This document shows, one piece after another, positions 1 through 64,000 of a stretch of DNA of 64,000 bases (its first letter is position 1; every line of letters starts with the position of its first letter). The notes below the pieces were generated by a model. The model made no database searches. It saw only the letters and a program-made list of their open reading frames with translations, and was not told where the DNA came from. Both the position numbers and the translations under genes were made by a program. Source of the stretch: Owenia fusiformis (Eukaryota; Annelida; Polychaeta; Sabellida; Oweniidae); the NCBI GenBank assembly GCA_903813345.2, contig CAIIXF020000001.1, positions 7,381,098-7,445,097 on the forward strand. Direction: 5' to 3'.

Positions 1-449
1 AAAAATGTTGAACATTTAGGAATAATTTGTTCATGCAAGTTGCACTGAGAACTTTGCCTTCATTTAAACCCTAAGCCAAAATTAAACATTCACCATACTG
101 ATATTTTTACATTTTTGTCATGCAATATTTTTCAGCGATTGAATATAGTATTTTACAACAGTTGATTTGTATTATTTTTATTTAGTGTATAGTAGTCTAA
201 TTTTAGCTTATTTTACAATATATTATAATACAAGACACAAAAATGAGACAAAACTATGTTTCAATATCAAGCCCATGGTTACAAGTGACATACATTATGA
301 TGCACCATTTGAACAAATAATTCAGAAAACTAGTTCAAGTCGGATTTTAATAAAATTTGCGCTTATTGTAAAAAATTTAAGATGCCATGCATTACAGATT
401 GTCCCAATGTCCTTTTTTGGTGTATGGGGTATTGTTAACTGTGTCTTGA
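1..449. other. AT-rich DNA, nothing recognised
   Basis: No conserved coding frame, splice-bounded exon or repeat was recognised. The short open frame at 167-454 shows no known motif and runs into a minisatellite. Confidence 0.5.
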
Positions 450-569
450 GATAATTGGCTTTGCCGTGGGATAATTAGTTAAACCGGGAGATAATCAGCT
501 GAACCGGGGGATAATAGGCTGAACCCGGGGATAATTGGCTGAACTGGGGGATAATTGCCTCAACCAGGT
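450..569. repeat. 20-bp minisatellite, six copies
   Basis: Six consecutive units of about 20 bp follow the pattern GATAATTGGCTGAACCGGGG, with a few substitutions per unit. The phase is constant across the array and the flanks are unrelated. Confidence 0.85.
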
Positions 570-1099
570 TTAATATCATGTATGAAAGTTACAAATTTAA
601 AGCAAATTCAATAAAAGTTTATAAATGGAAACATTGAACCATAAATAACCAAACTGGACTTCTTTACATTAAACCTACATGTACCTTTCTATCAAAGGTA
701 CAAGAGCCTTGCGAAAATATTTTACATAAAAAACCTGAGTAGGTTAACAGATATATAATAATAATTACAATATTGAGATACATTTTCCATCTTCATCAAA
801 ATTATCAGCAAAGAAATATATTTTAGGTGACAATTTTAGCTTGACAATTTATCATTTATTCATACATACGCTTATTCATTGTTCTAGAATAACTAATTTC
901 AAAAAGTTTATTTGCAAACTAAATGTAATGTCTCATGTAATGGTACATATACTTATATATATATGTCTCAAACTTAATGCTAAAAGAGCAGAATTTCATG
1001 AACAAGGAACTGACAAGTTCATATAATTTGAAGATGGTTCCATAAAATCTTGGGGTAGGAGAAATCTTAGTTGGTATATGTTATGATAATAATTATATA
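570..1099. other. AT-rich DNA, nothing recognised
   Basis: No supported gene or clear repeat. The open frame at 841-1026 begins at a TTG codon and resembles nothing I know. Confidence 0.45.
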
Positions 1100-1747
1100 T
1101 AATATAATTCATAGTGAGATCAATAGTGCAAAAATAGTTCATTCATGGAACGAAGCGTGAAACTTTCCACATATCATCAGGATACCATTCCCTTTGATTT
1201 AAGAGCCAGAGCCATTTTTGTAGTTCACTAGAATGACCGAAAAATTGCAAATACCCCCTCCCATCAAATCCTGGGGGGAGGGGGAGGGAAGAATTATTTT
1301 TTTGTTGATTTTTTTTTCAATATGATCTATATTCATTTTTAGTATGTTATTTTCAGTGTTGAAAAACAATTTTCAAGATTGCATCAGTATTTCTCATTGA
1401 TTTTCATTGTTAAAGCCTGACCAAGGGCGACGCCCACTTTATCAACATGTTAAATATACAAGTTAATGAGTCTTCTATTATGAATAGGAAAATTACCTAA
1501 TATGGCTGAATAAAATTGACAAGATTAAGTCAGTTATTTATGTTAAGATGATAGATGCTGTAAGTCAATTTCACTATTAAAGGCTTGTGAAAGGCCACAC
1601 CCCTTTGAGATATAAAGATATAATAATATATAATTCACATTAATGATACATAATTTTTAATGAGAGCACTTTGACTAATTGATACAAGTTACCTCATTAA
1701 GTATCTTAACTGCAGTTCAAATATCCTATTTTGTGCATTTAAGCACT

Positions 1748-2980
1748 TCAACACTCTATTATCATTATCACTGACTTAGGTGCCATGTCCATTACAATCC
1801 CTGTCACACAAATACAGGGCAGTACATGCATAATATTGGCTTTAAAGCACTTGCATCTTTTTGTTGAGCACTGTTGTTTGCAGCTACATTTTACTAGCAT
1901 TTGGCATGCATCTGAAGCTTGGGGCAATGTTTTCCATACTGACACATAAATCATTTTTCCAGCCTTTGTGGTAATGGATTCCCAACTCAATTGTGAGAGT
2001 GAAGCGAGGACTGACATTGGTATAATTGTCTGGATCGAACTTATGCAACTTATGGTGGGATGTTCTCAATTTGAGCTGTTTTCTTTGTGAACATTTCTTG
2101 TCTTGCAGCATTTACAGTTGTTTCATTGTTGTCTCTATTGTATAAAATCACAACAAAACGTTCAATGATTGGCATAACTTTGGCTTACTTATTGGGATCT
2201 TCAGCCAAAGTTTTAAGTGCATTTGTCAACTCGGATAAGTAATCCAATGTTTCTACGCTGTTGTTTTTAATTTACCATGGAATCCGGATATAGTGTCTGA
2301 ACCTGTGGGGGCATGAAATAAGGGGAGACTCATAGTCCTACCATGTCAAAGAGCAGCTGCCATTTCATTTGAGATATCTTTTTTACTTTTCCCAAAGCTA
2401 TCCATTTTTGAACTTTGAGTTCTGATGATATACTGACTGTGAGACAGACAATATCAGTCTACTGTTCTAATCATCAATGTGTTCTGCCCAGACTTTACTG
2501 CACGGTGGATGTGCTTATTCATGTGTTGATGGGGAAATGTCTTGAATGGGGATCGGGGGATATGATAATACATCTTACAATACATTGTTTACATCATCTC
2601 TAATGAATTCCAATTTGATGGTAACATTGCATCTACCTTTTGGAACTGAATTAGTTGTTTTTATTGTTCCATTTTGAGATAAAGAGGGTGGGAAGGATTG
2701 GTTTTCATGTTTGAAAAACTCCTCAAGATGACTGTCTCTATTCTGACATGCAATGAACAGTCTTCAGAAGAGAGCAAAATCATTTTTTTTCAATGCTGTT
2801 TTCTTGGTAACATTCACTTTTGTTTTCTGTTCCTTAATTATTAGAAAATTGTTTCTTTTTATATACATGTAGATAGTGTCTGTTATTTGTTTAGATTTGT
2901 CATCCAGTTTTTCTTTAGTGTACAATTTGTACTGATCCTGGCCACTTTGCTCCATTTCCCAAAGATGACCCAGGTTCACA
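1748..2980 (-). pseudogene. Broken PIN-like/Cys-rich transposon protein, C-terminal part
   Basis: Minus-strand frames at 2764-2979, about 2580-2760, 1884-2111 and 1748-2017 together carry hallmarks of a multicopy invertebrate transposon-like protein. One piece reads RLFIACQNRD followed by FPPSL and NGTI. It lines up with RLLLVSKDRD, VPPSLF and DGTI in the remnant at 28476-28700. The last piece is cysteine-rich (KCSCKQQCSTKRCKCFK), like a CXC/tesmin-type zinc-binding tail. Frames are interrupted by stops and shifts, so no functional product is expected. The family assignment rests on the internal match plus remembered homologues. Confidence 0.5.
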
Positions 2981-3764
2981 AGCAGAATGTTGTTTTATGA
3001 TTATTCTCTACAAGTTTGGATCGATTAACTTAAATAGTGTTACCTTCATTTAGAAATAATGATGTTGAACTGATGTTAAACTGAAATACACGTCATCTCC
3101 ACAATTTCACATTTTACTTTGCTCATGTGCTGCCCTGAAAGACCTCATGCTCATGATTGTGCACGTAATCATGTCCTGCAATTTGATTTTACATTGTATA
3201 CTGATGGGCGTGATTTAAATAAATTATGTTCATGAGTACGAAAGAATATGATAGTATTATGGGAACTACTCACTTCTTCTGGACTGATATTGAGGATACA
3301 ATATCTTTGTTGTCTAATGAGTACAAGTCATTTGAAGTCTCCAGAAAGGATTTCCCATCTATTCTATGGTTTCTGATAATAGTTTCACATTATCTTTGAA
3401 TCTTTGTTGTATGCTTATACTTTGTTCATGATTAGATAGGTCTTCATCTTGATCATTATTTATATTGTTCTCAAATTCATGATCAGTCTGACAACCATCC
3501 AATAGAGTTGTCTGGTTGTCAAAGAGCCCCACTGCTCCACCGTTTGATTTATCTAGACTGATATTCTGCTTGTGAACCTGGTCAGTAGCACTAGCAATGG
3601 CTGAAAAGCTCCATCTTGGTAACAGTGAAGTGGCCTTTTGTGAAGGCTTCGTAGACTTCTGGATGTATTTGTTATAGTTTTAGCATATTCCTTATTTGAA
3701 CTGCTACTCAGCAAGCATATTAACAAGGTCAAAAAATGAAAAACCAGGTGATAAGCTTGCTAAT

Positions 3765-4370
3765 TGACTGGAGATAAAGAAGGAAATTGCCCTCTCTGAT
3801 AGCTCACACTTAGTTAAGGCACAGTATTTCGATTCAAATAATCGGAAACCAAAACTTAAAGACTGGTACATTCTGTTGGTCAGCACACCATTCATCAAAC
3901 TCTTTATCACTTCATCATCTAGATTCTGGACAGCTGTATATGTAGTATAGGCTCTCTTGAGAATTTAGAGACAGCAGGCTGTGACTGTGGCGGCCCTTCA
4001 GGTTTTGGTTCAAACCCATAAAAGAGGTTTAATAGCCTAAATGTTCAGCATATGAAAAGTGGGCGTCGCCCATGACTAGTCTTTAACAACTATGAAAATC
4101 AAAGAGAAACCATCTGGAAATAAAGAGGAAAATTCTCCTGTCCTATAGCCCTCACATAGTCTAGGCACAGTATTTCAATTTAAATAATCAGAAACCAAAG
4201 CCTGAAGACTGGTACATTCTGTTGGTCAGCACACCATTCATGAAACTGTTTAAGCACTTGGTCAGCACACCATTCATCAAACTGTTTAAGCACGTCATCA
4301 TCTAGATTCTGGACAGTTGTATCTGTAGCATAGGTTTTCTTCAGGAGAATATAGAGACTCGACATACATG
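3765..4370 (-). repeat. Direct duplication of about 200-250 bp inside the relic
   Basis: The segment at about 3765-3965 is repeated at about 4110-4370. Both copies contain GACTGGTACATTCTG, GGTCAGCACACCATTCAT and CATCTAGATTCTGGACAG. The second copy also has a short internal duplication of the GGTCAGCACACC part. The minus strand of the first copy keeps an open frame (3704-3910) of unknown product that would lie N-terminal to the remnants at 1748-2980. Confidence 0.7.
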
Positions 4371-4378
4371 TACATAGC

Positions 4379-4862
4379 AGGGCTGTCAACTTGGGACCAC
4401 CTAATATGAGTGACTTCAAAATGTTGGACACCTAAGTCCAAATCTGAACACTTTTGTCCAAATTTTGAACACCTTTGGCCAACTTTTAAACACCTTTGGC
4501 CAAAGTTTGAGCACCTTTGCCAAACTTTGATCACCTCAAATTTTTCGCGCTCGCTAAGCTCGCCATGTCGTCAACGGGGGGGGGGTAGGTACGAAAATTT
4601 CCTATGAACATGCGTGACATATACGGGATTCGCGTGACAAATCCGAACACATTGCGTTCGGTTTTTTCCGACGTTCGTATTTTTACCGTATCGTAAACAT
4701 TTTTCGAAAAATTTCTACAGAAATATTTTTGCTTGACAATTACCAGGTAAATTGCGTATTTGCGTGACATTTTCTGTCACGCAAAAAAAACTGGCGTGAC
4801 TTCAAATTCTTCAGCAAATGCGTGACAAATATGCAAATTGCGGGACAGTTGACAGGCCTGAC
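4379..4862. mobile_element. MITE-like element with short terminal inverted repeats
   Basis: The left end reads AGGGCTGTCAACT and the right end reads AGTTGACAGGCCT, an inverted pair. The interior has degenerate short repeats (GAACACCTTTGGCCAA and similar) on the left and repeated GCGTGACA words on the right. No coding capacity is seen. Confidence 0.55.
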
Positions 4863-5539
4863 ATAGAATAGTGGATACATGTTGTAGATCTGGGACATTT
4901 GTTGCTCGCTTTCTTCTTTCTTCTAAACAGGGGTGTGATATGTTATGAGCCTTTAAGAAGTCAAATTCTAAGATTAATTATAGCACCTAACATCAAAATG
5001 GTATCTGGTCTTATCCAGAAGGCTGAATTACATTCATTTATTCAACGCATGATAGAGATTTAATAACCTAAATGTTCAAATTATGAAAAGTGGGCGTCGC
5101 CCATGATTAGTCTTTAACAATGATGAAAATCGATGATAAATCATCTTGTTATGTTTGCAAAATTTCTTTACCATGAAAATAGCACACTAAAACTGTGGTA
5201 TGACCATATTCAAAGAAATTTTTTTATGAAAAAAATATTCCTATATCTCCCCACCCCCACGGGATTTGGTGGGAGGGGGTACTTACTATTTTTTTATCAT
5301 TCTAGTGGACCACAAAAATGGCTCTGGCTCTTAAATCAAAGGGAAAGGTATTCTGATGATATGTGGAAAGTTTCATGCTTCGTTCCATGAACAAACTATT
5401 TGCCTGTTTTCTTGCACTATTGATCTCGCTATCAATGATTATATGATTTAGAATTTAATCTTGACATTTACCTTACAATTATGTTTCAGCATACGTTTTA
5501 TTGTTGACTGTTGCTTTGTCATTTTCTAGCAACATGGAA

Positions 5540-7252
5540 AATAGTACCGTGGGTACTGGGCTCACATGGTGTTGCTCAAAAGTGAATGATGGCTAAAATA
5601 AAATGAAAGAAAAGAAAAAAAAAATGGATATAATTTTTTTCTGATTTTTTGTAATAAAATTATTTCCAGCCACTTGCCACTATTTTGGACTGACTGAGAG
5701 ACAGATGGACAAATAGATGTTAAGTAAAATGGCAGAAAAAAATGGATATAATTTTTGGCCAATTATTTGTAACAAAATGATTTCATACAACTACTCTTTA
5801 CAGTGACATGGCTTTTTGCAATGCAGGACACCTGAAATAATTTGTAAAGCTAGGAAATGGGCCAAAAGTGAATTTCGCGAGACAAGAATGGTGACCATTT
5901 TGAAAATAGATGAGCTTTTGAACCAAGAGTCATAGGAGAGTTTTTTGTATTGATGTAGAACAAAATTAACTTAAAACGGGAATCCTACCGACAGAGGTTT
6001 TAAGGCAAATGGTCCAAAAGTGGATTTCGCGAGACAGATGGACAAATCAATGTTAACTAAAAAGGCTGAAAATAAAAAAAATGGATATAATATTTTGCTG
6101 ATTTTTAAAAAATGGATATAATTTTTTGCTGATTTTTTGTAACAAAATTATTTCAAGCCACTTGCCGCTATTTTGGACTAACTGAGAGAAATCGATGTTA
6201 AGTAAAATGGCTGAAAAAATGGATATAATTTTTTGCCAATTATTTGTAACAAAATTATTTCATACAACTACTCTTTACAGTGACATGGCTTTTTGCAATG
6301 CAGGACACCTGAAATAATTTGTAAAGCTAGGAAATGGGCCAAAAGTGAATTTCGCGAGACAAGAATGGTGACCATTTTGAAAATAGATGAGCTTTTGAAC
6401 CAAGAGTCATAGGAGAGTTTTTTGTATTGATGTTGAACAAAATTAATTTAAAACAAGAATCCTATCGACAGACGTTTTAAGGCAAATGGTCCAAAAGTGG
6501 ATTTCGCGAGACAGATTGACAAATCAATGTTAACTAAAATGGCTGAAAATAAAAAAAAATGGATATAATATTTTGCTGATTTTTTGTAACAAAATTATTT
6601 CATATATCTACTCTTTACATTGACAAGGATTTTTACAATGTAGGACACCTGAAATTAGCTAGAAAATGGGTCAAAAGTGAATTTCGCGAGACAAAATTGG
6701 CGGCCATTTTGAAAATAGGTGAGCTTTTGAACCAGGAGTCATAAGGGAGTTTTCTGTATTGATATTGAACAGAAATAACTTAAAACAGGAATCCTATCGA
6801 CAGAGAGGTTTTAAAATGTGCCACTGTTGTTGACGGAAAAGTGGATTTCGTGAGTCAGATGGACAAATCAATGTTAACTAAAATGGCTGAAAATAAAAAA
6901 AATGGATATAATTTTTTGCAACAAAATTATTCCATATATCTACTCTTTACATTGCCATGGATTTTTACAATGTAGGATACCTGAAATCATTTGTAAAGCT
7001 AGGAAATAGGTCAAAAGTGAATTTCGCGAGACAAAAATGGTGGCCATTTTGAAAATAGGCGAGCTTTTGAACCAGGAGTCATAGGGGAGTTTTCTGTATT
7101 TATGTTGAACAGAAATAACTTAAAACAGAAATCCTATCGACAGAGGTTTTAAAACGTGCCACTATTGTTGACAGAGGGCGGACGCACGCACAGACAGATA
7201 GACAGACAGACAAGTGAGTGATTGCAAAAGCTCACCATGTGAGCTAAAAAGG
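5540..7252 (+). mobile_element. Repeat element family A, copy 1 (tandem core)
   Basis: It begins with GTACCGTGGGTACTGG and GCTCACATGGTG and ends with a GGAC/GACA-rich tract followed by CTCACCATGTGAGCTAAAAA. The two ends form inverted repeats around CTCACATGGTG. The core is about four tandem units of roughly 300-470 bp; each contains GCAGGACACCTGAAAT, GTGAATTTCGCGAGAC and AATCAATGTTAACTAAAATG. There is no gene. The architecture resembles the pearl/HINE-type non-autonomous elements of marine invertebrates; that link is an inference. Confidence 0.75.
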
Positions 7253-8452
7253 TTAATACTTCTAACTACAAGAACACAAATGTGTACAAAATGTCCCCAC
7301 CTATGGGTGATCCCGTCAAATGGTTATCCTAAAAATGAATAGACAAGACTTTACCGACACAATTTGAGGATGGAAAATCCAAAATGGCCACCTTAAAATT
7401 TACCCAGAATGCCAAAAAATTAGTCAGTTCTAGATTTTCATACTAAGAACCACCCCTGAAAATTTGAAATTGATCCGTCACACAGTTAACCAGAAAACAT
7501 GTAAAAAAGACTTTACAGACAAGATTTCAGGATGGAAAATCCAAAATAGCTGCCTTGACATTTATCCAGAATGCCAAAAAACTAATCTGTTCTAGATTTT
7601 CATACGAAGAATCATCCGTGAAAATTTGAAATTGATCTACCAAACGGTTCACCTGGAAATGCATAGACAAGACTACAGACAAGATTTTAGGAAAGAAAAT
7701 CCAAAATGGCTGCCTTGACATTTATCCAGAATGCCAAAAAACCAATCAGATCTAGATTTTCATACTAAGAATCATCCCTGAAAATTTGAAATTGATCTAC
7801 CAAACGGTTCACCTGGAAATGCGTAGACAAGACTTTACAAACAAGATTTTAGGACAGAAAATCCAAAATGGCTGCCTTGACATTTACCCAGAATGCCAAA
7901 AAACTAATCAGATCTAGATTTTCATACTAAGAATCATCCCTGAAAATTTGAAATTGATCTACAAACGGTTCACCTAAAAACGCGTAGACAAGACTTTACG
8001 GGCAAGATTTTAAGACGGAAAATCCAAAATGGCTGCCTTGACATTTATCCAGAATGCCAAAAAACTTATCAGATCTAGATTTTTATACTAAGAATCATCC
8101 CTGAAAATTAGAAATTGATCTACCAAACGGTTCACCTGGAAATGCGTAGACAATACTCTACAGACAAGATTTTAGGATGGAAAATCTGAAATGGCTGCCT
8201 TGACATTTACCCAGAAAGCCTAAAAACTAATCAGATATAGATTTTCATACTAAGAATCATCCCTGGAAATTTGAAATTGATCTACCAAACGGTTCACCTA
8301 GAAATGTGTAGACAAGACATTACAGACAAGATTTTAGGACGGAAAATCCAAAATAGCTGCCTTGACATTTACCCAGAATGCCCAAAAACTAATCAGATCT
8401 AGATTTTCATACTAAGAATCATCCCTGAAAATTTGAAATTGATCTACGAAAC

Positions 8453-10848
8453 CATGACCAAAATCTAATCAAATCTATTGATAATATGACCAAGAATGAT
8501 AAGAATTACTGGAAAATTATTAGATCTTTCCTTGGAAACAATTTTAAGAAATCAGAAATAGCATGCATTATAGATGACAGAACTGGTATCCCAATTAATA
8601 AAAACCTGGACATAGCCAATTCTTTTATGAAATATTTTTCTGGTAAAAATCACATGGAGATCAACAACAACGACACACTACCAAACTTTCCATCGAGAAC
8701 AAATTCCTTCATTATATCTGCAATTACCAACCAACATGAGATAATGAAACTTATACTTAACCTAGATACTTCAAAAACATGCGGTCCTGATAACATAACC
8801 AATAAAATGTTAAACTTAACAGCCCATACACTTTCAAAACCACTCTCTAAATTATTCAATAAGCTTTTGACAAAAAATATTTTCCCGGAAACATGGAAAA
8901 TTGGTAGTGTCTGTCCAATTTTTAAAAAAGATGACAAGACAAATATAAAAAAAAATTATAGACCAATTATGCTCCTAAATACCCTATCAAAGCTCTTTGA
9001 AAAAGTTCTTGCTGATCGAATTAAAAAACATCTTATACAAAATGATTTACTTTTTAAACATCAATCTGGTTTCCTGCCTGGCCACAGTACACACTCTCAA
9101 CTTTTAGCTATTGAGCACTACCTGCAATGCACTTTCGAGGAAGGCAAAGCCTCTAAATCAATATTCCTTGATATTTCGGCCGCTTTTGATTGCGTACCAC
9201 ATAATCTTCTATTGCTTAAACTTAAATCTTACGGTATCCAAGGCCAACTGCTCAATGTACTCAAATCCTATCTGAATGACAGAAAATTCTTTGTTAATGT
9301 AGGTGGCGAATCTTCAAAACTTTCTGATACTAATTTTATTAACTGTGGCGTCCCACAGGGGTCTATTCTAGGGCCTATTCTATTTATCTTGTACATTAAT
9401 GATATTCCTGACAACCTGGGTGGCCAGTGCTACATCTATGCTGATGATACCTCTTTACATTTTAAACTTGATCCAAAAGACCCCACTAATGTTGATGATT
9501 CTGTTAAGTCAAGCCTAGAAAGCATTGAACAATGGTCAACTACTTGGAAACTACAGTTTAAACCAGAAAAAAGTCATGAACTGATATTTCATAAACCTAG
9601 AACACGTATTAATGATATCAGTCCATCTAATCTTAATAATATGGAAATAGTTAGAGCTGATTCCCATAAACACCTTGGTTTCACGTTTGATCCCTGCTTA
9701 ACACACAAGCACCATATAAGTAACATCTATGATAACGTAACAAAAATGTTGAATCCATTTAAAAAACTCAAAAACAAAATAGGATCTAGTCATTTGGAGA
9801 CAATCTTCAACTCCTTCATATTGCCCCATTTTGATTATGGTACCATCATTTACAATAGTTCTTCCAAATATCTACTTCAAAGGCTCGATAGATTATATTA
9901 TAAAGCTGCTATCTACTGCTCAGGTTGTATTCACGGGAGCAGCACAGATAAAGTACTAACGCTACTTCAATGGCCATCTCTTGACACTAGAAGAAAAATG
10001 TTTATAAACAACTTTATGTACAAAATAGTCCATGGTCCTAACCCTAAATTTCTTGATGACATATTTGATAAGTTCAAAAAACCAGAAACTCGAAACTTGC
10101 GTAACACTGATGAGTTCATTATACCAAAATGCTCTGAACGGTACAGAAATTCAGCGGTACCCTCTGCAATCTCCAACTGGTTAGCCCTGCCAAATACATT
10201 AAAGAGTAAAGCTACTATCCAGAATTTCAAGAAACATCAAAAACTGCTTTTCAAAAATCCAATAAATGTCATCACAACCAGCAAACTGAACCTCACAAGG
10301 AGCCATGAGATAATAGTAAATAAATTCAGGGCCGACTTTTTATTTAAGGCCCAACTATATGCTCATAACTTTAGCAATATTGACAACCCAAACTGTTCAT
10401 GTGGACATCCACAAACAGTTAAACACTTCTTTTTCCACTGTGCTCATTTGACACATGCCAGGGATGAATTTAATCAATACCTGAAAAACCTGATCCCTGA
10501 AATTTTTGACAGGCAAATCTCTCAGCATAAATATCTTGAAGTTCTGAAATATGGCTCAACTGAAATCTCTATCGAACTTAATTCGAAAATGATGACCAGG
10601 CTAGCTTCCTTTATAAAAGCCAATATATGATTTTCCCTCCTTAAACATCTTTTATCTCCATTAACTGTTTCCCACGCCAAGCACCCCCCCCACAACCCCA
10701 AAACTACTGTTAACATTGCTCCTTATATTATATTTCATTAAGTTCCATCAATTCTTCTATAATGCCATGCATGTATTTGGCGATTGAAGATTTTGTAAAT
10801 GTTATGTAATGAATGAGGATAATTAATAAATAAATAAAAAAAAAAAAA
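8453..10848 (+). mobile_element. 5'-truncated LINE (non-LTR retrotransposon) insertion
   Basis: The insertion is flanked by a perfect 11-bp target duplication, ATCTACGAAAC, at 8442-8452 and 10849-10859. It lies inside a satellite unit of element family C and ends in an A-rich tail with AATAAATAAATAAA. Only the reverse transcriptase half of the second ORF is present, so it is 5' truncated. The frame is open from the junction onward, which with the perfect duplication suggests a recent insertion. Confidence 0.92.
8486..10630 (+). CDS. LINE reverse transcriptase, ORF2 fragment
   Basis: This 714-residue open frame copies element RNA into DNA at a nicked target. Reverse transcriptase motifs appear in order: a template-binding block (SGFLPGHSTHSQL, about residue 192), a first catalytic Asp block (FLDISAAFD), GVPQGSILGP, and the active site YADDTS near residue 322. 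The C-terminus has a Cys/His cluster (CSCGHPQTVKHFFFHC), as in Jockey/I/CR1-group elements. The endonuclease domain is missing because of 5' truncation. The frame continues upstream of the first ATG for 11 codons to the insertion junction, so that ATG is not a true start. The exact clade is not certain. Confidence 0.93.
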   Translation: MTKNDKNYWKIIRSFLGNNFKKSEIACIIDDRTGIPINKNLDIANSFMKYFSGKNHMEINNNDTLPNFPSRTNSFIISAITNQHEIMKLILNLDTSKTCGPDNITNKMLNLTAHTLSKPLSKLFNKLLTKNIFPETWKIGSVCPIFKKDDKTNIKKNYRPIMLLNTLSKLFEKVLADRIKKHLIQNDLLFKHQSGFLPGHSTHSQLLAIEHYLQCTFEEGKASKSIFLDISAAFDCVPHNLLLLKLKSYGIQGQLLNVLKSYLNDRKFFVNVGGESSKLSDTNFINCGVPQGSILGPILFILYINDIPDNLGGQCYIYADDTSLHFKLDPKDPTNVDDSVKSSLESIEQWSTTWKLQFKPEKSHELIFHKPRTRINDISPSNLNNMEIVRADSHKHLGFTFDPCLTHKHHISNIYDNVTKMLNPFKKLKNKIGSSHLETIFNSFILPHFDYGTIIYNSSSKYLLQRLDRLYYKAAIYCSGCIHGSSTDKVLTLLQWPSLDTRRKMFINNFMYKIVHGPNPKFLDDIFDKFKKPETRNLRNTDEFIIPKCSERYRNSAVPSAISNWLALPNTLKSKATIQNFKKHQKLLFKNPINVITTSKLNLTRSHEIIVNKFRADFLFKAQLYAHNFSNIDNPNCSCGHPQTVKHFFFHCAHLTHARDEFNQYLKNLIPEIFDRQISQHKYLEVLKYGSTEISIELNSKMMTRLASFIKANI

Positions 10849-11274
10849 ATCTACGAAACGGTTCAAAAAGCTACTAAATAGTTAAAGTATGAAAACTGAA
10901 AAACACCATTCGATATGATACAAAGTATTATCGCGAGCTAACTTTTCTTAAAACATTCAAAATGGCTGACATAACTGAGCTAACAGGTCCAAACCTAATC
11001 AGATGTAGAATGAAGTGAGCTGAACAAGATTTTAAAGTTTTAAAAGCAACTGTAAAGCCATTTTTTTAAAGTTTGCAGACAAGGATTTTAGCATTTGACT
11101 TCAAAATGGCCGACAGGAAGTAGGTATCGAGTTAAATTTTTTCATCCACATCCCTGAAAATTTGAAGGTGATATCTGTAGCGGTTTTTGGAGAAAACTGC
11201 CGGACGTATGGACGGACAGACAGACGGACGCGCCTAGGCCGACAATATGGCCCCACACTATGTAGTGGGGACAT

Positions 11275-11596
11275 AATAAGTAGTATTTTAAGAATGAATA
11301 CCTGAAAAGTGAGTTATAAAACTATATAATTTGGCAATGCATTTCATCCTACCTAAATGGGCAAAGAAAGAAATGCATTCTCGTCTAGACCCAGACTAAA
11401 ACTGTAGAAATACAGCCACTCTACAAAGTAGTAAATCCCACTGATCAAATCACTCATTTCGAAATTTCACGACAGTAGTGTCCAGGCAGTAGCAGTGTCT
11501 CCTTTTAGCAAAAACTATTTCGTGACATATATAAATTCATTTTGAATAACCATTTCCCTCAAAATGGAAAATAGGACCCACGGTCCTGTGCTCACA
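11275..11596. other. Spacer between repeat elements
   Basis: No gene or repeat was recognised between elements C and E. Confidence 0.4.
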
Positions 11597-12496
11597 CAGT
11601 TTGGAACCTTCAGAGGAATGTATATCCTGACTTTCCAACAAAGATATTGATTTGGATTTGTAGTCTCGAACTTTGAGAAACTTGTACAGTTGTGTGACCT
11701 AGTTTGATGACCTTTGACCTTGAAAATTTTACTTATTTAGAGCTCAGTAAGGTCTTTTGTGATTAAGCTGACCAAAATTTACATCCAAAAATCAATTTGA
11801 AAAATCAACTTTTTTGACCTTTCAAAGGTCACTGAAGGTCAAGTAAATCCTAAAACTAATGTCAGATTTGAACTCCTGGTAACTTGTAGATGCTTTTCAT
11901 AAAAAAAATGGTCAAATTGAAGCAAGTTGAAAAATAACTTATTTTTACTGTTTTTTTTACGTCAAATATCTCAAAAACTGTAAAAATTTGATGCTGGCAT
12001 GTATTGAGCAATATTTAGGGAATGCTTAAATCTATTTATGATGTAATTCATTGCAAGAAATGATCAAGTATAAGGCAAACTTTGAGAAACTTGTCAATCA
12101 CAAAACCTGCCATTGACTTTTAAATAAGTTTCCTACTTTTTGTCAAATTTTATAGAGTAAACACCAAAAACTGTAATTCCAAGAACTTTGAAATCTTCAG
12201 AGGACATAAGTTGCATATACAGCAACTACTACAAGTTATTTGAAAGTTCTACTTCAACAAAGTGTCTAGTATTTACAGAAAATTTGACTTTTTGACGTCA
12301 AAATCAGCAATTTCTCGGAAACCGGGCGAACTTGGGAAATGGCGATGATAGGTCAAATAGGCATTATGGATATGCATAAAATGACTGTGGATATGACTCA
12401 ATCCGAATAGCAGTTTAAATTTGTGCAGCCAATGTTGACGGACGGACCAATGAACGGACGGACGCCTGGTCGATCCCATAGGCTCACTGTGTGAGC
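11597..12496 (+). mobile_element. Repeat element family E
   Basis: Ends are inverted copies: GCTCACACAGT at the left and ACTGTGTGAGC at the right. A GGACGGACCAATGAACGGACGG tract lies just inside the right end, as in families A-D. The interior has TTTGACCT/AGGTCA-rich words similar to the core of the element at 34563-35152. No coding capacity was seen. Confidence 0.65.
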
Positions 12497-13536
12497 CAAA
12501 AATGTATACCATTATGAATTCTGAGACCATTTTTGGAAATACCTTCTTGATTAGAGATTGTGACACTATTCAACATTTTCTTTTTAAATATAGCCAAAGT
12601 TGATAAAGAGGCTTTCAGGTTTGAGCCAAAAATGTTACTTTTGTAGAAAATGTCGTCCTTGATGAATTGAGCAGCTATTTTATATAATCCATTCAAAGTA
12701 TCTGTTTAATTGCCCTTCCTTGAGGTTTACAAATGTTTGTAGGAACTGAAAATATTCTCTCGATAGACATTATAGATTGGTATATGGTTTTCAACTCTCG
12801 AATCAAGTTGATAGCAATGAAGTATGAATTGTCTAGACTGTTTACGAAGCATGATGCACAGAGATGACCTTTTCCAGCTATTGTCTATAATATTGTTTAT
12901 AATTTTCAAAATGAGTATGACCAGACATATTACTTGTTGAAGTTGAAAATAAGTTCAACAAAATAAAAGAAACTTGAGTTTAAAGCTAGGAAATAATGCT
13001 TTAAAATAGACTGTTGACATCTTGCTCAGTGCCGCAAGATGACAACTGATACTCAATTCAATTAGTCAAAAAGGAACGAGGGCATATTCGTGATTTTACC
13101 TTTGTAACCCTCCTTAGGCAACTTTTTACATAAGTTAAAGACATGCGCTGGGATTGGTAAGGAAATGAGATTTTATAATAGTTCACCTTTCCACCCTTCT
13201 TTAATAAAATAAAGGAAGAGGACTGTCATGCACGTAACCAGGCTCATGCACGTAACCATGCACGTAACCAAGGGTTTTAACAAATTTGCCAAATCTTTTT
13301 CAACTAAAATTGTAAATGCAATTCAAAACACCTTCGTTGTTTTTTTGCCACTGACCAGTCTTTTAATGTCTCATGTGTTTCATAGTGTACACTTCTTATA
13401 ATATTTCACAAATCATTGTAAATACCATTATGTGGCACCTAATACTCCCTCTTGGGGGTCATAGCCACAACAAACTGTAAATATGTAACATTGATTTTAA
13501 TAAAAAAGATTTAAATTAAAAAAAAGTGAAAAAATT
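12497..13536. other. Intergenic DNA with a small triplicated motif
   Basis: No gene is supported. Near 13229-13272 the motif CATGCACGTAACCA occurs three times in slightly divergent form. Open frames here are short and unconserved. Confidence 0.4.
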
Positions 13537-16500
13537 AATACTGTGGGTACTGGGCTCACATGGTGTTGCTCAAAAGTGAATGATGGCTAAAATGACAGAA
13601 AACGGATATAATTTTTTGCCGATGTTTTGAAACAAAATTATTTCATACAACTACACTTTACAAAGACATGGCTTTTTACAATGCAGGACACCTGGAATTA
13701 TTCATGAAGCTAGGAAATGGGCTAAAAGTGAATTTTACAAAACAAAATGGTGGCCGTTTTAAAAATAGGCGAGCTTTTGAAGCAGGAGTCACAGGGGTTT
13801 CTTTCTTTATTGATGCTGAACAAAAATATTCTAAAACAGGAATCCTATCTACAGAGGATTTAAAAAGAGCCAAGTGTTGACAGACATTGGTTTTTTTTTT
13901 AACTTGCCACTATCTTGGACTGACTGAGAGACAGATGGACAAATCAATGTTAACTAAAATGGCTGAAAATTAAAAAAAATACACACGGTGAACAATATCG
14001 CACCCTTGAACAGAAGTAGCCGTCTCAACATTTATCCAGAATGTCAAAAACTAATCAGTTCTAAACTTTTATAGGTAGAAACATCCCTGAGAATTTCAAA
14101 TGAATCCCTCAAAAGGTTTGGCTGGAAACCTGTTGACAAGCCTTGACAGACAAGATTTTAGGACGGAAAATCCAAAATGGCCGCCTTAATATTTACCCAG
14201 AATGCCAAAAAACTAGTCAGTTCTAAACTTTCATAGATAGAAACATCCCTGAGAATTTCAAATGAATCACTCATACGGTTTGGCTGGAAACCTGTAGACA
14301 AGCCTTGACAGACAAGATTTTAGGACGGAAAATCCAAAATGGCCGCCTTAACATTTACCCAGAATGCCGAAAAACTAATCAGTTCTAAACTTTCATAGGT
14401 AGAAACATCCCTGAGAATTTCAAATGAATCCCTCAAACGGTTTGGCTGGAAACCTGTAGACAAGCCTTGACAGACAAGATTTTAGGACGGAAAATCCAAA
14501 ATGGCCGCCTCAACATTTACCCAGAATGCCGAAAAACTAATCAGTTCTAAACTTTCATAGGAAGAAACATCCCTGAGAATTTCAAATGAATCCCTCAAAC
14601 GGTTTGGCTGGAAACCTGTAGACAAGCCTTGACAGACAAGATTTTAGGACGGAAAATCCAAAATGGCCGCCTTAACATTTACGCAGAATGTCGAAAAACT
14701 AATCAGTTCTAAACATGCATAGGTAGAAACATCCCTGAGAATTTCAAATGAATCCCTCAAACGGTTTGGCTGGAAACCTGTAGACAAGCCTTGAAAGACA
14801 AGATTTTAGGACGGAAAATCCAAAATGGCCGCCTTAACATTTACCCAGAATGCCGAAAAACTAATCAGTTCTAAACTTTCATAGGTAGAAACATCCCTGA
14901 GAATTTCAAATGAATCCCTCAAACAGTTTGGCTGGAAACCTGTAGACAAGCCTTGACAGACAAGATTTTAGGACGGAAAATCCAAAATGGCCGCCTTAAC
15001 ATTTACCCAGAATGCCCGAAAAACTAATCAGTTCTATAGGTAGAAACATCCCTGAGAATTTCAAATGAATCCCTCAAACAGTTTAGCTGGAAACCTGTAG
15101 ACAAACCTTGACAGACAAGATTTTAGGACGGAAAATCCAAAATGGCCGCCTTAACATTTACCCAGAATGCCGAAAAACTAATCAGTTCTAAACATTCATA
15201 GGTAGAAACATCCCTGAGAATTTCAAATGAATCCTCCAAACGGTTTGGCTGGAAACCTGTAGACAAGATTATTCGGGACGCCCGCCCGCCCGGCAAACTG
15301 ATTACAATATAGCACCTTGGGGTGCGATAAAAACAGATATGATTTTTTGCTTTTGAACCAGGAGTCATAGGGGAGTTTTCTGTATTGATGTTGAACAGAA
15401 ATAACTTAAAACAGGAATCTTATCGACAGAGGTTTTAAAATGTGCCACTATTGTTGACGGAAAAGTGTTTTCTTGAGTCAGATGGACAAATCAATGTTAA
15501 CTAAAATGGCTGAAAATAAAAAAAATGGATATGATTTTTAGCCGATTTTTTGTTACAAAATTATTTCATAGAACTACTCTTTACAGTGACATTGCTTTTT
15601 ACAAAGCAGGACACCTGAAATAATTTGTAAAGCTAGGAAATGGGCCAAAAGTGAATTTCGCGAAACAAAAATGGCGGCCATTTTGAAAATAGGCGAGCTT
15701 TTGAACCAGGAGTCATAGGGGAGTTTTTAGTATTGATGTTGAACAAAAATAACTTAAAACGGGAATCCTATTGACAGAGGTTTTAACACAAATGGTCCAA
15801 AAGTAGATTTCGCGAGACATATGAACAAATCAATGTTAACTAAAATGGCTGAAAATAAAAAAACTGATATAATTCTTTGCCGATTTTTTGTAACAAAATT
15901 ATTTCTTACAACTACTCTTTACATTGACATGAATTTTTACAATGCAGGACACCTGAAATTATTTGTAAAGCTAGGAAATGGGTCAAAAGTGAATTTCACG
16001 AGACAAAATTGGCGGCCATTTTAAAAATAGGCCAGCATTTGAACCAGGAGTCATAGGGGCGTTTTCTGTATTGATATTGAACAGAAATAACTTAAAACAG
16101 GAATCCTATTGACAGAGGTATTAAAACGTGCCACTGTTATTGACGGAAAGTGGATTTCGTGATTCAGATAGACAAATCAATGTTAACTAAAATGGCTGAA
16201 AATAAAAAAATGGATATAATTTTTCGCTGATTTTTTGTAACAAAATTATTTCATATATCTACCCTTTACATTGACATATATGGATTTTTACAATATGCAG
16301 GACACCTGAATTTATTTGTAAAGCTAGGAAATGGGTCAAAAGTGAATTTCGTGAGACAAAAGTGGCGGCCATTTTGAAAATAGGCGAGCTTTTGAACCAG
16401 GAGTCATAGGGGAGTTTTCTGTATTGATGTTGAACAGAAATAACTTAAAACAGGAATCCTATCGACAGAGGTTTTAAAATGTGCCACTATTGTTGAGGGA

Positions 16501-16570
16501 CGGACGGACGGACAGACAGACAGACGGACAAGTGAGTGATTGCAAAAGCTCACCATGTGAGCTAAAAAGG
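13537..16570 (+). mobile_element. Repeat element family A, copy 2, interrupted by element D
   Basis: The left end (CTGTGGGTACTGG, GCTCACATGGTG) and right end (GGACGGACGGACAGAC, then CTCACCATGTGAGCTAAAAA) match copy 1. The core unit is broken near 13985 by element D and resumes near 15335; about three further units follow. The order shows that A was present before D inserted. Confidence 0.72.
13990..15330 (+). mobile_element. Repeat element family D with about 157-bp satellite core
   Basis: Ends are ATCGCACCCTTG at the left and GGGGTGCGAT at the right, an imperfect inverted pair. In between are about eight tandem units of roughly 157 bp with GACAAGATTTTAGGACGGA, AAAATGGCCGCCTTAACA and AACATCCCTGAGAATTTC. 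Units differ by only a few bases. The core is clearly homologous to that of element C although the termini differ. Confidence 0.75.
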
Positions 16571-16950
16571 TGTCACAATTTATGGCCAGCATATATTCAT
16601 GATATTTAGGAAAGGGAGAAATATGAAGAAACCTTTAGTAACAACAATTCCAAATAGGTTTGTATAGAATAAAGATTTATATGTCAGAGTCCTATACCCC
16701 AACAATTATAATAAGTTTTATTATACATCGTATCTATACCCAAGAGTAAAGTCCTAGTACTCATGTTAAAGAGGTTGCTTAATAAATGAATAAGATTAGT
16801 TTTTTGTTTAAATATTGGAAAGGAAAAAATTGACACCATCTCTATTGAAAGCCAATGTTTGATATAAAAACTATAATTCTAAGTCCTGTAGATTTGCTGA
16901 TTATAGGCTTTGCTTTTTGTTTTATCCTTCACAGAGATATATATAATATA
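16571..16950. other. AT-rich DNA, nothing recognised
   Basis: Nothing supportable between element A copy 2 and the following MITE-like element. Confidence 0.4.
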
Positions 16951-17552
16951 CTGGGTGTTTCATAATGAATGTCCCCCCATCTATCACCATTCCTAGATGA
17001 CAAACATCCATGCGTTATATATCATATGAAAGCATGTTCAATTCTTGACTTATTGAAACAACTTTGATTAAGCTCAGTAGCGTTTACCACTTGCTAAATA
17101 TCACTACAAAAGGTGTCTATTTGATCTTTGGCATATAATCAAATAGTCATATTTTCTGTAGCTGTGTGTTCTGTTAAAAGCAATGATAACCAAGGTTCAG
17201 AACAGCATTATCTCCAGGAATGTACCAATTGTATCACTTGATAGATCCTGAGGATAAATCTTAATATTTAAAAGAAAAATTTATTATCATTTTAAAGCTC
17301 TTAATGATACAATGGATTATATTACTATCTGCTCCTTTCTTTCAACCCTTCGTGAATGTAGGCCATTAATCTAGCAAATTAGGGTGATGATTACTACCAA
17401 ACATAAGTTCAAAGACTATGTTCCCAAAAATCAATTATGCCAATATTTAGTTCATAAGTCAAGAACTGAAGGAGCTTTACAGTAATATACAGACTAAGGG
17501 GTCATGCGATTTAGGATTGACTGTAGATAGGACAGTCAGTATGAAACATCCT
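16951..17552. mobile_element. Degenerate MITE-like element
   Basis: The left end reads CTGGGTGTTTCATAATGA and the right end, reverse complemented, reads CAGGATGTTTCATACTGA. Subterminal TTCTTGACTTAT also pairs in inverted orientation. The structure resembles mariner-type MITEs but is diverged. Confidence 0.45.
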
Positions 17553-17884
17553 GTGCAGTGTATATAGCAATGTGTGAAATCAAAAATCAAAGTACAGAAA
17601 AGTAAGTACAAGCATGACAGTATGGGGTAGTTTTTGTTCTTTTTCTTTTGATTATACAGTTGATGGAAGCTTGATGATCTGATGAGCAGTGATTTATGAA
17701 TTTAAAACATTACGATTATTTGGGATATGACCACAATATGTCATAGCTGTGGTGAGATATTGATAATAAAATTATGGGCAGATATTTTCTTTTTAAGAAA
17801 ACTGTTAACAAGATGTCAAAATTCTCATAATAGGAATAGAATAATTGTAACTGTATTTCCAAACCTTAACTAGCATTGCCCTCT

Positions 17885-18165
17885 ATACACAAGCAAAAGC
17901 ATTATTCAGTGACAAGGGCTTGCCGAGGGGAAGCCGGGGGCATCAACTTTGGAAGAAGAAATTCGGGGTGTGCCGGGGGAGCGGGGGCAACCAACCCCGG
18001 CAATCTAAAATTCAATGAGAGTTTAACATGTCTCCCAAACCGGGGCCCCGGCCAACCCCTGTCACATCTGACGGGGCAAATGACCCCGGTAATCTTTTGT
18101 TCTCTACTAAATTGACATGGGTGTTTACTGGTGACTGCCCCCAAATGCCCCCGGGACTTTTCATA
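17885..18165. repeat. GC-rich patch with internally repeated CCCCGG words
   Basis: A roughly 280-bp GC-rich island stands out from its AT-rich surroundings. CCCCGGCAATCT and CCCCGGTAATCT recur about 90 bp apart, each followed by an ACATG/GACATG word. Open frames exist on both strands only because the sequence is GC-rich, and neither shows a known motif. Probably an unclassified repeat. Confidence 0.4.
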
Positions 18166-20122
18166 AGGGCAGTTATCATGTACAATTCAAAAAGTATTTC
18201 GAGTTAAAACAGTTAATCGGGAGATTAAAATGAAATAAAGCACAAACCACATGCCTATTTTAGCCAGAAATTACAAACTGCGCATATACACTATCTAAAC
18301 TACATATACGTAATTATCATTGGAATTTCTAAAGAGGCATATGTAGGTGCTTTAGAATTCCTGCTATATCGTCAGACTTTATTAGATTTGCATATTGAAA
18401 GTCAAAGTTTATAATAGAAGTGACAATTAAGTTGGAAAAGAAAAAACGTTTACTTCCAGATTGAAATAAGAGTAAGGAGATTCATGAATGGATGGCTCAA
18501 TAAACTTTTTCTCTTGAGACTTGAGAGGACATCTGATCGAAAGGATATTTTCACAGTATTTTATATTTAGTGTATTCTCGAACGAGTCTCTTGTATCTTT
18601 TAATAGCTTCCCTTTTGGTCTTTTTCAATTGTCTTTCTTTTTTAAGAACGCATTTATTAAATTTCTTTTGTCAAAATCTGGAGGTGGTGTCATTATTTGA
18701 GGAGCTTAAAGAGAATCACTGGGCATATTGTCTTTGTATCTGGCTAGTTTTGCAGACTTCTTCTTGTTGCTTATATTTTCTGAAAACACAAGCTTGGATA
18801 GACACACAGTTTGGAGATATTAGGCGCGCAGTTTGGGAAATACATGTGAATGTAGGCGCGCAGTTTGACAGGAAAAATGTTTCAATCACGTTTATGGCAT
18901 ATTTTCGTTTTGAACACAAACTTTGCTGCTTAAATCGGATGGAGTAATCCTATATATTCTAGCATACACAGATACTGAATGAATGCCAAATGACGATAAA
19001 AAGACAAATGTAACCTAAAAATGTAAATTTTGAACGAAGAAGCTACTTAACGCCCTTATATTGAGATAACTAGGTTTACATTAGGAACAACATTGAGTAC
19101 TATGAGTATATTAAGTTCATATTCACAGAATGATACTATCTTAAGAACGAGACCAACCTTGTATTTTTCATGTTTTGGCTCTTTTTGGGAGTCGTGTCCT
19201 CCCCGTCTTCCATTTTGAAATATGCGCGCAGTTTGTCAGAGTTACAAACTGCGTGCTTAGTAGGCGCGCAGATTGACATGGGCACCGTGATAGTTATACA
19301 AGGAAAGTTGATTCAAAAGATATGTATGGGCAAGTGCCAACGGGAAAGTATCAACAGTAAGAAAAAGAAAACATGTAGGCTAGGCGTACAATGATAAGGA
19401 AAACAAACACCTATCACAAATCATAATCCAACATGAAAATTGTCTGATAGCCCTCTCCAACCATTCAAGTACCAATATCACAATGCGAGACAATAATACC
19501 AAGGACCATTTCTTCATACTGAAGTCATTACAATACATCCTGAAGAATAAATTAAAAATTGATAGCCAACATAACATTAATAAAAATAGCTGTAGATACT
19601 AGTATCCATACAAGAGAGAGCATTCAGTCTCAAATGATGTGGGACTGACAAAATCCAATCTTTAAGTCCATAAGCATTAATCAAAGGGTCAACATCCATC
19701 TCTGCAAAGCTGATGCCATTATCCATAAAACACAATATTTCAAAATGGTCATCAGGAGAAAACTATGATGGTTACCATCCCTATTTCTCAACAATTAATC
19801 CCAGAGCCTGAATCAACCTAAAAGGGTATCAAGAGAAAAAATTGTAAGTCCGTTGCCAATCTTTAACAATTCTTACATCCCTTAGCATTTCAAGTGGCAA
19901 AACTTGAAACTTTACAACTAATTAGTTTTTTGGCAATTTCTAGATGAATGTTAAATTGGCCATTTTGGATTTTCCATCCTGAAATCTTCTCTTCAGCTGA
20001 TTATTGGTGGGCATTTAGGTTACAAAATCTATATAGGATCAACCATTGACATGCATGTTGCACATGTTTGTTTAATTGTGTTGAAAAAGTACACATTTCT
20101 AACAAAGGCATCTTTTTTCCAG
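18166..20122. other. Upstream region of the GPCR with GCGCGCAGTTTG motif cluster
   Basis: Contains at least four copies of a GCGCAGTTTG-type word between about 18810 and 19270, and two inverted copies (ACAAACTGCG) near 18270 and 19235. One pair near 19222-19258 can form a hairpin. A reversed fragment of the C/D satellite core lies at about 19905-19990. No coding exon could be established. An exon encoding the GPCR N-terminus may lie here unseen. Confidence 0.4.
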
Positions 20123-22492
20123 TCAGATGAGGTTGTTCAACGCTCTTTCAATGAAACGATAAAAAATAACAGCACTAGATGTCCACATTGCAATGCAACT
20201 TGGCTACAATCAAACAACAGGGCTTCATTTAATAACACCAGCTTAGCTTCTAAATCAACAGCCACAATAGAATGCATGGAATCCCCTGGATGTAACAGAT
20301 TGACCCAATGGCTTTCTGCAACGACCGAGTCATCTTATGAGAACTTTACCTCTGACAAAAATGTCAATGCAGACCTACCTTCAGGTGTTTCAGGCCACAA
20401 GACATTCATCGTGCAAGACTTTTTTCGGGATCTTGAAGTATCAAGAGCTGAACTTATCATTGAGGTTACCATATTGGTTGTGTTAATGATTACTGGTGCC
20501 CCAAGTAATGCATTAATCATTTTTGTGCTGATTATATCAAAAAACTTGCGCAAATCAAAGGATTTTATGATTTTTAGCCTAGCTTTATCTGGTCTAATAA
20601 TTACCATAGTCACTCATCCAATATCCATTTACACTACTTATTTTGGAAATGGAAACTCTGAAGCAGTCGAAGGTCTTCTGTGTGATGTTGTCAGCCACTG
20701 TTTAGTAATAAGCATCGGCGCAACTTGGTATAGTTCTTCTCTTATGGCTCTAAATTGTTTCTATTCAACTCGGCCTCATTCAAAAATGCGAATAATATTA
20801 CAAAGCAGACTGTGTATTATATTTTTGTTGGTTCTTGCCTGGCTCATTCCCACTGTGATCACGGTCATACCTCACATTGCAGGGTACGCATTACCAGCTT
20901 ATGCTCCCGTATGGGGTGTCTGCCAAACTCTTATGCGTGCCCCTCGAAAAGAAAATATCACAAATAGTGCCATCATTGTAGTGGTATTTTTAATGGCTTT
21001 CAACATGATTGTATGCTCATTTTTCTATGCCAAATTGTTAGTATTCTTGTACAGGCGAACTGTTATATTTTCTAATAGTGCAGTACAGGGTCAGTTTGAA
21101 AGAACGTGTAAACAAATGATTCTCATGTTTTTCTTAATGGTAGTTTGTTTATTGCCATTGACCATTGTAGGATTTGTTGACCCGTTAATGATAAAGTTGA
21201 GCTCGATGCCTACTGTGTTTAACCGTCTGATTTTCTATATCTGCTTGGCAAATAGTTCAATCAACCCTTTTATCTATTTATTCAAACATAAAGATATTAG
21301 ACAGGCTGCCCTAAAATTTTGTTGCAACACTGCATCTGTGGCTATGCATTCACCTGCTATAGGTAATATGCTTCCCCTTGGATCTGTTGCCATGCCACAG
21401 TATGGATCTGTTGGTGAGCCACGAGAAGCAACTATCGGTGTGCTCAACCATGGATCTGTTGGTGAGCCACGAGAAGCAACTATCTGTGTGCTCAACCATG
21501 GATCTGTTGGTGAGCCACAAGAAGCAACTATTAGTGTGCTCAACCATGGATCTGTTGGTGAGCCACGAGAAGCAACTATCAGTGTGCTCAACCATGGATC
21601 TGTTGGTGAGCCACAAGAAGCAACTATTAGTGTGCTCAACCATGAATCTGTTAGTGAGCCACGAGAAGCAACTATTAGTGTGCTCAACCATGAATCTGTT
21701 AGTGAGCCACGAGAAGCAACTATCTGTGTGCTCAACCATGGATCTGTTGGTGAGCCACAAGAAGCAACTATTAGTGTGCTCAACCATGGATCTGTTGGTG
21801 AGCCACAAGAAGCAACTATTAGTGTGCTCAACCATGGATCTGTTGGTGAGCCACGAGAAGCAACTATTAGTGTGCTCAACTATGGATCTGTTGGTGAGCC
21901 ACAAGAAGCAACTAATAGTGTGCTCAACCATGGATCTGTTGGTGAGCCACGAGAAGCAACTATCGGTGTGCTCAACCATGGATCTGTTGGTGAGCCACAA
22001 GAAGCAACTATTAGTGTGCTCAACCATGGATCTGTTGGTGAGCCACAAGAAGCAACTATTAGTGTGCTGAACCATGGATCTGTTAGTGAGCCACGAGAAG
22101 CAACTATCGGTGTGCTCAACCATGGATCTGTTGGTGAGCCACGAGACGCAACTATTAGTGTGCTCAACCATGGACCTGTTAGTGAGCCACGAGAAGCAAC
22201 TATCGGTGTGCTCAACCATGGATCTGTTGTCAAGCCACATGAAACAACTATCGGTGTGCTCAACCATGGATCTGTTGGTGAGCTACGAGAAGCAACTATT
22301 GGTGTGCTCAACCATGGATCTGATGGTGAGCCACGAGAAACAACTATTGGTATGCTCAACCATGGATCTGTTGGTGAGCCACGAGAAACAACTATTGGTG
22401 TGCTCAACCATGGATCTGGTGGTGAGCCACATGAAACAACTATTGGTGTACCAACATACACTAATGTTGGTATGCCCCCATGTTATATATAA
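20051..22492 (+). CDS. Atypical class-A GPCR with 22-copy repeat tail
   Basis: The open frame encodes a plasma-membrane seven-helix receptor of unknown ligand. Residues about 30-130 are extracellular with several N-glycosylation sequons; helices run from about 135 to 412. Seen: helix-1 Asn (SNA, 153), a Cys pair for the extracellular disulfide (211, 291), helix-4 Trp (264), helix-7 NPFIY (405-409), and Cys-Cys after helix 8. Three usual activation residues are replaced: the helix-2 Asp is Gly (181), DRY is NCF (235-237), and the helix-6 Trp of CWxP is Leu (CLLP). The tail carries tandem 16-residue repeats. A pyrimidine-rich acceptor ending at 20122, with a CTAAC branch-like site at 20099, suggests the coding exon really starts at 20123 in phase 0, with an N-terminal exon upstream. 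The ATG at 20051 is therefore doubtful. Confidence 0.85.
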   Translation: MHVAHVCLIVLKKYTFLTKASFFQSDEVVQRSFNETIKNNSTRCPHCNATWLQSNNRASFNNTSLASKSTATIECMESPGCNRLTQWLSATTESSYENFTSDKNVNADLPSGVSGHKTFIVQDFFRDLEVSRAELIIEVTILVVLMITGAPSNALIIFVLIISKNLRKSKDFMIFSLALSGLIITIVTHPISIYTTYFGNGNSEAVEGLLCDVVSHCLVISIGATWYSSSLMALNCFYSTRPHSKMRIILQSRLCIIFLLVLAWLIPTVITVIPHIAGYALPAYAPVWGVCQTLMRAPRKENITNSAIIVVVFLMAFNMIVCSFFYAKLLVFLYRRTVIFSNSAVQGQFERTCKQMILMFFLMVVCLLPLTIVGFVDPLMIKLSSMPTVFNRLIFYICLANSSINPFIYLFKHKDIRQAALKFCCNTASVAMHSPAIGNMLPLGSVAMPQYGSVGEPREATIGVLNHGSVGEPREATICVLNHGSVGEPQEATISVLNHGSVGEPREATISVLNHGSVGEPQEATISVLNHESVSEPREATISVLNHESVSEPREATICVLNHGSVGEPQEATISVLNHGSVGEPQEATISVLNHGSVGEPREATISVLNYGSVGEPQEATNSVLNHGSVGEPREATIGVLNHGSVGEPQEATISVLNHGSVGEPQEATISVLNHGSVSEPREATIGVLNHGSVGEPRDATISVLNHGPVSEPREATIGVLNHGSVVKPHETTIGVLNHGSVGELREATIGVLNHGSDGEPRETTIGMLNHGSVGEPRETTIGVLNHGSGGEPHETTIGVPTYTNVGMPPCYI
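21404..22459 (+). repeat. Coding 48-bp minisatellite, 22 units
   Basis: The GPCR tail is encoded by 22 consecutive 48-bp units, consensus GSVGEPREATISVLNH. Units vary at few positions (R/Q/H, S/G/C, G/E) and the last is degenerate. Because 48 is a multiple of three, other frames on both strands also stay open, which yields several repetitive spurious ORFs. Each unit offers Ser/Thr sites, including R-E-A-T. Confidence 0.95.
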
Positions 22493-22780
22493 ATAATTGT
22501 CTTTTCTTCCTTGTTGGTGTACCCCAATATGCTATACAGCTTTTGTACATTATCGCTTCGTGGTGTGCAGTGTGCTCCCATGTGCTATATAAAATAATGG
22601 TCATATTATTCTGCTATATTCTTGTTTATTGGTGTGGCCCAATCTGCTATACATATATAGGCCAATAGTCATATTACTGTGCTATATAATTAATGATCGT
22701 TGGTGTGGCCCAATTAGCTATAGGCCAATGGCCATATAACTTTGTGATGTGCTCCCATCAGCTATACATATCTCGTATAT
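22493..22780 (+). repeat. Decayed tandem repeat in the GPCR 3' region
   Basis: After the stop codon, words such as TTGGTGTGGCCCAAT and TGCTATA recur with irregular spacing of roughly 50-100 bp, alternating with GTGTGCTCCCAT. It looks like an older, diverged array adjoining the coding array. Likely 3' untranslated sequence. Confidence 0.5.
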
Positions 22781-23300
22781 AGTAGCCCGGACAGAATTGT
22801 TCAATGGTCACTTTTTTTTTAATAACTTTTTTTCAGTATTATCAAAATCTGATTACATATTTGAAAATAACTAGAGTAAAATTCTGACATACAACAAAAA
22901 TATTTAAGGAACATCTCTCAATTTAATGATATTATAGGCGTTAATAGTATGAGTGACGTAAATACATAATTCACCATTTTGTCTCATTTTTGTTCAAAAT
23001 GGCGGCATATTTTGTGGTTTGGATGATCAGTTGAAAGTTAATAGTAGCCTGGACAGAATTGTTCAATGGTCACTTTTTCTTTAATAACTTTTTTAATTTT
23101 CAGTATTATCAAAATCTGATTACATATTTGAAAACTAGACTAAAATTCATCTTACTCCATAAAAAAAATATTTAAGGAACACCTCTTAACTTATTGATAT
23201 TATAGGCGTTCATAGTGTGAATGAAGCAAATACATAATTCACCATTTTGTCTCATATTTGTTCAAAAATGGTGGCATGTTTTTGGGTTTGAATGTTCTGT
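22781..23300 (+). repeat. Two tandem copies of a roughly 260-bp unit
   Basis: Two direct copies start with ATAGTAGCCYGGACAGAATT, at about 22781 and 23041. Both contain TTGTTCAATGGTCAC, CAGTATTATCAAAATCTG, TATTATAGGCGTT and CACCATTTTGTCTCAT in the same order. No coding capacity is apparent. Confidence 0.8.
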
Positions 23301-23552
23301 TGAAATCATTCCAATTGTCATTTCTCCAAGAGAATATTTCTGTAAAATTGTCAATAAATCGTATAACTGTTATCAACAACATTGATTATATCAATTTGAC
23401 TTAAACCTCTAGGGAAACTAGTGAATTACCTTTAATAAATATGATTCATATTTGTATACATAAGGTTTTTGATCTCCAGTCCGAGAAAATATATATGCAT
23501 ATTGTTCTTTCTCCATTTTTATCTTATTAGTTCTTTTTTAGCTCATGCATAT

Positions 23553-24265
23553 GAGGGGTGATCAGAAAGTAATGAACCGTTGGATCTAATTTCAACAACA
23601 TTAAGCCTTTCTACGCAATTTTTTCACACAATATAGCTTGTACATTAAAGGCAGAATCAGATCTATAGGGGGTGACAAAATTACAAGCAACTTGTATAAT
23701 TGACCTACCAATCTATTCCTTACAATATCTAAAACAATCTCTCCCAAAAGATTCACAATATGTTATAAATTGGTGAAGTTATTAATGATTCAAGGTGCAA
23801 AAATGAGTGAAAAATGTTTAAATTCCCCCAAATAATATAAGAATGGTAACCATTCTTATAGAAAAATAATATATTATTGTAAAAATCTTAAGTTTTCCTT
23901 GAATAAAGTATGCACTTTTGTGATTTTTAGAAAATAGACATGACAAGGAATGACATGAGCCAAAAATATTCTAAAATTGAAACAATTTTTTGTTTAGCCT
24001 GCTGGCTATATCTGATTCTCTCTTTAAATAAAACACTGACAGTTTTCAGTTTTATTGCTCTATGACATTACAATTTTATTTTATTGGTTGCCTTGGTTTC
24101 TAAGGTAGTGTCAGGGTAGATGTTACATTTTATTGTATTTTTTCCAAATTTTGTTGACGATCAAAATCCATTCAGTCAAGTCTACATATTGTCAAACACC
24201 TATTCTTTAACACTACGTTATCTTCATCTTACTCCAATATTCCATTACTTTCTGATCGACCCTCG
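23553..24265. mobile_element. Mariner-like MITE
   Basis: The left end reads GAGGGGTGATCAGAAAGTAA and the right end, reverse complemented, reads GAGGGTCGATCAGAAAGTAA. TA dinucleotides flank both sides. The ends are typical of Tc1/mariner elements; the roughly 700-bp interior has no transposase frame. It lies about 40 bp from the TBC1D5 exon at 24304. Confidence 0.65.
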
Positions 24266-24303
24266 TTTATATACAGTATAAAAATGTATTTTGTATAACA
24301 TAC

Positions 24304-24410
24304 CTGGGGGTTTTGAAGGTGAAGAGCTTTCTCTACAAAGAAATGTACATCTCCTACTGGGGGGTATCGCATCAAGGTGGTCATACATGTAGGGTAGTCA
24401 CTCTCTAGCA
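24304..24410 (-). CDS. TBC1D5: TBC1D5 coding exon 13 (last one found)
   Basis: 107 bp. It encodes LLESDYPTCMTTLMRYPPVG and DVHFFVEKALHLQNPQ, and ends in phase 0 at CAG/GTATGT. The intron before it is about 8.4 kb and is filled by nested transposons. Confidence 0.92.
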
Positions 24411-27400
24411 CTGTAATATACAGAAACATATGTAAGATCTAAGTGCCAACCGAACTGCAATATATATATATATATTGGGCATTTGTGCCCACCGAACAAA
24501 ACATTTTATTCATTTCTTCATCATTTTGGACATTTCACAAAAGAAACTAGACAACAGCAATGCCAAAGCGTAGCAAATCCCATCGAACAGCCATGGCTGG
24601 TATTTTTCCAAACAAAATATATAGCAAAAATGGCAGCCACTTTCTACCAAAGTGTCATTAGACAGTGTGACATGCTTATAGTATTCACATACCAAATATG
24701 AACAAATTCGCTCCACTACTTTTCCAGTTATAGTAAAATACATTAAAATGGTGGCCATTTTTCAAAAAAAATAGTATTCACATTATAGTATTCACATGCC
24801 AAATATGAACAAAATCGCTCCACTACTTTTCGAGTTACAGCAAAAATCGCAAAATAACGAGTAAAGGCCTCCATTTTTCAAGATGGCTGCCATGTGCTTC
24901 TTTAATATCTACATTTCTAGCTTTATTAATCGTCCTATATCATTTTTTTACATTTAAAACATATTGCTATTACAGTTTTACATATTGCACCTAAATTACT
25001 GTAAAATCAACACTAAAATGGACGCCATTTTTAAATGAGCTGCCATTTTGAAAATCGCCTTTCGAGCAGAACTTCTATCCCATATGTATACAAAATATGA
25101 ACAAAATCGGGCCAACAGTATTTGAGTTATTGCCCAGACGGACGTAGGGACAGACGTATGGACGGACAGACGGACGGAGGCGTTCCCTATATCCCTCCGA
25201 ACTTCTTTCGGTGGGATAATAAATTTGCACCAAACCCTTCCATAATAAATAGTACCGTGGGTACTGGGCTCACATGGTGTTGCTCAAAAGGGAAAGATGG
25301 CTAAAAGGACAAAAAATAAAAAAACAGATTTTTTGCCGATTTTTTGTAACAAAATTATTCCATACAACTACTCTACAAAATCATGGATTTTTACAATGCA
25401 GGACACCTGAAACTATTTGTAAAGCTAGGAAATTGGCCAAAAGTGAATTTCGCGAGACAAAAATGGCAGCCATTTTGAAAATAGGTAAGCTTTTGAAGCA
25501 GGAGTCACGTTTTTTTTTTCTTTATTGATGTTAAACAAAAATATTTTAAAACGGGAATCTTATCTAAAGAGGATTTAAAAAGAGCCAAGTGTTGAAAGAG
25601 GTTTTAAAACTTGCCACTATTTTGGACTGACTGAGATACAGATGGACAAATCAATGTTAATAGCTGGATGACAAATTGAGGTTTTTTTTCATAATGCTAC
25701 CCACCTGGTATAACAAGTCGTGTGTGGTATCATATTGAAGCTAAGAATATGGGCAATACAGAAATGTATGTTGTGAAATTTGGTTCCGCGACCGGAGGTG
25801 ATTAATTTCACTAATTAATTAGTGAACAATAATATTGAAAAATAATTTTGATTTTCAATGTTAATGGTAAAGTACTTTAAATAACATGTTCAAGTCCTTC
25901 ATCTTTGTAAATTATGATGATATACTATAGTGAGGTTAAACAGTGCTTATTATGATCAATAATATGTAAATTAGATAAACATGTTATGTAATACAAGTTG
26001 GAAAATGCTTTTTTATGTATCATTTTATTTGATACTAAAATTAGTCTATACAAAATGAACAACAGTCAAAAATCCTCATTTAGCATTCAAATAAAAGAGA
26101 AGTGCTCACAAGACCTTTTTATGAAAGTTTGAATTAATTAAAGGTTACTAATTAATTGGCTGAACCCTTACAAATATATAAATTAATTAAATATTTCATT
26201 TGATATCATAAACTGTTCTTATACAAAATGAACAAGACAGTTGGAAATTCTCAATTAGCATTCAAATTAAAGAAGTACTCTCAGAGCCCCTTTTTCAAAG
26301 TTTGAAATAAATAAAGGAAATTAATTAATTGGTGTAACCCTTACAAATATACTAAACAACTTATTTTTAACTCTGTTAATTTATTTATATAAAAAGAACA
26401 CGATTTTTCAAAATATTCATTTAACATTCAAATAAAAGTATCACAAAGTAATTTTTATAAAAGTTTGACACAAATAATATTAACTAATTAGTGTAACCCT
26501 TACAAATGAACTTAATAACTTCTTTATGGATTTGCTTCAGAATCAGTTGAAGTAGCCATCACAATTTGTTACCTCTATTTTACTGGTCAGTAGTCAATCA
26601 AGAGTTTATAGGGGTAACTCCAGGTACTAACATAGGTCGATATAAAACCCTTATCATCAACCCCTGTGTGAAGGAAGCATAATAAGTACAGCCCTTACAA
26701 AATGTATCATATAAATTTATCGTATAAATAAGATTAACTAATTAGTGTAACCCTTACAAATGAACTTAATAACTTCTTTATGGATTTGCTTCAGAATCAG
26801 TTGAAGTAGCCATCATAATTTGTTACCTCTATTTTACTGGTCAGTAGTCAATCAAGAGTTTATAGGGGTAACTCCAGGTACTAACATAGGTCGATACAAA
26901 ACCCTTATCATCAACCCTATGTGAAGGAAGCATAATAAGTACAGCCCTTACAAAATGTTTCATATAAATTTATCGTATAAATAAGATTAACTAATTAGTG
27001 TAACCCTTACAAATGAACTTAATAACTTCTTTATGGATTTGCTTCAGAATCAGTTGAAGTAGCCATCATAATTTGTTACCTCTATTTTACTGGTCAGTAG
27101 TCAATCAAGAGTTTATAGGGGTAACTCCAGGTACTAACATAGGTCGATACAAAACCCTTATCATCAACCCTATGTGAAGGAAGCATAATAAGTACAGCCC
27201 TTACAAAATGTATCATATAAATTTATCGTATACACCCCTGTAACTCATGTGAAGGTTCACAAGACATCAACACTTGAATCATCTTCATCACAATTGCCTG
27301 GATGTTGGAACAACCACCCTGATCATGACAGGCACATATTGGAATGCAAGTTAGTCCTGCAGCCAGACAATTTTGTGCAACATTACAGTTTGCGTCCTTG

Positions 27401-30400
27401 CAATAAAGATGTGTAACATCCCTCAATTCAATTAGAGCTGGGTCTTTGGTGATCATTACAGGCATCATTTTCCCATTGACTATTTTCCATTCATTTCCAA
27501 CTGGGTCTCACAAATCTAGTTCAGCAATATGACTGGAAAGCAAAATCTGAAGTTGAATCTGGCACATTTGTACATGTTGTTTGAATGCATCTTCTGTTGG
27601 TGGAAGACCTGATGCTGGTTTATCTGTTGTAGAAGCCAACACAAAACGGAGGTCGTCTAATGTCATAGCTGCACTTGTTTTCTTTCCTGTCACACAACAT
27701 TGACAGAATGAACTGCCTAGCGAAACTTTGGAGTTTAATTTGGTCTTCAAATGCAGAAAGGCAAACTATTTATGTATGATTTTTCTGCAGTTTGGCAAAG
27801 GCAGTTCTCTTGCCAATTCTATGCAATGCGTAGGTTGTGTCCGATCCCGTGAGCACGTGAACTGCAGGAAGTAATCGACAAATACCTTCACCAAGTCCAT
27901 TTGCAATGGTATGAATTGGGATGTATCTCTCCTTGACTTCAAGTCTGTCTGTCAAATATTGAGTCTGAAAGTAATGAACTAGGAGGACAAATACATCTAT
28001 GTCATCACACTTGACAATGATACGCTGGTTCTGTTTTGCATTTTTAATAGTGTGTAGAATGAGCATTATATCAGCCTCTTCATGACTACATGCAAGATGG
28101 GAGAGATATTGATCACCTTTTGCTGTCAGCTTTGAAACTTTGTCATTGTTTTGGAATCCACCAGCAAGAACTACACTCTGTCCCTTTTTGAGGTATTGAG
28201 GAGCAATGACCACTAGCATTTGACAAATGAAATGAGCAAGATTTGCTTTATTTGCTGGATTCTTCAAGAATCTTCTAAAATTAGGCACATTCCTTCCAGC
28301 AGCAATTATATGGGTAGTTGAGTCATCATTGTTGCTGCGTCTCTCACGTTCAGCAAATTTGATAGCCTGATATTGGGATTATCATATCTAACAAATACTA
28401 CTGTTAGTGCATCAGTGGTACCTTTCAGAAACTTTAGGATTCTCCCTAAAACTCCATCCACCAGTCGTTCATCGACTACAGCAGGGCCATCCCATAAAAG
28501 ATATAACTACTAGTTCCTTCTTTAAGGTCTTCCGAAACTTCTGTCACTCCGGCATATGATTCCAGTCTCTTTGCTAATTTACACTTAGCAGTTTTTCTTA
28601 TTGTTCCATCATCATTGAACAATGAAGGTGGCACTGTAGTGAGCTCATGCTTCAGCACTTGTTGTAAATCTACATCACGATCCTTTGAAACCAAAAGCAA
28701 CCTTCTAAATAAAACTTCAGATTCTATGGCAATCCTTTTTCAAGCTACAGTAATGGTAGTTTTCTTTGTGTCTGAAAAGGTTTTTATGCCAAGCCTTTTA
28801 TCTGGATCCCAAAAGTGTGCTGTATCTTCCAAGAGCCGGTGTACTATGAACTTTTCTTGGTGTTCTTGGCCCTGTCAAGATATTCAGTTAGATCCTTTTC
28901 AAGGGGTGCTATTTGGCCCGTTCCTATGTTAATTAGATTTGGTGGAACAGTCTCCATGTCAAAGGGATTTTGAAAAATGTCATTGATGGTTGACTTCATT
29001 TTTAGTAGGTCACTTTCAACTTTGGCCATTCTACTTTTTCCAATGTCACTGTGAATAGCCGTCGTGCCGACTGGTACTGTAGGATTTTCACTCCCTCAAA
29101 ATATTCAGCAGTTATGTGCCTTGTCACAAGCCATCTGATAAGTGTACTCTTAGATCGTGTGAAACCTTTATTTCCTCCTGAGCTTTTTGCTTCCTTTTTA
29201 ATTGTTTGCTCGAGTCCCTGATCTGTTGGGACACAATTGAAATGGGTCGAGTCTGATCGTCTAACAACAAATCCACCTTCCCTGCATAATTTATTTTTCC
29301 TGCTACAAAAAACCAGGGAATTGCTTCAGCAATCGAATCAAGATTGAAAATTTGCTGAATGGTCAGCTCTGAGGATTCTAAATAAGTCACACCCTTCTAG
29401 AAAAGTAGCCCAGTATTCAAATGTTTTTGATCTTTGTCTTCCTTCTCTTTTCAATATTTAGAGCTTCTCATCAGTTGCTTCAATTTCCTGTTCCATACTT
29501 TCATTGAGCATATTGACTTTGTCCAGTTGACTCTCATGAAAAGCAATCTCTAGACGTCAAAGAAGATCTTTCAGTTTTTCAGATAACAGAGCTTCATTGT
29601 TTTCTGCATACCAGGCCTCTGCTGACTACAGGGTGTCCCGAAAGTATGGGCCCCCCCTAGGCAGACATATTCCAGTGTCCTCATAGTATGTGTCATATAT
29701 CATTTTAAAGCTTATCCAAAGTTACATTGATTTGCCAAGTATCATGGTTTAACTCCAAAATGGGAAAAAGTTACAGTCATTTTAAAAGTTAGTGTTTTGT
29801 CAAAATAAAGTTCAATTTTACGCCACATAACTAGTCAATGTGTCCCCCCTTGGCCATGTTAACAGCAGCAATTATTTTCAGATATGACCTTAAAAGCCCT
29901 TCAAATAGGGGTGGGGGATTTTATAACCCTCTTAAAACCTGTTAAGGGACTTTAGAAAAGTTTCCTTAGAGTTTCTACCCTCACCATTCTCTTTTTCCAA
30001 CTCAATATCGCTCCAACCCGAAAAGAATTGCTGCTGTTAAGATGGCCCAGGAGGACACATTGACTAGTGATTTGGTGTAAAATTGAACTAAATTTTGACC
30101 AAACACTAAATTTTGAAATGCCTGTAATTTTTTCACATTTGAGAGTTGAACCATGATACTTGGCGAATCAATGTAACTTTGGATAAGCTTTCAAATGAGA
30201 TATAACACATACTATGACGACACTGGTATATGTCTGCCTAGGGGGGGCCCCATACTTTCGGGACACCCTGTATATTTAGTCTAGAGAGTGCTTCGTAAGC
30301 TAGTTTGAGGCCCACTAATTCCCCTGTCTAAGTGTTTTTCTTGTAGCATTTGTTTGGCATTTGCTGGTGCAAAAACATCTGATTTCCCATAGCACAGTTA

Positions 30401-33400
30401 TGCAGTCACCACAAAATAACAAAAGATTTGAATATCAAAGAGGTTCATCCTATTCAATATAGATAGTAATCAGATTCAAGCTTTCAAACAATAATAATGC
30501 TTTTGATCATTGAGTATGTATTACAATAATCATTGTTATGTCACATACCTATAAAAGATGAATGACACAAAAAAGTTATCTTAAATATATTTTATGAACA
30601 TGTTAAAACATAGTTAATTGTTTCCAGATTGCTTCTATAAATAATCCGTATGACAACCTCAATTTAAACAGGTTCTAATAATTTGTGTATGACCAGGAAT
30701 TAAATTCTTAAACGTCCCAACAAAAATATGAATATTAATTATTAATTTATTGATCATCTTTATAGCCCTTGGCTACTTTCTAAATGGCAACTGAAACCAA
30801 GAATCTTAATCATATTTTAATGCTGTGTCTTAACTGTCTTAACATACCTTATTATTAGCATTATCATTATTATTATATAATCGTCATTATTATTACATAA
30901 TATTTAATTGATATGCTGTAATTAGCATAGCTGGCATGTAAAAATGTTACTTAAAATCAAATCTGTTCTTCAGAATATGAACATTTGCTCTGTGTTGTAT
31001 GTTATTTTGTCAAATGCCGCATCAGAAACAAGATTTGCCATGCCCACTTTTATACTCTTATTTGGGGTAGGGCACTAATGAGTGATAAAAAAAATTATTT
31101 TAAGATGTTCAACAAGTAAAATAATCATATCAAATTGTCAAACAGTCCTGGTAGATGATTTTAAAATACTAATATGTGTTATATTATGGTGCAACTTATT
31201 TCTAATCCTAGCAATGAAAAAAAGCATGGTAGAAAAATATAATCTTTTTTCCGTCATTTAGTATTCAGATGCTAATTTCTTAAAAATACAAAGAGATTTT
31301 GTTCCCAGTTTGGTTTACAATTGTTAAACAAGCATTTCCTCATATAATATCCAAAGGGTAGGTGTAGTCATGCAATCCATTTAACCTTATTAAGCCTCTG
31401 GTAGTGCTACTTCAATTAAAAGATAATTAATCACATGCTAATTAATTCGTTAATTTATTCATGTTCGGTCGCGGAACCAAATTTCACAACATATATTTTC
31501 AGTTAGCTGACATATTTTCCTACAATATGGTACCAAACACCACTTGTTATACCAGGTGGGTAGCAAACTTTTTTTTTAACCCCCTTATATTCAATTTGTC
31601 ATCCGGCTATAACTAAAATGGCTGAAAATAAAAGAAATGGACATAATTTTTTGCTGATCTTTTGTAACAAAATTATTATTCATACAACTACTCTTTACAT
31701 TGACATAGATTTTTACAATGCAGGACACCTGAAATTATTTGTAAAGCTAGGAAATGGGCCAAAATTAAATTTCACGATAAAAATGGCGACCATTTGAAAA
31801 TAGGCAAGCTTTTGAACCAGGAGTCATAGGGGAAATTTTGTATTGATGTTGAACAAAAATAAATTAAAACTATCCACAGAGGTTTTAAGGCAAATGGTCC
31901 AAAAGAGGATTTTGCGAGACAGATGGACAAATCAATGTTAACTGAAATGGCTGAAAATAAAAAAACGGATATAATTTTTTGCCGATTTTTGTAACAAAAT
32001 TATTTCATACAACTACTCTTTACAGTGACATGACTTCTTACAATGCAGGACACCTGAAATTATTTGTAAAGCTAGGAAATGGGCCAAAAGAGAATTTCTC
32101 GAGACAAGAATGGTGACCATTTTGAAAATAGGCGAGCTTTTGAACCAAGAGTCATAGTGGAGCTTTTTGTATCGATGTTGAACAAAAATAACTTAAAACA
32201 GGAATCCTATCGACAGAGATTTTATGGCAAATGGTCCAAAAGTGGATTTCGCAAGACAGATGGACAAATCAATGTTAACTAAAATGGCTGAAAAAAAAAT
32301 GGAAATAATTTTTTGCAGATTTTTTGTAACAAAATTATTTCATACAACTACTCTTTACATTGACATGGATTTTTACAATGCAGGACACCTGAAATTATTT
32401 GTAAAGCTAAGAAATGGGTCAGAAGTGAATTTCGCGAGACAAAAATGGCGACCATTTTGAAAATAAGTGAGCTTTTGAACCAGGAATCATAGTTTTCTGT
32501 ATTGATGTTGAACAGAAATAGCTTAAAACAGGAATCCTATCGACATAGGTTTTAAAACGTGCCACTTTTCTTGAGCAGAGTCCTATGTCCCTAATAAGGA
32601 CCAGCCTATAAAATTTGAACCAAATCCGGCAACTACTGTAGTATTTGAGATATCAAACATTCGTTAATTATGAAAAATGGTGGCCATTTTGAAAATGCCT
32701 CCTTGAGCAGATCTCCTTTGCCAACTATAAGATATTAGCCTATAAAATTTGGACAAAATTTCATTATTTGGTCCATAAATTGTATTTAAGTTATCATAAA
32801 CTACATATTTTATAAAAATGGTGGCCATTTTGAAATTCAGTTACTTACAGATATCTCTAATATAAAGCAGCATAGCAACAAACACATAGTCCACAAGGTC
32901 AAAGGTTGTACTCTCTGCAAACAAGGCATCCCACATGACTAGAAGATCCTGCATCGGAAACTCACGTCCAAACAACAGCCTGATCCAGCGTCTGAAACAT
33001 AATATTTACGTGCTACTTGTAGAATATCTTAAACATATACAAAATGGACAATCTGGAGAATATCACAGGAGACATTAACATCATCACCTGCCATTTATTA
33101 AGATGCCAAACACCAACTGCCAACCGCCAACCACAAAAAAGTTGGAGACTATAACAATGTAAAAAAACACTCATTAGCTATAGGCTCAAACTATTCATAT
33201 AGCAAGGTTTTGGAGATACATTTTGAGGTACCTTTGCTTTTTAATTTTGGAAATTTTTTTATCACTACCTTTTTTAAAATAAAGTAAAAGTAAAGGCAAA
33301 CTACAGTGAAAAATAATTGATAAGTCATACATTTGGCATGTTCTCTTGAATTTTAACATCTTATGTCCCAAACTCTTCCAAAGTGCAGAAAAGTGTACGC

Positions 33401-36400
33401 CGTAAATTATATTTAACCAAAATGAGTGTCCCCAAGGCTTTATACCAGCGTATGTATGATGCATTTGTCACGAGTTTGAGCTCACATTTTGCTAAAATGA
33501 AGTAAGGGTAATCTCTGCCAGGTTTGTTTATTGTGGAGCTTTTAATGGTAAGTGCTCAGGAGCAAATAATTCATGTGCGCAAAATATTCAAATAATCTGA
33601 TTGGTTTTAACTTATAGTGCGCATGCGCACGTACATGTGCCATGTTTTTTTCTAGTGATTTCGTTTCGTTCCATGGAGTTTGTGTTTTAGTGTAACTTCC
33701 CTAAAAATGGCCGACCGATGGCAGAATTAACTGGTATAATCACTTAAAATATAAATGATCTTTTTGCCTAAAATAGCAAATATTTTATCCTTGAGATTCT
33801 CAGGGTTATATAGGCAACTCCATTTTGGTAGAAGGACTCTGTTTATAGTTAAAACCCACAATTTATTTTTTAATGTTGGCACGGTAATGTTTTTGATTTC
33901 ATGATAATTGGAAATCTGTCATATGTTACTACCACTGAACATCAATTGCCAAATGCCAGCCATCTTCAAAAAAGTTGGAGACTATAAAAATATGTTAACA
34001 CAAATATATCTTACATGCCATAGACCTGTGGAGCAATCTCATATTTCTCTAAGTGATTGTACAACTCCATGTCATGTTCACTGAGTATCTCACTTTGTAT
34101 GATATTAAGTTTGGTTACAATGACATTGGTAGGGTAGTCACATGATGGTTGGGTGAATGGAGTCTTAGTAAACTTCTCTGTTTTGCTGGGCTGCAATATA
34201 CAATAAATGAAGAATGTTAGTTATTGTACATGTATACAATCATACATATGTTACTAGTTTGTATCAGTACATTTTTCTTTACTCTTAAATCATTATGATT
34301 TGATATGGATTTTGATACTGAGATTTAGAAATTGTACACAAATTATCCTCTCCTTAAAGGTACTGATGGACAAAAAAGTTTTTTTTTAAATTGTTATTCC
34401 TGCACATGTTACTTTCTGGTACAAAATAAAGTAAAGTATGAAGGCATGTGAGAATTTCCTTGCTTTTTCAGGAAAGTATCATGACATTGTTTCCTTTTAG
34501 TAAATTTGGCAGAGGTCAATAGCAATCCAGCATTAATGAGAAGGTTGGAGAAGAAATTAGAACAAGGCATTAACATGACAAAATGTCACCTAGTTGCTCA
34601 AATCTGAAATCTAAAGTCAGATTTGAACTTCTGAGAACTTGTACATGATTGGTCAATTAGGAGCAAGTTGAAAAAAGACCGTTTTGACCTTGAGAAGGTC
34701 ATTGAAGGTCAAATCTAAAATCAGATTTGAGCTTCTGAGAACTTGCAGATGATTTTTAAAAAAATTGGTCAATTTGAAGCAAGTTGAAAAAAGACCTTCT
34801 TGACCCTTTTTGACCTTGAGAAGGTCATTGAAGGTCAAATCTCAAATCTAAAGTCAGATTTGAACTTCAGAGAACTTGTAAATGATTTTGAAAAAAAGTT
34901 TGTCAATTTGAAACAAGTTGAAAAATTCAAAAGACCTTTTTAACCTTGTCATTGAAGGTCAAATCTCAAATCTAAAGTCAGATTAGAACCTCTGAGAGCT
35001 TGTAGATGATTTAGAAAATAATTTAAGTCAGTATAAAACAGTATTTGTTAAGTCATTGGAAGGTGTAAGAATTTATTACAGGTGCCAACCACCAAACACC
35101 GACCGCCGTCACAAAAAATTGAGACCATAACCATACCACTTTTGGTGGTGACATAAAAATTAATAATAAAAAGGCAGCCATTTTCTTGAAATATCAGCAT
35201 TTCTTGGAGTTATTTTTATTCTTTACTAGAAAATAACATGTGAAGGTGTAGCAATTTTTCAAAACTGTTTTTGTTCATCCAGTACCTTAATGAAAATACT
35301 TCCCTGTTGATAATTTGACCTCTGCCTAAATAAAGGTGTTTTATATTACTAGTCCATACCTTGGCAGGATAGATGTCTCTAGAGACATACCATGGTTCCA
35401 CTGTATCCATCACCTTACAGAACAAGGCACTACAAGACAAAACATGGCATTAAAGGCCCACTATACTTAATTTAGAAGAAAAAATAAAAAAAATAATCAC
35501 TGAAACATGTTACTCAGACACTCACCCAAATATGACACAAAGTTTGATTTGCTTTAATATTGAACCAAGAAAAAAATAACTTGCATAGAAAAGAGCATTT
35601 GAAGTTCAGAGATCATTAGACATGCATGCACATGTTAAACAAAGTGCATGTTTTAAGTACCTGTTGATCTTAAAGATGGCATCACTTCTATAAAAATGAA
35701 TGTATCATGTAATACAAACAACTTCGCCATCTTTCAATGACATTGATAAAAACTTGATAAATAAAAAAAGGTCAAGGACAGCTGTAGTGGCGGGAAATCA
35801 GCAAACAGTAAGTCACTGACGAAGGATGTAGTCACATCCGAAAGCTATGAAAAAGTAAAGAAATTTCTCAGGTTAGTTAGAGGAACCTTAAATTATTATT
35901 ATTAGAACTAACAGATGAACATCTTTGGCACTATTGATAAATAAAGGTTGACAGATCGAATATATTTTTTGATAATTTATTGTAAGCTTTGATGTGGTCC
36001 ATTTTAGCTGTTGTTGGGGTCAAATGAAAGATAAGGTTCTTATCAATACATTGGACATACTATGAAATTCAAATTTAAGTCTTTATTTTGCCCAAAAACG
36101 TTGAAAATTCGCAAACTTGGGCCTTTAATAAGATAAAAGGTGACCACCTGATACATTGTTACAAATGTGTAACTATATGTTACAGATGGCACTGATAAAT
36201 GACATTTTAGTCACAAAAAAATCTTCAATTAATATCTTGTATTCATAAAATATTTTAGATTTGAGAAACAATGTCTCCATTCATCAAAATAAAAATGTTA
36301 TATACAGTGCTTCTTTTATAGAAAAATCATTAAGATATTTGTTGAATAAAGTATTGATATTTTGGAAAAGAAAAGAGTGAAAATGGTCGAAAAAGATTCA

Positions 36401-39400
36401 CAATTACGTAAAGAAATTGGGCTTTGATTTTCTTTGCAGTTCTACTTACTATGCATCATGTTCCAAATATTGTGGGTTGAGTACTTCTTTAACTAGTTCC
36501 CTAAAAATAATAAAAAGTAAAAACAATGTCATCGAATGTTACATACATGTACATGTTATATGTCATGAGGAAGTACATGGCCATGTATATATATAAGTTT
36601 GTGGTGTACATATTGAATACAAATATCAAGAATTTTAATAGTCTTGTTTCTTCTAAAGGCCATTTCTCAAAAAATTTGGAATATTGACTCATGAAATTAA
36701 ATAGTATTTTACAATATTATAATAGTTACATCATGAAAGACATTAAAATTCAGTAAAAGGAGTCTGTGATATTTGAGAAATGGGCCCCTGGATATAAAAC
36801 AATCTCCAGCATCAGTGTTCATTCTTGGATTTCTTCTCAACTATTCATTTATACAATATACTAAACTACTATATATTTCTACTCCATTGATCAATATAGA
36901 CTAATAGTATCTTATCTGAAGGAAAATTAAACAATCGTTTTCATTTTAAAGATGATATAATCAATGAATATGTAATTTTAGAGGGTTATCTCACACATAT
37001 TATAATCAGGCATTATTTGAAATCACACTCGGGAAATGATATCTGACTGGGATATAAGGCTTCTCTAGACTTCAACTGACATGGTTGTCAGTTCCAACAG
37101 GCATGTAGCCAGGGTGGTTCGAGCGAAACCCCCCCCCCCTGGCCAAAATTTCTTTCAAAATCATGCAGTTCTTCACCATTCTTAGTCTTACTATTTTTTT
37201 GTGATTTTTGGCCAAATTTGCCCAAGTGAACCCCCCAGAATTTTTGGGAAAAGTGAACCCCCCCTTGGAAAATTCTGGCTATGGGCCTGTCCAACCTCAT
37301 TGACCTCGTTCCTTCCACCCAAGCCACATTATCACAACGCGCAAATATCGGCTTTTAGCCGCAAACCACCAACTCTTCTCTCCTGAACTTATTTCTCCAC
37401 TCGCGTATTGAGACATTCGCGTTGTGAGAATGTGGTTCGGATGGAAGGAACGTGATCAACCATGTCAGAACTGATGATCGCGTGAGTCAAAGTCTACACA
37501 GCCAATATAATTCGCGCCGTTTTGGCATCGAAAAAATTCGGCGCTGTTCTGGCACCGTTCCGGCACCAAAACCTTTTGACACCAAAATTTGCCACCGGAC
37601 TAGTCAGTCCATTTGGTTCCGTTTCGGCACCGAAATTTGGAACCGAAACGGTGTCGAAAATCAGATTGCATTTTGGGGGTGTAGGAGACCTGAATATTAT
37701 GCACACTAATGCACATGTTAGTTATGTTTTTAATTATTTCATTATGCAAATTACATGTTACTTCAGTCAAGTGCATAGCTTCATGAAAATTTAAGTAATT
37801 TTCAGGTTTTAATCTCTCAGCCAGAATCGCACGGACTTAAAATTCAATCATGCAATATGCGTAACAAAATATATATTAAATGCTTTCACCATCAGGTTGA
37901 CCAAGACCCATTATTTAAACAAAAAAATGAATGGCTTAATTAAGTACATCTTATATCTTAATATGTGTAGGTTAATACTTTATTTAGCACACATCCAAAA
38001 CTGTTCCATTTAATAACATGATGAAGGTTAGGAAACAAAAGCTGCAAAATTTAAGCTAGAAAATGGAAAGAAGGGGTTAACATTTCCATAAATCCTGTTA
38101 AAGTAAAACCCTAGGTCACCAGGTGAGAACAATTTTTTGGTACAGTATGTCTTAGAAAAAATAAAAATTATGAAATGTTCCAATTATATGGAGAGTACAT
38201 GTATTGTAAATAAGGTAGGGTTAATCAAGTCTGATCCCCAAATTAAAAGTGGTTTTTTTTCTTGAAAATTGCTCAGTGGACTCAAACATTTTGAAGAATC
38301 AGAAAATGTGAACTTTACAAGTAGTGATATACATAATATATAGTACTCATATTTAGAGGTTATGCCACCATGACGTGAAATATGCCTGGGTTCTCCCAAT
38401 ATAAGCCGACCTTGGTAGGCTCTATATTTGGGCAAGAACGAAGGCATATTTCACATCATAGTGACATAACTGATGTATTACATACCTTTATTCCCTTGGC
38501 AACTTTGTATCAATGTGTCACACATTTGTGTGCTAGTAGAATTTGATGGAAATGAAGCATGACATCGTAATATTGTCATGGTTATTATAGAAATGGTTAT
38601 TATCTAATATCAAAATGAAGTAAGGGGGCTATAGCGAGGTAAACGGGCAATATCAGTGGATATAGCCCGCTAACTGTCCCATTCACTTCCATAAAAATGC
38701 TTCACTAGGTATGTAATACAAACAAATATGGGACTGAAAGGTGTTGACATATAAATGGAATATTTCATGAAACACTTGACCTAAAAGCCTTATATAGTTT
38801 CAGTTTGGTCTCTTCCACATTCAAGAACAAACCAAAACCATCAGATACAATTAAATAGCCTAGGGGTATGGGAAGAATAACTAAAGTATAAAGTGGCTAT
38901 ATATATATATTATTTAGCAGAAAATATAACTATATCAATTCAATATAGCCTCTTTAATCAAATAAAAAATAATTGTGTCTGGATCATATACCTTTGATGT
39001 TCACTTAATCCACTTCATAAAAGAAAAATGAAATAGTCTTTAAAAACTGAAAATCTAAGTTGCTATGGTACAATATTCAATGAAGGTAGTGGATTTCTCA
39101 ATGATGTGATATACAAAATGTGCATTTGTGGCATTCAAAAATATTTAGATAATTCCAAGTAGTCATCGAACAAAATATTTACAAAAACGTAAAGTCAAAT
39201 AAACTGTTTGTCTTGGGCAATAGTATCATTTGTATGTCTGAATTTGTTTTATTTCAGATGTTCCAGAAGTTCATTCTTTGGAATAATGAAATTTTAACTG
39301 CACATTACGTAAAGCAAACATCTGTAAGATGTCCAACATCCAAATATATAACTGAAATCAGGCACTGAGCTAAGAGACAGTCAACTGGTCTTTCTTTTGA

Positions 39401-42400
39401 AACTGACTAGCTGATATTTCATTACATGACACTGCAGCTGGTTTTTAAGACCACATTTACCAGCTGCTCTAAAATTCTTAGCAAAATCCCTGATTTATCT
39501 AAGTGTATACATATTTGTAATGAAAAGCAAACTGGTGTGTGAAAATAATCACATTATAACATATAAAAAGCATCATGTGAGATCAGTCACTGTTCAGTTC
39601 CTTTGTAGACATATTCAGTTCCTTTGTAGACATATTGATAGTTCGTAAAGAGAAATATAAATATGTACTGTACATGTAAACATATACATGTATTTTCTAC
39701 GCAAATATATACATGTACTGTATTAAAATGGCAAAGGTTACTTACGAGACTTGCTCCAGCTCTGTGGCATGTTCAAATGCTTGGTGATCACAATGTAGTA
39801 CAAATATGAATGGGGCCAATAACTCATGCATTCCCTGCAAAACAAAATACACATACAAGTACAAGGGGTGATCAAAAAGTAATGAACAAAATTTCATACT
39901 CATATTATGCCTGTAGAACAGAAAAAACATACATGTAGAACAGAAAACACATACATGTATTATGCATGTAGAACAGAATACACATACATGTATTATGCAT
40001 GTAGAACAGATTGTACTTCTGTTGATAACAAAGCATAGAGATCACAACTGACTTATGCAATCCAAATCAAAAACAGCTGATATGAAATATTACCATGTAC
40101 GAGTATTTTGTTTTTGGCTTGCAAATTTTAAATTTTATTTAATTTCATGGAAATATTTAGATGGCAAAATGTCATTGAATGCAATTCGTAAATGTAAAGG
40201 GTGACCCAAACAATGTATATAAAATAATTTCATCATTAGTCATTTTTCAATTGTATAATAATGGGCCCATGGTCATCAAATAAAAAATGGAAATAATGAA
40301 GCCTAGATCAAAAATAAAATAATGATCAGACACATGTGTAGTATCAAATAAATAATAAAATAAATAAACAAACAAAAAATATAAAACCACTAAAACCTTA
40401 AATAATAGTTTCTAGCCAGTTACCAAGACAACCTTAAATCATAGATTCTAGCCAGTTACCTAGACAACCATATAATACCTTAACATGAAGCATAATTATG
40501 TGAGAATTATGTAAATGGCGATGTTTTTCATATATTATTAATCCATGAATGAATAAGAACAATAAATAAAAAAAAAATGTTTTGTAAAAATTGAAGATAA
40601 CTACATCATCAAAATGGCAATAATCACAGACACCAATAGACTGGATGAGAGTAGAATACATATAATCTTGATTTATGTCATCAAATTCAGTCTAAGTGAT
40701 GTCATATTTGAAATCTAGAAACATGGTTTTGAAAATTGTTTATCAACTTTGAAAATTCAATTTTCTTTGAAAATGTGACTCCTAGGTCGGGTTGATTCTC
40801 CATTGACCCCATGTTGCAAAATCACATAAAGTGAAATATCCTTTCTTGTATTGGACAGATAACATTTTCTTTTACTGGACATACGAGTCACCTGGCAGTG
40901 AAACTGCTAACTACCTACTCGCATCTGCGTTATTCAGACTGAAGAAGTTAGATGAAGATTCAGACCTGTTTATAAGAAAGCTTGTGATGTTTACGACAAT
41001 GACAGAATAGAATGTTAACCATCATCTCTTCAATCTTTTCCTCCTTAAAGAATTCTATCTCAGGAAAACTAGAAATATATAAAATAAAACAAAATCATAA
41101 AACCACGCAATGATTAGGGGTGAGTTAGAAATGGCTCTTTGAGAATGTCAATGTAATAGTACAGTAAAACCTGTAAACGTTATTGCTCTATATTAAACAC
41201 CTTCATCAAAGATTCTAGAATTATGCAGGCAAAAAATTGAAATTATGCAGCAAAATGCAAAATTATACGGGGAAATGCAAATTATGTAGCCCGGCCCCAT
41301 TTTACCATATGGACTGCCATTTCCGGTATAAATGATTTAAACTTTTAGAGTTTTTGTTAATTTACCTAATATAATAATTATGAGGAAAATGAGCATTGAA
41401 ACATCAGGCGAGGTATTCTTTGAGAAAAGGGTAAATTATGCGCTGATGACTGAATTATGTGGCATTTCTAGAAATTCAAAATTATGCAAAATTAAAATGT
41501 GTCGCGTAGAAATGTAATTCTAGAATCTGTGCTTCATGTGTAAAGTACTGGTCCTAGATGCAATCACATGGTAACAGGTTATACTGTGAATAAAAATACT
41601 GGAATACAATGTATAAACAAGTAGATAGGGTCTCCAAACAAAAAGAACAGGTATTCCAATATTACTTATTTCTGATAGGACATCAATATGCTGCAACTTG
41701 TATGAAAACAATAAGTGATCGGAAGATGCCAGAGTTTGGTATTAATGGTATAACATTAAAAAACTGCATACCCAATGTACACATGCATGCTGGATAATGT
41801 GAATACACATAAGATTTGGAAATTAAAACCTGAAAAATCTAAAAAAAAATGATTATGACAATGTGATGATGCTTGCGACATGTACTACACTACAGCCGAT
41901 CTATGCTATAATCTACAATATAGCTAAAATCAAAATAAATAAAATCTACAAACTCAGATTTTGGGCTATCATCAAAACATATAATACAACATAATGTGAT
42001 TTCTAAAGAGTCACAAACTAATACTTGATAATCATAATCATATTTATGCTACTGTCTTTTGAGTCTGTCTACAGTTGTGAAATAAAGAAGTTCATTATAT
42101 TATGGGTATGGTGCAAATGATGGTTTTTATTAATGTAGAATATTGACATCAACTGCAAATCAACATTTTCAAAATTTTGTAAAAGGGGTTAAGCCATAAT
42201 GGAATTAACTTCTATTTTCTACAAATGTTGACAATTAGACACAATACCTTAAGATGAAACAGAATGTGGATTGAACAACAATAAGAGGCTTGCCATTATA
42301 TTGCTAGGACCTTAACCTTTTTCTGGGTTTGAATACAGAAGGAAAATGGCAACATTCAGTGGGCTCATATGTTGAAAAAGCTGAAGCAATAGCAACATCT

Positions 42401-45400
42401 GGGAAACATAGTGCAAATTACCAGCATGAAACCCATAAAATGGATATGAGCACTGGGTCACATAAATGGCAATTTTCATTGTCTGGATTAAAATAATATT
42501 CTGAGCCCAGGGTCAGTAAATTTTTACAAATTTATCATGGGATATATGTGAAGATTTATCAGGAAAAAATACTTTGAAAATAGGATCAAATTTTCCAAAA
42601 GTTTATGGAATTCTTTAAATTGTACAAATCACATTGATTGTGGTAAAAAGATAAGGTCCCCATAACATAATGATCCATCGCTAAATACAGAATAGTTAAT
42701 ACACTCATCATGCTGGTTCATCAATATACCTGTCTGTATTGCACACCAGGGTTTAGTTTAGCATATATGAACAGTGAATCCACCATCATGGTCCTTATAT
42801 GGTCCCCATGGAAGAACTCAATCTTAGGATACCTACATATACATTTACCATGAAACATATTGTAACACTAATCTATAGCTATTAGATAACATTTCTTCTT
42901 GGTGTCAAATTAATATAAAACATTTTGGGGCATTTTCAGCATTAAATGTTTCTAGGTATTGCCTCATATATAGTCTTTGGCAGTTGGTATGAATTTTAAC
43001 TCATGTACAAAAACATCTCATATTTAAAATAAAAAGATTATTTAGTAAAAATGCTCCACTTACGTTCGAACAACATCCTGTTTTATTGTGAGTCTCAATT
43101 CATTGTCAAGGAAGAAACGATTCCAAGGACTCTGGGAAGAAATAATGATAACATCATCTCAAAATACAGTCACAGTCAAAATTGTGAATAAATTAAGTAG
43201 TGAAACAAAAGCCAATAACCCAGATGCGAGTAGAAATAATCTTGATTTACGTCATTAAAAATCATATTTGAAATCTACATGTAAAATTACATCTAGAAAT
43301 GTGGTTTTAAAAAGTGTTTATCAACTTTGAAAAATTACTTTTCTTTGAAAATGTGACTTCTAGCTCGGGGAGATTCCCCACAGACCCCATGCTATAAAAC
43401 CACAAAAAATGAAATATCTTTTCTTCTAGTGGACAGATAATATTTTGCTTTACTGGACATATTTTCAGTAGTATAAGTATTAGACACATAAGGGTTATAT
43501 GAAAATTGAGCCACTTAAATTGATAATATTCAAGTTTAAGGGAACTTTCTTATATACCTGCCATGTTAATTGACCCGAATCAGCCACCTGGTGGTGAAAC
43601 TGGTAACTACCTACTCGCATTTGGGTAATTGATTTGAGTTGCTCAGTGCAAAAGGACCAAACACAAATTACATTTTTCATGCTTTTATAATAATTTCTGC
43701 ACTCCTGACATTTCGCAACTAGATAAGAAGAGAAAATCCTATGATCTATAATTGATATGATTTTTATCCATGAATGTGTATGTTCTACAACTATAGGTTG
43801 AGAAGTTCAATGTTGATCTCATAAATATTGATAAAGAATCTATTTACCTCATCAATTTGAGAGAGAGGGTTGTTCACCACTAGATTCTCCTCAACGCTAT
43901 CTGACCTTGGATTAATTATGTACTGCAATTAAAAGTTTTGATAAATATAGACAAGGCATTAACATGCAAAATGTCACCACCAGATATTTATTACAGATGC
44001 TGAACACAAGTAAAAGTGATATCGATATGATATCATTTTGAATACCTAATGATTAAAATAATGATTATTATTTACTTGTGATCTAGTTTATTATTACTGA
44101 AAAAGCGATAGCTGATCACTTTAAATGAATATCCTTAGTTTTATTATATTACACATGTATACTGGGTAAAAGTGGCAATATTGCTGAGATGAAAATTTAC
44201 TGCTTTTGCTCGAAATTCAAATTAACAAAAATTCCTTCTTCCTAAAATCATAAAATTATAATCCTCTAATAAAACAAAACAAAAAATTCTGGAATGTTAC
44301 AACCAGTGACCATAAAATTATTTTAGGCTATATTTCTTCTCATACAATATATGAAATTAGAGAATACCTTTCTCCTCATATGGTCATAGTCAGCCCTTCT
44401 TTGGCGTGTCTCAGAGATCCAATCATCGATGTTCTCTGGTAGAGTCTCCAAGTATAACTGAAATATGTTGAAATATCCATTGCAACTTTTTTCAACTCAA
44501 AATTCAGTTTCTGTATGAAATATTGTATGACTAGCACTACTTCCAAAAATGAAACTCAAAATGTTTATTTTTCTACTTTCACCTGTCAAAAAGGTTGGAA
44601 ATGTTCACAGATAATTCAATAATTAATTCTAATTAAAATTCAACAATGGCAGAACACTCTCATAAAAACAAATTGTGTATCTTCTGTTCATATAGATCAC
44701 TCAAAAGTGAATAGTTTTGGGTAAAAAAAACTGCAGTGTTAATATTTGTAATAGTTTTATGACTGGATCCAATGATCAATAGTGTTATGTCCTTCCCTTG
44801 TTAGGCTGAACTTCAGGTCATGAATTCAATGTACATTGTAGTCCCAATATGTAATTAACAACAATTCAGAATGAATCTCTGATATCCTCCAAAAAATGTC
44901 ATTGAAGATTTATTGATCATTTTCAAATCAAACAACATCTCTTAAACAATGTGTACCTAACAAAACTTGACTATCATCCTCTCCCAAACCTAATTAATTA
45001 TTTTGGCATATGTCAATATTTGACTATTTCCCCCAAGAAAGTTTCCTTTTTTATATGTACCTTCCAACAGACACTTCTGAATCTACTGCTACGTAAGTTG
45101 CCCTCCAGACCTTGTAGCTTCAGATCTTTCAAGTAGTTGGGACAATGGAACATCCTATCCCACTCAGCACTGAAACATTGGAAAGACATGTAGCCCTTGG
45201 GCAACACTTTTTAAAGATTTGCATCTCCAAAAATAACCTGTCTATAATATTTTACTCTTAGTCTCTATGTTTCAGGGTAGTCTAATGTCAGGAAAAGATC
45301 CTTGTTTCTAGTCAGCCAAAGTTTAAGTTTAACACTTGTCCAATAGGTCTTCTATTTAGAAATTTTTGGATTTCTAGCACAAAGCTGGATCAATTGAAAA

Positions 45401-47353
45401 GTTAAGCTTTCACTTGTAGCTTGTCGCAAATGCAACTTTCAGCTATCAGTTACCAGATTAACCTAATATTTTATGATGACCATCTCATTTAATTAAATAG
45501 GAATGGAATAGTGGCAGGTACTATTCATATTTAAATGAGTTGACCATAACAAAGTAGGATAATCCGGTAGCCTACAGCCGAAAGTTGCATTTGTGAATAC
45601 AAGCTAAATCTTACCTATAAATATGTATATTTAGAGACAGTGTGAAAACAATTCATTTAAATACATGTTTTATATTTTAAGTTTGTATACTGTATTTTGT
45701 ATATTCATCATCATGATAACTTGATTTCTTCAATATATTGAAAAGCTAGTGTGAGCTGAAAACCCATGATTATACTACACAAAAGTAATATTTACCTATA
45801 GCTGTTAGAATGACTAGATCTTCTTGACGAGTTTTGAGAATTCAACATATCTGTTTTCTTCCCTGTTTCTATGGCAACTGTTGCATCCTCAACCAATACC
45901 ATTCCATTTTCAGTTTGACTGGTTATCATAACATTGCGCTCTGAAACACACGATCATCTTGACAATGAATAACATCCTTTTTATATAAAAGCACTGAATC
46001 CCACATTTCATTACATATTATTTTTTTCGTATTTCTCGCTTCGATGATGACTTTTGAGAGTCTCTCCGGTCTCCAGTTAAATCAAGATTAATGATTTTCT
46101 ACTGAAGATAATTCCAATGAGCTACACATACAGTCTGCACCTGATTCTATAATGCCAATTGAGAGGATTTGTATGATGTAGTACTATCAATTCATACTGC
46201 TATTACCAGTATATAGCTCTGAATGCAATAATATATAGTAATTCCTATTATTGATAGGAGATGCGGGCTTATTTGGAGGTCACCATAAACCCATATCATA
46301 TTTTGCAATGAGGAAATTCAAAATAGCTGGCATTAACCTGGTATAGCCTTTTTATTTTTTCGTGAAGCCACTCAGTAAAATTTCTCTGCAACCTGATGTC
46401 CAATCAAGATCATTCAAGTATCTATGTGTTCCTGATTCGTTTGGGCGTCCGAGAATAACAACGTCTACAAAAAGTTTGCACGCGAAATTGACGTAATTCA
46501 TGACTGAAATCGGGAAGACAAAATTTGAGATTCACAAACAAAATTGCTTGTGAAAATTATTTACAAAAGTGTTCCAGAGACTCTTATCTACTTGGCTAAG
46601 GTTTTATTTGAAGATACATTGCCGTATTAAGCAGGTAGAGGGGCATACAGGACACAGAAGCAAATGCTATGTTGAAAATGTGTCTTGGGAACATTTTTGT
46701 AGATAGTTATTATAAACAATTCTGAAAGAATATCACATATTTTTGTCTTAACAATTTCAGTCATGAATTACGTCAATTTCGCGTGCAAACATTGGGTAGA
46801 AGTTGTCATTAAGGGATGCCCAAACGTGTCAGGAACACATTAATACTCGAATGATGTTGATTGGACTTCAGGGTGCAGAAAAATCGTAATTTTACTGAGT
46901 GGCTTCATGAAAAAATAAGCAGCACTTTAAGCCAAAAATTAATCAAGCTAAAAACCTTGGTCATGAATAAGAAAAAGAAAACTGATCACAATACTGTATA
47001 GCACCCAAGGGTGTGATAAAATTGCCTAAATAAAGTACCTATTGTCCCTATACTCACACAGTTCTGTATTCCATACTATATGAGCCTATGGACACAAAAT
47101 GTGACTTTAGACATCAAAATTCCCATTAACATTTGACAGATTCTAAGGATTAAATTTTGAAGTTTAAAACACATAGTCAAACAAAAATTCATACCATGAA
47201 ATAAAATTTATAATAAAGGCATTCAAAAGCAAACTTAACCATGTACAAACCTTGGACAGGTGAAGGTTCAAAGCTATCAATAGCCGAGAGGATGTCTTCA
47301 TGTGAGGCTGGGTTTGGAAGAGCCTCATTTTGCCGCAGCTTGGACTTACTCAT
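24304..47353 (-). CDS. TBC1D5: TBC1D5, Rab GTPase-activating protein (13 exons, C-terminus not found)
   Basis: Thirteen minus-strand exons with GT-AG borders and continuous phase encode 443 residues matching the N-terminal half of animal TBC1D5. Family knowledge: TBC1D5 inactivates Rab7, binds retromer through VPS29 and acts in endosome and autophagy traffic. Coding exons from 5' to 3': 47353-47251, 45940-45796, 45169-45061, 44457-44368, 43922-43848, 43131-43064, 42832-42730 (or 41068-40966), 39834-39746, 36500-36450, 35429-35360, 34190-34015, 32991-32849, 24410-24304. Seen: VNNPLS, like the VPS29-contacting loop; the Arg finger in QDVVRT (196); the Gln finger (231) in YRQGMHE; and GREFP...LLVMWDALFA. 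The exons for the coiled-coil and LIR-rich C-terminus were not found and may lie beyond the window. The GPCR on the opposite strand would then lie in an intron or just downstream. Confidence 0.93.
24480..25222 (+). mobile_element. Repeat element family B
   Basis: Ends are GCCCACCGAA at the left and TTTCGGTGGG at the right, inverted. A GGACGGACAGACGGACGG tract lies inside the right end. The interior holds imperfect tandem units with AAATATGAACAAAATCG, CTCCACTACTTTTC and AATGGTGGCCATTTTT. Confidence 0.65.
25248..25660 (+). mobile_element. Repeat element family A, copy 3, left part
   Basis: Begins with GTACCGTGGGTACTGG and GCTCACATGGTG and contains one core unit up to CAATGTTAA. There it is interrupted by the 5.95-kb DNA transposon. 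The rest of the element resumes at 31611. Confidence 0.75.
26481..27232. repeat. Three nearly identical tandem units of about 253 bp
   Basis: Units start at about 26481, 26735 and 26988 with TAACTAATTAGTGTAACCCT and differ by only a few bases. Shorter, older degenerate repeats with ATTAATTGG and ACCCTTACAAAT precede them from about 26100. They form a subterminal region of the transposon. Confidence 0.92.
27223..29390 (-). pseudogene. Broken transposon gene: PIN-like domain plus Cys-rich tail
   Basis: Successive minus-strand frames, from N to C: 29390-29124 (AEAIPWFFVAGKINYAGK), 29029-28844, 28700-28476 (RLLLVSKDRDVDLQQVL, VPPSLFNDDGTIRKT), 28288-27770 (SHEEADIMLILH, CDDIDVFVLLVHY, HVLTGSDTTYALHRIGKRTA), 27750-27508 (TLDDLRFVL, GLPPTEDAFKQHV) and 27468-27223 (Cys-rich, LTCIPICACHD). 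The acidic blocks EEAD and DDxDV plus GSDT resemble the metal-binding Asp/Glu pattern of PIN/FEN nucleases. The whole layout matches an abundant, poorly characterised invertebrate and fish gene family. At least one frameshift (near 28380) and stops make this copy inactive. The nuclease role is an inference. Confidence 0.7.
29629..30270. mobile_element. 642-bp mariner-type foldback MITE
   Basis: Ends CAGGGTGTCCCGAAAGTATG and the inverse are flanked by TA on both sides (29627-29628 and 30271-30272). Pairing extends far inward: CACATAACTAGTCAATGTGT and AACAGCAGCAATT on the left have inverted partners on the right. The element is almost entirely two arms. It interrupts the upstream part of the transposon gene region. 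Confidence 0.88.
31611..32572 (+). mobile_element. Repeat element family A, copy 3, right part
   Basis: Resumes with TAACTAAAATGGCTGAAAAT, directly continuing the left part at 25660, and holds about two further core units. The right terminus is missing; the sequence switches near 32573 to another repeat. Confidence 0.72.
32573..32840 (+). repeat. Two tandem units of an unrelated repeat next to TBC1D5 exon 12
   Basis: Two imperfect units of about 130-140 bp share AGCCTATAAAATTTG, AATGGTGGCCATTTTGAAA and GAGCAGA words. They are similar in style to element B cores. The second ends 9 bp from the exon 12 donor. Confidence 0.55.
32849..32991 (-). CDS. TBC1D5: TBC1D5 coding exon 12
   Basis: 143 bp. 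It encodes RWIRLLFGREFPMQDLLVMW and DALFAES...FVAMLLYIRD, the conserved end of the TBC domain. Its donor side abuts a repeat at 32573-32840. Confidence 0.95.
33060..34000 (+). repeat. Fragments of repeat family F in a TBC1D5 intron
   Basis: At about 33060-33165 and 33930-34000, fragments contain GCCAAACACCAACTGCCAA or GCCAAATGCCAGCC followed by AAAAAAGTTGGAGACTATAA. These words also occur near the right end of the element at 34563-35152. The sequence between them is unremarkable. Confidence 0.45.
34015..34190 (-). CDS. TBC1D5: TBC1D5 coding exon 11
   Basis: 176 bp. It encodes VIVTKLNIIQSEILSEHDME followed by LYNHLEKYEIAPQVYG, a close match to the human domain. Confidence 0.95.
34563..35152 (+). 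mobile_element. Repeat element family F with tandem core
   Basis: The left end has AAGGCATTAACATG and AAATGTCACC; the right end has ACTTTTGGTGGTGACATAA, giving an inverted GGTGACAT pair. The core is about four imperfect units of roughly 120 bp with TTGAAGGTCAAATCT, TCAGATTTGAACTTC and AAGCAAGTTGAAAA. A short complete copy lies at 50328-50465 and a left-end fragment at 43954-44015. Confidence 0.65.
35360..35429 (-). CDS. TBC1D5: TBC1D5 coding exon 10
   Basis: 70 bp. It encodes ALFCKVMDTVEPWYVSRD, matching the human VFSQLMETAEPWF segment. Confidence 0.92.
35450..36128 (-). mobile_element. TTAA-flanked MITE, copy 1, carrying an insertion
   Basis: Begins TTAAAGGCCCACT and ends GGGCCTTTAA; TTAA at each end fits the target duplication of piggyBac- or Kolobok-type elements. 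It is closely similar to the reverse complement of 52390-52880, differing chiefly by a 180-bp insertion at 35766-35945. No coding capacity is apparent. Confidence 0.8.
35766..35945 (+). mobile_element. Short retroelement-like insertion with hammerhead-like motif
   Basis: Flanked by a 12-bp direct repeat TTGATAAATAAA (35754-35765, 35934-35945). The sister MITE at 52390-52880 shows the unfilled site. At 35816-35843 it contains CTGACGA, a 6-bp stem GGATGT/ACATCC with a 4-base loop, then GAAA, which is the core of a hammerhead ribozyme. Such motifs are known in Penelope-like and other retroelements. A short ATT-repeat tract lies near the 3' side. Stems I and III were not resolved. Confidence 0.55.
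36129..37076. other. TBC1D5 intron DNA around exon 9
   Basis: Apart from exon 9 (36450-36500), no repeat or gene was recognised. Confidence 0.4.
36450..36500 (-). CDS. TBC1D5: TBC1D5 coding exon 9
   Basis: 51 bp. It encodes ELVKEVLNPQYLEHDA with conserved LNPxYLEHDAY, split by the donor TA/GTAAGT. Confidence 0.92.
37077..37690. repeat. Foldback sequence with nested short repeat and GC-richer words
   Basis: CTGACATGGTTG at 37077 and its inverse near 37460, plus GTTCCTTCCACCC/GGATGGAAGGAAC and CACAACGCG/CGCGTTGTG, form inverted arms. A widespread short repeat (GTAGCCAGGGTGG ... TGGCTATGGGCC) sits inside the left part at 37095-37290. To the right (about 37510-37680), TTTGGTTCC/GGCACCG words recur in both orientations. 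Confidence 0.5.
37691..38356. other. TBC1D5 intron DNA, nothing recognised
   Basis: No repeat or coding signal was identified. Confidence 0.35.
38357..38720. mobile_element. Hairpin element followed by short inverted-repeat element
   Basis: At 38357-38470, GTGAAATATGCC pairs with GGCATATTTCAC, making a roughly 110-bp hairpin; a related hairpin is at about 61120-61195. Directly after it, TGTATTACATACCT (38474) and AGGTATGTAATACA (38720) form a second inverted pair enclosing about 220 bp. Confidence 0.5.
38721..40633. other. TBC1D5 intron DNA with small repeats
   Basis: Apart from exon 8 it holds a 23-bp direct duplication (CAGTTCCTTTGTAGACATAT, near 39597-39645), a lone mariner-type end (GGGGTGATCAAAAAGTAATG near 39866) and a small ATGCATGTAGAACAGA minisatellite (about 39910-40015). 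Otherwise nothing was recognised. Confidence 0.4.
39746..39834 (-). CDS. TBC1D5: TBC1D5 coding exon 8
   Basis: 89 bp. It encodes GMHELLAPFIFVLHCDHQAF followed by EHATELEQV and is nearly identical to the human segment right after the Gln finger. Confidence 0.95.
40634..40935. mobile_element. MITE family G, copy 1
   Basis: Closely related to 43213-43631, sharing AATCTTGATTTAYGTCAT, TTTGAAAATGTGACT and AACTACCTACTCGCAT. The ends are inverted (GGATGAGAGTAG and CTACTCGCATCT). It ends 30 bp from exon 7b of TBC1D5. Confidence 0.72.
40966..41068 (-). CDS. TBC1D5: TBC1D5 exon 7, version b (alternative twin)
   Basis: 103 bp, the same length and phases as version a. The acceptor is TTTCTAG and the donor CAG/GTCTGA. 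It encodes FPEIEFFKEEKIEEMM then VNILFCHCRKHHKLSYKQ. About 14 of 35 residues match version a and about 15 match human TBC1D5. Joining a to b would read TTT TCC TGA, an immediate stop, so the two must be used one at a time. The GTCTGA donor is weaker than the others. Confidence 0.82.
41210..41528. mobile_element. MITE with perfect 14-bp ends
   Basis: AGATTCTAGAATTA at 41210-41223 and its exact inverse at 41515-41528 enclose about 290 bp with repeated AAATTATGCA words. It lies in the intron between exon 7a and exon 7b, 142 bp upstream (in transcript sense) of exon 7b. Confidence 0.65.
41529..42729. other. TBC1D5 intron DNA between exons 7a and 7b
   Basis: No further repeat or exon was recognised. 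The distance leaves room for splicing control elements, which cannot be identified by eye. Confidence 0.35.
42730..42832 (-). CDS. TBC1D5: TBC1D5 exon 7, version a
   Basis: 103 bp, enters in phase 2 and leaves in phase 0. It encodes YPKIEFFHGDHIRTMM then VDSLFIYAKLNPGVQYRQ and ends exactly on the Gln-finger codon (231). It is one of two equal-length alternatives. Confidence 0.9.
43064..43131 (-). CDS. TBC1D5: TBC1D5 coding exon 6 (arginine finger)
   Basis: 68 bp. It encodes SPWNRFFLDNELRLTIKQDV then VR and two bases of the next codon. The Arg (196) is the catalytic finger of the IxxDxxR motif. The exon ends in phase 2 and can join either exon 7 or its twin. Confidence 0.93.
43213..43631. mobile_element. 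MITE family G, copy 2
   Basis: Ends ACCCAGATGCGAGTAG and CTACTCGCATTTGGGT are inverted and extend outward as CAAT/ATTG, with two mismatches in 21 bp. It lies in the intron between TBC1D5 exons 5 and 6. Confidence 0.78.
43848..43922 (-). CDS. TBC1D5: TBC1D5 coding exon 5 (VPS29-loop)
   Basis: 75 bp, 25 codons. It contains INPRSD and VVNNPLSQ. The NPLS loop corresponds to the segment that in mammalian TBC1D5 contacts VPS29 of retromer, so retromer binding is probably conserved. Confidence 0.92.
44368..44457 (-). CDS. TBC1D5: TBC1D5 coding exon 4
   Basis: 90 bp, 30 codons, phase 0 at both ends. It encodes LYLETLPENIDDWISETR and continues the first helices of the TBC domain. Confidence 0.9.
45061..45169 (-). 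CDS. TBC1D5: TBC1D5 coding exon 3
   Basis: 109 bp. It encodes AEWDRMF...LQGLEGNLRSSRFRS and VCWK. This matches the start of the TBC domain (human: GINGQLRSSRFRS, ICWK). Confidence 0.93.
45796..45940 (-). CDS. TBC1D5: TBC1D5 coding exon 2
   Basis: 145 bp, acceptor TTTCAG and donor TATAG/GTAAAT. It encodes a low-conservation, Ser-rich linker ending SSRRSSHSNSYR before the TBC domain. Confidence 0.75.
46352..46917. mobile_element. Foldback element with about 190-bp arms
   Basis: Left arm words GAAGCCACTCAGTAAAATT, GTCCAATCAA, ATGTGTTCCTGA and CACGCGAAATTGACGTAATT all recur inverted in the right arm in mirrored order. The central spacer is about 190 bp. No transposase was seen. Confidence 0.85.
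46981..47019 (+). repeat. Right-end fragment of element family D
   Basis: ACTGATCACAATACTGTATA then GCACCCAAGGGTGTGATA resembles the right terminus of element D at 15297-15330. Only this end remains. Confidence 0.5.
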
Positions 47354-47459
47354 CTTGTGTGCTTGTTACTTCTCTTAGTACAATGTAGATCTCTATCAAA
47401 GAAACCAATGTATATCCTTACTGGACATTTCTGCTTTCTTGATTACTTTTATGACCATT
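47251..47459 (-). CDS. TBC1D5: TBC1D5 first coding exon with 5' UTR part
   Basis: The ATG at 47353 gives MSKSKLRQNEAL and 34 codons plus one base before the donor AAG/GTTTGT. A pyrimidine-rich acceptor ending at 47460 suggests the exon begins at 47459, so a non-coding exon should lie further upstream. The N-terminus is poorly conserved; it is placed by phase with the next exon. Confidence 0.7.
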
Positions 47460-48619
47460 CTGAAAAAATAAATAGATTAGATTAAGATATTTCTGAGTTC
47501 TAATATCAAGCCTCTCCTATGCAACCTGCCTCAAAGGTCCATGTGCAGTATGGCAAGTGATTTGAGATGGCCATATCTTTCACAATGAGTACTTTCTGGG
47601 CAAAAATACAGTGGTTTTTATTAAAACAATATGTTTTCTTTACAGTGAAGTTCACATGATGATAAAAATATCAATCGAACAATTCGAAAAATTATAAATA
47701 GGGACCCAAGTCAACGATTTTTTCAAAATGTTGAACTTATTTGCTCAAAAGAGGATCCTCTTTTTCTGATTTTTATTGCATGAAAACAATATTCAACAAG
47801 GGGTCTAAAACATTGGCAAATTACCACTTTGTGTAAAACTATCATAAAGTAAAAAAATGAATATTTTGCATGAGGCTTAGATAGTCTTCAATTCTTTGTT
47901 TCCCATCAGGTGAAAAAACATTATTTTCTTGTTCTTGTACTATCTGTATTGCTATTGAGATTGTCCCCGTTGATCATCTCCGTCGCAATACAGAAAATAT
48001 TGGTACGGAGGGGACAATCTCAGTAGCAATACAGAGGATCACACAATAAAAACGTTATTGAATGAGACGAAGTCTAGTGCCAATACAGAATATCGAGACA
48101 GAATATATGCTGTATTGCACTTCAAATCATTCAATAACTTAAAGTATAGAAATCCTATCATTCATAAATCTTAGAATATTCTCTATTAACATTTATTTTC
48201 AGATACCTCATTCATTGTGCTACATCATTGGTAGCGAGAAACACCCTCTAATAAATTAATTTTGCAGAGCAATGTTTCAATAATACTCAATACATACTCT
48301 TCTATTGTGAATACCAAGTAAATTTAACCTGTGCAAGTGGAACACCTTTGGTTCTTCAGAACAGTATTCCACTTGAGGATTTGAACTATGTATTGTTGAA
48401 TATAAAACACTGATAACGAAAGCAAACCCCTTTAACAGCAACAGAAAATTTGTAAATCAATATTGAATTCTAATGTCATTATGACCTGCCATTTTGATCA
48501 CGGTACGGCTAATTTTAAACAGTAAGAACAACATTAGGAGGGCAAGTATACAGCAAAAGCAGTGTAGCAGTAATGAGGAATCAATATTTTATGTTCTCTG
48601 AAACAGCTCAAAAACTTTG
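47460..48619. promoter_or_regulatory. Head-to-head intergenic region of TBC1D5 and the cGAS-like gene
   Basis: About 1.2 kb separates the two start regions, which are transcribed apart. It contains two hairpins. At about 47949-48045, CTGTATTGCTATTGAGATTG then TCCCC pairs with GGGGACAATCTC and AGCAATACAG. At about 48052-48143, GTTATTGAATGA pairs with TCATTCAATAAC. A TATA box or CpG-rich core is not obvious, so the promoter role is positional inference. Confidence 0.4.
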
Positions 48620-50032
48620 ATGCCAAAGAGAACTCTGCCTCAGAAAGCCCAGCAATTATCAAAGAGAATAACAAGATCACAGAGCCGTACCCTAGCATTT
48701 GAAAGAAGGCTGACTAATTTTATTACAACTTTACATAACAGGATCAAACTTCAGGACAATGCTAAAGACCTTGATAATCATCAGAGATACGTCCATGATA
48801 CTGTCCAAACTATTTGTAATAAACTAGGAGAGCAATTCCCAACATTCAAAATTCAGGATTGTGGTATTCTACCAAATGGAAGCTATTACCACAAGACAAA
48901 GATACTGAAAGCTGATGAGTTTGATTACCTGATCCCTCTTGCTCTTGCATTAGACAAAGATGTTGCCATTCAACACAAGTCCATCACAAAGCTTGAAGTA
49001 GACATCCTAAGTGACACCCTAATTGATGTCATGAATGCAACATGCAGTGAACTTAAGACAGTCAAGATAAATGCTGTAAAGGATGGCAAACTACCAGTTG
49101 GTATCACTAAATATCTCCGTAAAGCTATTGCTAAATGCTTAACTATACTGCACCATGAAGGCAAGCTTGACTATAAAGGTGAGACAGATATGCGAGATGA
49201 TTCTTCAGGCAAATCTGAGATGTTATTGGACAAACAGATTGAACTGGACACAGGTCTCCATGGCCCATGTGTAAGATTAAGGCTCAGTGGCCCATTGTGT
49301 GTGGCCGATGTCGACTTAGGATTCTGTATGATTATACCCAAATCTAACACAAATGGTGGTTGCTACGTCGCTTTACCAATCCAACCTAACTGGGTGAAGT
49401 CCTTTTATGAATACCCAGAGAATTGTAGAGTCGATCAGCATCATTGTATGATTGTTATGACATTGAAATACATGATACATGTATGTAATAAAGATCTTCC
49501 AACATGTTACAGCTCTTTTGCAATAACTACGATTGTCCATAACCACCAGAGAAAATGTAACATGGAAGACCATGCAGGTAAAGAAAGAACATTAGGGAAT
49601 TGCTTGCGTGATATAGCAAACTTTATGTTCAAAATTAGTGGCTTAAAAGAACATGGCAATACAGTAACAGTTGGCAGGAAATGGGAAAATGATCTGCCAA
49701 ATATTGACATCAAAAGGGTAAATCTGTTTGAATCGTTTTGGGTAATGGATCAATTATTTACACTGTTTCTCTATACATGGCTTGAATTCCTGAAATCTTC
49801 TGATGAAAAAAAATATTCAAGTGAAAGCTATTGTCAACAACTTAAAACACTTTGTCAAAATATCACACTTGAGTTTATTAAGGAGAATAAGCTCCAATAT
49901 CCAGAAAAGTGTGAAAAAATTTCTATGGAAGATCCGTATGAAATTCTCAATCACCTTTCCTCTCATCTGTCAATTTTATCACAAAAAGAGATCACATTAT
50001 ATATAGGCAATTTAATAAAATACTGTACATGA
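48620..50032 (+). CDS. cGAS/Mab-21-like nucleotidyltransferase (cGLR candidate)
   Basis: A single-exon gene of 470 residues. Enzymes of this family join nucleotides into cyclic dinucleotides on sensing nucleic acid; Mab-21 relatives are inactive. Seen: a basic N-terminus (residues 1-30, rich in K/R), the nucleotidyltransferase loop GSYY (87-90), the acidic pair E100-F-D102 in ADEFDYL, and a third acid in ADVDLGF (D232). This spacing is close to human cGAS (GSYYEHV ... NEFDVM). With all three acids kept, it is probably an active cGAS-like receptor. The usual cGAS zinc ribbon is not evident, so the ligand is open. The first ATG is at 48620. An acceptor-like CTGAAACAG just upstream (48606) could mean a spliced 5' leader. 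The gene is divergent from TBC1D5. Confidence 0.85.
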   Translation: MPKRTLPQKAQQLSKRITRSQSRTLAFERRLTNFITTLHNRIKLQDNAKDLDNHQRYVHDTVQTICNKLGEQFPTFKIQDCGILPNGSYYHKTKILKADEFDYLIPLALALDKDVAIQHKSITKLEVDILSDTLIDVMNATCSELKTVKINAVKDGKLPVGITKYLRKAIAKCLTILHHEGKLDYKGETDMRDDSSGKSEMLLDKQIELDTGLHGPCVRLRLSGPLCVADVDLGFCMIIPKSNTNGGCYVALPIQPNWVKSFYEYPENCRVDQHHCMIVMTLKYMIHVCNKDLPTCYSSFAITTIVHNHQRKCNMEDHAGKERTLGNCLRDIANFMFKISGLKEHGNTVTVGRKWENDLPNIDIKRVNLFESFWVMDQLFTLFLYTWLEFLKSSDEKKYSSESYCQQLKTLCQNITLEFIKENKLQYPEKCEKISMEDPYEILNHLSSHLSILSQKEITLYIGNLIKYCT

Positions 50033-50327
50033 TTCCAAATGTAAACTGTGTGTTCCTTTAATTTAATGAATATATATTAGCAATAACAATCACTTTGTGC
50101 CATATATATAAACTATAATACAACATAACCATAACTTGTAATGTTAAGACACGTAAATGTTGCAATGACACATAATGATCTGTCACTTACCAGAACAGCA
50201 TCCATATATAATGATAGTATACTCCCTGCCACAAAACACAAGTACACTGCAAATAAAGGCAAGACTTTTTTGAGCTTTGATATTTTCAGAAAAGATCTAC
50301 CTAAGACTATTGATGATGCAACTTATA
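50033..50327. other. 3' flank of the cGAS-like gene, one possible minus-strand exon
   Basis: On the minus strand, 50246-50191 (56 bp) has a good acceptor (TTATTTGCAG) and donor (CTG/GTAAGT) and is open in all frames. It is too short to identify. Confidence 0.25.
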
Positions 50328-50465
50328 AAATACAAGGCATTAACATGCAAAATGTCACTACCTACCAATTGTTACAGACACAAACCACTAAATACCAACA
50401 ACCGACTGCCGAAAACCATCCATAAAAAGAGACATTATGTCACCACTTCTGGTGGTAGCATAATA
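50328..50465 (+). mobile_element. Short copy of repeat family F
   Basis: Begins AAGGCATTAACATGC, AAAATGTCACTA and ends TATGTCACCACTTCTGGTGG, then TAGCATAATAA. The interior keeps CAACCGACTGCCGA words but no tandem core. Confidence 0.6.
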
Positions 50466-51502
50466 AATCAAATACATTAAATACATTTTGGATTTATTTA
50501 GGATTAGAGTGTGCTCTAGATCCTTTTAAGGATGACTTAAGTGACACTTCACATCCATGGATGTATCAATGTATAGATCACTGCCAATGACGTAAATAGA
50601 GCACTTTGACCTTCTAATCTGCCATTACTTCCTCTCAATGGCAGGAATATTGGATCTGCAGCAGAGCATCATTTATCAGAGAGTGGATAGATGTGTAGGA
50701 GTAATAATTGACAAGGCTCTAGAGATATGTTTTATCTACACCTTTTTAGCTCATTGCGATTGGACTTCCAATACAAATTCCATTGTAAGCTGTGTTGTGC
50801 ATTGCGATAACCGGGGCCCCGTTTGTCTTGATCTTTCTAAACGACAGATAAGAAGGGGTCTGCTAAACCAGGATGTGTGTAGTGCATTCCAATAAACAGT
50901 TCCTAAATTTATCCCAAATGTTGTCTTATAACTTAACTATAAGTAATACAGAACCCAGACAGTTATTTGAGTGTTATATTTCTGAATATCCTTTCTCAAA
51001 TGTGACATGTGACCAAGCCCATAGCAGGAGGGAGGTTTGGGGAGTGTGGGTGAACCCACTTGAATTTTGGGAGAAAATTGTCAAATGTGACCCCCCTGAA
51101 ATTTTCCAGAAAATGAATGGTTATGGTCCTGGCGACTGTCCGGGGTACTAAATAATACAGCTGCTTCACCAGATTAGACCTAATTACTCTCTCTACCATT
51201 ACAGAATCATTGATATTCATAATTTTAAGAATCAGTATAAGATAATTGATCATTACTGATTCTAATTTGATATTTCCCATAATTGAATTATGAAGAACTG
51301 GTACAAGACCTGAACATTATAAGATATTGATTTGATTCCGGTTGAAGGATGTGAAGTAATATATTGATATCTGGTCTATATTAGGTGCCAGAATATCAGG
51401 CATCATGTAACATTTTACAATAAATCCTGCATATTGAAACACCTCTTACAATAAATCCTGTATATCAAAACACCTCTCTAATCTGAATACCACTCAATGC
51501 AC
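50466..51502. other. Intergenic DNA with a short dispersed-repeat fragment
   Basis: The part at about 51015-51150 resembles the GTAGCCAGGGGG ... GGCTATGG short repeat seen at 37095 and 54408. Open frames at 50638-50895 and 50996-51280 show no conserved domain. Confidence 0.35.
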
Positions 51503-51763
51503 ACTGGCGGATCTGAAAAAAAATTTGGCCCAAACAAAATTTAGGGCAAAAAAAGGCCTTAAGGTCCCAAAAAGTGGGCCTTTTGTCATTAGTAGGCCTT
51601 GTAAGGCGTTATTTTTTAATTTCAGGCCAAATTTTGAAGAAAATGGGCCTCAAAATTTGGGCCCACTTTTTGGTTTTGGGGCCCAAAATTTTTTTCCGCG
51701 GAAGATTTGTTCTCTGACTGGAAATTTGGGCCCCCCCTTGTTGGTTCCCAGATCCGCCCCTGA
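51503..51763. mobile_element. Short element with GGCGGATCT ends
   Basis: ACTGGCGGATCT at the left pairs with AGATCCGCCCCTG at the right. The interior is rich in GGGCCC and AATTTGGGCC words in both orientations. Confidence 0.55.
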
Positions 51764-52389
51764 TGTAAATGCTTTTTGCTTACATTTTTTAATCTGCATT
51801 AGGCCTATACAGTACTTCTATGTTAAAAAACCCCAAAGGGATAACCTCAAGGTGAACAAAACCTGCCAATCTAAACACTTTTGACCAATCTCAATGCAGT
51901 TCCAATTAGACAAGGATTAACTGTGCTTTATTTGATAGACAATGATTTGCTAAATGATAATCTAGATGGGGATTTAATCAAATAAAACAGTCTCATGTAG
52001 ATTACTCTTAAGCCAAAGGCTAGTTGTAATAAGATAAGTGAAATCTCTTCAAAAACAGTCTATAAAAATACCATGAAAATCATTAAAATATAGGTTAGCC
52101 AGCAGTCAGTTTGACTCTATGGAATATTGTCATTTTAATTATTAAAGTTGGAATCAGATCTAGCAAAGAGTAGTTAGTATATAGAGTAGTATAATGACAA
52201 TTATTGTTTCAATTTTAGAATATTTTGGGCTCATATCATTCCTAATTGTTATGTCTATTTTCTAAAAATACCTAAAGTGTTATACTGCATTTGAGGAAAA
52301 CTAAAGATTTTTAGAAGAATACACTCACTTTTCTATTCTATGGTTTCCATTTTTATTGGAGAATTTGAACATTTTTGCACTTTGAATCC
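51764..52389. other. Intergenic DNA, nothing recognised
   Basis: No gene or repeat could be supported. Confidence 0.35.
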
Positions 52390-52880
52390 TTAAAGGCCCA
52401 CTTTACGTATTTTCAACGTTTTTGGACAAAATAAAGATGTACATTTGAATTTCATATTATGTCAAATGTATTAATTAGAACCTTATCTTTCATTTGACAC
52501 CAACAACAGCTCAAACTGACCACATCAAAGCTTACAATAAATTATCAAAAAATATTTTCGATCTGTCAAGCTTTATATATCAAGTTTTTATCAATGTCAT
52601 TGAAAGATGGCAAAGTTGTTTGTATTACATGATACATTCATTTTTATTGAAGTGCCTTTTAAATCAACAATAATTTAAACATGCACTTTGTTTACATGTG
52701 CATGCATGTCTAATGATCTCTGAACTTCAAATGCTTTTTTCTATGTGAGTTATTTTTTCTTGGTTCAATACTTAAAAGCATATCAAACTTTGTGTCATAT
52801 TTGAACGAGTGTGTGAGTAACATGTTTCAATGATTTTTTTTTTTTAATTTTCTACATTATCAAGTATAGTGGGCCTTTAA
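52390..52880 (+). mobile_element. TTAA-flanked MITE, copy 2 (unfilled site)
   Basis: A 491-bp element, TTAAAGGCCCACT to AGTGGGCCTTTAA. It matches the reverse complement of 35450-36128 along its length and lacks that copy's 180-bp insertion. Confidence 0.82.
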
Positions 52881-54407
52881 TAACTTCACCAATATTCATA
52901 TCCCGGATCTTTTGGGAGATATTATATTTGAGATTGTAAGGAATATATTGGTAGGTCAACTGTACATCTTGCTTACACTTTTGTCATGCCCTATAGATCT
53001 GACTATGCCTTTAAGGATTGAGTGTTTTCACATTAAAATAAACAATCACCATTCCTGTAATAATATTCATATGCACTCTCGATCGATTTCATATGTTCAA
53101 TACTGATAATGTGTATGATGGAAAGATAAGTTTTAACTGAGAAAATGCTTTAGTCCATGTCGGAAAAACATTGTGGGTATTTGTCACATTATAATACTTG
53201 AGATACAAAAACAAATAGTAGGAGCATTAATTTACTGTCTGACAAGTGAACATTATATTTCAATATATCATTACAACCAATTTGAACAATCAATGATATC
53301 TTCTGTGAATTGCCTGCTGGAACTGAAGCAAGAAGATGTATAAAAGAACCCTCTAATTAAGTTATTTTTCTATGACGTAAGCAATGTCAAACAAGTTATC
53401 TATCACAGAATGACTTACAGTATAAAGAAAGGCTGCTACAAATTAATAACAAAAAGAAATCTGTTCAGCAAATTTAAATTTGGCAGTGTAACTCATTTTT
53501 ATTCTATAGAGACCAAACACATGTATTTCTTATTCCAACTACAATTTCTAGTTGCTCACGTTTCTTAAACCCAAGCATGGGCTACGGGCCTGATAGGTTT
53601 ACCTCTGAGTGGACATTTTCTCGTGAGAAAGCAAAATGGTGGCTAGGTCTGTCCCTCGTATGATCCAAACATTCGTGATGTAAACCAAAAGTTAAAATAA
53701 GTACATCACATGTATGTTGTTTGTTTGTTATTTTATGATATATTATATATGTGTTATATATTTGTTCTTATTCGTTATTAGCTGAATGACAAACTTGAAA
53801 GAAATTATATGGAAGCATAATAAGTTTATAACACTTTTAATTTGGAATGAAATATACATTATTGAATAACAAGATATTCACCAAATCTACCATTTCTCTT
53901 TTATGTTACATTTTCAAACAGAACATTTCCTGGTGCATATACTTGGAAAATGTCTTAAAGACAGACAATTAGATTGTATGGGCCTAATGATAGCATGTAT
54001 TGAAATGTTCAGAAGACTTACTATTGATTCCACCACCAATAAACTCACATAAGGCAATTACAAGTTCATACCATCAAAATATATTGCAGTCAAATGGAAC
54101 TTACCCAAGCTTGCATAAATTGATCAATAAGACATAAAAAAGGCTTCACAGGATAGGAGCCTTGCATGCATCTATGAATATTGATTCTAAAATACAAACT
54201 TAGAGGTATTGGATATCTTTTTTAAAATGGGTGTTGTTAGGGATAACATGCTCACGATATATATCACAATAAATTCAAAGATGTTTTATCTTAATTATAA
54301 CTATTGAAAACTGTTGAATCCCTGATAAGTAAACTGGAAAATTTGTAAACCTAACTGATTGTATTTTAAATCTGGAGGAAGTAGGCCAAGCAATTATTAA
54401 TACCAGG
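52881..54407. other. Intergenic DNA, nothing firm
   Basis: No conserved exon was recognised. Some minus-strand splice-like pairs near 54020-54170 were considered and not accepted. Confidence 0.3.
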
Positions 54408-54588
54408 GCAGTCTCGCAGCCAGAATTTTCCAAGGAGTGTTCACTTTTTGAAAAATTCCAGAAGGTGTTCACTTTTGACAAAAATGGCCAAAATCACTTG
54501 AAAAGTGCTCAGAATGGTGAAAGCTGCATGGTTTTGAAAGAATTCCTCAACCCCCCCCCCCCCAACCCCCTGGCTACAAGCCTGCAGG
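54408..54588. repeat. Short dispersed repeat with C-rich tract
   Basis: GCAGCCAGAATTTTCC at the left, a C14 tract and CCCCCTGGCTACAAGCCTG at the right match the style of the repeat at 37095-37290. Confidence 0.5.
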
Positions 54589-55232
54589 GTATTTTACATG
54601 TTTGTCCCGATCATTGATAGAAGTAGGTAGATATCACTTATCTAATCCAATCCTGGGAATATAAAAAGATTTCTAATTTTAAGCTAATAAACTGTTGCAG
54701 AGTGGTACATTTTATAATAAATGTTCATGCAAAATGTTTAACATACAGTATACATATAACTATTGTGTCAAGGTACAGCTTCCAAAACATACTGTAGTAT
54801 AGTTTTCTGAACATTACGAAATTAGTGTAAATTATCAGATCTGTACATTGACGCGTCAACTGAACGTTGATGATGTCATTGGAATTCGAGATGTAATATA
54901 AAGAACTTAGTATTTACTTCAAATACCATAAGTTTTTGGGTGGAAATTCAAATATTGTTCCAATCAAGTATCCAAAGTACAAATGTTGTTAATCATAAGG
55001 TAAATGTGATTCTTTTTTTCCTCTTGTTTGACCAGTAAACTATAGTATCAAACACATTTTGAATACTTATTCCTTGTTATTCCGAAGTAAAAGCATATTA
55101 CCAGGAGTGAATGGAAAAAATAAGAATTGATCATTATTAATCTTGAATGGGATACTGTTTCTTTTCACAAAATTATTTCAGAGACAGGTTGCTTGTATCA
55201 AATATGTTTGCTGCTGAAACAGAACAAGACAA
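54589..55232. other. Intergenic DNA, nothing recognised
   Basis: No supported feature. Confidence 0.3.
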
Positions 55233-55485
55233 AGAGTGAACAGGATCGCACCCTTGCATAGAATATGTAGTTTTCTGGACGGAAAATTCAAAATTGCCAC
55301 CTTAACATTTACCCAGACTGCGCAAAAACGAATCAGTTCTAAACCTTCATATGTAGAAACCATGGGCTCTATCAGATGAATCCCTCTAACGGTTTGGTTG
55401 GAAACTTGTAGACAAGCCTCGACAGATTTCAGGATGGAAAATCCAAAATCACACCCCATTCTCTTATACATCGTAGCACCGGAAG
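55233..55485 (+). repeat. Solo diverged unit of element family D
   Basis: GATCGCACCCTTG, then one core unit (GGACGGAAAATTCAAAATTG, ATCAGTTCTAAAC, GGTTTGG) and CATCGTAGCACC at the right correspond to the ends and one unit of 13990-15330. Confidence 0.6.
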
Positions 55486-55657
55486 TTTAAGATGTTATAC
55501 CCAGTATTTTACGCGTGAGTTTTGTAAGTACTCATTTTTTCGTCGTTTTGACAGAATATGGTCCTTTCCCTTTCATAGGATATATAATGCATTGACCTTA
55601 CCATGCAGATATACCTCTAGTATCACTACGTCTCGACATTTCACAGAACAGCATTTA

Positions 55658-56014
55658 GAAAGCTGGCACCTGTCATGTTGCATTCTGGGAGCCAATCCTC
55701 CTTGCGGCGTAATAGGGCTCATTAAGTTAGTCATTAAAGTGGTGAACATAAATAATTACTAACACTATGAAAAAGACATTCTGTCACATATGTCATAAAT
55801 TTTTACTTCAGTGAATTGAGTGCTCTATTTTCTCCATCCCGGAACGTACAAATATAGTGGAAATTGTGTCCATAATGAAAAATAGGAACTTAAAAATTTG
55901 AAGCGATATTCACATGTAAATGCCGTCTCTTCAAATGTTGAGGTGATTTTGGAGCCCAATTACGCCGCAAGATGGATTGGCTCCCATAATGCAACATGAC
56001 ACGTGCCAGCTTTC
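55658..56014. mobile_element. MITE with about 70-bp inverted arms
   Basis: GAAAGCTGGCAC, TGTCATGTTGCATT, GGGAGCCAATCC and TTGCGGCGTAAT occur at the left and, inverted in mirrored order, at the right. The spacer is about 210 bp. Confidence 0.85.
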
Positions 56015-56083
56015 AAAATTGGGGAACAGCGTCTATTGTGCTACTTAATGTGAACGAAAATTATTTTTCTACTGCTTGGGAGA

Positions 56084-56629
56084 TTATCGCATCCTACGAC
56101 CCCTTTAGATTGTGGTCGTAGGCCCGTTTCATTCGTAAGCCTGTCTTTCTACAATGTCGGAGAATGAACTTCGCATTGCGCTATTAAATGACCTACCTCG
56201 ATACATTCCAGAGTATTTTAAAATTCTTTTTATGTTGTTAGATCGCCAATTGTATGGGTTTATCGTCAGAACGAAGAGATTTTAGTTTTTACATCGGAAA
56301 TATCTCAGCAATTTTCAAAATGTCGGAAGGGGAATTCCCCAGGGATTTCCCTTATGACTGGTGCATGCCGGGAACTGAATGGAGGAATTTGACGGTTGAA
56401 CCTACACGCAAATATTGCTATCAAAAACGAAAATATCTTCATTCTGCAGATAAACCCATACAATTTGAGATTCAACTATATGAAAAGAATTCTAAAATAC
56501 TCAGGAATGTATCGAGGTAGGTCATTTATGTGTACAATGCATAGTTCATTCTCCGACATTGTAGAAACACAGGCTTACTAATGAATCGGGCCTACGACCA
56601 CAATCTAAAGGGGTCGTAGGATGCGATAA
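56084..56629. mobile_element. MITE with long inverted repeats and 9-bp target duplication
   Basis: The ends TTATCGCATCC and GGATGCGATAA are flanked by a perfect direct repeat CTTGGGAGA (56075-56083, 56630-56638). The arms pair over roughly 200 bp, including CCTACGACCCCTTTAGATTG and GACCTACCTCGATACATTCC. Long inverted repeats with a 9-bp duplication are typical of Mutator-like elements. No transposase is present. Confidence 0.9.
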
Positions 56630-56638
56630 CTTGGGAGA

Positions 56639-57419
56639 GTTTGAGACATGAAACTTAGAATTTAGCTCATTGTGACAACTTTTGATGGTAATAATGTCTC
56701 CAACTGTAAATTATTTTGACTCCTCTTTACACAGATGTTGGCCAGATTGTTTTGTAGTAGGATCATAGGCTCAAAGAATAATTCAGAAGATACGACACTA
56801 AATTGGAAAATTTCAAAAAAAAATTGACCACCTTTCAAAATGTTCCTAATACAAAACGGTACCTGCTTCCCTGTGACAGAGTTTGCACTTATTTTATAGC
56901 TGAGATCTTCATCTTTCTATTTCTACTTGTTTGGTTCGAGTAAATAACCCATGGATGCAGTTATTTGACTTTTAATACAGCGAATATTTTTCACGAGATC
57001 CGGACTCTTGTGTGTCCAAATATCATTGTACTGATGACGTCACATTTCTGGAACCACGGGAGCAACATTCAGATTTGGACAGACAAGAGTCCGGCGATAA
57101 AATATCACTATTTTGGCCTCTTATCAACGCAGTATTGCTTGAATAATGGTCATTGGTGATAAAAAAGTTAAAGAATAACAAGACGCTTCGAATGAGGTAT
57201 GATTTGTCACATATTTTTCAGAAATGGCTCCACAATCGTCATTTTAAAATTTGAAATTTTCCGAGGAGTCTCATCTTGAGGAATATTTATTGAGCTACTG
57301 ATTCTACTACAAAATAATCTTGCCGGGATCTATGCCTCTTTACAAAGTTTTCTGTTTTGTGTTTGGACTGATTTAGATTATATAAACAAAAGCAGATTGA
57401 AAAACTTATTAATACTTAC
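56639..57419. other. Intergenic DNA, nothing recognised
   Basis: An inverted word pair (TCCGGACTCTTGTG near 57000 and GACAAGAGTCCGG near 57080) marks a small hairpin. Otherwise nothing. Confidence 0.35.
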
Positions 57420-58263
57420 GAATCTTAACGTTGACGTTGGAAACGGCTCAACTGCCTTTGTAAACTTGCTGAAATATTCCTGGAACAAAATATTGACAAT
57501 TTTTTGTAGGTCATGTGAAACGACAGTCACATGATACCGCTACGAGATTTGTTTTCTAGGACATCCGTATACATTGTTTTTAGTGAATTTGTAGTATGGT
57601 AAAGTCTTTCACATAATCTTAGTACATTTTTGAGTCCATTTCACTCTTGCAAAGGTCTGATTTTTCTAAGAACATTGATTTCATATAAGTTAGAAACGAG
57701 ATCTCGCAAGTATTTCAAAATGGTGAATGCGGTTTCAAAAATATTTTACTCCGATAACATCTATTATATATGCAAAAGTAAACAGATTCTGAACATGATC
57801 TGAATCCTTAGATGATAAGTAAGGTACGTTCATGAGACTTACTCGAATATTTCTATTATTTCTGGTTATATTCATTTGAAAATTAGATATTACTTAAAAA
57901 ATTCGTATCACTTCCGGGTTTGTAAAATAGATGTTAATGAGTGCATTTCAGTCTTATTATGATAATCGTCTTCAGTCACTTTGTCGGAGCATCTAGAAAG
58001 CTCATGTTTGGAGCAATCACAGTGGCATATAATCGATTTATGTCCTGATTCTTGTTTGATTTTGCATCACCTGATCTGAGTGAATCAAGTATATCAAACT
58101 TACCCGTATAAATGTACAGTGTATATTACCCCCATATTTTTCTCAAAATAGTCGAACCGCACACTGATTAGTCTATTTTAAAGTTGGGGGACTTTTTCTT
58201 AAAAGCCAATGGTAGGGCACATGCAATACTCACCTTTTTACGATTTTCGTATCGACAAGACAT
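57420..58263 (-). CDS. Possible 5' end of an unidentified minus-strand gene (two exons)
   Basis: Exon 58263-58234 starts with ATG, encodes MSCRYENRKK, and ends in phase 0 at AAG/GTGAGT. Exon 57479-57420 has acceptor TTGTTCCAG and donor TTC/GTAAGT, is exactly 60 bp, and is open as EYFSKFTKAVEPFPTSTL and two more residues. Both junctions are strong and phases agree. I do not recognise the protein, and no further exon was secured downstream, so this may be a chance pairing. Confidence 0.35.
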
Positions 58264-58301
58264 AAAGGTGCAACAAGGTCTGCAAAGTTTGAGACCCTAT
58301 C

Positions 58302-59074
58302 TGGCACAACCATCACTGTGTTATGAAGTCTTTTTAGTTTCGCAAGGATCCTGCCATGACCTGGTTGTGTTATTGTGATAGCCTTATATAACCGTGACAA
58401 TGCTTTATAATATTGCATGGCCTGTCATGACCATGGTAAAGTTAAAGCCTGATATGCCCGTAACAATGCTATACTATATTGCAAGGCCTGACATGACCGT
58501 GGTAATGTTAAAGCCTGATATGACCGTGACAAGGATTGCAAGGCCTGTCATGACCATGGTAATGTTAAAGCCTGATATGACCGTGACAATGGTTGCAAGG
58601 CCTGTCATGACCGTGGTAATGTTAAAGCCTGATATGACCGTGACAAGGATTGCAAGGCCTGTCATGACCATGGTAATGTTAAAGCCTGATATGACCGTGA
58701 CAATGGTTGCAAGGCCTGTCATGACCGTGGTAATGTTAAAGCCTGATATGACCGTGACAAGGATTGCAAGGCCTGGCATGACCGTGGTAATGTTAAAGCC
58801 TGATATGACAGTGACAATGGTTGCAAGGCCTGTCATGACCGTGGTAATGTTAAAGCCTGATATGACAGTGACAATGGTTGCAAGGCCTGTCATGACATTA
58901 CACATATAGCATTGTCACGGTCATATCAGGCTTTAACATTACCACGGTCATGACAGGCCTTGCAATATAATATAGCATTGTCACGGTTATACCAAGCTTT
59001 CACGATACCACGGTCATGGCAGGATCCTTGCGAAACTTAAAAACACTTAATAACATGGTGACGGTTGTGTTAGG
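58302..59074. mobile_element. Foldback element with internal 57-bp tandem repeats
   Basis: The left arm (CACAACCATCAC, TAGTTTCGCAAGGATCCTGC) and right arm (GCAGGATCCTTGCGAAACTT, GTGACGGTTGTG) are inverted. From about 58440 to 58890 there are about eight 57-bp units with AAAGCCTGATATGACCGTGA and GCAAGGCCTGTCATGACC. One or two inverted units follow in the right arm. The 57-bp period keeps repetitive open frames on both strands, which are not genes. Confidence 0.85.
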
Positions 59075-59696
59075 CATAAGTCTTGCAATAGATAGCATGT
59101 GCAAAGTTTTACCTCTTCTGAGATTCGGCATGATGTTTAGTTTAACATCTTCTTCTTCCTACCTATTTTCTTGAAGTGTATTGATAATTATACATCAGAA
59201 GTAACAAACTAATATATCAGAAATAACGAACTGGAAAAGCGGATTTCCTCTTTTTCATTTTTCTGAATTATGGAGGTGATAATTCCTGGTGGATATAATA
59301 GGGACTACACATTTATTTCGTTCAGAGTGCCATAACTGAGGAACGATTGCACTGAACGAACTATAATGCTTCCCAGGGTTCAATTGTTGCACATGCATAG
59401 TGAGAATAAAAAGTGAAATGTCATTCATGAAGAAGAAAATGAATTTGGTCAATTTCCTCTCCTTTTGTTATCCATCAAAAGAATGTACGTGGAAAAGTTT
59501 TTCTTGCAAAAACATGCTGATATCGTTCAATATGCACATTGTTCTCACTTTAATCATCAATTTTTCCCCCACAACTACCTGTGTTGGGGTTTAAAACATT
59601 TCCATTTTAGGACTTGTATTTTATACCTCGTCACTGAATTATCCATTGAGTGTTTTTTTCATTTTGCCTCAAGCTTCAATTTTTTCTTTATATGAG
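59075..59696 (+). other. TMEM169 upstream region with possible 5' UTR exon end
   Basis: A donor-like GAG/GTAAGT at 59696 precedes the acceptor at 60021 by 325 bp, so a non-coding first exon of TMEM169 may end here. No promoter motif is recognised. Confidence 0.35.
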
Positions 59697-60038
59697 GTAA
59701 GTTTGGCCAATTCAGGCCAATTCATTGTCATATCTCATCTACCTTTCTTCAAATCAAACTTTGAATGAATTTTGAAATTCAGGAGGTATTTAGACATTTT
59801 CTACAAAATCTGTTAGATCTCATATTCAACTTTATGACAGAAACATAGATTTTTATTATTGTGCCAAATGTGGATGAAGAGTATAGCAGGCTATATGTAT
59901 CTTGCCTCTTTTTTGAACAGGTTTGGGAATATTTTTGCCTTGTCGCTTATTTCTTCCTGGCTATGCCACTGTGCAGTACTAGTAAATGTACTTTTTAGTA
60001 TGTTTATTTTGTATTTTTCAGACAAACAAGGGATAATT

Positions 60039-60908
60039 ATGGCATCAAATACACAGGAAACTCAAGAGTCAAAGTCAGGGGAAAATGACAATGTGTCTAA
60101 TAAATCTAACAACTTTGACTCCATCGCCATTAGTGTAGATGACACAAAAGACAGTAGCGATGATGTCACTGATACATCAAGTATGTTGCGGAAGAAAAAA
60201 CAGCGTCCAAAATCTGAGAGTGTTTTAGGTGATAACCGTGTCAATAAACAGTCAACTCTTAAACGTGCATCAGATGGAAACTGCGATGAAGATGCCCTTA
60301 ACGAGAGTTTAGATTCAGCACGACGTAGGATTGTAACTATGACAGGGACCATTACAAGAGGGAACCAGATAGGACAGACAGTGGACGTTGAGCTGAAACT
60401 ATCACAAGATGAGCTCAGGAAATTAAACCAAAGTTTTGACAGTGAGGATGATGATCCAAATCCTGATTGCGTTTGGGGGCCAAAAAAGGGACTTCATATT
60501 TTTCTATTCACGTTATTGGTCATCCCTGTAGCACTTGTGTTATCATTTTGTGTGGCTTTCTATATGGGGATCATGATGTGGTATAACATGTTCATATACT
60601 TCAGTGAAGAAAGAACAATCTGGCATAAGATATTCATATGTCCTTTACTTATATTATTCTTGCCATTTCTTATTGTTCTAGTCTCACTTGGGATAGGCTT
60701 ATATGCCTGCATTATACAAATCTCATGGTGGTTCCGCAGCTGGAAGCGGGAAATTCGTGACTACGAAAAGGGATTTTATGGTTGGATCTGTAACAAGCTA
60801 GACATTGCAGAATGTTCGCCATATGAAGTTGTAATCCTGGATGAATCTCAACTTGATTTACAGACTCCTCTACAGCAAACTGAAGCTACTGCTCAATCTG
60901 CAGTCTAA
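60039..60908 (+). CDS. TMEM169: TMEM169, two-pass transmembrane protein
   Basis: 289 residues, close to the 297 of human TMEM169. The protein is a conserved animal membrane protein whose role is poorly defined. The N-terminal 95 residues are acidic and Ser-rich. Then come the family motif VTMTGTITRGNQIGQ (99-113), helix 1 (about 151-177), WYNMFIYFSEERTIWHKI (181-198), helix 2 (about 199-226), and the signature DYEKGFYGWICNKL (241-254) followed by CSPYEVV. The human sequence shares YVTLTGTITRG and EKGFCGWLCSKLG. The frame is open upstream to 59859, but a TTTTTCAG acceptor at 60021 and conservation favour the ATG at 60039. The whole coding sequence is in one exon. The neighbours are unrelated. 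Confidence 0.95.
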   Translation: MASNTQETQESKSGENDNVSNKSNNFDSIAISVDDTKDSSDDVTDTSSMLRKKKQRPKSESVLGDNRVNKQSTLKRASDGNCDEDALNESLDSARRRIVTMTGTITRGNQIGQTVDVELKLSQDELRKLNQSFDSEDDDPNPDCVWGPKKGLHIFLFTLLVIPVALVLSFCVAFYMGIMMWYNMFIYFSEERTIWHKIFICPLLILFLPFLIVLVSLGIGLYACIIQISWWFRSWKREIRDYEKGFYGWICNKLDIAECSPYEVVILDESQLDLQTPLQQTEATAQSAV

Positions 60909-63900
60909 CTGAAACTTGACTTCATAAGCTTTAATTTTTAGTATTACATACCTATCAAAGCATTTGTATGGGAACGAAAAGTTGCGGTTATATAGGCCCA
61001 TGTAGCCGCTTTCATTATTACCATGACAACATCATGACATCATTTTTCATTTCTTCCAAATTCTACTTGCACAGAGAAGTGCGACGTCTTTGATACAAAG
61101 TAGCTATGGAAATGACTTAAAATATGCCCAAATATGGGGCCTCCCACGATCAGGCTATATTGGCAAAACTCAGGCATATTTCATGTCAGTGATAAAACCT
61201 CTAAATATTGCCCAATGATCTCCTTGTTTTTCCTTAATCTCGACAAAGTGCAAACTATTTTGGTCAAAGTATGTCAGTAAAGTGGAAACTGCAAACAGCA
61301 GGGTGGCAAGCTAAAGTATCAAGGGGATGAAGCACCATTGCTTGGGAAACAATTGTTTTCTTTGCATGAATAGTGGTACACAATACTCATTTTTATTAAT
61401 ATGAATTATCAAGATATTATGAATGGGTCCAATGTATTAAAAGTACACTGTACTTCACACTCAAGTAATGTTCCTGCTTGCTCCATTTATATTTGCTGCA
61501 CATTTGTATTTTGTATGTATTCTTAAAACATGAACATATAAACATTGGTGCTTTAAAGTTCAACTTAGTTGCCTTGTATGTATTTTAAATATAGTATGTA
61601 AAATGTAGAACATGTATTTTTCTAATATTGCTTTAGATTTTGGACCTAGCATTAGATTTTATATGTACTTTTTGCAATGTTTGATAATATGCATTATTTC
61701 ATTGTTTGTATCTACATCTATAAATATTTATATTGATGCCATAATTTAATATTGGATGTACAATACTCAACATATTTGTGTGAAGTATGATTTATCATAA
61801 GTTGCTCAGAATAATCTCAATAACCATGCAGACTAGTTTTCTGCACAAAAATGCTATATTGTCCAAGCTGGTACCGAAAATAGGAAATTCTACATGCCTT
61901 TGTGGCTATTTTTTGGACAATTCTCCCAAATGTAGAACAGGTGCATGATATCCAAGTTAATTTTCGGAGGCACATAAGATATGGCATAAGAAATCTCAGC
62001 CGTTTACTTGTAGCAAGGCAGAGATTGTTTGTGTATCTGAATGGATCTGGCACAGAAAAAGGAAAACTGATATGACTTCTATTACTGTAAGCTGAGGCCC
62101 AGGAATATGTCCGCTAGTGTACTGAGTTGTTTACTAACTTACATGTATAAGAGTAAGACTGCTCTTTTTTATTAATGACAGTATACCTGGGCCTCAGACT
62201 GTAAGGCCCGTCAAATTGAAGTATTACCCAAGAGGGGGGGGGGATTTTTCCGTATTGTTGGGTTGAAATTTAGAGCTCTCTGGTACATTCTGAGCATATC
62301 TGAGAGCCAAATCTTTAAAAAGAATTCTTGAAAAGGGGACAGTCCCCAACACCCTCCAATTCGGATCGTTATTATATAATTCAAGATTATTTTTGCAAAT
62401 ATATTTCTATGTACATGCTGCATGCAATTTGGTATAATCTGTAATAAGGAAGCCATTAAAAGACTGATGTTCTGTTTCTGAACTAAGTTATGCCTTTGGT
62501 TGTACCTACCTCTTATTTTTAAAAAACATTGAATTGACCACATATTGTCGGATCTATAGTATAGTCTTTGTAAAATACGAGACAAGGACTTTTTGATCCA
62601 TTATTTGGATATCATAAAAAATGTCAATGAAAATGGAATGTTAGGGTTGCTGCTGCAAATAAGTGATTCTTATTGAATAAAAAAATGTCATTTAGAAACT
62701 TGAAACTGAAAATCTTAATCATTGTTTACATTTCTGATTCATCATTTATCTTTTGATAGCTCTTTTACTGAGAAACTCTACAACTTTATTTTAATGATTT
62801 TTACCATGTATTCTACCTAATCCTACTTTTGTAAGCTTTACTTTTCTAGATACAATGGCTCAAAAGTGTATTCACCAAAAACACTGTACTGTTGTTCAAA
62901 GTATATACATGTAGAACCAAACATATGATGTGGATGTTGCCGATTTTATCATTGCTTTTTAAAATATAATGGAATGTGAACGTATATTTATGGATTGTTT
63001 GTTGAGGCTGTTTACATTCTGTAGTTTTTACAACCAGTGATTTATTTAAGATTTTAAGTACTGAACGCAAAAAATATCACAAATGGATTGTCCCATCCTT
63101 TAACCAAGACCAAAGGTTGCCTTCACTCTGAAATGTTTGGTGATGCCAAAAAAAATTATGTGATTTAATTGCGCAAATTCTCATTTTCTCCTTGGTTATG
63201 GAGCATAGATAAATATCTTTTTATGACAGACTTTGAGCAATATACCAGATACAATGATACATTCATATCCTGCATCAGTTACATTCTGATCATATCAATA
63301 TGAGACCTGGGTTACAACTGGATCCTGGGATTTGTTGAATAAACCCAGCTGTAGTAAGTTATGATTTGTTTTTCGACTAGCTGGAATAGCAAAGATTTAA
63401 TCCAAAGGCAAGAAGTTAATATTCCAATGTAAACTGTTTCATCAATAACATGTATTTTGCATTGCCTACATTGTGACTTTTAAATTATATTCAAATCAAA
63501 AATGAAATGAAATGAAAAAAGATATGATTTCTACAAAAGCAATGCATAAAACCTTTATTTCTATTTAAAATGACAATGTATTCAATGACTTTATATATTA
63601 AATCAGTTACAATTCGAACCTGAGGACAGGTTACACTAATTTCTTGCAAAGCTGCCTCCATCCAGTTACAAGCTTGCTACAGTTGAAATCCCAAATCCAA
63701 ATGTTCACAACAAAAAGTAGTTTAATTCAATGAAATCTATTGATTGATATGATGAAGATTGATATCGACACTTTTATTTTGAAAGAGAAGGTTGCAAATG
63801 TATGTTGATCTACTATAGACATCTATTCTGATTGCATTGAACTAATAACAAATGAACCAAACTCATGATGACAGTTTCATTCTGGGAAAAAGTTGAATGT

Positions 63901-64000
63901 CATTCGATCAACTTGAGTTCTGAGAAAATGAGGATTTCAGCAAGGGTGCATTGACTTTACATGACATACCTGATGGCATCCCCATGCTAAGTCAATGATC
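60909..64000 (+). other. TMEM169 3' region and AT-rich DNA
   Basis: Probable 3' untranslated sequence follows the stop. AATAAA occurs near 62676 and 63338, but which poly(A) signal is used is unknown. Minor repeats: a hairpin with AAATATGCC near 61120-61195, related to 38357-38470, and a GAGGCCCAGG/CCTGGGCCTC inverted pair at about 62092-62197. No other gene was recognised. Confidence 0.4.

Follow-up and report, generated by a model that had tools for sequence, protein, structure and literature searches.

In a 64,000-nucleotide stretch of DNA from the annelid Owenia fusiformis, referred to here as the window, the gene for TBC1D5 very probably carries a tandem-duplicated and maintained pair of mutually exclusive coding exons. 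The two alternatives, exon a (positions 42730-42832) and exon b (40966-41068), lie on the minus strand and encode two versions of one segment of the RabGAP-TBC domain. We propose that an exon spanning the residue just past the catalytic Arg up to and including the catalytic Gln was duplicated, and that both copies would have remained functional TBC-domain segments as their surfaces diverged. Each transcript would then carry exactly one copy, with the products of double or zero inclusion presumably removed by nonsense-mediated decay. Both isoforms would be retromer-recruited Rab7-type GAPs that differ in the surroundings of their active sites.

The host of the exon pair is, as judged by its recognizable exons and motifs, an animal TBC1D5 gene. 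The orthologue is encoded on the minus strand at about 45.9 to 24.3 kb of the window, and its exons were found in order by tblastn with pieces of human TBC1D5 as queries. Following a tentative first coding exon (45796-45929), whose provisional start is an ATG at 45929, the gene model contains two constant exons of the N-terminal region (45061-45169 and 44368-44457), a constant exon (43848-43922) that encodes the larger part of the VPS29-binding loop (NNPLSQIDE), and the constant exon upstream of the pair (43064-43131), which encodes the catalytic Arg (VVR) and supplies two bases of the Thr codon that follows. Downstream of the pair, a constant exon of 89 nt (39746-39834) starts with GMHELL, including a His that matches human H207. 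A constant exon from later in the TBC domain (32853-32990) shows 78% identity with the human query over the matched span. When the domain is spliced together, its match to the Pfam RabGAP-TBC profile spans positions 47-210 of 216.

Other diagnostic features of the protein are also in place. Specifically, the VPS29-binding loop is present as NNPLSQIDESPWNRFF, with its central Leu after Pro and then a Trp when compared with the loop that attaches human TBC1D5 to the retromer subunit VPS29 (PMC5105194). The loop Leu (131) and the catalytic Arg (158) are 27 residues apart in this partial gene model, in which residues are numbered from the tentative ATG and the gene's 5′ end is provisional. The Arg and Gln fingers of the RabGAP-TBC domain had been given as R196 and Q231 in the first-pass annotation; in the partial model they become R158 and Q193, with the spacing of 35 residues unchanged. 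An equal spacing separates the fingers R343 and Q378 of Gyp1 (PMC3676764). The annelid protein resembles human TBC1D5, a GAP that turns off Rab7, a regulator of membrane traffic, and a ligand of retromer (PMC5105194, PMC12889811), in its TBC domain, its NNPL loop, the 35-residue Arg-Gln spacing and the His of GMHELL.

Several other features of the window lie on the plus strand. An open frame at 19955-22489 encodes a rhodopsin-type seven-transmembrane domain (Pfam 7tm_1, E 4e-18) and, after it, a tail built of many near-identical repeats, each about 14 residues long; this tail also matches Bflower_2. The uninterrupted 733-residue frame at 8429-10627 contains a reverse transcriptase domain (RVT_1, E 7e-36) and is a LINE-like element, and the open frame at 59838-60905 contains a TMEM169 domain (E 1.5e-53). 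A 476-residue open frame at 48602-50029 has no Pfam match at 0.001; by eye, we presume a resemblance to Mab-21/cGAS-like proteins.

Both alternative exons have the geometry expected of interchangeable parts. Their common length of 103 nt, entry in phase 2 (after two bases of the Thr codon) and exit in phase 0 were all confirmed on the minus-strand sequence, and each exon is flanked by AG on its 5′ side and by GT on its 3′ side. Either exon fills the slot from the residue after the Arg finger through the Gln finger, which is its last residue (YRQ in exon a, YKQ in exon b), and the gene model bears out the earlier claim that the catalytic Arg is encoded in the preceding exon. The 35-residue products, TYPKIEFFHGDHIRTMMVDSLFIYAKLNPGVQYRQ from exon a and TFPEIEFFKEEKIEEMMVNILFCHCRKHHKLSYKQ from exon b, are identical at 14 of 35 residues, in agreement with the previous estimate of about 40%. 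Their ungapped BLOSUM62 score of 74 compares with a best score of 37 among 200,000 shuffles. When grouped by codon position, nucleotide identities are, in the order listed, 18/34, 21/34 and 13/35. An assembly or haplotype duplicate is ruled out by the fact that the copies agree at just 52 of 103 nt. A search of all six frames of the window revealed no third copy scoring at least 25.

The reading frame permits either exon but not both. Joining a to b yields ...CAG TTT TCC TGA, so that translation of exon b ends in its third codon, in accord with the TTT TCC TGA of the first-pass annotation, and skipping both exons also shifts the frame, such that neither joint inclusion nor joint skipping gives an in-frame product. 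It had further been claimed that this frame logic enforces the use of one exon or the other. The claim stands insofar as both and neither are out of frame, but the frame does not prevent double splicing itself: the double-spliced product is a likely target of nonsense-mediated decay, and frame logic acts only at that level. No classical physical bar to a-b joining is evident from intron length or splice-site type. Both exons use GT-AG sites and, at 1661 nt, the intron between them is long enough to be spliced, so exclusion is not imposed by its size. A length that is not a multiple of three, as in this pair, is usual among mutually exclusive exons: of the human clusters in PMC5740500, it holds for 377 of 629 (60%), and joining reads were seen in 83 (22%) of those 377.

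Competing RNA structures might set the choice between the exons, as an addition to the exclusive pair rather than a replacement for it, and we raise this idea tentatively, regarding it as rather unlikely. A docking site that pairs with a selector B would loop out exon b, such that a is used, whereas pairing of the docking site with a selector A would leave b exposed; the duplication would have copied the exon together with its selector. The candidate for these selectors is a 23-nt element noticed post hoc in a repeat search. Copy A (42243-42265, minus strand) lies 464 nt downstream of exon a, and copy B (40474-40496, minus strand), identical to A at 20 of 23 positions, lies 469 nt downstream of exon b. 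When the alignment of the two introns is confined to a band of equal offsets, scores as good arise in 0 of 1000 shuffles at a tolerance of 5, 1 of 1000 at 10 and 4 of 1000 at 20, and in wider bands in 0 of 300 (tolerance 40) and 2 of 300 (tolerance 100). At a tolerance of 0, where the element falls outside the band, there is no outstanding match. The equal-offset score is 15.5 for this intron pair and at most 10.0 for the other 20 of the 21 intron pairs, whose borders are approximate by a few bases. Against the idea, an alignment free of the offset restriction ranks a T-rich match first, and this match is equalled by 5 of 200 shuffles.

A candidate docking site (41529-41550, minus strand) in the a-b intron emerged from a scan of the pre-mRNA for partners. 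Read from 41550 to 41529, it can pair with either copy of the element, at -20.4 kcal/mol with A and -22.2 kcal/mol with B. That one site should pair with both copies favors competition: results as good come from 2 of 300 joint-column shuffles of both copies and from 3 of 438 target shuffles. However, each energy is ordinary when taken singly (single-element null mean -20.6, lowest -26.9), and the global minimum-energy fold prefers 41198-41213 as the partner of the docking region (-22.6 kcal/mol). A 27-nt inverted repeat within the a-b intron (41541-41515 with 41223-41197, 81% complementary) takes in part of the candidate docking site and supplies the partner selected by the global fold.

Precedents for competing structures likewise point both ways. 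As in Dscam exon 6, 14-3-3zeta and MRP1 (PMC6071210), duplicated intronic elements could compete for one complementary site, and the model in that paper, in which docking/selector systems arise by duplication of an exon together with one stem arm, predicts duplicated arms of this kind. Unlike in those genes, the candidate docking site here lies between the two exons and is known from the sequence of one genome. The docking sites described in PMC6071210 stand to the left or right of a cluster and not inside it, and no excess of pairing was seen there between internal introns. Moreover, competing structures of this type leave unexplained how exon a is skipped when b is used.

The introns around the pair hold some further features. 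The copies of the 23-nt element differ at three positions whose distances are multiples of three, and the element has AAG|GT at its end, which prompted us to consider whether it closes a second exon pair; this reading fails because copy B has a stop directly upstream in the frame that puts the changes at third positions, and because no residues are lacking between the Gln finger and GMHELL. Neither similarity upstream of the two exons nor long helices between the three introns (10 shuffles per pair) rose above shuffled controls, and Rfam matches in 38500-46000 numbered zero. Diverged copies of a repeat with a 171-nt core that is 85% identical occupy the introns flanking the pair, at 43204-43640 and about 40654-40934. 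Terminal inverted repeats (30 nt, 80%) in the first copy recall a short DNA transposon, and no inverted ends were found for the second. The terminal motif of this repeat occurs 3 times in the window, with 0.2 occurrences expected.

Several measures indicate that both members of the exclusive pair have been maintained as protein-coding exons. Both are open and TBC-like: the Pfam RabGAP-TBC match scores 50.6 bits when the slot is filled with X, and rises to 92.8 bits with exon a and 96.9 bits with exon b, gains that agree within about 4 bits. On its own, exon a has no Pfam match, and exon b reaches 17.2 bits, which is under the cut-off. When neutral drift was simulated to the observed DNA divergence, none of 4000 runs that started from b, and none of another 4000 that started from a, reached the observed BLOSUM score, and thus neutral decay does not account for the likeness of the two copies. 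Of the drift runs, 9% (from b) and 13% (from a) were free of stops. Considered by itself, the excess of identity at codon positions one and two is marginal (4-5% of drift runs). No relative was found in the viral and prokaryote collections scanned.

By comparison with other TBC proteins, exon b is the more canonical copy. In phmmer searches, b outscores a for 10 of the 11 TBC chains common to both PDB listings, the exception being TBC1D14, and b has 15 of 35 residues in common with the human segment as compared to 13 of 35 for a. The divergence between a and b is about as large as that of either from human, which suggests that the duplication is old or that exon a has evolved fast.

These differences, together with its splice sites, raise the possibility that exon a is vestigial or hardly used, such that only exon b is spliced in practice. 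A small matrix, derived from six donors and five acceptors within the gene, was used to score splice sites. By this measure, exon a has an acceptor that ranks only in the 38th percentile of 383 AG dinucleotides, with a score of -1.6, whereas the five real acceptors, each left out in turn, score from 1.9 to 6.4. This poor acceptor is the best argument for little use of exon a, and the closer likeness of b to other TBC proteins (10 of 11 phmmer comparisons, the Pfam bits and the residues in common with human) points the same way. Nevertheless, we consider a disused exon a improbable: it retains an open frame, the exact length and phases and a strong donor (98th percentile of 401 GT dinucleotides), it improves the TBC match as much as b does to within about 4 bits, and simulated drift from b never produced the a-b likeness (0 of 4000). 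Exon b, for its part, has a fair acceptor (90th percentile) and a middling donor (80th), and the opposite weaknesses of the two exons would fit regulated exons.

It is highly improbable that one exon is mainly a poison exon that tunes TBC1D5 level through the premature stop of the a-b join, since such an exon would need no protein conservation, yet a and b keep their TBC character, even though joining a to b does bring translation to a stop in the third codon of b and could be favored by a strong donor on a and a better acceptor on b, and joining reads are found in 83 of 377 human clusters whose lengths are not divisible by three (PMC5740500).

To our knowledge, human TBC1D5 has a single version of the segment that is exchanged in the exclusive pair. 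Mutually exclusive exons that arose by tandem duplication form a known class, and a search of the literature by titles and abstract starts turned up no report of an exon-swap pair in TBC1D5, although isoforms of this sort may already figure among the predictions in invertebrate gene annotations. Likewise, the main texts of two human surveys (PMC5740500, PMC9741552) contain no words beginning with TBC. Like the human tandem sets in those surveys, the annelid exons are adjacent, homologous and equal in length and phase, and their joint inclusion breaks the frame. They differ from these sets in that the swap falls between two catalytic residues of a Rab GAP, and in being recognized from DNA sequence alone. 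Skipping of a human TBC1D5 exon (PMC10615768) and exclusion of a TBC1D5 exon (PMC8370746) have been reported, and the available portions of both papers mention no exon swap. The words exon and splice are absent from the available text of PMC7182434 on fly TBC1D5.

The two proteins would have in common the loop that binds retromer and the two catalytic residues, and would differ between the fingers. Altered Rab choice, as proposed in the first-pass annotation, is a possible consequence of the exon swap. A second possible effect is an altered response to pH. We take the Gln finger of human TBC1D5 to be Q204; since the His of GMHELL stands three residues beyond the Gln finger, it would correspond to human H207. 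This residue is encoded in the constant exon at 39834-39746, and hence would be present in both isoforms. A preprint reports that a conserved His beside the fingers, H207 in human, mediates the loss of TBC1D5 activity at acid pH (PMC12889811). The swapped segments give this His different neighbors and add His residues of their own, two in exon a and three in exon b.

Taken to its furthest extent, the arrangement might produce two Rab GAPs by mutually exclusive splicing, with the inter-exon docking site captured by whichever selector wins, and with swapped residues, histidines included, lying beside the reported pH-sensing His such that Rab7 or a second Rab is switched off at a different endosomal pH. 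We offer this combined scenario as a speculation that is unlikely to hold in full.

If the intronic elements hold up, the gene would provide a minimal, two-exon case in which duplication of an exon and a stem arm created mutual exclusion. If the exclusive pair operates as proposed, a Rab GAP that is rewritten exactly between its catalytic fingers would constitute a natural experiment on what determines the Rab choice, rate or pH response of TBC domains, and splicing would diversify the endosomal timing of Rab7 and retromer.
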